This document shows positions 1 through 64,000 of a stretch of DNA of 64,000 bases, in pieces (positions within the stretch are counted from its first letter, which is position 1; every line of letters begins with the position of its first letter). The notes under the pieces are model-generated. The model made no database searches. It worked only from the letters and a program-made list of their open reading frames with translations, and was not told where the DNA came from. This stretch comes from Rivularia sp. PCC 7116 (GTDB taxonomy: Bacteria > Cyanobacteriota > Cyanobacteriia > Cyanobacteriales > Nostocaceae). The DNA lies in assembly GCF_000316665.1 (NCBI RefSeq), contig NC_019678.1, positions 7,969,001 to 8,033,000 of the forward strand, written 5' to 3'. Both the position numbers and the translations under genes were made by a program.

Positions 1-320
1 CCAGAGCCACAAAAAACGCCGATTCCGCCATCGAGAACCTTGAGAGAACGATATACCTCAATAGTGAAATCAACGTGCCCAGGGGTATCGATGATATTCA
101 ATTGATGGTCGTTCCAGAAGCAGCTAGTAGCAGCGGATTGAATCGTAATACCGCGCTCCTGCTCCTGATCCATGAAGTCCGTTGTCGCTGCACCTTCATG
201 AACCTCACCGATTTTGTGGATTTTACCAGTAAGCTTCAGAATTCTTTCAGTTGTGGTTGTTTTTCCTGCATCAACGTGAGCGAAGATGCCGATATTTCGA
301 TAACGAGTGAGGTCTTTCAT
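1..320 (-). CDS. fusA: Elongation factor G paralogue, N-terminal part (runs off window start)
   Basis: Translational GTPase of the EF-G family, which moves tRNA and mRNA through the ribosome. Reading from ATG at 320 the protein starts [20 protein letters not shown]. It shows the G1 loop AHVDAGKTT, the switch-I segment EQERGIT and the G3 motif DTPGHVDF. Only 106 residues are in the window. The short N-terminus and the sequence around switch I differ from the housekeeping cyanobacterial EF-G as I remember it, so it may be a second EF-G-like copy. It is transcribed away from the genes at 686-1896. Lying inside the presumed nifD element also argues for an accessory copy. Family assignment is certain; paralogue status is inferred. 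Confidence 0.9.
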
Positions 321-685
321 ATTTGCTATATAACTTGGTGCTAGAACGGTCGGTGACTACACTTAAGTAATACTCAAGGGGAATCGGCATTGGTTTTAAA
401 AGTCAGCACGGGCTGGAACTATACCATCACAGACATTTTATGTCTTCCTGCTGATGGCGACTATACCATTTGTTAAGTAATTATAAATTATTTATATGAC
501 ATGATGAAACAGTTCTCAGTAGTGGTAGCCGACTTTTCCACGGAGGAAACACGAATAGGGGAGGGGGAGAGGGGGAGATAGGGGGAGTAGGGGAGGATAT
601 AATCAATATTGATTAAGTATTTATGCTTATTATTTCATGCCTGTTGAGATACAAACCTTTGTGTATTGAAGCAATTTTTCATGGT
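321..685. other. Intergenic: fusA-like upstream region with G/A-rich tract
   Basis: No gene is seen between the divergent fusA-like start and the small gene at 686. A polypurine tract of GGGGGAGA-type repeats lies at about 556-597. The same low-complexity family recurs at 7212-7255, 20960-21010 and 43303-43340. No promoter could be fixed with confidence. Confidence 0.5.
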
Positions 686-850
686 ATGTCAAGTCAAAAT
701 TTTCTAGAGCGCTACAAAGCTGGTGAATGCGAACGGGTTTGGCAAGAGTTGAAATATTTGGGTGAGATTCGCGAGCAATCTGTGAAAGATGAAGTTCTTG
801 AAGTTGCTCGGGAGGTGATGAAGCGAGTGGATTACAATTTTCAATTTTAA
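686..850 (+). CDS. Small protein of unknown function (54 aa), possibly a truncated remnant
   Basis: Frame open from 623. The ATG at 686 is preferred because the residues before it do not look like protein. The product MSSQNFLERYKAGECERVWQ... is charged and helical, rich in Glu, Arg and Lys, with no membrane segment or signal peptide. It lies 62 bp before a SUKH-family gene on the same strand. It resembles the N-terminal part of longer cyanobacterial hypothetical proteins, so it may be a cut-down copy. The function is unknown and even its expression is uncertain. Confidence 0.4.
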   Translation: MSSQNFLERYKAGECERVWQELKYLGEIREQSVKDEVLEVAREVMKRVDYNFQF

Positions 851-912
851 TTTTATCGCAAATAATTTAATAGCAACAAGTAACTAATTTCTTTCAATTC
901 TCAGATTATCCA

Positions 913-1413
913 ATGATTTCTAGTATTAATGAGTTAAAAACAAGGTTATTAACGAGTAATGTTGTGAATAATGAATATGGATTTCGTGGATGCAAAGTTA
1001 GCGAAATTGAAACTATTGAGGCAAAATACGGAACTTTACCATATGTATACAAGCAAATTCTCTTTTTAGCTGGACATCGAGCAGGAACTTTGATTAGCAA
1101 TGGAGAGTTTGAGTTTTACATTGATGAAGTTCTTCAATTAAATGAACGAGTGTTTCAAGATAGAGAAGAAGGAATACAAGAAGGAGAAAAACCTATCAGT
1201 CTGCCTAAAAATGTTTTCTTTTGTTTTTGTAGATATGATAATAGACCAAATTTCATATTAGCTAATGGGGAAAAAGACTGTCCTGTTTATGTATATGATT
1301 ACGAAGGTGGGAATAATGAAACAATTCAAGAATTATACAAATCTATTTGGGAATGGATTGAGGATTTAGTTGAAGACGCTGCACATTGGGTAAATGTTCG
1401 TAAAAACCGCTAA
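913..1413 (+). CDS. SMI1/KNR4 (SUKH) family protein
   Basis: 166-residue acidic cytoplasmic protein with the SUKH-fold pattern. The start is MISSINELKTRL. The segment VSEIETIEAKYGTLPYVYKQ matches the usual 'I..lE...G..LP..yk..L' opening of the family, followed by a Phe/Tyr-rich beta section and an Asp/Glu-rich C-terminus ending in a WIEDLVEDA helix. Bacterial SUKH proteins often act as immunity proteins against contact-dependent or polymorphic toxins. No toxin gene is recognised beside it. The neighbours at 686 and 1441 are co-directional and close, so the three may be co-transcribed. Family fairly sure, role inferred. Confidence 0.7.
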   Translation: MISSINELKTRLLTSNVVNNEYGFRGCKVSEIETIEAKYGTLPYVYKQILFLAGHRAGTLISNGEFEFYIDEVLQLNERVFQDREEGIQEGEKPISLPKNVFFCFCRYDNRPNFILANGEKDCPVYVYDYEGGNNETIQELYKSIWEWIEDLVEDAAHWVNVRKNR

Positions 1414-1440
1414 ATCTAATTTTTTTAATACATTTTAATT

Positions 1441-1896
1441 ATGACCAATTATTCACAAGTCAAAGGAATAATAAAAAAAGGTTACGGTGTCGCATCGGGT
1501 AAAGGTGGAGATAAACGCTTCCCCAACGGAACAATTGAAATGCAGAAGCCTTTTTTTAAGAAATTGGGACTTGATTTAGAACCGTATTTTTCTGGAACGC
1601 TAAATATTTCCATATCTCCCCATCAATATTCTGTTAAACAAGCTAAATATACTTTTAAAAATCTCAAATGGGCAGAAAATGAACCAGCAGAAGACTTTTC
1701 GTTTTTTGATTGTAGAATTAATCTCAAAAACGGTGAAATCAAAGAAGGATTGATTTATTATCCCCATCCAGATACAAAACCCGAACATTTTCAAGCCGCG
1801 GATATTTTAGAGATTATTACTTTTAAAATTGATGATTTAAACTACGAGGATGAAGTGATTTTAGAAGTTGATAGTCAGCAGATTGAGATTAGTTGA
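1441..1896 (+). CDS. Conserved hypothetical protein (151 aa)
   Basis: Product MTNYSQVKGIIKKGYGVASG... has no signal peptide or membrane segment. The stretch with Gly-Lys-Gly-Gly, then 'FPNGTIEMQKPFF', then 'FSGTLNISIS' resembles the beta-barrel layout of CTP-dependent riboflavin kinases (a substrate loop followed by G-T-L-N). The match is weak and partial, and I do not assign that activity. It lies 27 bp after the SUKH gene and probably shares its transcript. A real gene by length and composition; function unknown. Confidence 0.55.
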   Translation: MTNYSQVKGIIKKGYGVASGKGGDKRFPNGTIEMQKPFFKKLGLDLEPYFSGTLNISISPHQYSVKQAKYTFKNLKWAENEPAEDFSFFDCRINLKNGEIKEGLIYYPHPDTKPEHFQAADILEIITFKIDDLNYEDEVILEVDSQQIEIS

Positions 1897-2057
1897 ATTA
1901 AATTGCGTTTAAATAAATTAATCATCTTCAAATATTAGACGTAAACTAAATATTTGACAATTATGGTGCGTCACGGTATCCGGTTAATTGATAACCTCCA
2001 CCATAATGAATTCGTACCGTGGCACACCCTACAATATCTTTTCATTTTATTGTAATT

Positions 2058-2262
2058 GTAGGTTGGGTTAGACGCACGACAAAATTAAATTTGTAACCAA
2101 TAACTTATATTGCGTCGTAACCCAACATTTCAATATCTAAGATAATTTAATTCAAATTTTTAAAAGCATTCCTTTTTAATCAACAATGGAAATGTTGGGT
2201 TACGACGTGAATTAAAATCATTTGTGGGTAATCAATATCCTTGCACGTCTAACCCAACCTAC
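2058..2262. repeat. ~205-bp MITE-like repeat, copy A
   Basis: Non-coding segment with terminal inverted repeats: GTAGGTTGGGTTAGACG at the left end and its complement at the right end (2246-2262). Two inner copies of TAACCCAA/TTGGGTTA lie inside. A second copy, colinear and highly similar along its length, is at 3872-4076. The pair flanks the hydrolase and nuclease-like genes. Short, palindromic and non-coding, it fits a miniature inverted-repeat element moved by a transposase not in this window. Confidence 0.75.
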
Positions 2263-2345
2263 GTGTTTATATTCAATTAATTATTCGATAAATAAGTTAT
2301 CACAGAGTTGTTACAACAACGATTTGCATCTACAGGTGAAAAATT

Positions 2346-3242
2346 TTGATTCCTAAAAATGTTCCACAGTTGTGGAAGAATTTCCTCATCGGAATAATAA
2401 TCGCTCTCTTACCAATATTCCTCATAGATAATTGGCTTCCCTATGCTCTATTAAGTCACTATAATTATCCTGTTGACTCAAAACCGGCTATTTTTCAACA
2501 ATTCAACGCAAAAGTCGAAAATATCAACTTTACAACCGATGACAATATAAAAATCTCCGGTTGGTGGATTCCTTCACCAATAAATCTATCTGAAAATCCG
2601 ACTTTGATAGTTTTACACTCATTAGGTGGTACAAGACAAGATTTCCTCAAGTTTAATTTACCAATTTGGCAGCGAGGTTTCAATTTAGCACTTATCGATA
2701 TGAGAAGTCATGGTAAAAGTGGTGGTGAATATTTTACCTATGGCTTTCACGAGCGGAAAGATGTTTCGCGATTAATTGATTTTCTAGAAAAATATCACAA
2801 AGAAGAATCTCAAAATATAGCCTTGATGGGAATTTCTGCTGGGGGTGCGGTTGCGATTTCTTCAGCAGCTTACGATAAACGAATTCAAGCTTTAATTACA
2901 ATATCCGCTTTTGCTGATTTAAATAATACTATTGCGAAACAAGTTCCTTGGCTACCGTCTTTTTGGAGAAAAAGAGCAATTGCAAATGCAGAGGAAATTG
3001 CTGAGTTTAATATTGCAGAAATTTCACCGATAAATCAAATAAAAAAAGTTAATTGTCCGATTCTAATTGTTCATGGAACTTTAGATAAATATATTCCTTT
3101 TGTGAATGGGAAGAAGCTTTTTAATACTGCTAAGGGTGAGAAATTATTTTATGCTGTGGAAGGTGGTAATCATTCTACTATTTTGGATAAAGGTGGTGAA
3201 GTTTTGCGAAATAGGATTATTGAATTTGTCCTACGAAACTGA
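2346..3242 (+). CDS. Membrane-anchored alpha/beta hydrolase
   Basis: Serine hydrolase of the alpha/beta fold, 298 aa. An N-terminal hydrophobic segment (about residues 12-30, LIGIIIALLPIFLI) suggests a signal anchor with the catalytic domain outside the cytoplasmic membrane. The nucleophile elbow is GISAGG (Ser near 163), the oxyanion region is HSLGGTRQDF, the acid is in GTLDKYIPF and the histidine in GGNHST. The start is TTG at 2346, preceded by an AGGTGAAA that could serve as ribosome-binding site; no ATG fits upstream. The substrate cannot be told. The relatives are generic 'alpha/beta hydrolase, DUF1749/BAAT-like' proteins. Confidence 0.85.
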   Translation: MIPKNVPQLWKNFLIGIIIALLPIFLIDNWLPYALLSHYNYPVDSKPAIFQQFNAKVENINFTTDDNIKISGWWIPSPINLSENPTLIVLHSLGGTRQDFLKFNLPIWQRGFNLALIDMRSHGKSGGEYFTYGFHERKDVSRLIDFLEKYHKEESQNIALMGISAGGAVAISSAAYDKRIQALITISAFADLNNTIAKQVPWLPSFWRKRAIANAEEIAEFNIAEISPINQIKKVNCPILIVHGTLDKYIPFVNGKKLFNTAKGEKLFYAVEGGNHSTILDKGGEVLRNRIIEFVLRN

Positions 3243-3247
3243 AATTA

Positions 3248-3850
3248 TCAAGAGCTAACCATATAAATTAGTTGATTAAAAATCAGTTCAACTGGAGGTA
3301 AGGGATATTCTGTTAAATCAATAGTTACAGTATCAGCTTCCAATTTTAAAAATCGCCAAAGGGTTCCCGTGGTAACTGTTCCGTATATAGTATTGATAGA
3401 ATTTTGTGCTTTCTGGTTAAATTTCTGCGCTGCTACCATTTCAGCTATACATTGTCCCAAACCAACTTTGAGATTTTCTTTTTTGGCTTCTACCAGCATC
3501 GCTACGGGTGCTTTAACGAATAATTGTTCTTTGGAGCGACTCAGAATAAAATCGCATATTCCTGTTAAGCCAGTTTCAGCTTCAACATTAAATTCTTCAC
3601 CAGAAAATAAACTTATTTCGTTATTTAAAGCTTCTTTGACTGCTAAAAGTAAGGGACAGATAATTAATTCAGATCTAGCTTTTTCTGTATTCAGTGCAAT
3701 TGCAAGTTGTAAGTTCTTGTTTAGAAATTCTGCAATATAATGGCTAGGTTTAACTGGGTTTTCAGGTTTTGCTAAAAACGCAACTCCTTCTATCAGATTT
3801 AAATTAAAATCCTCGATGACTTTGGGAAGCGTAAATTGACTGTAAGACAT
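3248..3850 (-). CDS. PD-(D/E)XK nuclease-like hypothetical protein
   Basis: 200-aa protein that converges on the hydrolase gene with only 5 bp between the stops. Residues ~95-135 carry GICDFILSRS..., then a strand with VEAKKENLKVGLGQ. The spacing Asp-(about 20)-Glu-x-Lys followed by a Gln-containing helix is the active-site layout of the PD-(D/E)XK fold. The same pattern occurs in many cyanobacterial proteins of unknown role. There is no methylase or helicase partner, so restriction activity is not implied. Nuclease activity is inferred from the motif only. Confidence 0.6.
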   Translation of the reverse strand: MSYSQFTLPKVIEDFNLNLIEGVAFLAKPENPVKPSHYIAEFLNKNLQLAIALNTEKARSELIICPLLLAVKEALNNEISLFSGEEFNVEAETGLTGICDFILSRSKEQLFVKAPVAMLVEAKKENLKVGLGQCIAEMVAAQKFNQKAQNSINTIYGTVTTGTLWRFLKLEADTVTIDLTEYPLPPVELIFNQLIYMVSS

Positions 3851-3871
3851 TATATTTAACAGTTATCAGTT

Positions 3872-4076
3872 GTAGGTTGTGTTAGACGTACCGCAATATA
3901 GAATTATAAACCTATAACTTATATTGCGTCGTAACCCAATATTCTATATCTAAGATAATTCAATTCAAATTTTTAAAAGCATTTCTTATTTAATCAACAA
4001 TAGAAATGTTGGGTTACGACGTGAATAAAATTTATTTGTGGGTAATCAATATCTTTGCACGTCTAACCCAACCTAC
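3872..4076. repeat. ~205-bp MITE-like repeat, copy B
   Basis: Second copy of the element at 2058-2262. It shares the central block containing AATTCAAATTTTTAAAAGCA and both inner TTGGGTTACGACGTGAAT-type arms. The left terminal repeat has one change (GTAGGTTGTGTTAGACG), while the right end is intact (ends CCAACCTAC at 4076). It sits just upstream of the gene ending at 3850. Confidence 0.75.
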
Positions 4077-4125
4077 ATCTACGTAATTTATATTTAAAAC
4101 CTCAACTTATTAAACCTCACCCTAA

Positions 4126-4148
4126 CCCTCTCCTTATTAAGGAGAGGG
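4126..4148 (-). repeat. Short hairpin downstream of the acyl-CoA synthetase gene
   Basis: Perfect inverted repeat CCCTCTCC/GGAGAGGG around TTATTAA, 17 bp past the stop of the minus-strand gene. No T-run follows, so it may be an extragenic palindrome that protects the mRNA end rather than a true terminator. Confidence 0.5.
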
Positions 4149-4164
4149 GAAGGAATTTCATTTT

Positions 4165-5865
4165 TTATCGAAAACCAAAGTTTAATTCCCCATTCTCTAA
4201 CTTTGATAAATAATCTTTTGTCAAAGGAACGTATTTACCTTCTACTAAAATAAAATGCGGATATTTATCAATTTGTGTAAATCCCTGTTTCTGTAATTGG
4301 GATTTAAGAATTTTCATTGTGGAAGTTGTTTGATGATGATTTTCCACCAATCTAATAATATGAGGAATTGCATAAGGTGGTAAAAGTTCTTTAAGTTGAT
4401 GCAAAAATTCATCAAGATTATTTTCAAAGTTAGATTCTACAGCTAAAAGAGATGCCATTCCAACTTTACCCGACGCTCTGGGAATTTCAACTCCATACAC
4501 AACCGCTTCCCGAATTTTACCAGTTGATAAAATTGCTTCTTCTACTTCCTGACAAGCAACATTTTCCCCTTTCCAACGAAAGGTATCTCCCATGCGATCG
4601 ATAAATGTGAAGAAACCGTCAGCGTCTCTAGATAATAAATCTCCAGAGCGCCACCATAAGTCTCCTGGTTCAAATAAATTCTCCCAAATTTTACTTTCAT
4701 CTAATGAAGAATCGAGATAACCCCGATAGCGATCGCCAGGTACTCGTAATAAAGCTTGTCCAACTTCTCCTGTTGGAACGGGTTTTCCTTGTTCGTCAAC
4801 TAAAACGACATTTTTAGCATTGGGATGATTTGGAGGAATAAAACCACAATAACCAGGTTTTCCCGTCCAGTTTGTTAAAGCTGATGCTGGCATTTCTGTA
4901 GCACCAAAATGTTCAACAACTCTTTCAATTCCAAATCTTTCGATAGTATTTTCCCACAATCCAGATGACAAACCATTACCAAAAATAACTTTGAGGGGAT
5001 TATCCTTATCATCTGGTTTTTGGGGACTATTAGCTAAATATCGCCAAAGTTCTCCAATATAAACAACCGAATCGCAATTATAATTACGAACATTATCTAG
5101 AAAAGCTCTGACAGAAAATTTTTCTCTAACTACAGCACAAGCTCCTGCTTCTACACAGCTAGCAAAAGCAACAGCTAAAGCATTTCCATGATATAAAGGC
5201 AAAGTTATATAGCAGTTACTTTCTGGTGTCATTTGAGTTCGTAAAGACCAAGCAATTCCCGCACCAATCATGCGACGATGATTAAAAAGTGCTGGTTTAC
5301 TACGACCGCTAGTGCCGCTGGTGAAGATAATTACTACAGCATCTTCCATAGTAATTTGACTGCGATGTTCTTTGGGAATTCTTCCTGAGCATTCTGCTGA
5401 TAAAATTGAATTCGGGTCGTAATTATCTACTGATGGAATCGGTTTACCGATATTTATTTCAACTCCACAATCTTTAGCTAATGATGATAATTTTTGCTCG
5501 GATTCTCTAATATTAAATAAAACTGCGGTGATTCCGGCTTTTGCCAATCCCAATACAGTTGCTAAGAAAACAGCACTGTTACTTTGATGAACTCCGATAT
5601 ATTTATATTTTTTATCTTGATTTTGATTTAAAGAAATAGCCCAACAAGCAATTTTATCGGCTGCACGGTCGAGTTCTTGATAAGTCCAAGTTTTTGACGA
5701 ACCGACTTCATGAACAACTGGTTTTTCAAGATATTTATCTACAGATTGCTGCCAAACATCAGCCCAACTATTGATATTTTGGTCGGCTAATTGTTGAAAT
5801 TGTTGGCTTTCGTAGTCTAGATATTTTTGATATTTTTCGGCGATGTTATTATTATTATTTTTCAT
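4165..5865 (-). CDS. Long-/very-long-chain fatty acyl-CoA synthetase (AMP-forming)
   Basis: Member of the adenylate-forming ligase family (566 aa) that activates a carboxylic acid with ATP and transfers it to CoA. The P-loop motif TSGTSGRSKPALFNHRRM is near residue 180. The A5-type motif HFGATEMPAS, the A7-type RSGDLLSRDADGF and the hinge region RMGDTFRWKGENVACQEVEE follow. The last two are typical of the FATP/VLACS branch, which favours long or unusual fatty acids. It is the last gene of a four-gene minus-strand run (9322 to 4165) with a Gfo/Idh-type dehydrogenase and an FAD-linked oxidase, so the acyl group may be attached to an oxidised sugar or cyclitol. Family sure; substrate unknown. 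Confidence 0.88.
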   Translation of the reverse strand: MKNNNNNIAEKYQKYLDYESQQFQQLADQNINSWADVWQQSVDKYLEKPVVHEVGSSKTWTYQELDRAADKIACWAISLNQNQDKKYKYIGVHQSNSAVFLATVLGLAKAGITAVLFNIRESEQKLSSLAKDCGVEINIGKPIPSVDNYDPNSILSAECSGRIPKEHRSQITMEDAVVIIFTSGTSGRSKPALFNHRRMIGAGIAWSLRTQMTPESNCYITLPLYHGNALAVAFASCVEAGACAVVREKFSVRAFLDNVRNYNCDSVVYIGELWRYLANSPQKPDDKDNPLKVIFGNGLSSGLWENTIERFGIERVVEHFGATEMPASALTNWTGKPGYCGFIPPNHPNAKNVVLVDEQGKPVPTGEVGQALLRVPGDRYRGYLDSSLDESKIWENLFEPGDLWWRSGDLLSRDADGFFTFIDRMGDTFRWKGENVACQEVEEAILSTGKIREAVVYGVEIPRASGKVGMASLLAVESNFENNLDEFLHQLKELLPPYAIPHIIRLVENHHQTTSTMKILKSQLQKQGFTQIDKYPHFILVEGKYVPLTKDYLSKLENGELNFGFR

Positions 5866-5896
5866 GAGTTTTTGATTTTAAAATTTATTTATATCG

Positions 5897-5939
5897 GTTC
5901 GTAGTTGCGCTTACTCTTCGAGAAAACGCAACTACGAAC
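5897..5939 (-). repeat. Stem-loop inside the minus-strand operon
   Basis: Near-perfect inverted repeat (GTTCGTAGTTGCG at the left, its complement ending at 5939) immediately after the stop of the dehydrogenase gene at 5943 and before the acyl-CoA synthetase start at 5865. It could end part of the transcripts or stabilise the upstream message. There is no T-run on the minus strand. Confidence 0.5.
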
Positions 5940-5942
5940 GAA

Positions 5943-7172
5943 CTAAAAACTTTCTGGAATCAACGATTCGGAAGAACTATAATTAATTTCAACTGAAGTA
6001 TGATTATCTAAACTAATACGACTAGCTTCGAGAATTGCTGTTGTTTGTAATGTTTTTGCCGCAGTTGCGATAACATTATCAAAATCTTCGGGTTTACCTC
6101 CTTTATTAATACCAGCTACCGCATCAATGAATTTTTCAATACTTTGATAACCATAAGCTCCTTGTCCGGCAAATTTACCGTTGGAAGGTTCATATTTCAT
6201 AAATAAAGGATTGATACTCCCATATCCTCCGGAAACCGTTGCGGATGAATAACCCCGATGAGCTTGGTCAATTTGTAACTCACCTTGATGTCCCATATAA
6301 AAGAAACGCTGTTGGGAATGAACGTCAGATTTTGGAGCAATCCACGAAGCAGTATGAACCGAAATTCCTAAATTCCCACTTTTAACGTTTTCCCATTGAA
6401 TTGTAGTGGTAATCGTATCTTCGGTTTTGATGTCAAACTCGTTTTTAGCAACTCCGGTAGCACCCAAAGCATTTACTTTTATTGGTCTAGCAAAATCGCT
6501 TACCATCCAATCTAATAAATCGATGTGATGGGAATTCAGATAGTAATTGATATCAGAAGATTTTCCAGCCCATTTACCAAAAGTGTGCAGTTGAGTGCGA
6601 GGTTGACTCATATAGCTATTCATATAGCTAAAATCTCCAAAACTACGAACGCGATCGCGAGCGTCGGAGTACATGGGGTCATACCTTTTATGCATTTCGA
6701 TTGCAACTAATACATTATGCTGTTTCCCAGCTGCAATTAGTTTCTGATGTTCTTCTAAAGTTTTCACCAATGGTTTAACAACCAAAACATGCAACCCATG
6801 CCGAATCGCTGCCATAGCCATTTCAAAATGAGTATCATCGGGAGTCACCACAATTACCGCATCCCCCGGCTTCATTTTTTCAATCGCAGTTTGATAAGCT
6901 TGGGGATTATATTCATCATCACCAGGAAAAGTATTTACATTAATATCTATTCCTTGATATTGCTTTTCTATTTTCTCAGTAAAATGATTGCGAATACCCG
7001 GAAAAGTCTTGCCATCACGACCGCATAAAGCAATTTGATTTACCTTACCACGACTTCTCAAATCGAAAAGTACCAGCCCTATAACACCAGCACTTTTATC
7101 CGAATCAGCCGCCGCTCCCCGAACAAAACCCGTAACATATTCCCCCGTTCCGATAACTAAAATATCTGTCAT
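5943..7172 (-). CDS. Gfo/Idh/MocA family NAD(P)-dependent oxidoreductase
   Basis: 409-aa dehydrogenase with an N-terminal Rossmann fold. The dinucleotide loop is ILVIGTGEYVTGFVRG (residues 4-19), and the family's EKP-like motif appears as VVKPLVKTLEEH around residue 135. The C-terminal half holds the substrate-binding sheet, with NSHHIDLLDWM carrying the family's catalytic-type His/Asp. These enzymes oxidise sugars or inositols or reduce keto-sugars. It lies 74 bp downstream of the FAD-linked oxidase gene in the same direction, separated by an imperfect repeat of TTTTGGATT units and a pyrimidine-rich tract (7173-7255). Substrate unknown. Confidence 0.85.
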   Translation of the reverse strand: MTDILVIGTGEYVTGFVRGAAADSDKSAGVIGLVLFDLRSRGKVNQIALCGRDGKTFPGIRNHFTEKIEKQYQGIDINVNTFPGDDEYNPQAYQTAIEKMKPGDAVIVVTPDDTHFEMAMAAIRHGLHVLVVKPLVKTLEEHQKLIAAGKQHNVLVAIEMHKRYDPMYSDARDRVRSFGDFSYMNSYMSQPRTQLHTFGKWAGKSSDINYYLNSHHIDLLDWMVSDFARPIKVNALGATGVAKNEFDIKTEDTITTTIQWENVKSGNLGISVHTASWIAPKSDVHSQQRFFYMGHQGELQIDQAHRGYSSATVSGGYGSINPLFMKYEPSNGKFAGQGAYGYQSIEKFIDAVAGINKGGKPEDFDNVIATAAKTLQTTAILEASRISLDNHTSVEINYSSSESLIPESF

Positions 7173-7246
7173 TTGATTTTAGATTTTGGATTTTGGATTT
7201 TAGATTGTAAATAAATTTTTCTCCCCCTCTCCCCCATCTTCCCCCT

Positions 7247-8587
7247 CTACCCCATCTGTCCCAAAACTCTATCGCTATAGGAATTTCCAAATCGATTATC
7301 TGGATCTAATTGATAGCGTACTTGCATAAAATCATTCCAGTGGGGATATATTTTTGCTAATTCTTTTGCATCGGGACCAAATCTTTTAGCCCAATGAGGA
7401 CGACCATTAAATTTAGTCATTATTTTTTCATAGTCATTAAAATAATCTTGACAATCAACACGTTTTCCATAAGGCATATAATTAATAATTCCGATATAGC
7501 AGCTATCTCTTCCCTGACAGGGACTTAACCATATATCATCCCCTTTCACAAAACGTACTTCAATCGGAAGATGCGCTTTGTAATCCTTTTTTTGAATCAA
7601 ATCACGAATTGCTTCTAAAGCTTGAACCGTATATTCTATCGGAATAGCCCATTCATTTACCTGCTGTTTAAATAAACAATCAAAATTGAATTGACTTAAA
7701 CTATCACCCCGCGATTGTTTTGGCTTGCTAAACATTTGTTGAGCATACCAACGATTAATTCTAGGAATCAAATTTTGGTCATAAGTTGCTATATATAATA
7801 AAAATTGAAAAGTATAAAATCCAATTAGCTGTTGTTGATACCAATCCCCCAAACGCTGAAAAATATTTTTTCCCTTGACTGTACTCTCCTCCGGTGGTTT
7901 ACGAGTAGCAGTCCATTCCCAAGCCATATCTACATGGGGTAAATACCAAAAACGATAATGGTCGGATTTCAAGGATTCTGGTAAATTCTCAAATACCGCT
8001 GCTAAAGTTTGCGGCTGTTCTTGTACTTCTAAATCAAAACTCTTTGTTACCTTTAGCTTATATTCTGTAATTAATCCCAAACTTCCTAAATGACATTTAA
8101 CAGCATTGAAGAATTGAGAATTTTCAGTTTGGGAAACTTTGATAATTTCTCCCTTACCATTTACCAAAGTTATTTCTTCGATAATGGTCGGCATTGTACC
8201 ATAATTTAAACCAGTTCCATGAGTAGCAGTAGCCATTGCACCGGAAATTGTTTGAGCGGAAATAGAGCCTAAATTTGGTAATGCTAATCCATATTTAGCC
8301 AAACTTTGACTTAACTCATTAATAGTCACTCCCGCTTCAACAACAACGGTTTGATTTTCCGCGTGGATATTTTTAATCGCATTTAAACCATCAAGGCAAA
8401 CTAATTCTTCATTGCTCATCGCCATATCGCTAGGAGAATGCCCGGAACCAAATACTCGAATTTTGCTTCCCCGCTTGATGGCTTGACAAACAATATCCTT
8501 AACTTCTTCATTGGAAACAGGGTGATGTACATAATTAGGCGTGCATTGATATTCCCCCGACCAATTTATAAAACGTTCTTGATTCAT
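7247..8587 (-). CDS. FAD-linked oxidoreductase of the sugar-1,4-lactone oxidase family
   Basis: 446-aa protein with the PCMH-type FAD-binding half (residues ~10-180: VRVFGSGHSPSDMA-like FAD loop, here IRVFGSGHSPSDMA, and ISGAMATATHGTGLNYG) and the ALO C-terminal half (EVRFVKGDDIWLSP, RPHWAKRFG near the end). This domain pair is that of D-arabinono-1,4-lactone and L-gulono-lactone oxidases. The conserved HWAK motif before the C-terminus supports that family. The upstream gene ends 3 bp before its start, showing tight coupling. The exact aldono-lactone or alditol substrate is not predictable. The next gene downstream is a sugar-type dehydrogenase, consistent with sugar or polyol oxidation. Confidence 0.85.
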   Translation of the reverse strand: MNQERFINWSGEYQCTPNYVHHPVSNEEVKDIVCQAIKRGSKIRVFGSGHSPSDMAMSNEELVCLDGLNAIKNIHAENQTVVVEAGVTINELSQSLAKYGLALPNLGSISAQTISGAMATATHGTGLNYGTMPTIIEEITLVNGKGEIIKVSQTENSQFFNAVKCHLGSLGLITEYKLKVTKSFDLEVQEQPQTLAAVFENLPESLKSDHYRFWYLPHVDMAWEWTATRKPPEESTVKGKNIFQRLGDWYQQQLIGFYTFQFLLYIATYDQNLIPRINRWYAQQMFSKPKQSRGDSLSQFNFDCLFKQQVNEWAIPIEYTVQALEAIRDLIQKKDYKAHLPIEVRFVKGDDIWLSPCQGRDSCYIGIINYMPYGKRVDCQDYFNDYEKIMTKFNGRPHWAKRFGPDAKELAKIYPHWNDFMQVRYQLDPDNRFGNSYSDRVLGQMG

Positions 8588-8590
8588 GGT

Positions 8591-9322
8591 TTAAAGAACA
8601 GTAACGATGCCCCGCTGAATATTCGAGTATTTTAATTGTATTTCTGCACGGGATAATTTGGAGGACATTTTCTGTTCGTGGTACTTTTTACGCTTTAAAT
8701 CCTTCCAATCATTAATCCACTTTAACTGTGACAAACTCACTAACTTTGCATGAGCTTGATCGGGAGCAAGCTGTTGTAGTAGCGAAATCGTGGTTACTTC
8801 TTCCATTCCCCCAGGCACATCTTTAAGAAGTCCGCTGGAAACCCCTAGAAATCCCGTGATATTTAATTTTGATAAATTCCACAAAGCCAAAGTATTCCAA
8901 GGTGAAGTCATTCCATCTATCGGTTTTACTCCAGCATCTCCTCCATGACTTAAAATCATCTTTGCTCCGACTACTAATGTATCTGCGGTTAGATGCAAAT
9001 CCAGTATTTTTACGTCTGTCGAATGAACGCAAACTTCTGGACTTTGAAGTAGAAGTTTATTCCCACCCAAAGAAGTTGCTTCATAGACGATTGCATTTAA
9101 AGGATGAGCGAATCCTTTCCAGGGGTTGACCAAAAGTGAATGTACCCGCCTTCCAAAACAAGAAACAGTTTGAGTAATTTCCTCAAAAAGGTGTTCGTCA
9201 GTCGCTATAACCACATAATCTGCGTACTTCAATACTTGATTACACCATTTCTTTAATTTAGAGAAGTTAGGTGTATGGGTACCACAAGCGCTATGAATTC
9301 TTGTTCCAATAATCAGAGACAT
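8591..9322 (-). CDS. Uncharacterised protein, possibly GT-A/nucleotidyl-sugar-like; first gene of operon
   Basis: 243-aa soluble protein beginning MSLIIGTRIHSACGTHTPNF. The N-terminal half alternates strands and helices (YADYVVIATDE, RRVHSLLVNPW) in a way that resembles a GT-A-type nucleotide-sugar fold, but no DXD motif stands out. It is followed within 3 bp by the FAD-linked oxidase gene and heads a four-gene run, so it should act in the same pathway. I do not recognise the family with confidence. Confidence 0.6.
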   Translation of the reverse strand: MSLIIGTRIHSACGTHTPNFSKLKKWCNQVLKYADYVVIATDEHLFEEITQTVSCFGRRVHSLLVNPWKGFAHPLNAIVYEATSLGGNKLLLQSPEVCVHSTDVKILDLHLTADTLVVGAKMILSHGGDAGVKPIDGMTSPWNTLALWNLSKLNITGFLGVSSGLLKDVPGGMEEVTTISLLQQLAPDQAHAKLVSLSQLKWINDWKDLKRKKYHEQKMSSKLSRAEIQLKYSNIQRGIVTVL

Positions 9323-10247
9323 GGATTTGAGTGGTATTAAGTTATGTAAATTAATAATTATTTAACATTATAAATTGTATTGTGAAAAACAAACACTTCT
9401 ATTCACAATCGATACTTTACTGATTGCTGCTTTCAAGCTAGTTAATCAGATTCTTAGTTTTATTCCTAAACGCAAAATACTTACATCAACCCTAGGTCAT
9501 ATAGTGTTGATGAGTTTGTTTTATTCTGCATTTCATCGGTTATAGCGGGACTTTCTTTAATTTAAACAAAATTCTTCCCAGTGTTATTGCTTCAGACACT
9601 TGTCAATTTTTGTTTTATTGTTTATAATTTGATGTTATCAATTTTTATATAAAATCCATTTACACTATTTATAGCGAATCTACTAATACCGCTTCGCGGA
9701 AGTAAGAAGTAAGAAGTTTGATTTTCTAGTCTTTTCAGCCATTTTTGATGGTTGCCTTATTTACGCCGACTTATACTAGTCAAATATGGCAAAAATTATA
9801 GTGGATATTTTTGATAATTTTATTATGCTTTATTGATAGGTTGGTTTAGATTCACGACAAAATTCGATTATTAATCGATAATTCAGATTACATCGTCACC
9901 CAAAATTTTCAATATCAAAAATTATGGTGTCCTGCGGCATGATTAAATTAATGATTTCCATTTTTAGATATTTATGCCGTAACGTAACGACACGGCAATA
10001 TTATGGGAAGAAAATCTACACCCCTATTTGCCTCCCGCACAAAATACAACAATTAAATAATTTGCAATTTAGTCTAAAAAAGTCGCAATCAAAAAAGTTT
10101 ATAATACACAGTTGCAATATCAATCAATATCGATTGATGCAAATAGCTTGATAAAATATTTTTTTCATGATGTCGATTGTAATAATTATATGGTTGTAAA
10201 TAAATCTTGTTTATAATACTTAGTCTAAAGATAGTCTAGTTAATTTT
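9323..10247. other. Long AT-rich gene-free stretch beside the nifD border
   Basis: No convincing gene. It contains the promoter region of the four-gene operon (right after 9322), a ~100-bp repeat at 9681-9780, and a decayed relative of the 2058/3872 repeat from about 9838 (AGGTTGGTTTAGATTCACGAC). Several short frames exist but look random in composition. Confidence 0.6.
9681..9780. repeat. ~100-bp dispersed repeat, copy 1 (partner at 51816-51921)
   Basis: Segment from TACTAATACCGCTTCGCGGA to CCGACTTATACTAGT. The same order of blocks (GCGGAAGTAAGAAGT, TTTTCAGCCATTTTT, ATGGTTGCCTTATTTA, GCCGACTTAT) recurs at 51816-51921. Non-coding; probably a miniature mobile element shared between E4 and E5. 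Confidence 0.7.
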
Positions 10248-10288
10248 TCAATCTCTAAAAGCCTTACCTGAAATACCATAAATAAGCT

Positions 10289-10299
10289 CGGAGTAATCC
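10289..10299 (-). repeat. nifD-element attachment repeat GGATTACTCCG (E4)
   Basis: Exact match to the 11-bp direct repeat known from the XisA-excised nifD element of Anabaena. It encodes part of W-D-Y-S-G in nifD. Only this copy is in the window. Confidence 0.9.
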
Positions 10300-10757
10300 C
10301 AAGAGTGCATTTGACGGAAGGGAAGACCCATTTTTTGGAATACGTACTTCTCTTTAATACCAGCACCAACGATGTCGGGCTTAAGTCCTTTAACAAACTG
10401 CTCGAATTCGTAACCAGTTACGTCATCGTAAACGATGGTTCCGTTTTCAATGTAGTTTGTGGTGCGCTTGTAGTCATCGTTATGAGCGAATTCATAACCA
10501 GTACTTACAAGCTCCATTCCCAAGTCTTTGAATGCGGGTACTACGTGACGAGGACGTAAACCACCAACCATCAATGCAACAGTCTTACCTTTTAGACGAG
10601 GACCGTATTTTTCAAGGATTGCGTCTGTAGAAGCTTGGTATTTAGCAATAACCTTCTCAGCGTTTTCTTGGATTTTCTCGTCGAACTTAGCGGCGATCGC
10701 TCTTAAAGATTCAGCAATCTTGGTAGGTCCGAAGAAGTTGTATTCCATCCAGGGAAT
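10289..10757 (-). CDS. nifD: NifD segment 4 (C-terminal region, up to the FeMo-co histidine)
   Basis: Nitrogenase MoFe-protein alpha chain, about 153 residues from [15 protein letters not shown] to QMHSWDYS. It includes the [12 protein letters not shown] segment and the FeMo-cofactor ligand His in MHSWDYS. Upstream it is cut at the E3 direct repeat ATTCCCTGGAT (10757-10747, minus strand) and downstream at the E4 repeat GGATTACTCCG (10299-10289). In the unexcised state this frame starts at the internal ATG 10748 and ends with an element-encoded tail at 10248. After removal of E3 it joins segment 3 in frame as ...[11 protein letters not shown]. The residues expected after SWDYS (GPYHGYDGFAIF-type) are missing from the window. 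Confidence 0.95.
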
Positions 10758-10968
10758 TTTGTATTTGACTATAGGCTATTAATATTGGTGATTGGTAATA
10801 GGTAATAGATAATTGTTAATTGTAAACAATGCTCGTCAGAAGCTGTTTGCTTTTTAAATAACCGGTTTAATACAAAAATCAGGCAATCATAAAAGTAAAT
10901 TTTCTTTACTAAGATAGCAGTTTTGATACTTTTTAGTTGCCTTCTACTACGAACGCTGCAAGGAAAGT

Positions 10969-12300
10969 ATGAAGCAAGTTGAGACAACATATACTGATTT
11001 AAAAGAAAAATTTGACAAAGAAGTTATTAAAGTTAAAGCCAGATTGAAAGAAGCCAATATCAAAGTTGGAATAGTAGTTAAGAACGCTTCAATTCAGTTA
11101 CAGGCAAGTCTTCCTCTCAAACCTGGAGAAATTAATAAAAAGGGCACTGGTACCAAGCAATATTCCATCTCTTTGGGTATTCCGGCGAATCTGGATGGTT
11201 TGAAAACAGCTGAAGAAGAAGCACATGAATTAAGCAGGCTTACCGCCAGAAAATGCTTTAAATGGAATGACAAGTATTTAGGAAAAAGACGATTAGCTGC
11301 TAAAGGGCAAGTTAGAACTATTGCACAGATACTTCCCGATTTTGAAAAGCAGTATTTTCAAACTAGAAAACGCACAATGAAAAGCGAACATACTTTTCAC
11401 TGTCATCAAGATTACTTGAAAAGAAATATTGGGCTAGATACTTTTGTTTGTAAAGATGGAATCTTAGCGTGTCTGGATAAATTAGAGCCTAAAAGCAGTA
11501 CTCTGTATAATACAGTCAAGACGCTTAAAGTATTCTGCAAAATTTTTGATTTAAATATAGATTTATCTGCCTATTCGGGTAAACCGATTGTTAGAGACAG
11601 AAATATACCGAGCGATGAAGAAATTACCGCAGCTTATACAAAATTTGCAGATTACGCTGCTAAACGCAAAAAAACAATCAAAAAAGCCTATTTAAATAGT
11701 TGGAAGCTTTGGCAATGGTGCTACGGTATGCTGGCAACTTATGGATTAAGACCTAGAGAATTATTTGTAAATCCAAATATAGAGCATTGGTTGAGTACGG
11801 ATAATATTAACAGTACTTGGAAAGTAGATGGTGAGACTAAAACAGGAAGTAGAGAGGTTTTACCCTTTTATCCAGACTGGGTGAGACTATTCGATTTAAA
11901 AAATCCCCAATATCTGCAAATGCTCAAAGGGGCTGTAGAAGACAAAAAAACATTCCAAGATATCAACACCGTTAGAATTAATTGTTCATCCTGGTTTCGC
12001 AGGGTTAATGTAGGTTTCGATCCTTACGACTTACGTCATGCTTGGGCTATTCGCGCTCACATCAACGGAATTCCCATAAAAGCCGCTGCTGATAATCTAG
12101 GACATTCTGTAGAAGTTCACACAGAAGTATATCAAAAATGGTTTTCCTTAGAAAATCGTAGAAAGGTAATGAATTTTGCAGTCGAAAATAAAAGTCTAGT
12201 TGAAGAATTACAAAATCAAAACCAACAGTTAAAACTACAGGTAGAGAAATTAAAGCAAGAGAATCAGCAATTACAGATGAAATACAACATTACTGCTTAA
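10969..12300 (+). CDS. XisA/XisC-like tyrosine site-specific recombinase of E3
   Basis: 443-aa integrase-type enzyme, most likely the excisase of E3 because it starts close to the left repeat. Catalytic landmarks are the first Arg in TYGLRPRELF, the second box PYDLRHAWAIR, NLGHSVEVHTEVYQKW with the nucleophile Tyr, and a Lys/Thr-containing strand KVDGETKTGSREVLPF. In the second box Tyr replaces the usual His of HxLR, a feature shared with the nifD and hupL element recombinases. The C-terminus (from ~400) is a Gln/Glu/Leu coiled coil. It is a clear paralogue of the E1 recombinase at 23772-25205: both share LPLKPGE/D, SLGIPANL and GLKTAEEEA stretches. Confidence 0.93.
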   Translation: MKQVETTYTDLKEKFDKEVIKVKARLKEANIKVGIVVKNASIQLQASLPLKPGEINKKGTGTKQYSISLGIPANLDGLKTAEEEAHELSRLTARKCFKWNDKYLGKRRLAAKGQVRTIAQILPDFEKQYFQTRKRTMKSEHTFHCHQDYLKRNIGLDTFVCKDGILACLDKLEPKSSTLYNTVKTLKVFCKIFDLNIDLSAYSGKPIVRDRNIPSDEEITAAYTKFADYAAKRKKTIKKAYLNSWKLWQWCYGMLATYGLRPRELFVNPNIEHWLSTDNINSTWKVDGETKTGSREVLPFYPDWVRLFDLKNPQYLQMLKGAVEDKKTFQDINTVRINCSSWFRRVNVGFDPYDLRHAWAIRAHINGIPIKAAADNLGHSVEVHTEVYQKWFSLENRRKVMNFAVENKSLVEELQNQNQQLKLQVEKLKQENQQLQMKYNITA

Positions 12301-12420
12301 TAATCTATAGTACAGGTTGCACTAATTTCTAAATAATCTAGCCTATTGTCAGAAGTATCCCCGTTTTAAAGAAAATCCCCAATTATCAATTCTCAATACC
12401 CAATTACCAAGTCTTTTTTC

Positions 12421-12524
12421 GGTTTAAAGCCCCCGGATTCATCCGTGGACTATACTCTGTTAAAGCCCCTAAATTTCATTTATGGGGAATTAATTACGAA
12501 TTACGAATTACGAATTACGAATTA
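12421..12524. repeat. ~104-bp dispersed repeat with heptamer tail, copy 1
   Basis: Starts GGTTTAAAGCCCCCGGATT, contains ATCCGTGGA and AAGCCCCTAAATTT, and ends in four TTACGAA heptamers (12491-12524). A second copy with the same layout is at 27075-27184. Its arms (CCCCCGGAT/ATCCGTGG and CCCCTAAAT/ATTTATGGGG) suggest an internally folded element. Confidence 0.75.
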
Positions 12525-12539
12525 TACTTACCTTTTCCC

Positions 12540-13529
12540 CTATAAGTTATGTTGCAGTTGCCTGGAATCTTTTGCATAAAATCTTCTATATACTGCCTTA
12601 AATCTCTGATATAGTAACGGCGACAATAGAAATAACGTAGAAATTCGGATAATGGTTTTTAACATAATTCGCCATTGCCAAACTGATGCATCATAGCGAA
12701 TCGTATTATAAAAAAATCGCATCGCAGCGATAGAATTTTGACTTGAATTATTGGATTCTAAAGACTTATGAATCAGGTAATAGTAAAGGATTCCAGAAGC
12801 TCTCTTTTTTAAATACTGAACTGATGCAGGGGCACGATTAAAAGCTTGTTCAATCAATTGCGAACAAACTTTTTCCATTTTCAAAACATTAGTAGAGCCT
12901 GAGTGAGACAAAGTACGGTACAAAATCTGAGGAGATGGTACTGTCACAAACTCATAACGAGCCGCTAAACGCAACCACATATCCCAATCTTCTGCTGGTG
13001 TTAATGACTGATTAAAACCGCCAACCTGGATTAAGGCTTCTCTAATAATTAAAGGATTTGAACCATTTTCTAAAACATTTTCCACCAACATCTGTTTGTA
13101 GGCATCTCCATTAATAGTAATATGATTGCCATTATGTAAAAATTCACCTTCAGCATTAATATAATCCACCCAACTGTAAGCAACCGCTGCTTGAGGAGTT
13201 GATTGCAAAGCTTTCAGTTGTGATTCTAGTTTATCTAAAGTCCAGAGGTCATCAGCATCTAAAAAGGAAATAAACTGACCACCAGCTTTTTTAATGCCAC
13301 GGTTGCGACTAATCGCAACACCCGCATTTTTATATGAAAATACTTTTAAACGCGAGTCTTGAATATTAGCAATTACGTTCAAAGTTGAATCCTGCGAACC
13401 ATCATCAATTACTATTAATTCAAGATTGACAAAAGTTTGGTTTAACACAGATTCAATTGTTTCTTTAATCGTTGTTTCACCGTTGTAAACCGGAACGATA
13501 ACAGATATTAGCGGCATAGTAGCTGTCAT
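12540..13529 (-). CDS. Family 2 glycosyltransferase (cargo of E3)
   Basis: GT-A fold glycosyltransferase that adds a sugar from a nucleotide-sugar donor to an unknown acceptor. The N-terminus is LISVIVPVYNGETTIKETI, followed by VIDDGSQDST, the metal-binding SFLDADDLW and the ED-x-D-type PAEDWDMWLRLA catalytic region. I prefer the ATG at 13529, since GGGGAG lies 9 bp before it; the frame is open further to 13610. The C-terminus has hydrophobic stretches that may associate with the membrane. It is read convergently with the recombinase and would be lost when E3 excises. Cell-surface polysaccharide work is an inference from the family. Confidence 0.85.
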   Translation of the reverse strand: MTATMPLISVIVPVYNGETTIKETIESVLNQTFVNLELIVIDDGSQDSTLNVIANIQDSRLKVFSYKNAGVAISRNRGIKKAGGQFISFLDADDLWTLDKLESQLKALQSTPQAAVAYSWVDYINAEGEFLHNGNHITINGDAYKQMLVENVLENGSNPLIIREALIQVGGFNQSLTPAEDWDMWLRLAARYEFVTVPSPQILYRTLSHSGSTNVLKMEKVCSQLIEQAFNRAPASVQYLKKRASGILYYYLIHKSLESNNSSQNSIAAMRFFYNTIRYDASVWQWRIMLKTIIRISTLFLLSPLLYQRFKAVYRRFYAKDSRQLQHNL

Positions 13530-14093
13530 GATGCTCATCTCCCCACAATAAACTTTGAATATGTCGATACATGGATTTGACAATTGAGCTTGAAACGTGA
13601 CTCTTACCAAAATTAACTAAAAATTTTCTAGTTTGTAAACATCCGATTTCAAATATCAAATATATTTAGATTCAAAATAGATTCATTCTATGCTTTACTT
13701 ATAAAACTATATTCTTCTCCATCGATACATCAATTGTTTTGGCTAAATCTTGCTTCACTTAAAATTTATTGACAAAAATTTATGATTATTATACCAAAGC
13801 CAGATAAAAAATCAAATAATGCCGTATAAGTCATTTTAGCTACATGAAATTTGTTCTTAACCTAAACATAAATTACAAAATTTTTCTACAAGTCCTTTTA
13901 AATAGTACTGTTAGCAAATATTTCTCCAAACAAATCATTAAATAGTGCATAATTAATCCAAAAAATGAGTCAATTTACTATTCATTGCAGCATTTTGATA
14001 AAGTAAAACGTTTTTATTTAATGAAAAAGTAAAACACTTTTAAATGAAAAAACTTAAATCCTTAACTGCTAGATTTTTCAAGGATTATCTATT
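13530..14093. other. Gene-free right part of E3
   Basis: AT-rich stretch between the glycosyltransferase start and the right E3 repeat. It holds A/T runs and several AAAGTAAAAC-like words (13998-14035). I see no gene and no clear promoter boxes. Confidence 0.5.
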
Positions 14094-14222
14094 ATCCAGG
14101 GAATACCATAAGCTTCTTCCATATGACGAGAGATGTAGTTCATAGAACGGTAGCAATGAATCAAGTTCATTTTTACCTTGGGAGTCAACATCATCTCGTT
14201 TAAGGTACCGTCACCAGACCAC
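14094..14222 (-). CDS. nifD: NifD segment 3 (39 residues, carries the FeMo-co cysteine)
   Basis: Short piece of the MoFe-protein alpha chain reading [14 protein letters not shown]... [23 protein letters not shown]. It contains the Cys in [11 protein letters not shown] that ligates the FeMo-cofactor. It is bounded by the E2 repeat (14211-14222) on its 5' side and the E3 repeat (14094-14104) on its 3' side. It has no start codon of its own and only makes sense joined to segments 2 and 4. Without excision the frame runs into E3 and stops after PWIIDNP. Confidence 0.95.
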
Positions 14223-14265
14223 GAAGACGTGGTACTATAAACGGTTGTGGCTGGTGTGACACTAT

Positions 14266-15612
14266 ATGATTTACGGTTATGCTCGCGTCTCTACAGTCGA
14301 GCAATCTTTAGAATACGATGCATTGAAACAGCAAGTAAAGCGCTTAGAGGATGCTGGGGCTGATGTGGTGTTAGTTGATATAGAATCGGGACGGTCAAAT
14401 AAAAGGAAGGAGTTTAATAAGCTTTTAAAGATGGTGGAGCGGGGAAAGATTCGAGAAATTATTGTTACCCGCATTGATAGGCTTGGGCGTAGCGATATTG
14501 ATGTTATTCGGACGATTCAGCTTTTCAATGACTCAGGAATAATTTTAAGGATACTGGATGCGCCAATTGATGTTAGTTCCTCGTTTGGGCGGTTTTCTGC
14601 TTCCCAGATGGCAGCACTCGCAGACTTTGAAAGTAGGTTGTTATCGGAACGTACAAGGCACGGTATGGCTTATTTTAGGTCGCAGGGTAAAGTTCAATCG
14701 GCTTGTTTTGGATATCGATTAAATGAAGAACACAAAATAATACCGCATGAAAAGAACTTCCCCATTGCTAGGAAAGTAATTGAACTATTGCTTGAAGATT
14801 ACAGCTTTGGAGCAGTATCCAAATATTTATTCGAGGAACACGGGATTAATTATTCGGTATCGGGTATTAGGCATTGGCTTGAAAATCCTACATTGCTCGG
14901 TCACACCCGATATTTCACCGATATGGAGCAGAAAAGGAACCCGAAAAACCCCAGACCACCACAAATAATTAAAAATACCCACGAGGCGATCGCCACTGAA
15001 TTTGAAATTGCCCGGATTAAACGCAACGCTAAGAGCAGACCGAGGTTTACGGGGAAGAAAGAGAAGGAATACCCGTTAAAAGGTTTATTGAAATGCGCTG
15101 ACTGCAAAGGGGGGATGTTTCGGATTATAAGCAGGTACAAGTCAGGTGAAACGCATTGGATACGGTGTAATAAACACGCTCGTAACCCGCATTTGTGCCA
15201 CAACAAGAAGAATTCCCGATTGAATGTCCTTACAAAGCAGGTAATTAAAGCTATTACCGACGAAGCAGAAAAAATTATCGAACAATCGGAACTTGCAGAT
15301 AGTCCCGTTGAATCATCAGAATTGATTGATTTAAAGCAGCAATTGGAGGGGTTGAAAGCACTTAATTCTTCCAATCCTGCAATTATTGCGGCTATGCAAG
15401 ATATTGAGAACCAAATAGAAGCTGAGGTAATGCGATCGCAGTATGCAGATAAAATCGATGCTGACAGGCTTAAACTGGCTTGGTCGTATTCTCAGCCAGC
15501 TTTTTGGGAATCGCTTGACAATGATGATTTACGGCAGGCTTTTAAGTCGTTTGTAGAAGCGGTATTTGTAGATTCTACTGGCAATGTATCAAGCATCTCT
15601 TTTGATGAATGA
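14266..15612 (+). CDS. Large serine recombinase, XisF-like (excisase of E2)
   Basis: 448-aa serine recombinase. The catalytic domain starts [20 protein letters not shown] (nucleophile Ser in YARVST), with [11 protein letters not shown] and [13 protein letters not shown] as the further resolvase landmarks. A recombinase domain ([39 protein letters not shown]) follows. Next is a zinc-ribbon-like region with CADC, then C and C in [14 protein letters not shown], and a C-terminal coiled coil. It resembles XisF of the Anabaena fdxN element but is shorter. Its position 44 bp inside the left E2 repeat, reading inward, links it to E2 excision. Confidence 0.93.
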
Positions 15613-15980
15613 TGGTTATCGTAGAACTCAATAGCTAGTTTTCGCAAGCGCTTTAAGAAGTCTTTATTTGCGTACACGAGTAACCTTTTGTAGCGAGCAA
15701 CCAAATCATTATAGTCCAGCGTTGACAAAGCTTCTGTCTTTGCTGGACATTCTGATTCAGTCCTTAAGTGAGGAATGAAAAGATAGGAATAAGTTGTCTA
15801 ATTCACACATTAAAATTTTCGCTATCCAGATCCGGATAACGGTATATTGCGTTACTCAGATGTGAGTAACGCGAATTTAATACTTTTATAGTTAATGTAT
15901 TTTAATCCCAGATCAAGTGGAAGCATGGACTCGATTCCAATAAGGAATATAGCGGTATTCGATTAGCTCCCCAAAACTCC
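15613..15980. other. Intergenic region between convergent genes in E2
   Basis: A minus-strand frame (to 15728) overlaps the recombinase 3' end and encodes a Lys/Arg-rich stretch (YNDLVARYKRLLVYANKDFL). It could be a decayed gene end but is not convincing alone. The rest holds a small palindrome (TACTCAGATGTGAGTA, 15853-15868) and nothing else recognisable. Confidence 0.4.
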
Positions 15981-16015
15981 AAAAAAGAAGCCCCAGAATA
16001 TTACCAGGGCTTCTT
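15981..16015 (-). terminator. Intrinsic terminator of the 1,611-aa exoprotein gene
   Basis: On the minus strand: stem AAGAAGCCC, loop, GGGCTTCTT, then a run of six T. It lies 53 bp after the stop codon at 16069. Confidence 0.85.
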
Positions 16016-16068
16016 AATTACGGATTAGTATGTTGGGCTACTAGACAATATCTAAATTTGTTCAACCT

Positions 16069-19000
16069 TTACACAGTGGGAAAATCAACTTTAACAATCA
16101 TATCGTTATAGTCAAAATCACCACCACCAGCTAGGTCTTCGTAACCGAAAGTATTGTCACCAAGTAAGCGAATGTGGTCAACTCCATCGCTGTTTGCTCC
16201 CAAGAATGAGAAGTAAACTTCTGCGTTGTTGTTGATTGCTTCATCTACAGTTCCATCTACAACCATGAAGGAAGCTAAAATATTTCCACCGTCGAAGGTT
16301 CCATCAAAGCTAGATGTTTGTTGCTCATCGGTTTGAAGCAAATCTAAACTTGTGATGCGGTTTGTCAACGCAGCTTCTTCATATCCAGCATCACCAGGAT
16401 TAAAGTCTATTACACCATCACCATTTGTATCAATTCCACCTTTACTGTCAAGAACTTGGTAAAAACCAATCAAGTTATCGAAAGCGGCTTCTCGGTGTAC
16501 CTCTACGCTAACTGATACTTGACCTGATTCATTACTCAAATCTATAAGTTCATTTTGTAGGTTTCCTTGTAATTCAGTAGCGGAAGCAGGAGCATCTTGA
16601 GTAAGTTGTACAGTTAAATCTAAATTAGTGAAATCACTATTACCTGCTTCATCTGACCAGTTTAAATTAAAACTTTCTGCAACCAAATCAGATACTTGTA
16701 GGTTGGAGGAATCGGAGAAGAATATGGGTAAGTTTGTGGTTCCGTTTGCTGCTAACTCCGCAAGTGCTGTATCAGTTGTACCGTTAGATACCAAATAGAA
16801 GCCTAAATGTGCGTCAGAATCAACTTCAATTACCCGCTCAATATCTCCTAAGTCAAATCCACTAGGACGGTCAGAAATTGCTGAGAAGATTATTTGTGAC
16901 CTTTGTAGCGCTGCTTTGAGATAACCGTCGGAACCAGGGGCATTACCATCAACATTACCGTTTTCATTATTTACAACAAATACACCAACCTCGTTTACAT
17001 TTTCGGTGTTATTGTTAGATAGAGTAAATTTGACGTTGGTGGAGTCTCCTCCATTCAAAGTAAATATTCCGTTATTACTTTCAGTCTCAAACTGAGCAGG
17101 AGCAACATCATTAAGGTTGACGGTAATATTAGCAGTATCGGTTAAATCACCTGCGTCTGTTGCTGTAACCTCTAGATTGAAAGTAGGTGTAACTTCAAAG
17201 TCAAGGTCATCTTTGTCATTAACGGTAATTGTTCCGGTAGAGGGGTCAATTGCAAAAGCTAGGTTACTATCATTATCTGGGTCAAGGTTTCCGGAACTTA
17301 TTGCAAAAGTTAAAGCTTCTTTTTCGGGGTCTGTTGCGGTAATAATACCTACTTCTGTTCCAGAAGTGCTGTTTTCATCTACAGTGAAAGTCGCATCATC
17401 AACAGTAGGTGTTTCGTTAACGTTTTCTACTGTAATAGTCAAGTCTTGAGCTACATTTTCAGCACCGTCGGAAACAGCAATTTGGACTTGGTAGTTGTTA
17501 TCAGCGTCAGCGTCAGCAGCAGTTTCAAAGTCGGGAGCGTTGATAAAGCTTAGTTCCCCACTGTCGTTGATAGAAAATAATCCTTGGTCAGCACCACCAG
17601 TAATACTGAAACTGAGGTCATTTCCATCTGCATCGTTAGCAGTAATTGTTCCTACTGTTGTGGTATTTTCTGCAACTTGGAATGTTGGATTACTGGTAAT
17701 GGTTGGTGGAGTATTAGCGTCATCGTTAAGTATTGTAAATATCAAATCCTCACTTGGAACTAATGCAGTGCCAGAAACACTTGTTAGTTTAACTCCAAAT
17801 GTCTCATCACCTTCAATTTCTCGATCTGGATTGATAGCAATATCAATTGTTTTTGTATCTTCACCAGCAGCAAAAGTAACTTCGCTAGAAGAAAAACCAT
17901 CGACAAAATCAGATGCTTGAGCAGGATTATCACCTTTCTCAATAATCTCAACTTTAATTGTGTCAGTTCCATTTAAACCGCCAAAGCGATCGAGTGTGAG
18001 TGTGAGAGTCGATGGAGCATCGGAATCTCCTTCTACAACTGTTGGATCTCCACCTGTAATTGGTATACTGATTACACTATCATCATCAATGATGTTAACC
18101 CCAGCAGTTGCTGTTGTTGCTCCATTCGCAAATGTTCCACCAGAAACCACACTCAGATCGAGAGATACAGATTCGTCCCCTTCAACATCAGTATCGCCTA
18201 ATATTTCCAGCGTAATATCACCTGAAGTTTGTCCCGCAGCAATTGTCAGTTGACCTGTATTTTCGACAAAATCAGTTCCTGCATCTGCATTATCTGAACG
18301 AGTAGCAAAGTCAATTACTACATCTTCAGTTGTGGTACTAGAAAGATTGACAGTAAAGGTAGCAGTAGTTGAACCAGTATTACCTTCTGCGAGGGAGATA
18401 CCCTGGTTTGCTAAAGATAGTGTTGGTGTAACGGTTAGTGTATCAACAGCTAGTCGAACATCACTGAATTGAATAAACTCTACATTTAGCAAAGTATTAT
18501 CAGTACCGATATTGACTATATTCCCGTTTTTGGAAACACCGCCAGCATCAGTTTGAGTCTTATTGATTTCAACAGTATCGATACCTACACCACCATCTAC
18601 CAGGTTGACACCACCCAAGAGAATAAACCGGTCATTTCCACCATTACCAAAAATGGTGTTTTGACCGTCACTAACTTGGATAGTATTATCAAGATCGTTT
18701 GCGTTGATTTCTCGAATTACTGGCTGACTTGCGACAGTATTTTCAAGATTGCTTTGATTATTCTCTTGGCTGATTGACTGGCTTTGGGTAGACTCAACGA
18801 AGTCAGTTTGATTCACACTGAAAGTAATAATTTGTTTTGTTCCATTATCCGTTTGCTGTGTGACCTGTTCCTGACCCGTGGTAATTTTATAATCTAGAGA
18901 AGCAGTAGGAGTACCATCATTAAACACCACATCAAAGGTGACATCATTTTCTGCTGTGCGGGTGACTTCGAGTCCGTCAATAGTACCTTCAAACTTCAGA

Positions 19001-20904
19001 CCAAGTGTATCTTCAATTAATTGATCTGGAGTGATTGTATCGACTACGGTACCAGCTAATTTCACGTCAATACGTTCAATGATATTTTTATCTATGGTTG
19101 CTGCATTAAATTCTGTGATTAAATCAGCAGGATCTGAAAGCACAACAGCATCATCTGAATCTACAATGTTTAATTCACTTAAACTTGGATTACCAATACC
19201 AAAAGCACGAACCTCAGCTAATTGTTGTAGCTGTGCAGCACTTGACGAGAAGTCAGGACCATTATTAAATCCATCAGAGAGAAAATAAGCAATATTAGTT
19301 GCATTATTATTCCGCGATGTAAAGAAATTTTGTGCTTCAACTAAAGCTGAATTAAAGTTTGTAAGACCCCCAGCAACTAAGCCATTAATAGTAGAAATCG
19401 TGGTGGGTGCATCTAGTGGAGCGAATAAAGATGCAGAACTATCAAAATCTACGACAGCAAATTCACTATTGGCAGCAATACCATCGTCAATTAAGGATTG
19501 AGTTAATTCTTGATAGGCAGCTTTAGCTTCTACAATTCTTGTTCCAGACATACTGCCGGAACTGTCAAAAATATAGGCAAAATTGTATAAGAGTCCCTGT
19601 TCAGAACCAAGAGTAAGGGTATAGTTCACATCGCCATCAAACATCCAAGCTGGAGATTCAACAGTTATTGTGCCAATCTTGTTACCCTCGTCGTCGAGAA
19701 TATCTTCTTCGGGAGTAATAAGAGCTCCATCCTTTAGTTTTGTATTGTCGTCAGGATCTACTTGCAGTGGAACAAAGAAAAGATTTCCATCATCATCGGT
19801 ACCATTCTCATCCGCATCAACAAATTCAAAGACACCGAATTCAATATCTTTAGTAGTATCTGTAGCGTCACTTTGACTTCCACGAGCATGTATGAATTGA
19901 AATGCAGGTAATAAAGGATCGGTAATAGTAAAGTCGTAATTGGTGAAGATTTCCGAGAAAAGGGCTTGATCCACACCGTCTCCACCTTCTAAACGGTCAT
20001 TTGCACCACCACCAAAGAGTCTGTCATTACCATCGTTTCCTATGATGCGCTCTCTACGGTAAGAACCGAAAATATCATCGTTAGCAGTACCACCAATGAT
20101 TGCGTTTTCTGGAAGGTCATTAGCATTGGTAGTTCCAGAATCAGTTTCAATCTGGTCGATGATTTCATCATAAATATCTGTTGTAATCAGCACACCACTG
20201 TTGTTCGTACTACTTCCATAAGCATGAATACCCAAAACACGAGGATTAGGGTCACCGTCTAGAGTATGCCATACACCACTTCCGCTCTGACCACCAGCAG
20301 TATCAACATCTTGAGAGTAGAAAAAACGTCCATTTGATGTAAAAACAATGTTACCTGGTGATTCTGCTGCACCTGGAGAACGTACTAAATCGCGTCCAAA
20401 CACTCCAGTGTTACCTGGTATATTACCCGAGACATTGTCTCCAGGATATCCTGCTGTATCAATGGTTAAACCTGTAGTAGTTGCAGGATCGACAAACGCA
20501 ATCAGACCAATTACATCGCTTGCAGCAATTGGTGCGTCACTAGTGGTAAACAGAGCAATATCATCTCCAGGATTCCCTGTTACGTTGTAATTATCTACAA
20601 AATTTACATTGGTAACATTTGCTGGTGGATCGCTAGAGAAACCAATGATGCGAGTTCTCAAAGCATCTTCGTTCGCACTGGTTGTTGTTCGCAAACTAGT
20701 AGCAATTGTATTATTGCTAGCATTGTAAGGATTGTGACCTGCGGTAAGTACGTGATTGGGAGCAATTGTAATTCCAGATCCAACGAAAGAGCCAGCAGAT
20801 GTTTGAATATCAACAGTCGTAACCGTGGAAATTGGAAAGGTGCCAAACGAAGTAATAACCTGTCTACTATCAGGACCAATTACGCTCATTTCAATATTCT
20901 CCAA
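16069..20904 (-). CDS. Giant multidomain exoprotein: trypsin-like protease, RTX, VWA, Calx-beta, cadherin-like, DUF4114
   Basis: 1,611-aa protein, acidic and Asn/Thr/Asp-rich, typical of secreted cyanobacterial surface proteins. Residues ~20-240 form a trypsin/V8-like protease with VLTAGHN (His57), GDDIAL (Asp115) and GGQSGSG (Ser207). RTX-like GNDGNDRLFGGGANDRLEGGDG follows. A VWA domain begins with the MIDAS motif FDSSGSMSG, then come a second RTX-like patch, two Calx-beta domains (each with AEGNTG- or VEGD-type starts), two cadherin-like repeats, and a C-terminal DUF4114 ending DLAGGGDFDYNDMIVKVDF. No classical signal peptide is present; type I secretion is likely from the RTX features. 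It is cargo of E2 and would be lost on excision. Confidence 0.88.
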   Translation of the reverse strand: MENIEMSVIGPDSRQVITSFGTFPISTVTTVDIQTSAGSFVGSGITIAPNHVLTAGHNPYNASNNTIATSLRTTTSANEDALRTRIIGFSSDPPANVTNVNFVDNYNVTGNPGDDIALFTTSDAPIAASDVIGLIAFVDPATTTGLTIDTAGYPGDNVSGNIPGNTGVFGRDLVRSPGAAESPGNIVFTSNGRFFYSQDVDTAGGQSGSGVWHTLDGDPNPRVLGIHAYGSSTNNSGVLITTDIYDEIIDQIETDSGTTNANDLPENAIIGGTANDDIFGSYRRERIIGNDGNDRLFGGGANDRLEGGDGVDQALFSEIFTNYDFTITDPLLPAFQFIHARGSQSDATDTTKDIEFGVFEFVDADENGTDDDGNLFFVPLQVDPDDNTKLKDGALITPEEDILDDEGNKIGTITVESPAWMFDGDVNYTLTLGSEQGLLYNFAYIFDSSGSMSGTRIVEAKAAYQELTQSLIDDGIAANSEFAVVDFDSSASLFAPLDAPTTISTINGLVAGGLTNFNSALVEAQNFFTSRNNNATNIAYFLSDGFNNGPDFSSSAAQLQQLAEVRAFGIGNPSLSELNIVDSDDAVVLSDPADLITEFNAATIDKNIIERIDVKLAGTVVDTITPDQLIEDTLGLKFEGTIDGLEVTRTAENDVTFDVVFNDGTPTASLDYKITTGQEQVTQQTDNGTKQIITFSVNQTDFVESTQSQSISQENNQSNLENTVASQPVIREINANDLDNTIQVSDGQNTIFGNGGNDRFILLGGVNLVDGGVGIDTVEINKTQTDAGGVSKNGNIVNIGTDNTLLNVEFIQFSDVRLAVDTLTVTPTLSLANQGISLAEGNTGSTTATFTVNLSSTTTEDVVIDFATRSDNADAGTDFVENTGQLTIAAGQTSGDITLEILGDTDVEGDESVSLDLSVVSGGTFANGATTATAGVNIIDDDSVISIPITGGDPTVVEGDSDAPSTLTLTLDRFGGLNGTDTIKVEIIEKGDNPAQASDFVDGFSSSEVTFAAGEDTKTIDIAINPDREIEGDETFGVKLTSVSGTALVPSEDLIFTILNDDANTPPTITSNPTFQVAENTTTVGTITANDADGNDLSFSITGGADQGLFSINDSGELSFINAPDFETAADADADNNYQVQIAVSDGAENVAQDLTITVENVNETPTVDDATFTVDENSTSGTEVGIITATDPEKEALTFAISSGNLDPDNDSNLAFAIDPSTGTITVNDKDDLDFEVTPTFNLEVTATDAGDLTDTANITVNLNDVAPAQFETESNNGIFTLNGGDSTNVKFTLSNNNTENVNEVGVFVVNNENGNVDGNAPGSDGYLKAALQRSQIIFSAISDRPSGFDLGDIERVIEVDSDAHLGFYLVSNGTTDTALAELAANGTTNLPIFFSDSSNLQVSDLVAESFNLNWSDEAGNSDFTNLDLTVQLTQDAPASATELQGNLQNELIDLSNESGQVSVSVEVHREAAFDNLIGFYQVLDSKGGIDTNGDGVIDFNPGDAGYEEAALTNRITSLDLLQTDEQQTSSFDGTFDGGNILASFMVVDGTVDEAINNNAEVYFSFLGANSDGVDHIRLLGDNTFGYEDLAGGGDFDYNDMIVKVDFPTV

Positions 20905-21059
20905 AAAGTTAATAAAATGAAAATTAGCGGACTAGTACTCTGGCAAGCCACAATTGCCGGGTAAGGGCAGGCAGGGGGAGCAGGGGAAGCGGAGGGAGCA
21001 GGGGGAGAAAAAACTTTTTATTTCCACGCTAAACCCAGCAAAGTTCGCTTGGCGAACCA
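20905..21059. repeat. Polypurine (GGGGGAGCAGG) low-complexity tract
   Basis: Between the two E2 exoprotein genes, 20961-21007 is a run of AGGGGGAGCAGGGG-like units. The same family appears inside patG (61108-61131, 62262-62283). Confidence 0.6.
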
Positions 21060-22181
21060 CTAGTCTTTTGATGTAATATGCTGCTCTATGCAGAGCTTTA
21101 CGCCAGAAGAGGTCTTTTGAACAGTTGTCAAAAGGCTGTTTTGAAGTAGAGCGCGATCTATATCTCTACGCTCTTTCACAAGACGAGGTGTAGCGTTATC
21201 GTCAAGGTTAAATAGTTCTAAAAGGGCTTGTTGCTCACCATCATTTGAACGGGGACGCATTCTTGCCAAAATATTGTGGTCTAAAGAAAGTTCACCAACT
21301 CCATCAATAACTGTTGTTGAACCATCTTTAATTCCTGTAATTAAGGTTTTTGGTGGTATAGCGTAAGTAAATCCTCCCACTGCACCAACCACAGCAAATT
21401 GGTCAGAAATTGCTACAGTACTTCCCATATGAGCATTGGGAACAGCAAGTCTTTGGGGTTGATTTTCTGGTAATTTCAAGTCAAATAACCAAGCTGCTCC
21501 TGTATCATCAAACGGTGAACCAACAAGAAGGAGATTATTTTTAAGATCGATATCAACACCAAAATTCTGCTCTGCACTATTTGTAGGTGACAAAATCTGC
21601 TTTACATCACCTTCAGTTAACAAATTGACTTTGCCAATCCATCTACCAGGTTTTTCTTCTTGCTTGATACTAAAAGCAATTATTCCTGCATCTGAGGAAA
21701 CCGAGAAACCAGAAATTTCACCACCGCTAAGTGCATCAATCCGTTTCACTTCTGCTTTCTTATCAAGCAAAACTTGATATACTCCGCCAGAGAAAGATAC
21801 TCCAAGTTGATTGGTATATTGAAAATTTTCTTGATTATTTGGTTTATATTTCTCAGTGTATGCACCAATAACTAAAGTCGATTTATCTAAAGAAATATCA
21901 TAACCAAACCCAGAGCCGACAACTTCAGCAGCAGAACCTTTTGGAGGCAAAATTTCTCTTGTTCTTACCCAATTATGACTACCATTGCGGCTATATATAA
22001 CAACGCGATTTGCTTCTGGGTCACCAACTGCTAAATAATTGTTATTAACAGAAACGGCATAACCAAATGATTTGCTGTCACTAGAATCTGATACCAAGCA
22101 GGTTTGTGCAGAAGTTGACGTACTTGTCATCGCAAGCAATACCCCAAATATAATTAGCAGAAATGAGGAAGTTATTTTCAT
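21060..22181 (-). CDS. Secreted FG-GAP-repeat-type protein
   Basis: 373 aa with an N-terminal signal peptide (MKITSSFLLIIFGVLLAM..., cleavage near STSAQT). The remainder repeats a pattern of FGYAVSVNNNYLAVGDPEAN and FGYDISLDKSTLVIGAY, where a Phe-Gly is followed by a strand and '.lavGd/Gay'. This is the blade pattern of FG-GAP/integrin-alpha-like beta-propellers. It lies upstream of the giant exoprotein, 155 bp away on the same strand, so the two may be co-expressed and act outside the cell. Ligand unknown. Confidence 0.75.
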   Translation of the reverse strand: MKITSSFLLIIFGVLLAMTSTSTSAQTCLVSDSSDSKSFGYAVSVNNNYLAVGDPEANRVVIYSRNGSHNWVRTREILPPKGSAAEVVGSGFGYDISLDKSTLVIGAYTEKYKPNNQENFQYTNQLGVSFSGGVYQVLLDKKAEVKRIDALSGGEISGFSVSSDAGIIAFSIKQEEKPGRWIGKVNLLTEGDVKQILSPTNSAEQNFGVDIDLKNNLLLVGSPFDDTGAAWLFDLKLPENQPQRLAVPNAHMGSTVAISDQFAVVGAVGGFTYAIPPKTLITGIKDGSTTVIDGVGELSLDHNILARMRPRSNDGEQQALLELFNLDDNATPRLVKERRDIDRALLQNSLLTTVQKTSSGVKLCIEQHITSKD

Positions 22182-23023
22182 CTGATTTAACGCAGATAAA
22201 TATCTTTTACGTAATAAATTAAATGTAAACTTAAAGTATTAAGGTATTATTCACTAGCAAGTGGCATAATAAACAAGGTATCGCGGATAGTTGTTTAGCC
22301 ATTTGCGGAATCTATATATGAATTTTTATCGTCCAAAAGCAGAAATCTCTCTAAAGACGTAGCATTGTCATATCTCTCATCAACGAGAAAATTTTTTTCA
22401 ACAATCCTATTTTTATTCAGATGCAACACTATTTCATGAGGTTAATTTTGATGATTTATAATCAAAATTAACTCTCAAGAAATCAAAGATTAATGAGTTT
22501 TAACTCTTTAATACTAAATAGATATTAATAAAATAACAAGAAATTAAAATTACATTTAAATATTACTTTTGAGTAGTTTATTTTTTTAATTACTAAATAG
22601 AACATTTTATCTATCAGTATAAATTAGGTAAAATCACTCTAAATTATTATTCTAAGTAATTTATAAAAATAAAAAATTAAATATATTACTCAGAACATAC
22701 TGGTATGGTTAAACCTTAAAAGCATGACGAATTTTATACTTATTTACTGTTCAGATTATTTGTGGCGATTACCTTATTAGAATTCCTCAAAAGAGAAATT
22801 GCTTTTCATCAACAATAGGCTAATATGTGCTACACTCATGTTTGAAATATTCAACAAATAAAACAATAGCCGCTCGTCAGTAATCCTCAAGCAAGGAATC
22901 AACTACAAGCGGATATTTTTTGTACGGGTTTCACAATTACTCACGATTAGCAAAGAACGCGATCGCATCTGAAGAAGTTAGCGTCGCAATCGGCATACGG
23001 CGCTCGTTAATAGTTACTCGCCC
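22182..23023. other. Gene-free AT-rich right part of E2
   Basis: About 840 bp with no recognisable gene. It holds the upstream region of the FG-GAP gene and a HIP1 octamer (~22959). It ends at the right E2 repeat. Confidence 0.55.
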
Positions 23024-23585
23024 TCACCAGACCACTGAGCGACTACGCGCAAGCCGATTTCTTCTAAGAGGATACGGCTAGACCATGCATCACCACCGAT
23101 GTTGTAGTCACCAATGATTGCTACATCATAAGGACCTTGTTCGTAATTTAGAGTATTTTCCTTAGCAGCTTTATCAGCAGCAGGGAATACCCAGTCACGA
23201 ATAGCATCGTTAGCGATGTGGTGTCCTAAAGACTGAGACACACCACGGAAACCTTCACAACGAGCGGGGATAACTGGCTTCCCAATATCTTTGGAAGCTT
23301 TCTTAGCAACCGCTTCGATGTCATCACCGATCAAACCAATGGGACACTCAGATTGAACTGATACACCTCTGTTGAGGGGGAAGAGTTCTTCGATTTCGTT
23401 AATCATTTTGGCGAGCTTCTTGTCTCCACCAAAAACGATGTCTCTTTCTTGGAAGTCAGAAGTAAAGTGCATTGTACCGAAGGTGTCAACACCAGTGGTA
23501 CCAATATAATAGTTACGACGACCAGACCAAGACCAGTAACCACAACCAACGGGACCGTGGCTGATGTGGATCATGTCCTTAATCG
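23024..23585 (-). CDS. nifD: NifD segment 2 (two P-cluster cysteines)
   Basis: About 184 residues of the MoFe-protein alpha chain, from [20 protein letters not shown] to LRVVAQWSG. It carries the P-cluster cysteines in GPVGCGYW and [12 protein letters not shown], and the His-containing [17 protein letters not shown] segment near the FeMo-cofactor. The frame enters from E1 without its own start (the ATG at 23574 is an internal Met). It leaves into E2 with a short GEGE tail and stop. It joins segment 1 as [10 protein letters not shown] and segment 3 as [10 protein letters not shown] once E1 and E2 are removed. Confidence 0.96.
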
Positions 23586-25320
23586 TGATATTTCCCCACA
23601 GCTAAAAAATCCGATTGATAGTATTTTCCCAATTCTTAATGATAAGATAACCTGAATTTACCCTAAATAAACCTCTTGAAAAGAGCAGCACACAAATCAA
23701 ATTACTAATTTAACTTCAGTTTGAGAAATCCTGAATCTACCCTAAAATGCGAGTGAAGAATTATAGATCTATTATGGTAGCGGCATTTCTGGTTGTGCGA
23801 TCGCCTTGGGATAAGATGATATCTGCTGTAGTTTATCCAGTTCATTTTTAAGGCGTTGATTTTCTGCGATTAATCTGATGTTTTCAGCTTCTAATTGTTC
23901 TCGTGATTTTTTGTTAATTGCAGATTTCATAACTTGCTTGCGATTTTCCAACGAGAACCACCGGTGATAAACTTTGGTATGCATTTCTACAGAATGTCCT
24001 AAATTATCGGCTGATGCTTTGATTGGTAAACCTTGAATATGCGCTCTAATCGCGCAAGCATGTCTCAAATCGTAAGGTTCAAACGGTAAATCTAGAATTC
24101 GTCTAAACCACCGAGCATTAGTTTGAACTAAGTGCGATAATTCCTGAAAACTAGTTATTTTTTGTATTTTCTCTTTCAGCAAACAGATAGCTTCTGGATT
24201 TTTTAATTCAAATAATTCTACCCATTCTGGTACAAAAGGTAAAACTTCTCTGTAACCTGTTTTATTGGATTTATGAACTTTCCAAATATTATCAGTATTT
24301 TCATCATTTAAAAACCAATCTAAATCTGGCTGATTAAATACCTCACGCGGTCTTAAACCGTAGGTAGCAATTAATCCGAATATTAATCTATGTAGCTTCC
24401 AGGAATTTCTATAGTCCTTTCTTACTTTTGAATTTTGACCTTTTTCTTGATATCTTTCAAAAGCTTCTATAATTTCGATATCGGAAGGTATATATCTATC
24501 ATTCGGAACAACAGGTAATTTTAAGTCTTTGAAATTTACTTCTATCCCATGAATTTTGGAAAATACTCTCGCAATTCTAATTGCTTGGTCGCGTGAGGTT
24601 GGAGAGGTAATACTTTGAATAATTTTAATAATATTTTCGCTTGTAACTGGTAAATCTGATTCAAAATATTGTTTATATCGTTTATATAAATGCCAAAAAC
24701 TATGTTCGCTTTTAATAGTTCTTTTTCTAGTACTAAAATATTCGCTTTCTAAAGTTTCTAATACTTGCTCAAAAGTTTTGAATACCTGCGGATTCGCGTT
24801 TTGACCTAAATACTTATCATTCCATTCAAAACATTTTCTTGCAATCAGTTTACCTAATTCATAAGCTTCTTCTTCAGCAGTTTTTAGACCATTTAAATTT
24901 GCTGGAATACCTAAAGAAATAAAATATTGCTTTTTACTTCTCCCCGATTTATTTGTATCGCCAGGTTTCAAAGGAAGAGTAGCCCTTAACTGTAGAGTAT
25001 TTCCTACTCTTTTGATACTTACTTTACTTTTACTTGCTTTAAGCCTTGCATTTATATCCTTCAACTTCTCTTCAATCTTTTTATCCATATACTCTTGCGT
25101 TGCCTTAACTTGATTCTGCGTACCCATGTAGCTTCCGTCGGTACTTGCTGGAACTTCAAATTCATCAAATAAATCATCTATATCCTCTTGATGCACCTGT
25201 TTCATCCTAAATATGCCCTAAAAAATAACTGCTTATAACGAACATTTAAAAGCAATACAAAATGTTCATTACAAGCAGTTTAAAGCATTTTATTTTAAAG
25301 ATGAAACATATTTTTAATCG
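23579..25320. mobile_element. E1: 1.7-kb minimal nifD interruption element
   Basis: Flanked by the direct repeat TTAATCG at 23579-23585 and 25314-25320 (plus strand), with partial similarity extending left (CATGTCC versus CATATTT). Deletion of 1,735 bp restores [17 protein letters not shown]. It contains a single gene, a tyrosine recombinase whose start is about 110 bp from the right repeat. Confidence 0.88.
23772..25205 (-). CDS. XisA/XisC-like tyrosine recombinase of E1
   Basis: 477-aa tyrosine recombinase and the only gene of E1. Catalytic landmarks are TYGLRPREVF (Arg), HKSNKTGYREVLPF (Lys strand), PYDLRHACAIR (second Arg, with Tyr in place of the usual His) and NLGHSVEMHTKVYHRW (nucleophile Tyr). 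A long C-terminal coiled coil (EAENIRLIAENQRLKNEL) and a mixed-charge N-terminal arm flank the core. It is closely related to the E3 enzyme at 10969 but must act on a different repeat. Both read inward from the nearer border. Confidence 0.93.
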   Translation of the reverse strand: MKQVHQEDIDDLFDEFEVPASTDGSYMGTQNQVKATQEYMDKKIEEKLKDINARLKASKSKVSIKRVGNTLQLRATLPLKPGDTNKSGRSKKQYFISLGIPANLNGLKTAEEEAYELGKLIARKCFEWNDKYLGQNANPQVFKTFEQVLETLESEYFSTRKRTIKSEHSFWHLYKRYKQYFESDLPVTSENIIKIIQSITSPTSRDQAIRIARVFSKIHGIEVNFKDLKLPVVPNDRYIPSDIEIIEAFERYQEKGQNSKVRKDYRNSWKLHRLIFGLIATYGLRPREVFNQPDLDWFLNDENTDNIWKVHKSNKTGYREVLPFVPEWVELFELKNPEAICLLKEKIQKITSFQELSHLVQTNARWFRRILDLPFEPYDLRHACAIRAHIQGLPIKASADNLGHSVEMHTKVYHRWFSLENRKQVMKSAINKKSREQLEAENIRLIAENQRLKNELDKLQQISSYPKAIAQPEMPLP

Positions 25321-25546
25321 GACCCCAGACCACACCTTTAGAACCTGCATATGCACAACCACGAGCGGTCATAACACCAGGAAGAGACTTGACGTTAGAT
25401 TTTACGCCGCAATCACTCTTACCTTCTTCGTGAACGTTGAGGTGCTTAGTACGTCTTTTCTTAGCTTTCTCAGGATAAGCGTCTAAAACTTCGTTAACTA
25501 GCTGCTTTCTTTCTTCGAGAATGTTCTTCTTATCTGCGGGTGACAT
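25314..25546 (-). CDS. nifD: NifD segment 1 (N-terminus)
   Basis: N-terminal 78 residues of the nitrogenase MoFe-protein alpha chain, starting [20 protein letters not shown] at 25546. It contains the first P-cluster Cys in [18 protein letters not shown]. In the unexcised state it continues into E1 with NMFHL and stops at 25295. It lies 143 bp after the nifH stop on the same strand, the usual nifH-nifD arrangement. Confidence 0.96.
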
Positions 25547-25618
25547 ATTTCTCTGCCTTTTTTACTACTGGTAACTACTTGGGATTTCAGGAAAAGTAAG
25601 AGTTGATTGAAGCATTTT

Positions 25619-25672
25619 AGTAAAGGGTAAAGGGTAAAAGCTAGAATATACAGTTTTACCTTTACCTTTACT
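25619..25672 (-). promoter_or_regulatory. nifH-nifD intergenic stem-loop
   Basis: Near-perfect inverted repeat: AGTAAAGGGTAAAGGGTAAA on one arm and TTTTACCTTTACCTTTACT on the other, with a short loop. Stem-loops in this position are known in heterocystous cyanobacteria. They mark processing of the nif transcript and help keep nifH mRNA abundant. It also prevents no read-through to nifD, since there is no T-run. Confidence 0.75.
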
Positions 25673-25689
25673 CAAGACATCATTTACTA

Positions 25690-25806
25690 TTAGCTAGCAG
25701 GTACTTCTTCAGCTTTTTTACCAATGATATCTGCGTGCTTGGTATCATCATCCAAGATACCGAACTCAACTAAGAGTGCTTCTAACTCATCCATTTCAAG
25801 AGGTGT
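25690..25806 (-). CDS. nifH: NifH C-terminal fragment (last ~39 residues)
   Basis: Reading leftward: [20 protein letters not shown] followed by [18 protein letters not shown] and stop at 25690. This is the C-terminus of nitrogenase Fe protein, matching cyanobacterial NifH ([26 protein letters not shown]). Similarity stops at the codon before Thr-Pro (25807), where a Pro is expected. No other part of NifH, including its P-loop, is found in the remaining 38 kb. The gene is either interrupted by an element larger than this window or truncated by rearrangement. Confidence 0.93.
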
Positions 25807-26010
25807 TGAGCAAACAAGGCTAGATTTGATTATTGAGGTTTTGCAAGAAGCTGAATCTCTTACTAAATCAGGAGTTTCTGCATCGCTTTATATTGTAGTT
25901 CTATTCAAGTGACTTACCGGACGCAAAGCCAGAAATCGCAGTTTTAGGGGTTTAGTGATAGTTACCGTGAGCATCGCTTCTGGTCGATACTATAACGATT
26001 GGGGCATATT

Positions 26011-26032
26011 TGAAAGTGCGATCGCACTTTCA
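26011..26032. repeat. Perfect 22-bp palindrome centred on HIP1
   Basis: The octamer GCGATCGC is extended to TGAAAGTGCGATC and its exact complement. Function unknown; HIP1 itself is a common cyanobacterial word. Confidence 0.6.
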
Positions 26033-26093
26033 AAGTCCATAGATTGTTCCCCCTATTTTTACAGCATAAATCGCTCTGTAAGTATTAGTCAGC

Positions 26094-26220
26094 AGGGTGC
26101 GTGACGGCTACAAAAGATTATAAATAATAACGATAATTGTTAATATTGCCGTCACCCACCATATTTTGTATTCCGAATAATAAAAAAAATCAAACTAATT
26201 TAAATTAACCATTTTCCGAT
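26094..26220. repeat. Dispersed repeat (GACGGCTA...TGCCGTCACC), copy 1
   Basis: Contains the inverted pair GTGACGGC/GCCGTCAC around an AT-rich middle, then CACCATATTTT, TATTCCGAATAAT and AATCAAACTAATTTAAATTAA. The same order occurs at 27001-27060 plus 27190-27256. The two copies bracket the toxin-antitoxin pair. Confidence 0.7.
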
Positions 26221-26284
26221 TATTGTCTTAAATCTCGGTTGAGACCCATTTTTTAAGCATCGTTATAATTAGCGGTGGTTTCGG

Positions 26285-26590
26285 TCATTCATCATCTGCA
26301 TCAGTAAATACAGATTTTAAATCGCGGTAGCCGCTAATTACACGGACGATTTCAATATTATCTTCAAATACCCGGTAAAATAAAATATAACCATCTACAG
26401 GTATTCCTCTTAACATTGGGTCAAGATTTGCGTAACTCCTGCCTATATTTGGAAATTGTGTTAGATACTTACATTTTTTATTAAACTCTTGTATAAATCG
26501 TTCTCCAGCATCAATATTATGACTTAGGAAATAATCTAAAATATCATCTAAATCTTGAGTTGCTTCTTGTGCTAAGACGTATTGCATCAC
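26285..26590 (-). CDS. parE: RelE/ParE-family toxin
   Basis: 101-aa toxin of the RelE/ParE superfamily: EATQDLDDILDYFL, GERFIQEFNKKCKYLTQFP, NIGRSY and the C-terminal GYILFYRVFEDNIEIVRVISGYRDL, which is the typical '.yyIfYr..ed.ieIlrVlhg.RD.' pattern. The start codon overlaps the antitoxin stop by 4 bp. ParE types act on gyrase and RelE types on mRNA; the sequence does not decide between them. It probably stabilises the surrounding element. Confidence 0.88.
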   Translation of the reverse strand: MMQYVLAQEATQDLDDILDYFLSHNIDAGERFIQEFNKKCKYLTQFPNIGRSYANLDPMLRGIPVDGYILFYRVFEDNIEIVRVISGYRDLKSVFTDADDE

Positions 26591-26853
26591 CCTTCGTTAT
26601 CACGCGCTTTCCGTATTTTATCCTGCAATCGCGCCATGACTACCTCACCATCAACTACCTCTCCACGTTCTATTTGAGCAAGTCCAACAGCTATTTTTTT
26701 TCGGGTTTCTTCTTCCCAATCCTGATAACCCTTCTCCCATTTTTCGAGTAATTTTAACGCTTTGACGATAACATCATCTGCATTCTCATATCTACCACTT
26801 GCAAGTCGGGTTTGAATTAGTTGCTCGTGTTCGGGTTTAAGCTGAATATTCAT
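26587..26853 (-). CDS. parD: ParD-like antitoxin
   Basis: 88-aa antitoxin with an N-terminal ribbon-helix-helix (MNIQLKPEHEQLIQTRLASG, then RYENADDVIVKALKLLEKWE) and a charged C-terminal tail that would wrap the toxin. It is first in the operon and overlaps the toxin gene by 4 bp, so translation is coupled. RHH antitoxins usually repress their own promoter; the AT-rich region at 26854-26940 is the likely site. Confidence 0.85.
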   Translation of the reverse strand: MNIQLKPEHEQLIQTRLASGRYENADDVIVKALKLLEKWEKGYQDWEEETRKKIAVGLAQIERGEVVDGEVVMARLQDKIRKARDNEG

Positions 26854-27000
26854 GTTTTTTACTTTTCTCTAATACACTATTACCTTAGTTAGTTTTAACA
26901 ATTTTGCCACCACAGATGCAATTTTTTCTGACAACCAGCTTAGTATATTTGTAAGTTGGTGCCCGAAATTGGGTATCAAAACGCAAAACCTTATTTTATT

Positions 27001-27256
27001 GAGTGGATGACGGCTACGATAAATTATTAATCATAACGATAATTGAATATTGCCGTCACCAGGAAAACATTAATGGTTTGAAACCCCCGGATTTATCCGT
27101 GGATGTTATTTTAGGTTTTGTCGAAGCCCCTAAATTTATTTATGGGGCATTAATTACGAATTACGAATTACGAATTACGAATTATATTCACGCACCATAT
27201 TTTTTATTCCGAATAATTCAAAAAATCAAACTAATTTAAATTAATCATTATCCGAT
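27001..27256. repeat. Dispersed repeat (GACGGCTA type), copy 2, split by another repeat
   Basis: 27001-27060 matches the left part and 27190-27256 the right part of copy 1. About 130 bp in between includes the second repeat at 27075-27184. This records a nested insertion. Confidence 0.7.
27075..27184. repeat. ~110-bp dispersed repeat with heptamer tail, copy 2
   Basis: Starts GGTTTGAAACCCCCGGATTT and ends in TTACGAA heptamers, the same structure as 12421-12524 in E3. It is inserted inside the GACGGCTA-type repeat. Confidence 0.75.
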
Positions 27257-27606
27257 GATTGAGAATCAATAAGCTGTTGAAAATCTTCCGGAGAATTAAC
27301 GCTGATTGTTTCTACAACTAAACTTTCCAAAAGCGCGACATCATCAATTTGATTAAATTCTTTTAGGAATGGCCGCAACTGGCATATTTTCTTTGTAGGG
27401 TGCTGTGACACTTTGATTAACTTTGAACGTAGTAACAATGTTTTCAGTGTCACGCACCACCAGAGTTTTGTGACACTTGCGTAAGTCCTGTCTTTATCTA
27501 AGGAAATAGGTGTTTTATTCCAATCTATTTTTGCATAAATTTCTGGATAAAAGAATTGTAAAAAACAATCAAAATATTTCAGTAATTGCTTCTTTCCAAG
27601 TTTCAT
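27241..27606 (-). pseudogene. Remnant of an Rpn/DUF4351-like protein, disrupted by a hairpin repeat
   Basis: Open frame of 121 codons. The N-terminal part (LLKYFDCFLQFFYPEIYAKI, then DWNKTPISLDK) matches the start of the common cyanobacterial Rpn/DUF4351 putative nuclease family. The C-terminal part (QIDDVALLESLVVETISVNS, then PEDFQQLID) looks like that family's far end. The large middle is gone and replaced by DNA holding a hairpin around 27396-27450 (GGTGCTGTGACACTTTGA... AGTGTCACGCACC). The hybrid reading frame is probably not functional. Confidence 0.55.
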
Positions 27607-27703
27607 CGTAATTCGCAGTTATTTCGGTCATAATGATTCATCCCGATTTCAAGTCAGATGTACCACTGCTACGTCTCTAAATAATCACATTGTTTACAAC
27701 AAA

Positions 27704-30700
27704 TTATTTTTGACAGCTATCTTTCTTAAAAGTAGTTTGTTTAATTATGCGATTATCAGCAATAAATTCAATATCCCCATCTTTGTTAACAATCCATCCG
27801 GTAGCTTCTTTGATTTGGGAAGGGGAAGAGAGGGTAGAAGGGGTAGAGGGGGTGGAAGCAATATTTCTTAAATCTTGTAAAACAACTTCGTTTTGCAATG
27901 TTTGTTTCGGATTTTGCGGTATTCCACCTCTTCCTGATGTTACAAACCTTGCTTCTTCGTCGGTGGGACAACCAGCGCTAATTCTATCAGCAGCATCGGT
28001 TAAATTCTCGGGGAGTTCAACTAAACCGGATGTAATATCTAATTCTTGCAGATTTAAATCGAAATCACCATCAATTCCAAATTCGGAACTTGCGGTAATA
28101 TCGCTTTGAGGAGTTGTTTGTTCTCGAAATTGAATTCCAAATATTCCAGGTGTTGTGATATCAATATTTCCACCGTTTCCTTGAAATGCATTAGCGTTGA
28201 TATCGCTGTTTTCATTGGGTGCAGCAACAACTAAACCACCGTTAATTGTAATATTACCACCGTTTCCACCACCGCTATTCTCTGTTCCGGCTCTTGTTGA
28301 GATTGTACTGTTATTGCGTAATAATAGTAAATCTGCAATTGTAAGTGTGATATTCCCACCTTCACCAGAAACACTTTGAGCGGTAATCGAACTATTATCT
28401 AAGAATAATTTCAAAGCTTCAATATCAATATTCCCAGCATTTCCCACACCTTCCCCACTGACGGAAACCGCTGCTCTATCAACAATATTAAAATTCCCGG
28501 TTTTAACTGTAATATTTCCCCCGTCTCCCGAAGCGTTTTGAAATGAAGTTGCAAATAACCCAGAAGTAAAACCTTGTTCGGAAGGGTCGATTAAATCAAT
28601 TGAATCTGATATATTTACATTTAGATTACCCGCTTTCCCTGCATCAAAGGTAGTAGTAAGAATTTGTGCGCCTCCCTTTGCAATTAATTGACGCGCTGTT
28701 AAAGCAATATTACCAGAATTTTCGGTGGTAAATGTTCCGGTACCTAGAAGAGAATTATCAATTTCTAAAATATCGGAAGCATTAATGGTGATATCTCCTC
28801 CCGCTCCTTGATTTAATGTAGTGGTTGCAATTAAACCGCCATTCGATGCTTTAAAATTAGGAGTATTAATTAAGATATTTCCCGAATCACCTTCTCCTTG
28901 GGAAGCGGTAACGATACCATTATCAAAATTATTTAAGGTAAGACTATTTTTGTTACCGTCAAAGGCTGGGATAATAATATTTTCTTGTAATTTATCAAAT
29001 CCCCCACCAATAACTTCTATAGATTCGGAAGCGTTGATATTGATATTTCCTCCCTTTTGAGGAGTTGTTGTAGAAGCATTAATTCTGCCGTCGTTTATTT
29101 CTAAAGTGCGAGTATTGATATCAATATTTCCTCCAATCCCATTAATATCGGTAGCTGTTGTAATTTCTCCTCCATCACGAACATTTAACTTATCGGTAGT
29201 AATATTTAAATTTCCAGAATTTCCACTACCTAAAGAAGAAGCACTAATATTACTAGGAAAACTTCCATCTTCTGAAGTTCCAATAACTTCTATTAATTGA
29301 GCATCTTTGATAATCAAATTTCCACCATTACCTTCTCCTATAGTTGCTGAATTAATTGTAGAACCATTACTAATACTTAGCTGTGCTACTGAAAGTTCTA
29401 AATTACCTGCATTACCTTGCTCAAAACTGGCTGTACCGATATTCGCACCATTTAATAAAATAACTTTTTCAGCATTAATCTTTAAATCTCCAGCATTTTC
29501 TCCGAAGAGATTTCCTGTTCCAATTCCCGCTTCACCTGTTAAAAAAATTTCCTTTGCACTAATGTTTAAATCCCCTCCTCCTCCAAAAAATGGAGCGGTA
29601 ACAATTGCAGCATTATCTCGAACTATCAATCTGGATGTATCGATGATTAATTTTCCTGACATTCCACTTCCCTCTGCAGATGTAGTGATTCCCGTTCTGT
29701 CATCTCCTCTAAGCAGCGAATTTACTACTTGATTTGCTTGGGGTACAAAACTTCCAGGGCGATCGCCAATGATTTCTATAGATTCAGTAGCGTTAATTGT
29801 TAAATCTCCACTGTTTCCAGTGGTATTAGTATCGGTTCTAGTACCAATACCAACACCAAAAGGTGAAGGCAAACTTGGTATTCTTTGAACTGTCAACCGT
29901 TTTGTATTTATAGTTAAATTGCCAGCATCACCGCTACTACCTCCATCAGCATTTGTAGCTACTGAACTTTGACGGAGTATCATTTCCTCATCTGCATTAA
30001 TAAATAAATTTCCTCCGTTACTTTCACCAAAAGTTAAAGCGATAATAGAACCATTTTCGACAGTCAATGATTTAGTATTAACATTGATATCGTTACCAAT
30101 ACCATTTCCAAGAATACCGTTGAGCGTGCGGACGTTTTGAGATAATATATTTTCACCATCTAAATTTATGCTTCCTGCAACCCTACCACCGATCGAACTG
30201 ATATTACCAGTTTCTACAGCTTGTTGGGCAGTAAGATTTATATTATTTTCTGCTTTTAAAGTGATATTTCCCGCTTTAATTAAAGAATTAGCAAATATAA
30301 AATCGGTAGTTAATATATCTCCATTCGTACTATTGATATTGATATCCCCAGCATTCAAGGAAGAATCATCATCCGGATTTAAAATACCGCTTATCAAACG
30401 TCCCGTTGCAATATCACCAATAGCTGAAAGATTGATATTTCCACTTGTACCATTAATTTTATAACTGAGAATAGCAGCTGATAAAGTATTTATTTGACTG
30501 TTATTTGCAAAGCTTCCCGAAACAACATTAACATCTCCACCATTAGTAATGATTGAAGATTGGGGATTCATTTTAAATTCAGCAATCCCCGCATCTCTTT
30601 CACTGGGTAAAGCATTTTCATCGTTTATTTTAGCGTTGAAACTACCGCCAGTTAAAAAAATATTTCGATTTTCGCCAATAGTGAGCGATCGCCCTGCTTC

Positions 30701-31558
30701 TAAAGTTAAATTATTCGTACCAATTCCGGTAATATCATCATCAACGGTAATATCGTTATTAGCTTGCAAAACTACGTTATTTACAGCCAAAGTTTGACTG
30801 ATATCATCACCGCTTAAATTACCATTCTCTTCAATTAAAATATTTTTCGGGTCAATTAACAAAGTTCCAACTTCACCATTTGAACCACGAGTATCAACAG
30901 TTCCCTTTAAATTAATATCTGAACCTGAAACTTCAACTTTTCCACCAGGAGCAATTAAGGAACCTGTATCTTGATGAAAAACTCTTCCACCCAAAAGCGT
31001 TAAATTCTGTTTTTCACCTACTTTTAAAACACCTCGATTCTCAATCTCGCTTTGAGGATTAATTTTCCCATATTGTAAACCGGGAGTCAGACTTATCTTT
31101 AATAAAGGTGTTTCATTTAGATTTACAGCACTAAATTCATAATTATCAATAAAAATACTTTCTGCTGTAGTAGCACTTAACGAACCAGCAATATCTAAAA
31201 AAGCGTTTTCACCAAATATAATTCCTTTGGGATTGATTAAAAATAAATTCGCATTACCATCAACTCCCAAAGTACCAAGAATCTTCGATGCATTGTTTCC
31301 AGTTACTCTCGTGAGAATATTAGTAATACTATCCGGGTTGCTGAAATAAACTTTTTGGCTAGGATTTACATTAAATTCTTTAAAACTATGGAAAAGATTA
31401 TTATTGCGAATTGCACCTCCTTCAATTAAATCTCTTTCCATGGAAGGATTGACAGTAGAATTTTCTTTTCCCAAACTATTATCGGGAATTAATTGAGCCT
31501 TCACAGAGAAACAGGGGAAAGTAAATAGAAGAATAATCGAAGAAATGCATATTCTCAT
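27704..31558 (-). CDS. Two-partner-secretion adhesin with haemagglutination-activity (TPS) domain
   Basis: 1,284-aa exported protein with a signal peptide MRICISSIILLFTFPCFSVKA. The TPS domain follows (residues ~25-140): GGAIRNNNLFHSFKEFNVNP, then NPDSITNILTRVTGNNASKI, and FLINPKGIIFGENAFLDIAG with the conserved NPxG-type turn. The body is a long beta-helix of repeats (GNLTINTKRLTV, GGNIDI, SGNLNITTDKL). The C-terminus has the cyanobacterial ADRISAGCPTD... RGGIP block and a TPSTPSTLSSPS linker encoded by a polypurine-type repeat. It would be exported by an outer-membrane TpsB partner, which is not in the window. A double AAAAGT motif lies about 55 bp upstream. Confidence 0.9.
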   Translation of the reverse strand: MRICISSIILLFTFPCFSVKAQLIPDNSLGKENSTVNPSMERDLIEGGAIRNNNLFHSFKEFNVNPSQKVYFSNPDSITNILTRVTGNNASKILGTLGVDGNANLFLINPKGIIFGENAFLDIAGSLSATTAESIFIDNYEFSAVNLNETPLLKISLTPGLQYGKINPQSEIENRGVLKVGEKQNLTLLGGRVFHQDTGSLIAPGGKVEVSGSDINLKGTVDTRGSNGEVGTLLIDPKNILIEENGNLSGDDISQTLAVNNVVLQANNDITVDDDITGIGTNNLTLEAGRSLTIGENRNIFLTGGSFNAKINDENALPSERDAGIAEFKMNPQSSIITNGGDVNVVSGSFANNSQINTLSAAILSYKINGTSGNINLSAIGDIATGRLISGILNPDDDSSLNAGDININSTNGDILTTDFIFANSLIKAGNITLKAENNINLTAQQAVETGNISSIGGRVAGSINLDGENILSQNVRTLNGILGNGIGNDINVNTKSLTVENGSIIALTFGESNGGNLFINADEEMILRQSSVATNADGGSSGDAGNLTINTKRLTVQRIPSLPSPFGVGIGTRTDTNTTGNSGDLTINATESIEIIGDRPGSFVPQANQVVNSLLRGDDRTGITTSAEGSGMSGKLIIDTSRLIVRDNAAIVTAPFFGGGGDLNISAKEIFLTGEAGIGTGNLFGENAGDLKINAEKVILLNGANIGTASFEQGNAGNLELSVAQLSISNGSTINSATIGEGNGGNLIIKDAQLIEVIGTSEDGSFPSNISASSLGSGNSGNLNITTDKLNVRDGGEITTATDINGIGGNIDINTRTLEINDGRINASTTTPQKGGNININASESIEVIGGGFDKLQENIIIPAFDGNKNSLTLNNFDNGIVTASQGEGDSGNILINTPNFKASNGGLIATTTLNQGAGGDITINASDILEIDNSLLGTGTFTTENSGNIALTARQLIAKGGAQILTTTFDAGKAGNLNVNISDSIDLIDPSEQGFTSGLFATSFQNASGDGGNITVKTGNFNIVDRAAVSVSGEGVGNAGNIDIEALKLFLDNSSITAQSVSGEGGNITLTIADLLLLRNNSTISTRAGTENSGGGNGGNITINGGLVVAAPNENSDINANAFQGNGGNIDITTPGIFGIQFREQTTPQSDITASSEFGIDGDFDLNLQELDITSGLVELPENLTDAADRISAGCPTDEEARFVTSGRGGIPQNPKQTLQNEVVLQDLRNIASTPSTPSTLSSPSQIKEATGWIVNKDGDIEFIADNRIIKQTTFKKDSCQK

Positions 31559-31609
31559 ATCAAAATTTTTCTGCTTTTAATCAAATCAATTCAGTTGTTA
31601 TACTTCAAT

Positions 31610-31678
31610 ATCACTTTTATGACTTTTATTCAAGGGAAAAGTTAGTTTAGTAACAAATTTAAAAGTAAGAAAAGTATG
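31610..31678. promoter_or_regulatory. 9-bp-period AAAAGTNNN direct repeats upstream of the adhesin
   Basis: Minus strand 31630-31610 reads AATAAAAGTCATAAAAGTGA, with two AAAAGT units 9 bp apart. Plus strand 31661-31678 reads AAAAGTAAG AAAAGTATG. Similar pairs or triplets occur at 31911-31935, 41572-41598, 46188-46215, 46318-46337 and 52862-52883. Possibly a regulator's operator. Confidence 0.45.
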
Positions 31679-31916
31679 TTTAGCAATACAATTAAAATTC
31701 GTTCCTTAGAAGCAAATTTAGGCGAGAATCATATTCTAGGTGCTTTTTCAGATAGTCATAATTGTTATTACTGGAAAGAAATAGTGAAACCCACAAACAC
31801 AAAACTGATTAAGTTATTAATTTAATTTTTTGGTACTTAACGGAGATATGCACGCTTCGATGATTTCTTATGTGAAAACTGATTTTAAAGGAGAATGGAA
31901 TAAGACTAATAAGTAA
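31676..31916 (+). pseudogene. Two leftover fragments of a PhoD-like gene
   Basis: 31676-31825 reads MFSNTIKIRSLEANLGENHI, then LGAFSDSHNCYYWKE, and then degenerates to a stop. This closely matches residues ~63-90 of the PhoD-type protein at 63402 (IRSLEASLGENNILGAFSDS). A second piece, 31833-31916, reads VLNGDMHASMISYVKTDFKG, then EWNKTNK and a stop, like the metal-site strand and C-terminus of PhoD phosphodiesterases. Most of the gene between the two pieces has been deleted. Confidence 0.7.
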
Positions 31917-31935
31917 GAAAAGTCATAAAAGTAGG
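31911..31935 (+). promoter_or_regulatory. Triple AAAAGTNNN repeat
   Basis: AAGTAAG, AAAAGTCAT, AAAAGTAGG in tandem with a 9-bp period, starting at the stop codon of the PhoD remnant. The downstream gene on this strand is the Calx-beta protein at 32456. Confidence 0.45.
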
Positions 31936-32455
31936 AAACAAATCAAACTCTTATATATCAACTTTTCCGACATTCTTAATGCGGTATTCTTCATCAAAAC
32001 TTTATAGTTTTGGACTGTAATTTTGCGTATAGTTTGAATGTATAAATAATCTAGGATTAAGTTAGTATTTAACAGCAGCAAGCAGAATAGTATTTGCTGC
32101 ATATTTGGATTGTCGGGAATCAAATATTTACTATAAGGTGTTCTCAAGAAGAGATATGCTAATAGTAAAAATAAATCATTTAATAGAAAAAAGCATCATT
32201 GATAAACTAACATCAATATTAAAGGTGCTATTAGTGATTTGACTATTAAATCAGTTCAATCCAAATATCTGTACAAATAGTTGTTTCCTGATTATTAATA
32301 TTGCTGCTACAACTAATCGAAGTAGCAGTTTATCTTTGATTTAATTGCGGCAAAAACACAATTTCGGTTGGCTGAATATTGATTTTAGACTGCTGCTAAT
32401 AGAGCAGTGCGGCTTTTTCATGGGTAATTAATAGTAACTAATAGTAAGTAAAAAA
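31936..32455. other. Gene-free leader region of the Calx-beta gene
   Basis: About 520 bp, AT-rich. A short minus-strand frame (to 32147) has random composition and is not called. The stretch must hold the promoter of the gene at 32456. Confidence 0.5.
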
Positions 32456-35400
32456 ATGTCCCAGGATTCCAATTTGCCTGTAAATTCAATTCCGCTGATT
32501 TTTGGGGAAGTTTTCTCATACGTTGAATTACCTGTAGTTAATTTTAGCGTTGATAGAACGGTAATTGTTGAAGGTGGAGAAGCACAGCTAATTACCTTTA
32601 ATCTCAGCGAACCAGCACCAGCAGGTGGTTTAGCTATCAAATTGCGGATAGATGACCCCGACGGCGAACCTGGTGATACAGATAATGCCTTAGAACTGTT
32701 CAGTAATGTTACTGATTCTAATAATAGGGTAGAGAATGGAATTTTTGTTGCCAATATCACAATTGCATCAGGTGCTACTGAAGCAACAATTGGAATTAAA
32801 GCACTTACAGATAACAAAGTAGAGGGTGATGAAACTTATTCTCTAACTTTACTTGATAACGACAATTACATAGTAGATTCAGCTTCAACCACGATTACTA
32901 CTACTATTGAGGACTTTATGAAACCTACAGTTAGCTTAAAGATTGAATCAGAAACAGTAGTTGAAGACGGACAAGCGAAGTTAATTTTTACTCTTTCTGA
33001 ACCAGCACCTAATGGTGGTTTAGTTGTCAACTTTAATGTTGAAGATAGCGATCCGGGTTTTGACGAATTTATTTTTAACCCCGAAGCAAGTAGCAACATT
33101 GTTGAATTTAAAAATCTTTTCCAAGAGGGAGATACTGTAGCACCACAAATTATAACTATTGCAGAAGGTGCAACAGAAGCAATTTTAGTCCAAGACATTC
33201 CCGATGATGGAATCCTAGAGTCACCTGAAACTCTGACCTATACTCTTGATATGGGTGAAGGTTACAAGATTGATTCTGAAGATAACGCCGCTAGCTTTAC
33301 GCTTGTAGATAAGTCTAATGAATTACCAATAGTCAGTCTTTCTCCAGAAATTTTAATTGCCACTGAAGGAAATTCACTGGTTCGGAATATCACATTAGAT
33401 CGTCCTGTTCCTGAAGGTGGATTAACTGTAAATTTAGTAGTTACTCAAAATACTGAGTCAACAATAGGCGAGTTAAACATCAACCAAGAAGCTAGCACCG
33501 GTATTACCGATTCTAATGGCCTGATCGTAGATGGCGTAGCCCTTGGCGTTACCGTTACCTTGGCTGAGGGTATAACTGAAGCGCTGTTAGTTGCAGATAC
33601 AGTTGCCGATGATATTCCAGAAACCGACGAAATCATCACTTTATCATTAGCTGATGGGGAGGATTATCGCGCCAATCCCGATCAAAATAACCTTTTTACT
33701 GTCTTCACCGACCGAACAGTCGTTACTTTAACCACAGATCGAGTTAACGTTGCTGAAGGAGATACCTTTGCTTGGAATTTCAGTTTAAATCAACCCGCAC
33801 CCGAAGGTGGATTAACTCTCTCGTTACCCATTACTCTCAATAACGATCCAGCACCCGGAGATGTCATTTACAACGTTGAAGGAAGCACTAATATCGAGGA
33901 CTTTGGTTTCATCACCGAAAATGATGTGTCCATTGGTTTTACCCTAACGATTCCAGAAGGCGAAACGGTCGCAACATTAGTTTCCCAAGCTGTTGTAGAT
34001 GATGTAGCAGAATTCGACGAAATTTTCACCACTGTTTTAGCCGATGGGAATGACTATGTTGCTAATCCTGTCAGTAATCAAGTAGTAACAACCATTGCTG
34101 AGGATGGTGTTGCTCCTCCTTCTTCTGCACCCGTTGTTAGCATCACTCCATCCGCATTAATTTCCACTGAAGGAGATACATTTGCTTGGGATTTTAGTTT
34201 AGATAAACCCGTACCGTCGGGTGGGTTAACTCTCTCATTACCAATTACTCAAAATAACGATCCAGCACCAGGAGATGTAATTTACAACGTTGAAGGCAGT
34301 ACTGGTATTACCGATTTTGATTTCATTGTCGAAGATGATATATCGATTGGCTTTAGCGTGACTCTAGCAGAAGGCATAACCCAAGCAACATTAGTTTCCG
34401 AAACTGTTGATGATGATGACGATCTTGATGATTCTGCTGACGAAATTTTTACTACGGTTTTAGCTGACGGGGTAGATTACAGGGCAAATCCTGACAGTAA
34501 TGAAGTAGTTACAGTTCTTACCAGAGAACCAGTAGTCAGCTTCACCCCCGAACAAGTTAACGTTGCCGAAGGAGATACCTTTGCTTGGAATTTCAGTTTA
34601 AATCAACCCGCTCCCGAAGGTGGATTAACTCTCTCGTTACCCATTACTTTCAATAACGATCCAGAACCAGGAGATGTAGATTACAACGTTGAAGGTAGTA
34701 CTAATATTACCGACTTTAGTTTCCTCGTGGTAGATAACGTATCCCTTGGTTTTAATGTAACTATTGCTGAAGGTGCTACGGAAGCGACATTAGTTTCGCA
34801 AGCTGTTGCAGACGATCTTGAAGAAATCGACGAGATTTTCACCACTATTTTAGCCGATGGGGCAAATTACAGAGCTAATCCTGTCAGCCGGGAAGTGGTT
34901 ACAACGATTGTAGAGCAAGATTCATCTTCTTCTACACCAGTTGTTAGTGTCACAGCAGAGCCAACTATTTTTACTGAAAATGGTGGGATGGGTTCGTTTG
35001 TTATAACTCTCTCGCAACCTGCTCCAGAAGAAGGACTTAAAATTAAATTTGAAGCTGTTGATCAAGATGGGATGCAAGGAGATTCAGAAGTTGCCTTAGA
35101 GAATATTAGTGATATTGAAATCATCACCGAAGGCGATAGTCCTAGTTTTATCGTTGTAGAACCAGGAGCAACTGAAGCAAAACTAATGTTTACAGGTATC
35201 CCCGACGGTGTAGCAGAAGGAGAAGAACTTTCGGGATTTACTATTTTAGAAGGAGAGGGCTACACCATTGATTCTAACCAGAGTTCGGCAAATATAATTG
35301 TCACCGATTTACCCATCGTTAGCTTAAATACAGAACCAACAAACGTAAACGAAGGAGAACAGCTAAAATTCAATTTTGAATTCTCAGAAGTTGCTCCAAC

Positions 35401-37213
35401 TGGTGGTTTAACAGTTAATCTCGATTTAGTTGAAGATACAGATCCATTACCGGGAGATATCACCTACTTTGTAGAAGGTAGCGAGAATATAACTGACTTT
35501 GAATTACTTGTTAACGAATCAACTGGGTTAATTGACGGAGCAACCGTAACAATTGCCGAAGGTGCAACCAGCGCAACTTTGTTAAATGACATTATCGCCG
35601 ATAACAATACCGAAGGACCTGAAAGCGTTAAATTTGGTTTAGCGAGTGGTGATTACAGCATTGATTCTGACGAGAATGCTGCTAGCTTTACGATTGTTGA
35701 TACTTCTGTTGGTGGTAAGGCGAATGTCCACAACGCTGTCGTTAACCCGAGTTTTGAAATTCCTCAATTACCAGAAAACCAATTTACTCAAACAAGTTTG
35801 GGTGAATTTATTCCCGGTTGGAAAGTATTTGACCCAGATGCATTAATTGGTGAAAATATTACCGATGTCGGTGCTTATAATCCAATTCCAAATGTATTTG
35901 CTTCAGAAGCTCCAGAAGGAGAAAATACGGCATATGCTTACTCACAAGCACCAATTGGAAGCGGAATATTTGGTTTAACCCAAACTCTCGATACTCAACT
36001 AAAAGCTAATACTAAATACTCCTTACAAGTTGAAGTTGGTAACGCTGCTGAAAATAATCCAGACGATGGTTTTAATTATGAGGGCTTCCCCGGTTATCGT
36101 GTCGAATTACTTGCAGGTGGAAAAGTTCTTGCTAGAGATGATAATAGTCTGAGCATTGCAGAAGGAGTATTTGAAACTTCTACAGTAAACTTCACTGCTA
36201 CCGAAACCGAAGCCTTCCTCGGACAAGATTTAGGAATCCGCTTGGTTAACCTTTTAGCAGATTCGGGAGAAGACGTAGAATTTGATAATGTGAAATTATT
36301 TGCCGAAACTGTCGAACCTGTTTTAACAACCCTCAGCTTAAATGCACAACCAACAAACGTAAACGAAGGAGAACAGCTAAAATTCAACTTTGAGTTAACA
36401 GAAGCTGCTCCAACTGGTGGTTTAACAGTCAATCTTGATTTAGTTGAAGATACAGATCCACTACCCGGAGATATCACCTACTTTGTAGAAGGTAGCGAGA
36501 ATATAACCGACTTTGAATTACTAGTTAACGAATCAACTGGGTTAATTGATGGAGCAACCGTTACTATTGCTGAAGGTGCGAAGAGCGCAACTTTGTTAAA
36601 TGATATTATCGCCGATAATAATACAGAAGGACCTGAAAGCGTTAAATTTGGTTTAGCGAGTGGTGATTACAGTATTGATTCTAATGATAACGCTGCTAGC
36701 TTTACTATTGTTGATACCTCTGTTGCCAACGAAATATCCGGAACCACCCAAGATGATAATCTCTACGGTACCAATGCTGCTGAAATAATTAGCGGTGTTA
36801 GAGGTGACGATAATATTTCCGGTAACGGTGGAGGAGACACCTTAATTGGTGGAAGAGGTGACGACGATATTTACGGTAGTTTTGAAGCTGATAAAATTAG
36901 CGGTGGTAGAGGTGATGATTACATCTTTGGAAACGGTGGTAACGACTTAATTGACTCCGGTATGGGATTCGATACCGTATTCCTTGGTGCTGGAGAAGCT
37001 ACCGTTATTTTAGATAAAGGTGCAGGTTTCGATACTATTTTCAACTTCCAATTAGGTGCAACGAAATTAGAAGTAAGTAGTTTGGATAATCTCAACTTTA
37101 CCGATGGTGATTCGGGTACTGAAATCTTCCAAGAAGGTGACAAACTCGCAGTAGTAGCAGGGCAATCTGCAAATACATTTAGCAGCAATCAAGATATGAT
37201 TTTTGCTGTTTAA
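32456..37213 (+). CDS. Calx-beta/RTX calcium-binding exoprotein
   Basis: 1,585-aa acidic protein with about ten Calx-beta-like repeats of ~110-125 residues. Each has a start such as VAEGDTFAWNFSL, a middle like PAPEGGLTLSLPIT and an end like EIFTTVLADG. Residues ~1090-1285 form a jelly-roll-like, DUF642-type domain (NPSFEIPQLPENQFT, GWKVFDPDALIG). A final Calx-beta repeat precedes a C-terminal RTX block (GTNAAEIISGVRGDDNISGN, then GGGDTLIGGRGDDDIYG) that should bind calcium and serve as type I secretion signal. There is no signal peptide. Domain copies at 35321-35711 and 36335-36725 are nearly identical in DNA. Likely a cell-surface or extracellular matrix protein. Confidence 0.87.
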   Translation: MSQDSNLPVNSIPLIFGEVFSYVELPVVNFSVDRTVIVEGGEAQLITFNLSEPAPAGGLAIKLRIDDPDGEPGDTDNALELFSNVTDSNNRVENGIFVANITIASGATEATIGIKALTDNKVEGDETYSLTLLDNDNYIVDSASTTITTTIEDFMKPTVSLKIESETVVEDGQAKLIFTLSEPAPNGGLVVNFNVEDSDPGFDEFIFNPEASSNIVEFKNLFQEGDTVAPQIITIAEGATEAILVQDIPDDGILESPETLTYTLDMGEGYKIDSEDNAASFTLVDKSNELPIVSLSPEILIATEGNSLVRNITLDRPVPEGGLTVNLVVTQNTESTIGELNINQEASTGITDSNGLIVDGVALGVTVTLAEGITEALLVADTVADDIPETDEIITLSLADGEDYRANPDQNNLFTVFTDRTVVTLTTDRVNVAEGDTFAWNFSLNQPAPEGGLTLSLPITLNNDPAPGDVIYNVEGSTNIEDFGFITENDVSIGFTLTIPEGETVATLVSQAVVDDVAEFDEIFTTVLADGNDYVANPVSNQVVTTIAEDGVAPPSSAPVVSITPSALISTEGDTFAWDFSLDKPVPSGGLTLSLPITQNNDPAPGDVIYNVEGSTGITDFDFIVEDDISIGFSVTLAEGITQATLVSETVDDDDDLDDSADEIFTTVLADGVDYRANPDSNEVVTVLTREPVVSFTPEQVNVAEGDTFAWNFSLNQPAPEGGLTLSLPITFNNDPEPGDVDYNVEGSTNITDFSFLVVDNVSLGFNVTIAEGATEATLVSQAVADDLEEIDEIFTTILADGANYRANPVSREVVTTIVEQDSSSSTPVVSVTAEPTIFTENGGMGSFVITLSQPAPEEGLKIKFEAVDQDGMQGDSEVALENISDIEIITEGDSPSFIVVEPGATEAKLMFTGIPDGVAEGEELSGFTILEGEGYTIDSNQSSANIIVTDLPIVSLNTEPTNVNEGEQLKFNFEFSEVAPTGGLTVNLDLVEDTDPLPGDITYFVEGSENITDFELLVNESTGLIDGATVTIAEGATSATLLNDIIADNNTEGPESVKFGLASGDYSIDSDENAASFTIVDTSVGGKANVHNAVVNPSFEIPQLPENQFTQTSLGEFIPGWKVFDPDALIGENITDVGAYNPIPNVFASEAPEGENTAYAYSQAPIGSGIFGLTQTLDTQLKANTKYSLQVEVGNAAENNPDDGFNYEGFPGYRVELLAGGKVLARDDNSLSIAEGVFETSTVNFTATETEAFLGQDLGIRLVNLLADSGEDVEFDNVKLFAETVEPVLTTLSLNAQPTNVNEGEQLKFNFELTEAAPTGGLTVNLDLVEDTDPLPGDITYFVEGSENITDFELLVNESTGLIDGATVTIAEGAKSATLLNDIIADNNTEGPESVKFGLASGDYSIDSNDNAASFTIVDTSVANEISGTTQDDNLYGTNAAEIISGVRGDDNISGNGGGDTLIGGRGDDDIYGSFEADKISGGRGDDYIFGNGGNDLIDSGMGFDTVFLGAGEATVILDKGAGFDTIFNFQLGATKLEVSSLDNLNFTDGDSGTEIFQEGDKLAVVAGQSANTFSSNQDMIFAV
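35321..35711 (+). repeat. Near-identical intragenic repeat, copy 1 (copy 2 at 36335-36725)
   Basis: About 390 bp encoding NVNEGEQLKFNFE... through ...AASFTIVDTSV. The second copy lies 1,014 bp downstream with few base changes. The jelly-roll-like domain sits between them. Confidence 0.85.
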
Positions 37214-37231
37214 TTTACGGCAAGAATTGAG

Positions 37232-37260
37232 AAACCCGGTTTTTTGAAAAAGCCGGGTTC
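37232..37260 (+). terminator. Hairpin after the Calx-beta gene
   Basis: AACCCGG, then TTTTTTGAAAAAG, then CCGGGTT, 20 bp past the stop codon. The stem is strong and its inner T/A runs can also pair. No T-run follows, so efficiency as a terminator is uncertain. Confidence 0.5.
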
Positions 37261-38964
37261 GTTCACACATTCTTAAATTCACAAAATTTACCAATTACAT
37301 TCCTCCAAACGAGTGCATAAGTCCTAAATAACTATCTTGTTCGAGTTAAAGAAACTAACTTAATTCATAATTGTTTTGAGATAAACCAATCATTAACTAG
37401 TAAGAAAAGTAGAAAAATATTTATTTTATTTGCTTAAACTATTTTTTAACAAATCATAATCCAAATTTTTGTTCAGGTATGCATAATACACTATAAATAA
37501 AATTATTATCTGGAAATCAAAATAGAAATACCAGAAGATAATATTGTTTTTGCATTTTCCTCCGTGGAATCTAATTCCTTAACTTGGATTCCACTTTTTT
37601 TATCATTTTCAATTAAAAGAGTATTCTTTTATTCTATTTACACTTCATTTTATAAATTATATTTTTTCCATATTCATACTCTAATATAATCCTAGTTATA
37701 GTATATCTAAATTCCAGTTTTATTAGTATTTGAATCAATCTATGAGCTATATCATTAACTTCTCAAAAACTTGACTCAACTATATCTTTAGAGTTGAGCA
37801 AAAATAAATTGATAGCATTCTCAACCCCAGCGTTCCTGAGAGGATGTTTTAAAAGTCTTCTTGTCTGTAGCAAAACGTTCTAAATCCCCCATTATCCCGC
37901 TTAAAAAGGGGGACTTTGATTCCGATTCCCCCTTTTTTAAGGGGGGTTAGGGGAGATCGATAAGTGTTTCAAATCACAGCTAACCACTTTTCAAACAACC
38001 TCTAAATTCTCGAACAGGTTGCTAATGGTTATTCTCGTGAGAACATTTACAAGGCGATCGCCATCTGCAAAATATGCCTTTTAATTCGGATTAACCTTAA
38101 ATCCTTGGAAACTATAATAATTATTTCTTCTTAAACGGATTGTGCTCGACTACCTTATCTATAAATAAACCTATAATTTTCTCATTACTCAGTTGATTAA
38201 ATCAAATTGATATCTGTCTAATATTAAGCAATGTAAACAAGAGTCAGATAAATTTTGTAAATTCAAGGAAATTACTGCAAAATGACAGGTTGCGTACTAC
38301 AAAAAATAAACGAGATTTTAAGCTTTGAAGCAGTAAAAATAAAAGTTTGTATTACTTTCGCCAGCCTACAAATAGTATGTTACATACTGTAACTCCTATA
38401 CTGCTGTTGGACTATTGATAATAGCATCAATAAGAATCGAAAACATTGCGAAGTATTTAGAAAAATATAGTTTTTTGTATCGGAATATTTGATTGTTGTT
38501 TTAGTAAGGGATTATTAGGGATTATATAAAGGAGTTTTCTTTAAAGCGATTGAAAAGTAGTGTTGTTTATCTGGAAACACTGTTATTTTTGGGTAGACGA
38601 AAAAGCAACACCAGATAAAATGTTGATGCTGCTGATAGTGGCGGTTATTTATCAATTGCAATGTGGCTTAGAAAAATAAAAAAGTAAGATAAATTTTAAC
38701 TGTAGATTTGGCTAGGGAGTACAATTTTCTCAACTTATATTTTAGGTTTCGCCCCTTATCGCTTAATCCTTATAGGGTGTTGGGTTGCACTTCGCTTAAC
38801 CCAACCTACCAAGAGGCACTTAACCCTGCAAAATTAATGTGGTGGAGTAGTAGTGGTCCTTTTCATTTATTCTGACGGGTTTATTTTTCTCAAAATTCTT
38901 TTCTCCCCCTGCTCCCCTGCTTGTCAAAACCCACCATATTTAATGCAAAGGAATAGTAGTTCTA
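37261..38964. other. 1.7-kb gene-free stretch with cyanobacterial extragenic repeats
   Basis: No gene found. It contains a C/G-rich palindromic repeat at 37881-37963 (AAATCCCCC, AAAAAGGGGGACTTTGATTCC-like, CCCCCTTTTTTAAGGGGGG) and a HIP1 site near 38056. It also holds a GTTGGGTT/AACCCAAC hairpin at 38778-38806 related to the ends of the 2058/3872 repeat, and a weak AAAAGT pair at 37397-37417. The rest is AT-rich, with no other structure I can name. Confidence 0.6.
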
Positions 38965-39606
38965 CTATCTGCTTGTTCTGATGGGCTTAAACTTCCAAAG
39001 CTGTCCGGAAACGTTTTGGCAGTTATCCATAAATGCTGCTCCCTTTAGAGTGGAACTAGGAGCAAACTTGTTACCTTCGAGGCACTTGTTTTCCTTTTCT
39101 AGAAACATTGTTGTCAAACGAAAATATCCATTTCTTGCCGGTATTAGTTTCCAAAGCTGTCCTGTAACGTTTTGGCAGTTGTCCATAAATGCGGCTCCCT
39201 TCAAAGTGGAATTAGGAGCAAACCTATTACCTTCAAGGCACTTGTTTTCCTTCTCTAGAAATTGTGTCTTCATACGGAAGTAACCATTTCCAGCCGGTAC
39301 CAACTTCCAAGACTGCCCGGAAACGTTTTGGCAGTTATCCATAAATGCTGCTCCACCGAGAGTCGAACCACGAGCTACCTTGTTACCTTCGAGGCACTTG
39401 TTTTCCTTCTCTAAAAACATGGTTGTGAGCTTATAGAAGCGATTAGGTTTTGGCTTAGAGGCTATAACTTTCTTAGCGGAAGCAACATTAACTTTTATCG
39501 CCTCGGCTGAACTAGGAGTCAATATCATTCCTCCTAACATTGAAACTAAAGCTGCACTACTAAACAAAGCACGGCGTAGATTGATTGTTAATTTATCGTT
39601 TTTCAT
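38965..39606 (-). CDS. Secreted ricin-type lectin-like protein with three near-identical repeats
   Basis: I prefer the ATG at 39606 (MKNDKLTINLRRALFSSAAL), because it gives a proper signal peptide ending TPSSAEA; the frame is open to 39630. The mature protein is three ~48-residue units: YKLTTMFLEKENKCLEGNKV, then GSTLGGAAFMDNCQNVSGQS, then WKLVPAGNGYF. Each unit has one Q-x-W-like element (GQSWKL, GQLWKL, GQLWKF) and two cysteines. This is the pattern of a beta-trefoil ricin-B-like domain. The repeats are nearly identical in DNA, implying recent duplication or gene conversion. Sugar specificity unknown. Confidence 0.75.
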   Translation of the reverse strand: MKNDKLTINLRRALFSSAALVSMLGGMILTPSSAEAIKVNVASAKKVIASKPKPNRFYKLTTMFLEKENKCLEGNKVARGSTLGGAAFMDNCQNVSGQSWKLVPAGNGYFRMKTQFLEKENKCLEGNRFAPNSTLKGAAFMDNCQNVTGQLWKLIPARNGYFRLTTMFLEKENKCLEGNKFAPSSTLKGAAFMDNCQNVSGQLWKFKPIRTSR

Positions 39607-39749
39607 GTCAATAATTCCTTTAAATTCCAAAAAATGAGGTTTTTGTGTCTCACATCTTTTAATCGGGTCAGCTTCTGTAAGCTTATGCAGTATTTCTAAA
39701 TTTTTCTCGAAAAAGGTACAAGTGAATAATAAGAGTGCGCCTACGACAT

Positions 39750-39792
39750 AAAAAAATCAGCAGCATCCGGCTTTGTCCGGAAAACTGCTGAT
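39750..39792 (-). terminator. Likely terminator downstream of the DM13 gene
   Basis: On the minus strand, ATCAGCAG ... CTGCTGAT forms a stem with an inner CCGG/CCGG hairpin and is followed by a run of six T. It lies 131 bp past the DM13 stop at 39923. Confidence 0.7.
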
Positions 39793-39922
39793 GGAATAGT
39801 GTGTGTGGTTTTAGAGCAATAAGAAAATAAAGATAAATTTTACATATAAAGGTGAATTTTAAATCGGTGAAGTAAGAGCAGTTGTCAGGCACGAATAACT
39901 TTTTACTGACAACTGTTAAAGA

Positions 39923-40423
39923 CTAAGCACCCTGCAATCTAGCAAAACCAAAGGTGACGTTAAATTCTTCACACCAAATCGCTACAGATTTAAAGTCATC
40001 TAAATCAAAGTTGGCAGGAATTTCGTAACGTTGAGCGCCATCGAAGCGTTGTAAGTTAGCCAAGGTTACATAATTTTTTTCTTGTAAGTTAACGGGTACG
40101 GTGCTTTTGCGATGTAAAACAACTCTTACTTTTGGTCCTCGTGCTGTGGTGAATCCTTTACTGAATTCCAGATAACGCTTACCGTTTTTCTCCACAATCT
40201 TAGCCGTACCGTTGGTGGGATGGTCTTGTTCTGTGGTTACGAAGCTACCGGATGAAAGTAATGATTTTGATTGTGATTTTGATACTCGGGATTTTCTTGC
40301 TAATTCAAAACCGCTACTAGGGTGATTGGCTGAAGCCGATGGTGCGTTGAGTGCCAATTGTCCGACGCTGCCGAATAATACGATTGATGCAATTCCGAAT
40401 CCAGCTAGTTTGTTGAGTTTCAT
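39923..40423 (-). CDS. Exported DM13-domain protein
   Basis: 166 aa with a signal peptide (MKLNKLAGFGIASIVLFGSV...SASAN). The rest is a DM13 domain: GSFVTTEQDHPTNGTAKIVE, then GKRYLEFSKGFTTARGPKVR, then AIWCEEFNVTFGFARL with the single conserved Cys. DM13 is a small beta-rich extracellular domain proposed to act in electron transfer or redox reactions of adjoining domains. Here it stands alone, as in several cyanobacteria. Neighbouring genes on this strand are the ricin-like protein and a broken flavoreductase. Role unknown. Confidence 0.85.
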   Translation of the reverse strand: MKLNKLAGFGIASIVLFGSVGQLALNAPSASANHPSSGFELARKSRVSKSQSKSLLSSGSFVTTEQDHPTNGTAKIVEKNGKRYLEFSKGFTTARGPKVRVVLHRKSTVPVNLQEKNYVTLANLQRFDGAQRYEIPANFDLDDFKSVAIWCEEFNVTFGFARLQGA

Positions 40424-40716
40424 TTGTTGTTACCTCTTGTTGGGGTTTGTTGTTTCTCCGTCCTTAATTACTAATATCGGGGATGAAGCTGAGGTGGTAA
40501 TGATTAATAAATGAGGTAACCCTAAGAGTTATATGAGAAAACTGAGAGGTAAAATTCTGCTGTAATCGTTCATTTCGATTTTCAATTTTTCTACTTGACG
40601 ACGTAAAGCAGTTGCTTCTTGTTTTGGTTGGGTGATATTTTGATTAATGCCTTCATAATGTAGATAAAATAATTAGATGTAGAAACGAGACGTAGCAGCC
40701 CCGTCTCTACATTTGT

Positions 40717-41151
40717 TTAAGAAATTTCTACGGTAGAATTATCAGAAACTCGATCTAACCATTTCTCAGCTTTGGAATAATTATCTTTCTGCAACTGTTT
40801 GATGGCTTTTTTAAAGTTCAATGTCACTCCCCAAACGTCGGTATTAAAACGATTTTCCTGCTTCATTTTGTCGAAGAAATCTACCGCTTCAATGTGCGAT
40901 AATCCACCTTGATTTTTAGCGATCGCCATCAAAACATCAAATACATCATCAGCCATTTTCGCATCACCACAGACGTAATAATGACATTTCGGATGGCTCA
41001 GATATGCCCATACTTGTTTTGAGCAAAGTCCCTGACGAGTTTTACCAGCGTCGGTTTTTACTTGTAATACTCCCACGGCGATTTGAATTTGCTGGGGATG
41101 AAGTAAAGGAGAGGAGGAAATTGAGTAAAGCCGGGGTTTGATTTTAGGCAA
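40717..41151 (-). pseudogene. Diflavin-reductase-like fragment with internal deletion
   Basis: The open frame begins inside a family: MPKIKPRLYSISSSPLLHPQ is the FAD-binding RxYS motif region of sulfite-reductase/P450-reductase flavoproteins. KTRQGLCS is the next conserved block, and the protein then jumps directly to KQVWAYLSHPKCHYYVCGDA and KMADDVFDVL, the end of the NADPH domain. The ~100 residues normally between GLCS and the VWxxL helix, including the NADP-binding Gly-rich loop, are absent. The N-terminal part is also missing. Probably a dead remnant. Confidence 0.7.
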
Positions 41152-41169
41152 TAATTCTATAAGTACCGA

Positions 41170-41478
41170 TTAAATTTCATTCCAGCGTCTTTCAAAATCT
41201 GCAGCTTCCCATTCCTGCTCCTGAGCGATAACTTCCAAAAACTGCCGTGCTTTTGTCAAATAAAGTCTGCCAAGCTTGACGTAAATCTGCATCAAAATCG
41301 GGAACGTGTCTTTCAAACAAACCGAACATCGTATCGGAAATTGCTGGATAAGCGCAGGATGGAACCCCAGCATTGCTATGTACTTTCCCCAGCTATTGAC
41401 GGCAGAAACTTCTCTCAAATGAATTATTCGCTGTTTCTCTTGGATGCTAGGAATGCTGGTAGATACCATAAATTTCAA
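41170..41478 (-). pseudogene. Upstream remnant of the same gene region, frameshifted
   Basis: An open frame of 102 codons with mixed composition. In a second frame of the same strand (around 41210-41340) a more protein-like stretch appears, MFGLFERHVPDFDADLRQAW and then QTLFDKSTA. This suggests a former coding region with a frame change. I cannot name the family. Its position 18 bp upstream of the reductase fragment suggests both come from one larger protein. Confidence 0.4.
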
Positions 41479-41571
41479 ATAAAAATATTATATTAGATAG
41501 ACCAATTTTATAATAACCATTGCTTTATAAGTATGTACTACCACAACCTCAATTAATGTGTACTAATTTTA

Positions 41572-41598
41572 TAAAGTAGGAAAAGTCAGAAAAGAATG
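41572..41598 (+). promoter_or_regulatory. Triple AAAAGTNNN repeat between divergent genes
   Basis: TAAAGTAGG, AAAAGTCAG, AAAAGAATG with a 9-bp period, 234 bp before the AAA-protein gene at 41832. Confidence 0.45.
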
Positions 41599-41831
41599 TT
41601 TTATCTAGGATAAAGGCATAAGAAAATTTTAGATATAAATAGTTAAGAATTTTAATTAGATTTCGAGTTTTAGATTGTCAACCGTATTAAGCAAAAGGCA
41701 GTAACACACTCATCGTTTAAAAGTCTTGTGTGATTTTAAGGTTTGTGTAAAAAAATAGTTCTTCTGTCGATAAAGTTCTCTAAAAAGATTTAAAATAATT
41801 TGATTCGGATAATTATATTTAGAGTTTTAGC

Positions 41832-43262
41832 ATGAATGCTGATGAAGCATTGAGAATTGTGGAGTTACAGGTGCTATTTCGCCAACTTTCTCCCATAGAA
41901 CGACTCATATTCTGTCAATCCTGGCAGGGTAAAGGCTATATTGAAATGGCTCAAGGTTCTGGCTATAATAGCAATTATTTTAAGGAAGTAGGTTCCAGAT
42001 TGTGGCATCATCTTTCTGAGGTCATGGGACAAAAAGTAAGTAAAAAGAACTTGCAAATAGTCTTTAAAGACTATCAACCAAATTCTACAAATATTGATGA
42101 TAATGTTGCTTCATCACAATTATGCGAACAAACGACAGTAGAAGAAACCATTACAAGTCATTTTTCAGAATCGATTAATTGCCAGCATATTATAGAGAAA
42201 AATTCACAATTACCGAACCAAATTTTTTTTACTTACATCAAATTTCCCAACGGTCCAGTTCCTTTAAATTCTCCCTTATATATTAAACGTCCTCCAGTTG
42301 AAGAACTAGTTTTAAAAGAAGTTCATAAACCAGGATGCGTGATTAGAATTAAAGCTCCCAAAAAGATGGGGAAAAGCTCTTTACTTCATCGGATTATTGC
42401 TCATACACAAACCAACAACTATCAAACCGTTTATATAGACTTTCAAGAAGCTGATAACATAATTTTCACTTCCCTTGATAAATTTCTCCGTTGGCTTTGT
42501 GCTAACGTCACTAGACAACTACGCTTACCTCCCAAATTAGATGATTATTGGGATGAAGATATGGGAAGCAAAGTTAGCTGTAAAATTTATTTTGAAGCTT
42601 ACTTACTTTCTCAAATCGATTCACCAATCGTTTTAGCTTTAAATGAAGTCAATCAAATTTTCGAGTATCCTACAATTGCTCGCGACTTCTTGCCGATGTT
42701 GAGATTTTGGTATGAAATCGCCCAACAAATCGAAACTTGGCAGAAATTACGAATGATTGTCGCTCATACTACCGAAAGCTATGTCCCGCTCCACATCAAC
42801 CAATCTCCCTTCAACGTTGGATTGGCGATCGCACTACCTTATTTTACTTTAGAACAAGTCCAAGATTTAGCCCAACGCTACGGTTTGAACTGGGAAGATA
42901 TTACGTATACGCAACAGTTAATGGAAATGGTAGGGGGACATCCTTATTTAATAAACCTAGCGCTATATTATTTGTGCCAAGAAGAAATGACATTACCTGA
43001 ATTATTGCAAAAATCTACCACACAAACAGGGATTTATAGCAACCATCTCCGGAGTCATTTATTAACCTTAAGACAAGAGCCAGAATTATCGTCAGCATTA
43101 GATAAAATAATTAATAGCGACAGCAGTGTAGAAATCGATGCGATAATCGCCTATAAATTAGAAAGTATGGGTTTGATACAATTAGATGGCAATTTATCTA
43201 GACCAAGCTGTAAGCTTTATCGTCTTTATTTTCAAGAAAACCTCTCTTTCAGTGAACAGTGA
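41832..43262 (+). CDS. HTH plus AAA-like (AAA_35) ATPase, first gene of signalling module
   Basis: 476 aa. Residues 1-80 (EALRIVELQVLFRQLSPIER, then YIEMAQGSGYNSNYFKEVGS, then RLWHHLSEVMG) form the winged-helix-like N-terminal domain found on cyanobacterial VWA/MoxR-associated and NTPase signalling proteins. From ~155 follows an AAA-like domain with Walker A APKKMGKSSLLHR and Walker B-type IVLALNEVNQIF. A winged-helix end contains MVGGHPYLINLALYYL. Such proteins act as STAND/AAA-type switches. The next gene, 148 bp downstream, encodes a related ATPase fused to CHASE2. Function in the cell is inferred. Confidence 0.82.
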   Translation: MNADEALRIVELQVLFRQLSPIERLIFCQSWQGKGYIEMAQGSGYNSNYFKEVGSRLWHHLSEVMGQKVSKKNLQIVFKDYQPNSTNIDDNVASSQLCEQTTVEETITSHFSESINCQHIIEKNSQLPNQIFFTYIKFPNGPVPLNSPLYIKRPPVEELVLKEVHKPGCVIRIKAPKKMGKSSLLHRIIAHTQTNNYQTVYIDFQEADNIIFTSLDKFLRWLCANVTRQLRLPPKLDDYWDEDMGSKVSCKIYFEAYLLSQIDSPIVLALNEVNQIFEYPTIARDFLPMLRFWYEIAQQIETWQKLRMIVAHTTESYVPLHINQSPFNVGLAIALPYFTLEQVQDLAQRYGLNWEDITYTQQLMEMVGGHPYLINLALYYLCQEEMTLPELLQKSTTQTGIYSNHLRSHLLTLRQEPELSSALDKIINSDSSVEIDAIIAYKLESMGLIQLDGNLSRPSCKLYRLYFQENLSFSEQ

Positions 43263-43410
43263 ACAGTGAGCAGTGAGCAGTGAGCAGTTATCAGTTAATA
43301 GAGGGGGAAGATAGGGAAGAGAGGGAGATGGGGAGATAAGGAGAAATTTAAAACTCCATACTTACTACTTACTCCTAACAGCTAACCACTAACCACTAAC
43401 AACTAACGTA
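43254..43410. repeat. Short tandem heptamer repeats and polypurine tract
   Basis: CAGTGAG heptamers at 43257-43288, a G/A-rich tract at 43303-43340 and CTAACCA heptamers at 43380-43405. Typical STRR sequences of heterocystous cyanobacteria, filling the gap between the two ATPase genes. Confidence 0.65.
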
Positions 43411-46149
43411 GTGAAATACCAAATCGGTGGAAGTCTAAAAAAAGACGCACCAAGTTACATCGAAAGAAAGGCTGATTCTCAGATATATGATGCATTGATT
43501 CGAGGTGAATTTTGTTATGTCTTCAATTCCCGTCAAATGGGAAAATCTTCGCTGTTGGTAAGAACCCGTGCTAGATTGCTTGGAGAAGGATTTCTCTGTA
43601 CCACTGTCGATATGACTAATATTGGTAGTGAAAATGTTACTCCATTGCAATGGTATAAAGGTGTAGTTGGTGATATTTGGTCTGGTTTTGGACTGTCAGG
43701 AGAAGTTAATCTAAAAACTTGGTGGCAAGAATGGGAAGAAATTTCTTTATTACAAAGGTTAAGCAAGTTTATTTCGGAGGTATTGCTGGTAAAATTCCCC
43801 GAACAGAGATTATTTATATTTATTGATGAGATAGATAACATTCTCAGTCTTGATTTTACAGTAGATGATTTTTTTGCTTTAATTCGCTACTGCTACAACC
43901 AAAGAGCTATTAATCCAGAATACGAAAGAATCACTTTTGCAATATTTGGAGTTGCTACTCCTACAGATTTAATCCAAAATAAAAAATCAACACCTTTCAA
44001 TATTGGAAAATCTATAGAATTAACAGGTTTTACTTTAAATGAATCTCTCTGTTTGGCGCAAGGATTACATTTAGGGGCAATTGAATTAAATCAAGCTGCT
44101 TTACAAGAAATACTAAACTGGACGGAAGGACAACCCTTTTTAACTCAAAAACTTTGCCATCTAATTGCAAATCAGGGATGGGGAGAAGGCAAGGAATATA
44201 ATCAAATCAATGCCCAAACTTTAGTTTCCAACATTGTGGAATCGCGAATCATTCAACGTTGGGAATCTCAAGATGAACCTTTGCATTTACGAACTATCAG
44301 AGACAGGATTCTGAATAACGATGCCATTGCAGCTAGTGTATTAGGAACATATCAACAAATTTTGTTGGACGAACAAGTTCTAACCGATCATAGTAGGGAA
44401 AAGATAGAGTTGTTGCTGTCGGGTTTGGTAATTAGTCAAGGAGATAGATTAAAAGTCAAAAATTTTATTTATGCGAGAATTTTTGATTTAGAATGGGTTG
44501 CCAAGCACTTAGATAATTTACGTCCTTATTCTCAAAGTTTAAATATTTGGATTAGTTCTCAACAGCAGGATAAATCTCAATTATTGACAGGAATTGAATT
44601 GCAGCAAGCCTTTGCCTGGTCACAAAATAAACAGCTTTCCGATATCGATTACCGATTTATTGCAGCAAGTCAAGAATTAATTAAACAAGAAATTTCGCGG
44701 GATTTAGATACAGAAAAAGTTGAAAAACAAAAAGCTTTGTTTGCCCTACAGGCTGCTCGCGAAGCTAGTAGAATATTAGCAGAAGCAAGGAAATATGCAA
44801 AACGGAATGTCAAACAAATTCGTCTTGGTAAACGTTGGATTTTAGGTATTACTATAGCTGTAGCTGGTGCGATTATACTTCTACGCGGCGCTGGTGTTTT
44901 GCAGCCAATGGAATGGAATATGTTGGATAGATTTATCCAAAACCGTCCTTCATCGGGAATTGATCCTCGTGTCGTGATAATTACTATTGATGAACCGGAT
45001 TTACAGCAAATTGGACAGTATCCGATTCCAGATAAAGTTTTAGCTCAAGCACTGAATAAACTAAAAAGCTATCAACCGAGAAATATTGGTTTAGATTTAT
45101 ATAGAGACTTACCAGTAAGTCCGGGTACTGAGGAATTAACGCAAATTTTCAAGACAACTCCTAATTTAATCGGGATTGAAAAATTTGTCGGTAGTAAAGT
45201 AGCACCACCACCAGTTTTGGATAAATTAGGACAGGTAGGATTAGCAGATCAAGTGTTGGATGGAGATGGAAAAGTTCGTCGTGCTTTGCTTTCGGTAGGT
45301 TCTTCCAAAACAAAATTAAGATATAATCTCAGCGCTGTATTAGCATTTGACTATTTAAAAGCAGAAGGTATTACTCCTGAATCTATTCCCGAAAATCCTT
45401 ATTATAGACAATTAGGAAAGGGGATATTAATTCCTTTTCGATCTAATGATGGTGGTTACATTCGTGCTGATGCTGGAGGTTATCAAATAATATTAAATTA
45501 CCACGGTACAATAGAAGACTTTGAAAACTTTTCGATTACAGATTTATTAAATGATAATGTACCACCACAAGCAATTAAAGATAAGATTGTTTTAATAGGT
45601 TCAATTGCAGAAAGCATCAACGACTTATTTCAAACACCTTACAGCACAAGATTATTTGGACCACCGACGCAAATGGCTGGAGTGACAATCAACGCAAACA
45701 TTGTCAGCCAAATTATTAGCGCTGCTAAGACTGGTAGACCAATGTTAAGGGTATGGTGGGAACCAATAGAATGGCTGTGGATATTATTGTGGTCTGGAAT
45801 CGGTGCGGTACTAAGCTGGCATTGGAAATCTTTAAATTCATTAATACCATTTATATTAATTGCAGCAGCAGGTTTAATAGCAATTACTTACCTGCTATTT
45901 AACATCGGTTGGTGGATTCCCATCATCCCGCCGATTTTTGGATTAATAGTTGCAGCTATTACTTTACCGATTTTTACTTCTAGGGAATTAGAGAAAATTC
46001 AGCTTAGTCAAATTGTTGAGGTGTTATTAGCCATTAAAGAACAGCCAGCAGTAGCACAAATCGCGATTGAATATCTCAAGCAAGGCGAAAGTCAAGAAAA
46101 TCAAACTTTAATTGATGAAACAGTTTTTAATATTTCTTCAAAAGACTAA
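43411..46149 (+). CDS. AAA-like ATPase fused to CHASE2 sensor domain
   Basis: 912 aa; the start is GTG at 43411 (KYQIGGSLKKDAPSYIERKA follows). Residues ~1-330 are the AAA-like domain, with Walker A NSRQMGKSSLLVR, TTVDMTNIG and Walker B LFIFIDEIDNIL. A transmembrane segment near 480 (WILGITIAVAGAIILL) precedes a CHASE2 extracytoplasmic sensor: MEWNMLDRFIQNRPSSGIDP, VVIITIDEPDLQQIGQYPIP, KIVLIGSIAESINDLFQTPY. Three further membrane helices end near residue 870, leaving a short cytoplasmic tail. CHASE2 normally feeds kinases or cyclases; here it feeds an ATPase switch. It sits between another AAA protein and a VWA protein. Confidence 0.9.
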   Translation: MKYQIGGSLKKDAPSYIERKADSQIYDALIRGEFCYVFNSRQMGKSSLLVRTRARLLGEGFLCTTVDMTNIGSENVTPLQWYKGVVGDIWSGFGLSGEVNLKTWWQEWEEISLLQRLSKFISEVLLVKFPEQRLFIFIDEIDNILSLDFTVDDFFALIRYCYNQRAINPEYERITFAIFGVATPTDLIQNKKSTPFNIGKSIELTGFTLNESLCLAQGLHLGAIELNQAALQEILNWTEGQPFLTQKLCHLIANQGWGEGKEYNQINAQTLVSNIVESRIIQRWESQDEPLHLRTIRDRILNNDAIAASVLGTYQQILLDEQVLTDHSREKIELLLSGLVISQGDRLKVKNFIYARIFDLEWVAKHLDNLRPYSQSLNIWISSQQQDKSQLLTGIELQQAFAWSQNKQLSDIDYRFIAASQELIKQEISRDLDTEKVEKQKALFALQAAREASRILAEARKYAKRNVKQIRLGKRWILGITIAVAGAIILLRGAGVLQPMEWNMLDRFIQNRPSSGIDPRVVIITIDEPDLQQIGQYPIPDKVLAQALNKLKSYQPRNIGLDLYRDLPVSPGTEELTQIFKTTPNLIGIEKFVGSKVAPPPVLDKLGQVGLADQVLDGDGKVRRALLSVGSSKTKLRYNLSAVLAFDYLKAEGITPESIPENPYYRQLGKGILIPFRSNDGGYIRADAGGYQIILNYHGTIEDFENFSITDLLNDNVPPQAIKDKIVLIGSIAESINDLFQTPYSTRLFGPPTQMAGVTINANIVSQIISAAKTGRPMLRVWWEPIEWLWILLWSGIGAVLSWHWKSLNSLIPFILIAAAGLIAITYLLFNIGWWIPIIPPIFGLIVAAITLPIFTSRELEKIQLSQIVEVLLAIKEQPAVAQIAIEYLKQGESQENQTLIDETVFNISSKD

Positions 46150-46780
46150 TCTCAGGTCTTTAAATATCTGACTAAAGAATGACAAAGCATACTTTTATTA
46201 CTTTTGTTACCTTTCAAGGATGAGATAAAAGTAGTCCGATTTTCTGGAAAAGCTTATATATTTATTATTTTTGAATAATTTAGGATGCTTATATGCAATC
46301 TACCTGCGATTGTGGAACATACTTTTCATACTTTTTTAGTAGCGTTGTTTTAAAATATGCTTTCGTGATAAAAAAGTAAGTAAAGAATTTAATTTTATTT
46401 TTGTATATCACTAAATGAATATTGTTATACAATGCATTTAGTAACTAAAAATTAGCGGTCACACTCTTTCCAAAGCATTAATTATCTTTAATTGCGGAAG
46501 GCAAATTCTTATTGAAATCTATTATAAGGAGCAACATTTAAATATATAGTGAATCAGAATATTAGCCGATATAAACTCAACGCTAAACTGCATTGATAGT
46601 CATCATTTTCTTCAATTGGAATTGGAGAAACTTACTTTAGTTTAGAATTCATCGCGTTTAATCTTTTCCCATCAATTTATTTGCTTCTCCAAACACAATA
46701 AATGACTTCAAAGCTTATTAGTTGACAATTCAGCTATGAACTTATTTAATTTCAACCTAAGAAAAAAACGAGACAGGAAT
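46150..46780. other. Long leader of the VWA gene with two AAAAGT-type sites
   Basis: No gene. Minus-strand AAAAGT pairs lie at 46188-46215 (AAAAGTAAT AAAAGTATG) and 46318-46337 (AAAAGTATG AAAAGTATG). The remaining ~400 bp is AT-rich and should hold the promoter of the VWA gene. Confidence 0.5.
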
Positions 46781-49700
46781 ATGAGTAATCAAAGCACGAA
46801 TGTACCTCCTGTAGATTTGGTAATTGTTATCGATACTAGTCCTTCGATGAAGGATGAAGCACAAGCTTTGAGTCTAGCTGCTGAAAGTGCAATTAAAGCA
46901 GCAAAGTCTAGCTGTCCATCAGATTTAAGAGTTGCTTGGTTTGGTATCGAAGGTGTTTGGAAAGGAACCAAGTTTAATCAAACTATTAGAGACTATCTGA
47001 CAACAAAGTTAAAGATATCAGAATCTCAACTCCGAGGTAGAAAGAGAGGAGAATTAAAGTCAGCAGGGGCACAGGAAGATGCCGCTCGTGCTGTAGAGGA
47101 TATATCAAATTTCTTTGATTGGAGAAAAAATGCCAAGCGAGCAATTTTCTATTTAGGAGATGAAGCATTAGAAGGTGGTGGAAGCAAGACAGAGAAAGCA
47201 GATATAGCAGCAGCAAATCAAGCAATTGAGAAAGCTATAGCTGCTAAAGTTGCGGTGAATACCTATTTTGGAACTTCTAAAAGCAAGCATCAAGAAGGAG
47301 TAAAAAAGGAATACGCTAGAGTTGCGGGTGAAACGGGGGGACGATATTTTACCGATAAAGATGCAATCGATGGTTTTAGTGCAGTTTTAGAAAAAGTTAT
47401 TTGTGGAAGTCGTAATTCTACTATTAAGTTGAAGCCGGGGACAGTTTACGTTCAAGACAGCGTTAAAAATGAATTGAGCAAGCTTTATACCTTGGATTTA
47501 TCCACGGGTAAAACTAATTTAATTGGTGAAATTGCTACAGAAATTTCCGATATAGCTTTTGTCGATGCCGAGCTTTACGGACTTGATTTAGAGCAAGATA
47601 AATCAAAGTTAGTTAAAATCGATTTGAATACGGGTAATGCAGAAGCAGTTGGTAATTTAGGTTTTGCTGCTTCTGGTTTAGCATATAGTTCTAAATTCAA
47701 AACTTTATATGCATCAACTGCCAAAGAAATAGTTTCCATAGATATTAATACGGGAAAAGCAAAGCCAGTATTAAAAGTAGCAGATAAAGATTATAACTGC
47801 GGTGAAATTGCTTTTGATAGCGATGCTAAAGCTTATGTTACCTTAATTGGTTATGCTAAGAAAAAGTTACTAGCAATTTGCGATTTAACTGCTGGTACTG
47901 TTAAGAATATTGGCGATACTGGTTTTGCGGATATAGCTAGCTTAGAGTTTGTTGGTGACACTTTATATGGTGTAACTGGCAACTTTCATAACTTAGGTAA
48001 AGACGGGCAATTAATTTGCATCGATACCAAAACTGGTAAAGGAACTCTAGTTACAACAACCGAACCCAAAGGAAGATGGGCAGGAATTAGTATTTATCAA
48101 CCAGTGGATGAAGTAAATACAGTTTCCGAATCTACTTCTATAAACGATAGTAAAAAACAAGAAAAAGTATCTCAAGTCATCGGAAACCAGGAGAAAGCAA
48201 TGAGTCTTTTAACCATCGATACCAAAGACAATTGTTATGTCATCGACCCCGGACAAATGAATCACTTGCAGCAGAATGTTGCGAATTCTTTTACCTTAGA
48301 TAAGGGTATTTACAATATTAGTATTAATAGCGGTAGTTACAAATATGCCAAGAGTAAAGCCGAAGGAGAACCTTTTGTTTTACTTTGGATATATGGAGAA
48401 GGTGGTGCTACATTTGTTAATCAAAATACCGGATTTGAAACCGGTGCAACCTGGACAACTTTAAATGGGTATAATAATCATTTAAAAATAGATGTGAAGC
48501 AGAAAGCTGTTATTTGCGGCTTATTTTTTGATGTTAATAATAACGAAAATAGCGGTTCGATAAAATTATTGATTACCAGCAACAAAGCATATTTCAATCC
48601 TCAAGAATTAACGATTGATAGCAAGAATAATTGTTATGTCTTAGATGAAAAATATTTATCTAGTCTCAAACAGTCTGGTAAAAATTTGGTTGAGATAAAT
48701 CCTGGTAATTACACAATTAAAATTCGCGAAGGAAATGCAAGTTACTGGTCGGATAATAAGAAGTTTAAATTAGAGCCTTGGGCTTTACTCTGGGTTAAAG
48801 GTGGAAAATTTGTGACTAAATTAGCTGGGGTAGATTCGGAAGAAAGCTGGATTTCGTTGAATGGTTTCAATGATGAAATTGTTTTAGAAGTTCAAGAGAA
48901 AACTACATTATCTGGGTTCTTCTTCGATACATACAAGGAAGATAATGAAGGTCAAATAGTTTTAGCGATTGAAACAATTAACGCAACAGAATTAAATAAC
49001 AAAAAACAACAAAATAAACAAGAGCAACAAGAATTAGTCGCTAGTGCTGGTAGTTCAAGTAGTACTAGTAAAAGCTCTAATTCAGGTTCGAGTAAAAGTA
49101 CAACTACTATTACTTCTGGTGGAGGAAGCACCAGTACAACTACCGTCACTACAGGTGTAAATAGCGGTAAAGCCAATTTTAGCTTCAGCTTTGACGAAGC
49201 TCAAATGGAAAAGATGTGGCAGCAAATGGCAGCCAAAATCAATACTTCTGTCACTTTGAATAATGACGAAGACGGGAAGAAAGAAGTTTATTGGGATCAG
49301 TTAGAAAACTGGATTTTAAAAGGTTATCAAAACCAAGCTAAAGGTTTAGCTATGCAGGTAGCTAGATTGGAATTCATGATGAAAGCACTTACCCAACAAA
49401 TGGAGGTGAATTTTAATCAGAACTATCAAGCTTGGACTGGTCATTTTGATAGTCGAATCCATGATTTGATGACTACTAGAATTAACAGTTTAATTTCCGA
49501 AAAAGTTGGGATTCAAATCAACGATCAAAGCCAGAATATTAAAAATTTGGTCGTTCATCAAATGCAGGATGACTTAGAACAAAGAGTTGATTCTGCTTTG
49601 AACTTGAAAATTTCTCAAAAGCAGCAGGAAATTAAGAACCAAGTGGTTCAACAAATGCAGCAAGAATTAGAACAGCGGATTGATTCTGTTGTTAATTTAA

Positions 49701-50683
49701 AGATTTCTAATCAAGCTCCAGAAATTAATAATTTGGTCGTTCAGCAAATAGAAGGTGATATTGATAAACGGATTGACAATGTAGTTAATCTCAAAATGAC
49801 CAATCAAAGTCAAGATATTAACAATCAAGTGCTGGGACAAATTCGCAACGATATGGATGGACGTATCGATTCCGTAGTTAACTTAAAAATTGCCGACCAA
49901 AGCCAGAATATCAAGAATTTGGTGGTTCAGCAAATGCAATCAGATATGGAGAAGCGTATCGATGCAATAGTTAACTTAAAAGTTGCCGATTTAGGTCAAG
50001 ATATTAATAATCAAGTAACTCAGCAAATCAAAAAAGATGTTGAAGAGCGAATTGATTCTGTAGTTAACTTAAAAATTTCTGACCAAAGTCAAAATATAAA
50101 GAATCAGGTAGTTCATCAAATACAAAGCGATATTGATAATCGCATCAATTCTGTAGTCGATTCTAAGACAGATAACAACGTTAACGTAGTTGTTAATAAC
50201 GTAATTGGTGATATTGATAATCGCATCAATGCCAACTTTGAAAATAAAATTATTAACTTCCGCGACGATGTAAGTTCGATTGTTAAAAATGAAGTTTCTA
50301 ATAATATGGACTCAATTAAAACTAACGTATTGAGCGATATTAGAAACCAGCAATTCTTCACTGATATGCAGTCCATAAAAGCCGAAGTAGAAAACTTTTA
50401 CTCCCGTCTGGGACAGTTTGAAACTCAATTGAATTTACGTATTAGTCAAGGTGATACCCAACTGTATAACTGGACATTGGAACAGCTAACAGCACTTCAA
50501 GGATGTTTGACAGATAGAGAAGCTCTGGTAGAAATGTTTGAAACCTTCAGCGCTCAACTGAAGAACAAACTAGACGGTGCAGATTGCGTTAATCCCACCA
50601 GATTTACTCAATTGAATGCAACTATCAGCACTCAGCAACTATCACCTTCCCCACAAACTCCTCAGTTACCAGGGAACAGTTAA
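46781..50683 (+). CDS. VWA-domain protein with propeller-like, PPC-like and 31-residue coiled-coil repeats
   Basis: The ATG at 46781 is preferred (ACAGGAAT just before it; the frame is open to 46736), giving 1,300 residues. The VWA domain begins PVDLVIVIDTSPSMKDEAQA with an intact MIDAS DxSxS. A section with repeated YTLDLSTGKTNLIGE and VKIDLNTGNAEAVG strands resembles a beta-propeller. Two similar ~130-residue beta domains follow (both start with TIDxKxNCYVxD). After a Ser/Thr/Gly linker and an alpha helix comes a long coiled coil with at least six 31-residue units (NLKIS..Q.I.N.VV.Q, then D...RIDSVV). No signal peptide. It may be the scaffold or adaptor of the surrounding ATPase module. Confidence 0.85.
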   Translation: MSNQSTNVPPVDLVIVIDTSPSMKDEAQALSLAAESAIKAAKSSCPSDLRVAWFGIEGVWKGTKFNQTIRDYLTTKLKISESQLRGRKRGELKSAGAQEDAARAVEDISNFFDWRKNAKRAIFYLGDEALEGGGSKTEKADIAAANQAIEKAIAAKVAVNTYFGTSKSKHQEGVKKEYARVAGETGGRYFTDKDAIDGFSAVLEKVICGSRNSTIKLKPGTVYVQDSVKNELSKLYTLDLSTGKTNLIGEIATEISDIAFVDAELYGLDLEQDKSKLVKIDLNTGNAEAVGNLGFAASGLAYSSKFKTLYASTAKEIVSIDINTGKAKPVLKVADKDYNCGEIAFDSDAKAYVTLIGYAKKKLLAICDLTAGTVKNIGDTGFADIASLEFVGDTLYGVTGNFHNLGKDGQLICIDTKTGKGTLVTTTEPKGRWAGISIYQPVDEVNTVSESTSINDSKKQEKVSQVIGNQEKAMSLLTIDTKDNCYVIDPGQMNHLQQNVANSFTLDKGIYNISINSGSYKYAKSKAEGEPFVLLWIYGEGGATFVNQNTGFETGATWTTLNGYNNHLKIDVKQKAVICGLFFDVNNNENSGSIKLLITSNKAYFNPQELTIDSKNNCYVLDEKYLSSLKQSGKNLVEINPGNYTIKIREGNASYWSDNKKFKLEPWALLWVKGGKFVTKLAGVDSEESWISLNGFNDEIVLEVQEKTTLSGFFFDTYKEDNEGQIVLAIETINATELNNKKQQNKQEQQELVASAGSSSSTSKSSNSGSSKSTTTITSGGGSTSTTTVTTGVNSGKANFSFSFDEAQMEKMWQQMAAKINTSVTLNNDEDGKKEVYWDQLENWILKGYQNQAKGLAMQVARLEFMMKALTQQMEVNFNQNYQAWTGHFDSRIHDLMTTRINSLISEKVGIQINDQSQNIKNLVVHQMQDDLEQRVDSALNLKISQKQQEIKNQVVQQMQQELEQRIDSVVNLKISNQAPEINNLVVQQIEGDIDKRIDNVVNLKMTNQSQDINNQVLGQIRNDMDGRIDSVVNLKIADQSQNIKNLVVQQMQSDMEKRIDAIVNLKVADLGQDINNQVTQQIKKDVEERIDSVVNLKISDQSQNIKNQVVHQIQSDIDNRINSVVDSKTDNNVNVVVNNVIGDIDNRINANFENKIINFRDDVSSIVKNEVSNNMDSIKTNVLSDIRNQQFFTDMQSIKAEVENFYSRLGQFETQLNLRISQGDTQLYNWTLEQLTALQGCLTDREALVEMFETFSAQLKNKLDGADCVNPTRFTQLNATISTQQLSPSPQTPQLPGNS

Positions 50684-50725
50684 CAGCGAACAGTGAATTG
50701 AATTAATCTTTGTAGTGGGAGCATC

Positions 50726-50800
50726 TTGCTCCCTATTACTCATTACTTATTACTTATTACTCATTACTTATTACTCATTACTCATTACTTATTACTCATC
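50726..50800. repeat. Tandem octamer repeats ATTACTCA/ATTACTTA
   Basis: About eight ATTACT(C/T)(A) units just before the cyclase-like gene. If translated from the upstream frame they give an LLLITHY repeat that is unlikely to be real protein. Confidence 0.7.
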
Positions 50801-50812
50801 AGGTTTGAAGGG

Positions 50813-51811
50813 ATGCACTACGCTTCAAGAGTTACTTACAAAGGTTCGCTAAATATTTTGGGAAGACTAATAAATGAACGATTAAAACCAGAAGCAGATA
50901 AAACGCAAATCGATGCTCGAATTTGGAATTTATTTGGCGATAATTGGACGGTAATGTCCGTATCTTTATCTGGTTTATCGCGTTTCGTTGCGGAATCTAG
51001 TGTAGTTAATTTTTTACAAATTACTTATGAAGCTAAACGGATATTGATAAACTGCATGAACGCTTATGATAGTGTTTTTGTAAATACAGAAGGGGTTAAT
51101 AGCTTAATTCTATTTAAAGAAACAGTAGAAGCTGTTGAATGCGCTATTGATATGCAAAGAGCGGTTGAGAAATATAATTTAGATAAGACTGATGCTGAAA
51201 AGATTTTGATTCGTGTGGGTATTGGTTATGGAAAAATATTAACTGTTAGTATGCAGAATATTTTTGGTATGGAGGTTAATGCTGCTAGCAAGTTAAGTAG
51301 CGATACTGCTAAAACTGGAGAAATTTTAATTACCGATTCTGTTGTATCTCGTATTAGCAAAATGTCTGGTATTGGCTTGGGGAAAACAGATTCGATTCCT
51401 CCTGGGGTTAGTGGTGCTTTAAAAATTAATTATGATTCCTATGAAAAACCAGCCAACAAGATTAATCAGCAACGAATTATTTCTGAATTAAAACAAATTA
51501 CAGATAATTTAGTTGATTTAAATAATTCAGAATATTTGTTTGAAGTTGTATGTTGGCATCATTCGATTACTACCCCTTGGGATTTATTACAAGTTTTACA
51601 AAATCCTCCCAATACATCTATTAAAAACCAAACACTTGATAACTTTTTTAATAGAAAGTTGAAGGATTACAAAGAATTAGTTAGCTATTTGAACAAAAAT
51701 TTATCTGATATCAAAGTTTATCGAATTGGTAAAGATGAACTTCAAATTTACATTATTGGACAATCTCTTGATAGTTCAATAGGTTTATCAATGACTCCTA
51801 TTGAGATATAG
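50813..51811 (+). CDS. Degenerate class III nucleotidyl cyclase-like protein
   Basis: 332 aa from ATG 50813, preceded by GAAGGG. The frame is open to 50726 through tandem repeats and is not used. Residues ~45-190 follow the class III adenylate/guanylate cyclase fold: VMSVSLSGLSRFVAE, YDSVFVNTEGVNSLILF, ECAIDMQRAVEKYN, IRVGIGYGKILT, GMEVNAASKLSSDTAKTGEI. Both metal-binding aspartates are missing: the 'aDI.GF' strand is SVSLSGL and the 'GDa' loop is EGVNS. The usual Arg in VN.A.RL is Lys. Catalysis is therefore unlikely and a signalling or binding role more likely. A C-terminal ~130-residue domain is unknown. Last gene of the 41832-51811 run. Confidence 0.75.
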   Translation: MHYASRVTYKGSLNILGRLINERLKPEADKTQIDARIWNLFGDNWTVMSVSLSGLSRFVAESSVVNFLQITYEAKRILINCMNAYDSVFVNTEGVNSLILFKETVEAVECAIDMQRAVEKYNLDKTDAEKILIRVGIGYGKILTVSMQNIFGMEVNAASKLSSDTAKTGEILITDSVVSRISKMSGIGLGKTDSIPPGVSGALKINYDSYEKPANKINQQRIISELKQITDNLVDLNNSEYLFEVVCWHHSITTPWDLLQVLQNPPNTSIKNQTLDNFFNRKLKDYKELVSYLNKNLSDIKVYRIGKDELQIYIIGQSLDSSIGLSMTPIEI

Positions 51812-51815
51812 GAAA

Positions 51816-51921
51816 TGCTAGTACCACTTCGCGGAAGTAAGAAGTGAGAAATAAGAAGTTTGATTTCCTAGGCTTTTCAGCCATTTTTAATGGTTGCCTT
51901 ATTTATGCCGACTTATGCTAG
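51816..51921. repeat. ~105-bp dispersed repeat, copy 2 (partner at 9681-9780)
   Basis: Starts GCTAGTACCACTTCGCGGAA and ends CCGACTTATGCTAGT. Block order is the same as copy 1 in E4. Confidence 0.7.
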
Positions 51922-51941
51922 TTATTACAGTGAGATAAATA

Positions 51942-52262
51942 ATGCAATCAGATGAACTAAGACAGTTCTTTGACGATGCTTTGAAAAAATTAGATAATGA
52001 GCGCTATTTTGTTAGATAATTAGGAGATAGGTTTGAAATAAATGAAGTTCCCGATATTGTAAAAAAAGCTTATCTTTATTACAAAGAAAATGTCAAAAAT
52101 CTAGAATCCGATAGTGTTAAACTTTATAAATTTTTTGTAGATATTATCGCATTCTATGCAATATATGTGATGTCAGACAAGGAAACTTCTTGTTGAGAAG
52201 TTTATAGTCAAGCTGGAGAACTAATTGCTTGTCTTAGGTATGATGGTGAGCATAATTCGTAA
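51942..52262 (+). pseudogene. Small gene with two in-frame stops
   Basis: One frame of 107 codons reads MQSDELRQFFDDALKKLDNE and then RYFVR, TAA, LGDRFEINEVPDIVKKAYLY, then KLYKFFVDIIAFYAIYVMSD, TGA, EVYSQAGELIACLRYDG. The residues on either side of both stops are protein-like, so this is a recent pseudogene of an unknown family. Unusual stop read-through is less likely. The 3' end runs into AATTCGT heptamers (52254-52279). Confidence 0.6.
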
Positions 52263-53125
52263 TTCGTAATTCGTAATTCGTGAATTGATTGATTGGAGCA
52301 GTCAAGAAAAAAATGGTACCGTTTTAAATTAGTAGCTCTTTTACTTCTGATTTGGTATTGCATCAAAAATTAAAATTAAAATTAAAAGGAGAGCTTCTTT
52401 CTTAAATTTTAAGGGTTCTCTGGGTTCTCTGTGGTTTTTTCTCGCAAACCGGTGCAACCGGCATTAATATTAATCCTTTTCACAAGAGCCAAAATCCTCG
52501 CGACAAAATTTCTTGCTTCTAATATTTTTATTGAGGCTAGCTTTTGCCTATATAGGCAAGGACTTATACTGCCAGAATTTTTGATCGCAGGTTCGGGTGA
52601 ATCCAACAAAATCATACTTAATTTTAAGCAATCATTTGTAACATTTATCAAAATAGATAATATTGCAGCTTCTGATATGCGATCGCAAAATAAAAAATCT
52701 TACTTTTCTAACTTATTTCAAATAATTGATAAGTATTAATTAATTTTATTTTTCGGGTATATCAAGCTACAATTCTTCTTTTGAATAGATTTAACAGCAG
52801 AATTCAATCATAAATTATATTAACAAATCAAATATTTATTAGTAACTCTTTTAAAACTATTCCTACTTTTCTGACTTTTTTATTCATCAGCAAAAAATAA
52901 GATTATTCAGTTTAATATTCTATTTATAATTTATTGAAACACTATTGCTATAGAATAAATGTTGAAATACAATTCCGCTTAGTTACTAAATTCAATTAAA
53001 GAGAATATCCCTAATTTTTATTTTAATCCAATTGAATGAATTGCGATTAAGAAGCGCTTTTTTAATACACTATATTTGTGAATATATCAATTAATAATTT
53101 GTAATCCTTTTTATGTAGATAGCTT
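52263..53125. other. Gene-free region upstream of the cyanobactin cluster
   Basis: Contains TTCGTAA heptamers at its start, a perfect 16-bp palindrome TTGCCTATATAGGCAA at 52544-52559 and a HIP1 site at ~52680. Minus-strand AAAAGT pairs lie at 52699-52717 and 52862-52883 (AAAAGTCAG AAAAGTAGG). Overlapping short frames on both strands look random. The cluster promoter must lie here. Confidence 0.6.
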
Positions 53126-55171
53126 ATGACCAATTCAACTATTATGCTTAATGCTTTGTCACCCGAGCAACTGAGTAACCGAGGTAGCCCCGAAATCTGT
53201 ATTGCTATCCTCGATGGTTTGGTAGATATGGCTCACCCCTGTTTCGAGGGAGCTAATCTGACTCGACTCTCGACACTGGTAGCGGGAGATACATCTGTTA
53301 CAGGCAGTATGTCTGCTCACGGTACTCATGTAGCAAGCATAATTTTTGGTCAACCTGGTAGTGCTGTTGAAGGTATCGCTCCACGGTGTAAGGGTTTAAT
53401 CGTACCAGTATTTGCAGATGACCGTCTCAAAGCTTCTCAATTAGATTTAGCTCGGGGAATCGAGCAGGCTGTTGAAGCTGGAGCAAATATTATCAATATC
53501 AGCGGCGGACAGCTTACGGATTTTGGTGAAGCTGAAGGCTGGTTGGAAAATGCTGTTAATCTTTGTAAGGCTAACAATGTGCTGCTGGTAGCAGCAGCTG
53601 GTAATGATGGTTGCGATTGCTTACACGTACCTGCGGCTATACCTACTGCACTAGCAGTGGGAGCGATGGATGCTAGTGGAAAACCGCTCGATTTTAGTAA
53701 CTGGGGTCAAGCTTATCAAAATCAAGGGTTACTAGCTCCTGGAGAAAACATCCTCGGGGCAAAACCTGGGGGTGGTACAGTACGCCTTAACGGTACTAGT
53801 TTTGCAGCCCCCATTGTTTCTGGTGTAGTCGCTTTACTCTTGAGTCTCCAGGTACAGCGAAGGGAAACCCCAAATCCCCAAAAGATTCGCAAAATTTTAT
53901 TACAAAGTGCTTTACCTTGCAATCGCGATATGCCGGAAGCAGCGCGACGGTGTTTAGCAGGAAGGCTGAATATTTCAGGTGCATTAACTTTATTAACAGG
54001 AGGAAATATGGCTGAAGAATTGACATCAGTAGTAGATGGTATGGAAGCCGCAGGATGTGGTTGTGGTGGTGGGATAGAACCTGTAGTTAAGACAGAGGAA
54101 AAGCTACAGCAAAGCGAACAGGTGGCTATTGAAGCAAGCGCAGATAATACACAAACCTTGTTAGGTGAGGTAAATTCAAGTGCTGCTCAAGCTCGGAATT
54201 CAACCGCAGTAGTAGAGTCTGCTAATTCTAATATCCAGCAAAACGTTGTTCAATCATCCCAAATATCTGCAATGCCAAATCAAACGTCTAATCTTGTAAC
54301 TGCCAGCCAAGCCCCCAGCGAATTGGCTTCATTAGGGGAGTTAGTCTATGCCTTGGGAACCCTTGGCTACGACTTTGGAAGTGAAGCTCGTCGCGATTCA
54401 TTCAAACAATTGATGCCTGCTGCTAGTATTGCAGGAACAACGGTTCCGGCGAATCCCTATGATGCTCGTCAAATGGTAGATTATTTAGGGAGCAATCTTT
54501 CCGAAGCGCGTTCGCTAATTTGGACGTTGAACATAGAATTAACCCCAGTCTATGCCATTGAACCCAAAGGGGCTTTTGCGCGGGAAGTCTATCAGATTTT
54601 GCAGCAACTGATGTCCGGTCAAATTCAAGCCGAGGACAGCGAAGATTATGTTGAGCGCGTGAGTATTCCTGGTTTATTAACCGGACGTACCGTTAAATTA
54701 TTTTCCGGACAGGTAGTACCGCTGATCGAACCGCAAAGTACGCGGGGTATGTATGGTTGGAAAGTTAATACCTTAGTTAATGCAGCGCTTCAGACTGTTC
54801 AAACAGGAGAAGGAGGGGATGAAGACGCGATGCGTCGCACTTTAGGTAGTTTCTTGAATCGGGTGTATTATGATTTACGTAATTTAGGAAAGACTTCTCA
54901 AGATAGAGCGCTTAATTTTGCGGTTACTAATGCTTTTCAGGCTGCTTCTACCTTTGATAGAGCTGTAGCAAATGGTATGGAACTTGATAGTATTAACGTT
55001 GAGAAAAGTCCTTTCTGCCGTTTGGATAGCGATTGTTGGGATGTTAAATTAAAATTCTTTGACCCTGAAAACAGCCGTCGTGCCAAGAAAATCTATCGTT
55101 TCACCATTGACGTGAGCGATATAATCCCAGTTACCTTGGGAGAAGTTCGTTCTTGGTCATCACCTTATTAA
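53126..55171 (+). CDS. patA: Cyanobactin N-terminal protease (PatA homologue)
   Basis: Subtilisin-like serine protease that removes the leader from the modified precursor. 681 aa. The S8 domain (~20-280) has the triad in AILDGLVD (Asp), SAHGTHVASIIFG (His) and LNGTSFAAPIVSG (Ser), plus VAAAGNDG for the oxyanion Asn. A Gly/Cys patch (GCGCGGG) starts a variable linker. The C-terminal ~270 residues (LVYALGTLGYDFGSEARRDS to TLGEVRSWS) are the domain shared by PatA and PatG, also found in PatG here. First gene of the cluster; patB follows 30 bp later. Confidence 0.95.
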   Translation: MTNSTIMLNALSPEQLSNRGSPEICIAILDGLVDMAHPCFEGANLTRLSTLVAGDTSVTGSMSAHGTHVASIIFGQPGSAVEGIAPRCKGLIVPVFADDRLKASQLDLARGIEQAVEAGANIINISGGQLTDFGEAEGWLENAVNLCKANNVLLVAAAGNDGCDCLHVPAAIPTALAVGAMDASGKPLDFSNWGQAYQNQGLLAPGENILGAKPGGGTVRLNGTSFAAPIVSGVVALLLSLQVQRRETPNPQKIRKILLQSALPCNRDMPEAARRCLAGRLNISGALTLLTGGNMAEELTSVVDGMEAAGCGCGGGIEPVVKTEEKLQQSEQVAIEASADNTQTLLGEVNSSAAQARNSTAVVESANSNIQQNVVQSSQISAMPNQTSNLVTASQAPSELASLGELVYALGTLGYDFGSEARRDSFKQLMPAASIAGTTVPANPYDARQMVDYLGSNLSEARSLIWTLNIELTPVYAIEPKGAFAREVYQILQQLMSGQIQAEDSEDYVERVSIPGLLTGRTVKLFSGQVVPLIEPQSTRGMYGWKVNTLVNAALQTVQTGEGGDEDAMRRTLGSFLNRVYYDLRNLGKTSQDRALNFAVTNAFQAASTFDRAVANGMELDSINVEKSPFCRLDSDCWDVKLKFFDPENSRRAKKIYRFTIDVSDIIPVTLGEVRSWSSPY

Positions 55172-55201
55172 GACTACCCTCGAAATTACTTAGAACAAAC
55201 T

Positions 55202-55435
55202 ATGAGACTTCCTTACCTTTCCCCCCCAGTCAAACGTCCCCATTTTATGCAGCCTGCAACATCAGTTGATTTAGAAAATGGTCGTCTTGAAGATTTAGTG
55301 CATATTCGGATGGATTTGCTCCACGGTGCGAACTATAACGACCCAGCAGCATTTGAATATCGCAGCTATAACCAGGTGATGACATCAAGGTACGGTGGTG
55401 GTTTTGGCGGGACGATCGGAGGTAGATTTTATTAA
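55202..55435 (+). CDS. patB: PatB-like cyanobactin cluster protein
   Basis: 77-aa small protein starting MRLPYLSPPVKRPHFMQPAT and ending in a Gly-rich tail (RYGGGFGGTIGGRFY). Matches the PatB/AcyB/McaB family of short proteins present in most cyanobactin clusters. The biochemical role is not known, and it is dispensable for product formation in heterologous systems. Its place between patA and patC is the usual one. Confidence 0.85.
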   Translation: MRLPYLSPPVKRPHFMQPATSVDLENGRLEDLVHIRMDLLHGANYNDPAAFEYRSYNQVMTSRYGGGFGGTIGGRFY

Positions 55436-55653
55436 TTTACCCTTTATGACTTGGCGCACTTAGTTCGCGTAAGCACTCGGTCAGTATCTGTATAATTCGT
55501 CTTACTCCTGTTCCGCTCTAAGATTACCTATAAAAATTTCCCCCCCACTCACTCACTCCCTCACTCTCTCCCTCCATCAGTTAGGTAACCTTTCACCGGG
55601 AAGGGAGTATCACCCTCCGGGTGAATTCCACGCTTCTAATCAAAGGTAGAATC

Positions 55654-55851
55654 ATGATTAAACCCAAAGCTAAACAACCAACTCCAAAAGATAACGAAGA
55701 AGACGCTACCAAGGAAACAGCCGAAGCGAGTATGTCAGCAGCCACTGGGTTAGAAGATTATGCTTACTGGTTGAAAACTATTGCTAAAGAGCAAGCGACA
55801 AAATCCGATCGGGAAAGAAAGCCTTTTCGGAGAGGTCGGATTTGGGCTTAA
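55654..55851 (+). CDS. patC: PatC-like cyanobactin cluster protein
   Basis: 65 aa from ATG 55654, which has AAAGGTAG upstream; a GTG at 55621 is possible but less likely. Acidic middle (KDNEEDATKETAEAS), a conserved-looking GLEDYAYWLKTIAKEQATKS and a basic end (RKPFRRGRIWA). Fits the PatC/TenC/TruC family, function unknown. Between patB and patC (55436-55653) are only a pyrimidine-rich CACTCACTCCC tract and no gene. Confidence 0.78.
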   Translation: MIKPKAKQPTPKDNEEDATKETAEASMSAATGLEDYAYWLKTIAKEQATKSDRERKPFRRGRIWA

Positions 55852-55924
55852 TTATTAATAGGTAATGGGTAATTGGGAATAGGTAACATTACCCTCAAAA
55901 AACAACATCAAAGCAGAAAATGAA

Positions 55925-56107
55925 ATGAATAAGAAGAATTTAAATCCTTTACAAACAAAACCTGCAATCCGTGCATCTATGGGAACTCGAATTCAAGCCG
56001 ACTTAGTTACAGAGCTAACTGAAGCGGGTATTTGTGGTGATGAAATTAACGCGAGTTTCGGAAATTTCTACAACCCATATATTTTACGCTCAACTTCTGC
56101 TGTTTAG
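55925..56107 (+). CDS. Divergent cyanobactin precursor-like peptide
   Basis: 60-aa peptide with a recognisable leader: MNKKNLNPLQTKPAIRASMG, then IQADLVTELTEAG. This parallels MDKKNIIPQQAQPVVRVTQG and QADLLAELSEE in the other three precursors. The C-terminal part after GDEINAS is FGNFYNPYILRSTSAV. It lacks Cys, the SYD/AYD-type C-terminal protease signal and an acidic follower. GDEINAS resembles the G-(L/V)-(E/D)-x-S N-terminal cleavage signal. It lies between patC and patD instead of after patD. It could be a decayed precursor or yield a linear, non-macrocyclised peptide. Confidence 0.7.
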   Translation: MNKKNLNPLQTKPAIRASMGTRIQADLVTELTEAGICGDEINASFGNFYNPYILRSTSAV

Positions 56108-56269
56108 TTTCTGCTGATATATAAACAGATTTTGGATTTGAAATACTCTGAATTTACCAAATTTAATTGAGTAACAAATCCAAAATCTAAAATCCTGTTA
56201 GCTCGTAGGTTGGGTTTGACTGCAACTAATATTTAAAGCCGAGAAATATCTTAGTTATCAAGAATTTTT

Positions 56270-58585
56270 ATGATAAACAAATTTCCCCAAATTCAACCCC
56301 ACTACAGCGTCGAAGTAATTGAACCCAAGCACGTTTATTTGCTGGGGGAACAGTCTACTCATGCACTCACAGGTCAACTTTACTGCAAAATTCTACCGCT
56401 TCTGAACGGACAATATCCCTTAGATGAAATTTATCAGAAATTAGATGGGCAGGTGCTGCGAGAACATATTGATTTTGTACTCGAACGTCTTGATGAAAAG
56501 GGCTACCTTACAGTCGCCGCACCGGATTTATCCCCTGGAGTTGCTGCTTTCTGGAGTGCCCTGGGGGTTCCACCGACTTTAGCGGCTAGAGGATTGCAGC
56601 AGCAACAGGTGAATATCACAACGGTAGGTAGTATAGGTGATTTGACAAGGGCTTCCCTGGCACAAGCACTTAGAGATACCGGTGTTTGTGTCAATAATAC
56701 TTACTCATCTAACGGTAAACCTCAAACTCCTGCTCTAAAGGTGGTACTGACAGACGATTATTTGCAGCCTCAACTAAGGGAAATCAACCAGAAAGCCCTG
56801 TCAACTGGAGAACCTTGGCTACTGGTAAAAGCCGTGGGTAATGTTCTGTGGCTCGGACCGATATTTGTACCAAGTAAAACTGGTTGTTATGATTGCTTAA
56901 CTCAGCGACTGCGAGGAAACCGGGAAGTAGAAGCCTCAGTATTGCGGCAAAAGCAGAAGCGAGGGGAGGTATTAGGGTGTCTGCCTACGGCAAGGGGTAC
57001 TTTACCTTCGACGCTGCAAATGGGTTTGCAATTCGCAGCGACGGAAATTGCTAAATGGGTAGTACAAACAAAGGTTAAGGAAACTACGCAAGAATCGGTA
57101 TTATTTCCGACTCTGGAAGGAAAAATCATCACCTTTAACCAGATAAACCTGGAAATGAAAACCCACGCGCTACCCTTTCGTCCCCAATGTCCTAGTTGCG
57201 GAAATGGCAAACTGCTGCAAGAACGCGGTTTTCAACCCGTTATTTTAGAACCGCAACCAAAGCATTTTACTCGCGATGGAGGTCATCGAGCCGTGACTCC
57301 TAGTCAAACTGTGGAGAAGTACCAGCATTTAATTGGTTCCTTAACCGGAATAGTCACCGAACTGGTGCGTATTTCCGACCCAGGCAATCCCTTAGTGCAT
57401 ACCTATCGAGCCGGTCATAGTTTTGGTAGTGCTACCTCGTTGCGGGGATTGCGTCATGCTTTGCGTCATAAGAGTTCTGGTAAGGGTAAAAGCGATAGTC
57501 AATCCCGAGCCAGTGGTTTTTGCGAAGCGGTGGAGCGTTATTCTGGTATTTATCAGGGAGATGAACCCTCGATTAAATCAACTATTGCCGAATTAGGGGG
57601 AAAAGCGATTCATCCCGAACGCTGTTTGCTATTTAGCGATCGCCAATACGAAAACCGGGAGAAACTGAACGAACAAGCTACTGTTGCTCACGATTGGATT
57701 CCCCAACGGTTTAATGCGACTAAAGTCGTTGATTGGACACCAGTATGGTCTTTGATAGAAGAAAGCCATAAATACTTACCTACAGCGTTTTGCTATTACG
57801 AATATCCGCGACCCAAAGACCACCGCTTTTGTCATGCAGATTCTAACGGTAATGCTGCTGGTAACACTATTGAAGAAGCAATTTTGCAAGGATTTCTGGA
57901 ATTAGTGGAACGGGATAGCGTATCGATATGGTGGTACAATCAGCTACAGCGACCGGAGGTAGATTTATCTAGTTTCGACGAGCCGTATTTTTTAGAATTA
58001 CAGCATTTTTATCGGCAAAATAACCGCGACCTCTGGGTATTGGATTTAACAGCAGACTTGGGTATTCCAACCTTTGCTGGGGTATCTCGTCGTATCGATG
58101 GGGGAGCAGAACGGATAATTGCTGGGTTTGGTGCCCACCTCGACCCTACGATTGCGATTTTGCGAGCAATGACCGAGGTAAATCAGCTTGGTTTGGAATT
58201 GGATAAAATCCCCGCAGAACAGTTACCAGGAGAATTCAAAGATTGGATGCTAGGGGTAACGCTAGAGAATCATGCTTATTTTGCTCCTGACAAAACAGCA
58301 CCGTTAAAGCTAGCGAGCGATTATCCTCAAAGATGGGGAAGTGATATTAAACAAGATGTAATTACCTGCGTAGAAATAGCTCGGGAAGCAGGATTAGAAA
58401 CTCTAGTTTTAGACCAGACGCGACCGGATATTGGTTTAAACGTGGTCAAAGTTATTATTCCAGGAATGCGCCACTTTTGGTCGCGGTTTGGAGCGGGAAG
58501 ATTATATGACGTACCCGTAAAGTTAGGTTGGTTAGATATACCGTTATCGGAACAGCAAATGAATTCCACAGCAATGCCATTTTGA
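56270..58585 (+). CDS. patD: Cyanobactin heterocyclase (PatD/TruD homologue)
   Basis: ATP-dependent YcaO cyclodehydratase that turns Cys (and possibly Ser/Thr) of the core into azolines. 771 aa, similar to PatD/TruD. Residues ~1-300 are the E1-like/RiPP-recognition part, with two zinc Cys pairs (GCYDC and CPSC). From ~340 the YcaO domain shows RASGFCEAVERYSGIYQGDE, GNAAGNTIEEAILQGFLELV and ERDSVSIWWYN, the Mg-ATP binding pattern. It is preceded by a partial GTAGGTTGGGTT repeat end (56204-56215). The three standard precursors follow directly. Confidence 0.96.
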   Translation: MINKFPQIQPHYSVEVIEPKHVYLLGEQSTHALTGQLYCKILPLLNGQYPLDEIYQKLDGQVLREHIDFVLERLDEKGYLTVAAPDLSPGVAAFWSALGVPPTLAARGLQQQQVNITTVGSIGDLTRASLAQALRDTGVCVNNTYSSNGKPQTPALKVVLTDDYLQPQLREINQKALSTGEPWLLVKAVGNVLWLGPIFVPSKTGCYDCLTQRLRGNREVEASVLRQKQKRGEVLGCLPTARGTLPSTLQMGLQFAATEIAKWVVQTKVKETTQESVLFPTLEGKIITFNQINLEMKTHALPFRPQCPSCGNGKLLQERGFQPVILEPQPKHFTRDGGHRAVTPSQTVEKYQHLIGSLTGIVTELVRISDPGNPLVHTYRAGHSFGSATSLRGLRHALRHKSSGKGKSDSQSRASGFCEAVERYSGIYQGDEPSIKSTIAELGGKAIHPERCLLFSDRQYENREKLNEQATVAHDWIPQRFNATKVVDWTPVWSLIEESHKYLPTAFCYYEYPRPKDHRFCHADSNGNAAGNTIEEAILQGFLELVERDSVSIWWYNQLQRPEVDLSSFDEPYFLELQHFYRQNNRDLWVLDLTADLGIPTFAGVSRRIDGGAERIIAGFGAHLDPTIAILRAMTEVNQLGLELDKIPAEQLPGEFKDWMLGVTLENHAYFAPDKTAPLKLASDYPQRWGSDIKQDVITCVEIAREAGLETLVLDQTRPDIGLNVVKVIIPGMRHFWSRFGAGRLYDVPVKLGWLDIPLSEQQMNSTAMPF

Positions 58586-58712
58586 TTACGATTCTCGTTA
58601 TGCGCTTCAAAACGCGAGGTCGTTAAATACAGGCTTCTTTACAACTGAAGAAGGGGTTAGACCCACCCCGAAGCGGTCGAATCAAACTGAGAGTAATTTT
58701 GGAGTATTTCTC

Positions 58713-58910
58713 ATGGATAAGAAAAATATTATCCCCCAACAAGCTCAGCCCGTTGTGCGTGTTACTCAAGGTACTCAAGCTGACTTGTTAGCGGAGTTAT
58801 CCGAAGAAACTCTGGCTACAGTAACAGGAGCGAGAGCTTCTTTAGTCACCGATAGTATCACTCTTGCATGTTACTGTGCTTGTTCCTATGACGGTGATGA
58901 TGCGGAGTAG
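58713..58910 (+). CDS. patE: Cyanobactin precursor peptide (PatE family) 1
   Basis: 65 aa. Leader MDKKNIIPQQAQPVVRVTQG, then the helix DLLAELSEET bound by the heterocyclase. GARAS is the N-terminal cleavage signal, followed by the core LVTDSITLACYCAC (14 residues, three Cys, one at the end) and the C-terminal signal SYDGDDAE. The predicted product is a macrocycle with up to three thiazole/thiazoline rings, or the 8-residue TLACYCAC if cleavage is further inside. A GGAG ribosome site precedes the start. Confidence 0.93.
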   Translation: MDKKNIIPQQAQPVVRVTQGTQADLLAELSEETLATVTGARASLVTDSITLACYCACSYDGDDAE

Positions 58911-58959
58911 CGACAGGATTAGCTCTCAAATAAACTAACGGAAAAAAGGAGAAAATTTC

Positions 58960-59157
58960 ATGGACAAGAAAAATATTATCCCTCAACAAGCACAACCTGT
59001 AGTCCGGGTTAGTCAAGGTACTCAAGCTGACCTATTAGCAGAATTGTCTGAAGAAACTCTAGCTTCAACACCAGGAGCGGGAGCTTCAATGAAGACTAAC
59101 GATATGACACTTGCTTGTTACTGTGTATGTTCCTATGACGGAGACGACGCAGAATAG
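58960..59157 (+). CDS. patE: Cyanobactin precursor peptide (PatE family) 2
   Basis: 65 aa, leader nearly identical to the first. GAGAS is followed by the core MKTNDMTLACYCVC and SYDGDDAE. The second half of the core (TLACYC-V-C) differs from precursor 1 only by Ala to Val, while the first six residues are all changed except Thr in the third place. AAAAGGAG precedes the ATG. Confidence 0.93.
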   Translation: MDKKNIIPQQAQPVVRVSQGTQADLLAELSEETLASTPGAGASMKTNDMTLACYCVCSYDGDDAE

Positions 59158-59163
59158 AAAGTA

Positions 59164-59210
59164 AGATTCTTGCTGTTACTAAGTTGAAAAGCCTAGTAAC
59201 AGTAGAATCT
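59164..59210 (+). terminator. Stem-loop after precursor 2
   Basis: AGATTCT and CTGTTACTA pair with TAGTAACAG and AGAATCT around a 12-base loop, with a small bulge. There is no T-run. It could act as partial terminator or RNA stabiliser raising precursor mRNA over patG. Confidence 0.55.
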
Positions 59211-59282
59211 GAATTTATCGGCAGCAATTTAACTGCTCCGACCTTTCTGTCTTCAGTTTTCTGGTAACGGGAGTCTTAGTAT

Positions 59283-59328
59283 GCAGGGGAATTAGTAAGG
59301 GTGAATTTTAATCGTAAAATTCCCCTGC
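59283..59328 (+). repeat. Second stem-loop between precursors 2 and 3
   Basis: Perfect 11-bp arms GCAGGGGAATT and AATTCCCCTGC, with a 24-base loop. Confidence 0.6.
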
Positions 59329-59403
59329 GACTCCGTGTTTTTCCTGTGCAGGTTTCTCAAGAATAGTTAAAATTCAAATCCAATAAAAAAAGAGAAAAAT
59401 TTA

Positions 59404-59592
59404 ATGAACAAGAAAAATATTATTCCTCAACAAGCTCAGCCCGTGGCGCGAGTTACTCAAGGGAAACAAGCTGACTTGCTCGCGGAATTATCTGAGGAAA
59501 ATTTGAGTACTACAGGAATCGCTGCTGCGGTGCGACAAGAAGGTACGAATATTGAAATTATGTGTTCCTTTGATGGGGACGAACTAGAGTAA
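59404..59592 (+). CDS. patE: Cyanobactin precursor peptide (PatE family) 3, divergent core
   Basis: 62 aa. Leader MNKKNIIPQQAQPVARVTQG, then DLLAELSEEN. GIAAA stands in place of G-x-x-A-S, followed by the core VRQEGTNIEIMC (12 residues, single terminal Cys) and the variant end signal SFDGDELE. The one heterocyclisable Cys at the core end is what PatG-type macrocyclases like. The core is unusually polar and charged (Arg, two Glu), so the product should differ in nature from precursors 1 and 2. Confidence 0.9.
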   Translation: MNKKNIIPQQAQPVARVTQGKQADLLAELSEENLSTTGIAAAVRQEGTNIEIMCSFDGDELE

Positions 59593-59904
59593 ATCTTTTA
59601 ACAATAAATTGAATGGTTAAAGTTTGAACGGTTACTTAATTAAAAGTATCAAGTAAAACTTTAACTATTTATATAAACCGGTTAATTCATCAATAATTGT
59701 ACTGATACTACATAAAAACAGTATAAAAATCTAATTAAACATTCTACGTCCTTCAGCGCTTACCCCGCGTTCATCTAGGTTTTAATATATACAACTTCTA
59801 TACCAAGAGATTTAATCGCACTTTCTGAGAATTAATAATCAATAAAACTGATTTTTAAAGATATTTATCGATAAATAGATAACTTAACGGAAAATTAAAG
59901 CATT
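59593..59904. other. AT-rich gap before patG
   Basis: About 310 bp without a gene; no strong hairpin. It may contain a separate promoter for patG. Confidence 0.5.
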
Positions 59905-62900
59905 ATGCTAGATAACGGCAATTTAGAACTAGGGACATTGGCGATCGCCGAATCGATGGTGGAAGGAGCTTCGTTAAATTTGCTCGAACCAGATTGGAAT
60001 CAAGCCATATTTAAGTTATCTCGCTTCGCATATCAGCGCCAATATGATGGTGCAATGGTGTTAGAGTCACCCCTATCTAAATTCCGGGTTAGGCTGTTAG
60101 ATTGGCGAGCTAATGCTTTACTAGCTGTGTTGACTCAACCTCGTTCTGTTGAGGAACTGAATATATTTCCCGATTTATCACCAGAAACAATTCAACAGTT
60201 CGTAAATTTATTGTGTTCTGCTCAATTTCTTGCTGTAGAGCCAGAACCACTATCGCTTCAAGTTTGGGAATTTCATAATCTATTGTTTCACAGTCGCAGC
60301 CGTTCGGGTAGTCATGATTATCCAACCTCTCATATGGAGCAGTTTATCGAAAAACTACCCCAATTTCCGGTAGTGAAGCCACCCATGAGCGGTAAAATTG
60401 TATCATTGCCGCGTCCTAACTTACAGGTTGTTATGCAAGGTGATTTGACCTTAACTGAAGCAATTGAAACGCGCAAATCAATCCGAGATTACGACGATGA
60501 CCATCCCATAACTTTAGAACAACTGAGCGAACTTCTGTATCGTACTGCTCGTGTAAAAGAAATCTACAAAGTAGAGAAATCAGAAGATGTAGAATATGAC
60601 TTTGGGGAACTAAGTAATCGTCCTTATCCCGGTGGTGGCAGTCTATACGAACTAGAAATTTATCCCGTGGTGCATCGCTGTGAGGGATTAGATTCCGGTC
60701 TTTATCATTACGACCCTTTAAATCACCAGTTAGAGCAACTCTGTCCGGATAATGCTGATGTTAATGTTAGTCTCTTGCTCGACAATGCTCACCGTATCAG
60801 CGGCGAACATGCGATACCTCAAGTACTGCTGGTAATAACAGCTCGTTTTGGGCGAATGTTTTGGAAATATAGTTCTGTAGCTTATGCAGTAGTGTTAAAG
60901 CACGTTGGGGTACTGTACCAAAATCTCTATCTTGTAGCAAATAGTATGGGTTTGGCTCCTTGTGCGTTAGGAAATGGGGATAGCGAACGGTTTGCCCAAG
61001 CTACAGGTTTAGATTATATAGAAGAATCTTCCGTTGGGGAATTTATCCTTGGTTCTCTTCCTAATCCCGATGCTTTAATTTCAGCTTCGATGATTGAATC
61101 TGTTGAGGGAGCAGGGGGAGCAGGGGGAGAAGAAATTGAACCTGCTGTGATGGCTTCAACTGCGGATATTACACCTTCAACACTAACAATACTTCATCCC
61201 CACGACCTTGATAATCGAATTCCCGGACTAATTAACCTAAGAAATCAAACTTTAGGTGACTCGCAAATCACAATTGTGATTCTCGACAGCAATCCCGACC
61301 ATAATTTATCTTGCTTCGAGGGAGCTAACATTTCCAAAGTATTCCCTTATTGGCACGAAGCAGTAGAACCAATTCCCCCAGAAGCTTACGCTACCTACCG
61401 AGAAATTGAAAATAGCGGCTTAAAGGGTGATGAGAAACGAGAAAAAATTAAAACAGTTCTCTCCGAAACAGTTGTGAATCGGATTACGGGTGACAATCAC
61501 GCTTGCCACATTACCAGTACCATTGTTGGACAGGAAAATACACCTGCTCCCGGTATAGCTCCTAATTGTCGCGTTATCAATATCCCGATCAACTCTCCAG
61601 GTGATAAGGAAGAATTTATTTCCGTCCTCAATTTAGCTCGCGCTTTTGAACTTGCCCTTGAGTTGGGAGCGAATATTATTCACTGTGCTGCTTGTCGTCC
61701 TACTCAAACAGGTGAAGCTCAGAATTTACTTACCCAAGCAGTGAAAAAATGCCAGGACAATAATATCTTGATTGTTGCTCCAGCAGGAAATAATAAAGGT
61801 GAATGTTGGTGTATTCCAGCAGTGTTACCGGGAACCTTAGCAGTAGGAGCAATGAAAGATGAAGGTAAACCCTACAAATTTAGTAATTGGGGTGGTAACT
61901 ATCAAATAGACGGTATTTTGGTTCCCGGTGAAAATATTTTAGGTGCTCAACCCGCAACCGAAGAACCCATACGCTTAAAAGGAACCAGCATGGCTGCACC
62001 AGTTATGACTGGTATTTGTGGCTTACTGATGAGCTTGCAATTACAACAGGGTAAACCAATTGATGCTGAAGCCGTCCGCGCTGCTCTACTTAACACAGCT
62101 ATTCCTTGCAATCCCGACGATGTAGAAGAACCAGAACGCTGTTTGCGAGGTAAGCTCAATCTACCCCAAACGATAGATTTACTATTTGGACAACCTTCTG
62201 TAAAAATTTCTTTTACAGGAGATACTGTATCTAGAATTGAAAATCAGGGATATTTTGTTAAGGGAGCAGGGGAAGCAGGGGGAGAAATTAATACAAATTT
62301 AAATACAAATTTAAATTCAAATCTACAAGATAACCTGCAAGATATATCAATTCCCGATTCTATTCCCGTTAGCATATCCAATTCGGAAGAATTAGTAACT
62401 GCATCGGGTACGGTAGAATCACAGAGCAATCAAGTAACTCAAAGTACTGCATATTCCGGTCATGTCTACGCTTTAGGAACCCTAAGTTATGACTTTGGTG
62501 GTGAAGCTCGACGGGATTCTTTTAAACAATTAATGGGTGCAGTAGATAATGGTAGTGGAATTATGGTTCCAGCCAATCCCTACGATACTCGTCAAATGGT
62601 CGATTACTTAGACCAAAATCCTGACGAAGCACGCTCGTTGATTTGGACGCTGAATGTTGATTTAACACCAGTTTATGCAATTGAACCCAAGGGGGGATTT
62701 GCTGCTGAGGTGTACGAAATATTACTCTTGATGTTAAACGGACAACTCGAGTCTGAGGACAGCGACGAATTTATCGAACGACTAAGTATTCCAGCATTAA
62801 GGACTAATCGTACTGTAGAGTTATTTTCCGGGGAAGTAGTTCCTGTAATTACCGTTCGCGATGTTCGGGGTATGTATGGTTGGAAAGTTAATACTTTAGT

Positions 62901-63297
62901 TAATGCAGCTTTAGGAACGGTAACAGCGGAAGTAGACGAAGAACAAATGCGTGGTTGTCTTACCAGCTTCTTGAATCGGGTGTATTACGACTTGCGGAAT
63001 TTAGGACAAACATCTCGCGATCGCGCTTTAAATTTTGCAGCGACAAACACCTTTCAAGCAGCTTCTACATTTGCCGAAGCAATTGCAACGGGAAGGGAAT
63101 TAGACAGCATCGAAGTAGAGAAAAGTCCTTACTGTCGATTAAATAGCGATTGCTGGGATGTCAAACTCAAATTTTTCGATCCAGAAAACAGCCATCGTTC
63201 CCATAAGGTATTTCGATTTACCATTGATGTCGCAGAAAGATTACCAGTAACCCTGGGAGAAGTGAAAAGTTGGTCAGTTCCAGGGAGGAGAGAATAA
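59905..63297 (+). CDS. patG: Cyanobactin macrocyclase/oxidase (PatG homologue)
   Basis: 1,130 aa. Residues ~185-395 are an FMN-dependent azoline oxidase (nitroreductase-like: ETRKSIRDYDDDHPITLEQL, PYPGGGSLYELEIYPV, YQNLYLVANSMGLAPCALGN) that makes aromatic azoles. Residues ~430-760 are the subtilisin-like macrocyclase, with Asp in VILDSNPDHN, His in DNHACHITSTIVG, Asn in APAGNNKG and Ser in LKGTSMAAPVM. The C-terminal ~280 residues match the PatA C-terminal domain. Two Gly/Glu-rich linkers (EGAGGAGGEE near 402 and GAGEAGGE near 787) are encoded by GGGGGAGCA-type low-complexity repeats. The oxidase domain position at the N-terminus is normal for PatG. Confidence 0.96.
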   Translation: MLDNGNLELGTLAIAESMVEGASLNLLEPDWNQAIFKLSRFAYQRQYDGAMVLESPLSKFRVRLLDWRANALLAVLTQPRSVEELNIFPDLSPETIQQFVNLLCSAQFLAVEPEPLSLQVWEFHNLLFHSRSRSGSHDYPTSHMEQFIEKLPQFPVVKPPMSGKIVSLPRPNLQVVMQGDLTLTEAIETRKSIRDYDDDHPITLEQLSELLYRTARVKEIYKVEKSEDVEYDFGELSNRPYPGGGSLYELEIYPVVHRCEGLDSGLYHYDPLNHQLEQLCPDNADVNVSLLLDNAHRISGEHAIPQVLLVITARFGRMFWKYSSVAYAVVLKHVGVLYQNLYLVANSMGLAPCALGNGDSERFAQATGLDYIEESSVGEFILGSLPNPDALISASMIESVEGAGGAGGEEIEPAVMASTADITPSTLTILHPHDLDNRIPGLINLRNQTLGDSQITIVILDSNPDHNLSCFEGANISKVFPYWHEAVEPIPPEAYATYREIENSGLKGDEKREKIKTVLSETVVNRITGDNHACHITSTIVGQENTPAPGIAPNCRVINIPINSPGDKEEFISVLNLARAFELALELGANIIHCAACRPTQTGEAQNLLTQAVKKCQDNNILIVAPAGNNKGECWCIPAVLPGTLAVGAMKDEGKPYKFSNWGGNYQIDGILVPGENILGAQPATEEPIRLKGTSMAAPVMTGICGLLMSLQLQQGKPIDAEAVRAALLNTAIPCNPDDVEEPERCLRGKLNLPQTIDLLFGQPSVKISFTGDTVSRIENQGYFVKGAGEAGGEINTNLNTNLNSNLQDNLQDISIPDSIPVSISNSEELVTASGTVESQSNQVTQSTAYSGHVYALGTLSYDFGGEARRDSFKQLMGAVDNGSGIMVPANPYDTRQMVDYLDQNPDEARSLIWTLNVDLTPVYAIEPKGGFAAEVYEILLLMLNGQLESEDSDEFIERLSIPALRTNRTVELFSGEVVPVITVRDVRGMYGWKVNTLVNAALGTVTAEVDEEQMRGCLTSFLNRVYYDLRNLGQTSRDRALNFAATNTFQAASTFAEAIATGRELDSIEVEKSPYCRLNSDCWDVKLKFFDPENSHRSHKVFRFTIDVAERLPVTLGEVKSWSVPGRRE

Positions 63298-63401
63298 GGA
63301 AAAAGAAGTCTTTTCTCATTATTAATCCGTCATAGTTCCCTTGGTAAACTGTTAAATAAAAAAGTTAATAGCTAAAAAAGTATCAACAGGAAACAAATAT
63401 A

Positions 63402-64000
63402 ATGCCTTCAACTCAAACTATAATCAAATTTGACGATATCTTTTATCTCAAACATAAGAACGGTAAATACTTGGTATCCGTAGATAAAGGACGATACAAT
63501 TTTCCTCGATTAGATAATACGGGTAAAGTTAAACTGCAACTTAAAGGCAGAAACAGTAGTGACAATCTCAAAGACGGTGATACGGTGAACATCCGTTCTT
63601 TGGAAGCTAGTTTAGGTGAAAATAATATTTTAGGTGCTTTTTCAGACAGCCACAATTGCTATTACTGGAAAGATAATTACGACAAAGAAAAGCAAGGTTG
63701 GCGAATTCACAAGGCTTCTGGTGACAAAGACGTGATTCGCTACGGAGATGAAGTTTATTTTACTAACGTCTCTTATAAAAATCAAAGACTTGTAGCCGAT
63801 ACTAGATACGATGGCTTTTTAACTACTAAGAAAAATGTAACTGATACGTGGATTATTGAAAGTGTCCAGAAAAAGCAACCTGCAAATGAATCCAATAACA
63901 ACAAATCTGCTTCTGTATTTGGTTTATCAGTAGCATCGGGAGATCCATCAGCTACAGGTGTAATTCTTTGGACTCGAATTAATCCAGAAAAGTACGATAC
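63402..64000 (+). CDS. phoD: PhoD-like alkaline phosphatase/phosphodiesterase, N-terminal part
   Basis: The start ATG at 63402 gives MPSTQTIIKFDDIFYLKHKN. The first ~160 residues form a beta-trefoil- or fascin-like domain (KYLVSVDKGRYNFPRL, IRSLEASLGENNILGAFSDS, NQRLVADTRYDGFL). From ~170 comes the PhoD N-terminal motif FGLSVASGDPSATGVILWTR. The metal-binding catalytic part is beyond the window. Not a normal part of cyanobactin clusters. A broken copy lies at 31676-31916. No export signal is visible at this start. Confidence 0.85.
   Translation, partial: MPSTQTIIKFDDIFYLKHKNGKYLVSVDKGRYNFPRLDNTGKVKLQLKGRNSSDNLKDGDTVNIRSLEASLGENNILGAFSDSHNCYYWKDNYDKEKQGWRIHKASGDKDVIRYGDEVYFTNVSYKNQRLVADTRYDGFLTTKKNVTDTWIIESVQKKQPANESNNNKSASVFGLSVASGDPSATGVILWTRINPEKYD

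Follow-up and report, generated by a model that had tools for sequence, protein, structure and literature searches.

The nifD locus of Rivularia sp. PCC 7116, analysed here in a window of 64,000 nucleotides (contig NC_019678.1, positions 7,969,001 to 8,033,000), raises the question of how coding pieces lying kilobases apart could come to specify a single nitrogenase subunit. The minus strand carries nifD as four in-window pieces, parted by elements of 1,735, 8,813, and 3,347 bp (Table 1), and the final part of the gene is found to the left of the window, beyond a further element of 24,191 bp. Comparison of the segment ends revealed exact direct repeats at all four elements (7, 12, 11, and 11 bp, respectively), with insertion points at nt 227, 777, 895, and 1353 of the joined gene. 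Joined, the four in-window segments come to 1,363 nt, i.e., 454 codons plus one base, with GGATTACTCCG as the last bases, and reproduce the seamless frame computed in the original prediction; with the outside piece included, the full join encodes a NifD of 504 amino acid residues without internal stops. Repeats and join together bear out the arrangement that had been predicted, namely four in-window segments with three complete elements and a fourth at the 3' end. A split coding sequence whose parts fit together in frame, a feature of heterocyst interruption elements, was found at the nifD elements, and the best-supported reading of the locus is that of four site-specific excision elements within one nifD.

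Table 1. Coordinates of nifD segments, interruption elements, and associated genes (window positions unless marked as contig positions).
Feature	Position	Strand	Basis or remark
nifD segment 1	25314..25546	-	start codon to direct repeat CGATTAA
nifD segment 2	23024..23585	-	PF00148 search and segment-end comparison
nifD segment 3	14094..14222	-	PF00148 search and segment-end comparison
nifD segment 4	10289..10757	-	up to repeat GGATTACTCCG (10289-10299)
Element at nifD nt 227, 1,735 bp	23586..25320		repeat pair CGATTAA 25320/23585; same pair in 5 same-genus genomes
XisA-like recombinase of 227 element, 477 aa	23772..25205	-	similarity to 895 protein
Element at nifD nt 777, 8,813 bp	14223..23035		repeat pair GTGGTCTGGTGA 23035/14222
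XisF-type serine recombinase of 777 element, 448 aa	14266..15612	+	NF041201, 446.7 bits (cut-off 375); Pfam Resolvase, Recombinase, Zn_ribbon_recom
777 element cargo, both genes	16069..22181	-	Pfam
777 element cargo: VWA/cadherin/Calx-beta protein, 1,611 aa	16069-20904	-	Pfam
777 element cargo: FG-GAP protein, 373 aa	21060-22181	-	Pfam
Element at nifD nt 895, 3,347 bp	10758..14104		repeat pair ATTCCCTGGAT 14104/10757
XisA-like recombinase of 895 element, 443 aa	10969..12300	+	similarity to 227 and 1353 proteins
895 element cargo: glycosyltransferase family 2	12540..13610	-	Pfam
Element at nifD nt 1353, in-window part of 24,191 bp	1..10299		repeat GGATTACTCCG at 10299 and contig 7955108
XisA-like recombinase of 1353 element	contig 7955283-7956542		left of window
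EF-G paralogue of 1353 element, 695 aa	1..320	-	in-window start; whole gene contig 7967233-7969320
nifH last piece	25690-25806		rest of nifH beyond 61,951-bp element

The joined NifD, compared with solved structures, gave as top match subunit D of the MoFe nitrogenase (9hbc_A, E 9e-259, query residues 5-488). Residues C64 (segment 1), C90 and C156 (segment 2), C282 (segment 3), and H449 (segment 4) are all present and lie in stretches common to two solved NifD chains in the alignments. We take these residues to be the P-cluster and FeMo-co ligand positions, whose retention in the joined protein had been claimed from the sequence. A whole-genome search with PF00148 returned nine matches, corresponding to three nifD pieces, the body of nifK, the end of nifK, and four other long genes, which we assume to be nifE, nifN, ChlN, and ChlB, mainly from their position; the gene read as ChlN adjoins a NifH/ChlL-like gene. 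A query with NifD picked up segment 1 as well as the terminal piece of the gene. An intact second nifD, named in the original prediction as the finding that would count against it, does not occur among these nine matches of the whole-genome search.

The repeats differ in how much they tell. Of pairs of fixed positions drawn at random from the window, 276 of 2,000,000 matched over 7 bases and 28 of 2,000,000 over 11 bases, while random 60-nt pairs contained some common 7-mer, 11-mer, or 12-mer in 4,334, 62, and 41 of 20,000 cases, respectively. Since random 60-nt pairs often have a common 7-mer, the 7-bp repeat CGATTAA is weak on its own; it gains its weight from marking the precise point at which homology breaks off and from its recurrence at this nifD position in five genomes of the same genus (G185, G187, G188, G189, and G190).

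A recombinase gene was identified within every element, as XisF by a curated model in the 777 element and as XisA-like in the other three by mutual similarity and a conserved motif. The 227 and 1353 proteins are 45 and 52% identical to the 895 recombinase, respectively, and all three have in common the stretch DLRHA.AIRAHI / LGHS..HT..Y..W, presumably the tyrosine-recombinase catalytic motif. None of them passed a curated cut-off in Pfam or NCBIfam: the 227 protein had no match in either collection up to E 0.001, the 895 protein had a weak NCBIfam tyrosine recombinase match (20.7 bits versus a cut-off of 220), and the 1353 protein had a Pfam Phage_integrase match below threshold. The 227 recombinase is 83-92% identical to its counterpart in the 227 elements of five same-genus genomes, and the 895 recombinase has a counterpart of 91% identity in Calothrix parasitica NIES-267 (two relatives were found in a contig search that may omit the window's own genome). 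The far repeat of the 1353 element, at contig position 7955108, corresponds to window coordinate -13892, 13.9 kb left of the window, and most of this element lies outside it. The EF-G paralogue among its cargo matches TIGR00484 with 976.3 bits. An Fe/Mn superoxide dismutase is also encoded in the 1353 element (8080-8811 of contig piece 7952001-7972000). By eye, window positions ~12420-12530, in the 895 element, and ~27080-27190, in the nifH element, look alike, with a Phe/Pro-rich-looking spacer and a repeated 'attacgaattacgaattacg'.

Comparison with genomes of the same genus revealed that G186 is without an element at 227, 777, or 895 and thus represents the empty sites. The joined nifD aligned with that of G186 from nt 13 to 1326 without gaps, at 88.6% identity and across three junctions; the nifD of G185 is uninterrupted at 777. 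The dN/dS value against G186 was 0.067 over 438 codons, the 60 codons after the 1353 site being outside the test, and 0.067, 0.062, 0.116, and 0.066 for segments 1 to 4, respectively, segment 3 comprising only 39 codons. Such low values in the four tested segments are consistent with the earlier claim that selection still acts on nifD. The same cuts were found in same-genus genomes at 227 (five genomes), 777 (G187), near 895 (G185 and G187), and 1353.

Taken together, exact repeats, an in-frame join, and one recombinase gene per element argue that the four inserts belong to the developmental interruption elements of heterocyst formers and that nifD would be restored by their own recombinases, as do the gapless match to an uninterrupted same-genus nifD, the dN/dS of 0.067, and the lack of another nifD in the genome search; we put the probability of this reading at about 95%. 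It also agrees with the 2016 survey in the 227, 895, and 1353 positions, the orientation of the 895 recombinase, and the EF-G paralogue, as these are given there (PMC4874684). Against it stand the XisA-like proteins falling below curated cut-offs, a 777 element in which XisH and XisI were not found, and an insertion point at 777 that does not appear in the survey passages on which we draw. In vegetative cells nifD would thus lie in five pieces. At heterocyst formation each recombinase (XisA-like at nt 227, 895, and 1353; XisF at nt 777) would recombine its own direct repeats, releasing the element, leaving one repeat copy, and restoring a nifD of 504 codons. The literature is the basis for placing excision in heterocysts and for pairing each recombinase with the element that carries it.

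The missing XisH and XisI would also fit elements that are stuck, one or more sites never being rejoined and nifD being broken in this strain. We hold this to be very improbable, since the joined gene shows a dN/dS of 0.067 and no stop, the repeats are exact and the recombinase frames open, and the four-element nifD of G187 likewise joins to an open frame. Fainter still is the chance that the inserts leave the RNA or protein, as introns or inteins, and not the DNA: exact in-frame removal would look identical at the coding level, yet both ends of the inserts carry direct repeats, each insert contains a site-specific recombinase gene, and inserts of up to 24 kb contain unrelated genes. Equally far-fetched appears an assembly error, in which the order of the pieces would not be real. 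Seven other cases are marked as odd assemblies in the survey (PMC4874684), whereas nifD is here read from one chromosome contig of 8,698,463 bases (the assembly sequences measuring 8,698,463, 26,836, and 3,474 bases) and the same cuts recur in same-genus genomes. Developmental excision elements therefore remain the preferred explanation of the four inserts.

The frequency of such genes was assessed from NifD match rows of 53 of the 217 family genomes, picked mostly for a short best NifD match, a criterion that does not pick genomes with both an intact and a fragmented copy, and very short pieces may escape. At least two of the 53 genomes, that of the window (G000) and G187, have four cuts in nifD among the matches listed; the count leaves aside G027, G081, and G142, as well as G191, a genome 84% complete whose nifD pieces sit at contig edges. 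The G187 elements measure 1,748, 16,397, 1,814, and 8,905 bp, and their removal gives an open NifD of 499 amino acid residues, of which 461 are identical to those of the window's NifD; the repeat copies at 777 and 1353 differ from each other in G187, the join took the right-hand ones, and the residues there depend on that choice. The G187 recombinases at 227, 777, and 1353 are 83, 91, and 81% identical to those of the window, respectively, and from these identities look orthologous. Near 895, the G187 recombinase is 39% identical to the window's 895 protein and 53% to its 227 protein, and the repeat, TATGGT, lies six bases upstream of the window's 895 repeat. These data would fit two elements having inserted independently at almost identical codons, in agreement with the assignment of 895 recombinases to distant groups in the survey (PMC4874684).

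Further positions are used elsewhere. The nifD of G190 is interrupted near nt 467 by an element of 1,936 bp, which is bounded by the repeat GTCCCATCGGT and carries an XisA-like gene of its own, at a site not named in the main-text passages on which we draw in Hilton, Meeks and Zehr (2016; PMC4874684). Two genomes of another genus (G028 and G029) have a nifD break near codons 234-241, and one piece of G027 begins there.

What appears to be the same four-fold interruption of nifD was published in 2016: in their survey of 38 genomes of heterocyst formers, Hilton, Meeks and Zehr describe a Rivularia nifD with four elements, the highest number that they report for any one gene, and list positions 227, 895, and 1353 (PMC4874684). 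Most likely, the nifD of the window is this published case of Rivularia sp. PCC 7116. Both have four elements, including those at 227, 895, and 1353, the recombinase of the 895 element at the element end and opposite to nifD, and an EF-G paralogue in the 1353 element; at these matched positions and within the published description as cited, no differences were found (PMC4874684). No second paper on this nifD came up in searches of the open-licence literature. The value of the present analysis therefore lies in confirmation of a case in print since 2016 and in a small extension to related genomes; the additions are a second four-element genome of the same genus, one non-orthologous recombinase in it, and the nt 467 site in another.

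Among known systems, the XisA nifD element of Nostoc/Anabaena PCC 7120 resembles the 1353 element in having an XisA-like recombinase and a similar insertion site. The PCC 7120 element is inserted near nt 1355 of nifD and has GGATTACTCCG as its repeat. Unlike PCC 7120, the window's nifD has three further elements, and the 1353 cargo includes the EF-G paralogue. The 777 recombinase lies above the cut-off of the XisF model and is in this respect like that of the fdxN element of Nostoc PCC 7120; unlike the latter, the 777 element targets nifD, and xisH and xisI were looked for within it and not found. XisH and XisI are described as required by the fdxN element of Nostoc 7120 (PMC4874684). In the genome of the window, matches to both occur at distant loci near 5.34 and 6.59 Mb, and to XisI only near 6.47 Mb.

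The neighbouring genes are interrupted as well. nifH is cut near its end by an element of 61,951 bp, with the repeat ACACC at contig position 8056757 and window position 25806; its join encodes a NifH of 297 amino acid residues, and the element contains an XisF gene. A join of nifH at the 8-base repeat AATCTAGC was rejected, as it gives a NifH ending out of frame, whereas ACACC gives it in frame. nifK is cut near nt 1286 by an element of 84,730 bp (contig 7953562 to 7868832) containing an XisF gene at 7868913-7870415, and the joined NifK has 511 amino acid residues. The nifH and nifK joins were taken from among many possible joins listed. The nifK junction (common TGT) was chosen as restoring the expected reading, GTTCT nine bases upstream giving the same length; with its short repeat it is uncertain and the least secure of the joins. 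The inner ends of the nifK element resemble, by eye, an inverted repeat, GCTGACTATCA / TGATAGTCAGC.

For nifHDK, the total would be six excisions and 184,767 bp removed (sum of element sizes). Four separate site-specific deletions within nifD appear to be required before this essential subunit can be produced; they would involve two unrelated recombinase classes and would make this an extreme programmed DNA rearrangement in bacteria. The four-element gene is thus well suited to studying the persistence of such elements and a possible order in their excision. As a tentative suggestion, rather doubtful at present, multiple nifD interruption might be a standing, renewed state in the genus, and six nifHDK excisions could lock N2 fixation to a terminal cell type.

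In the wider surroundings of nif, from 7.846 to 8.066 Mb of the contig, XisA-like genes number six, and XisF genes scoring above the cut-off number four. Beyond those of the elements described above, four of these Xis-type genes, one XisF and three XisA-like, flank the nif genes at contig positions 7846122-7849857 and 8062330-8066096, and because of them further genes nearby may be interrupted; elements of nifB and hupS are named in Rivularia (PMC4874684).
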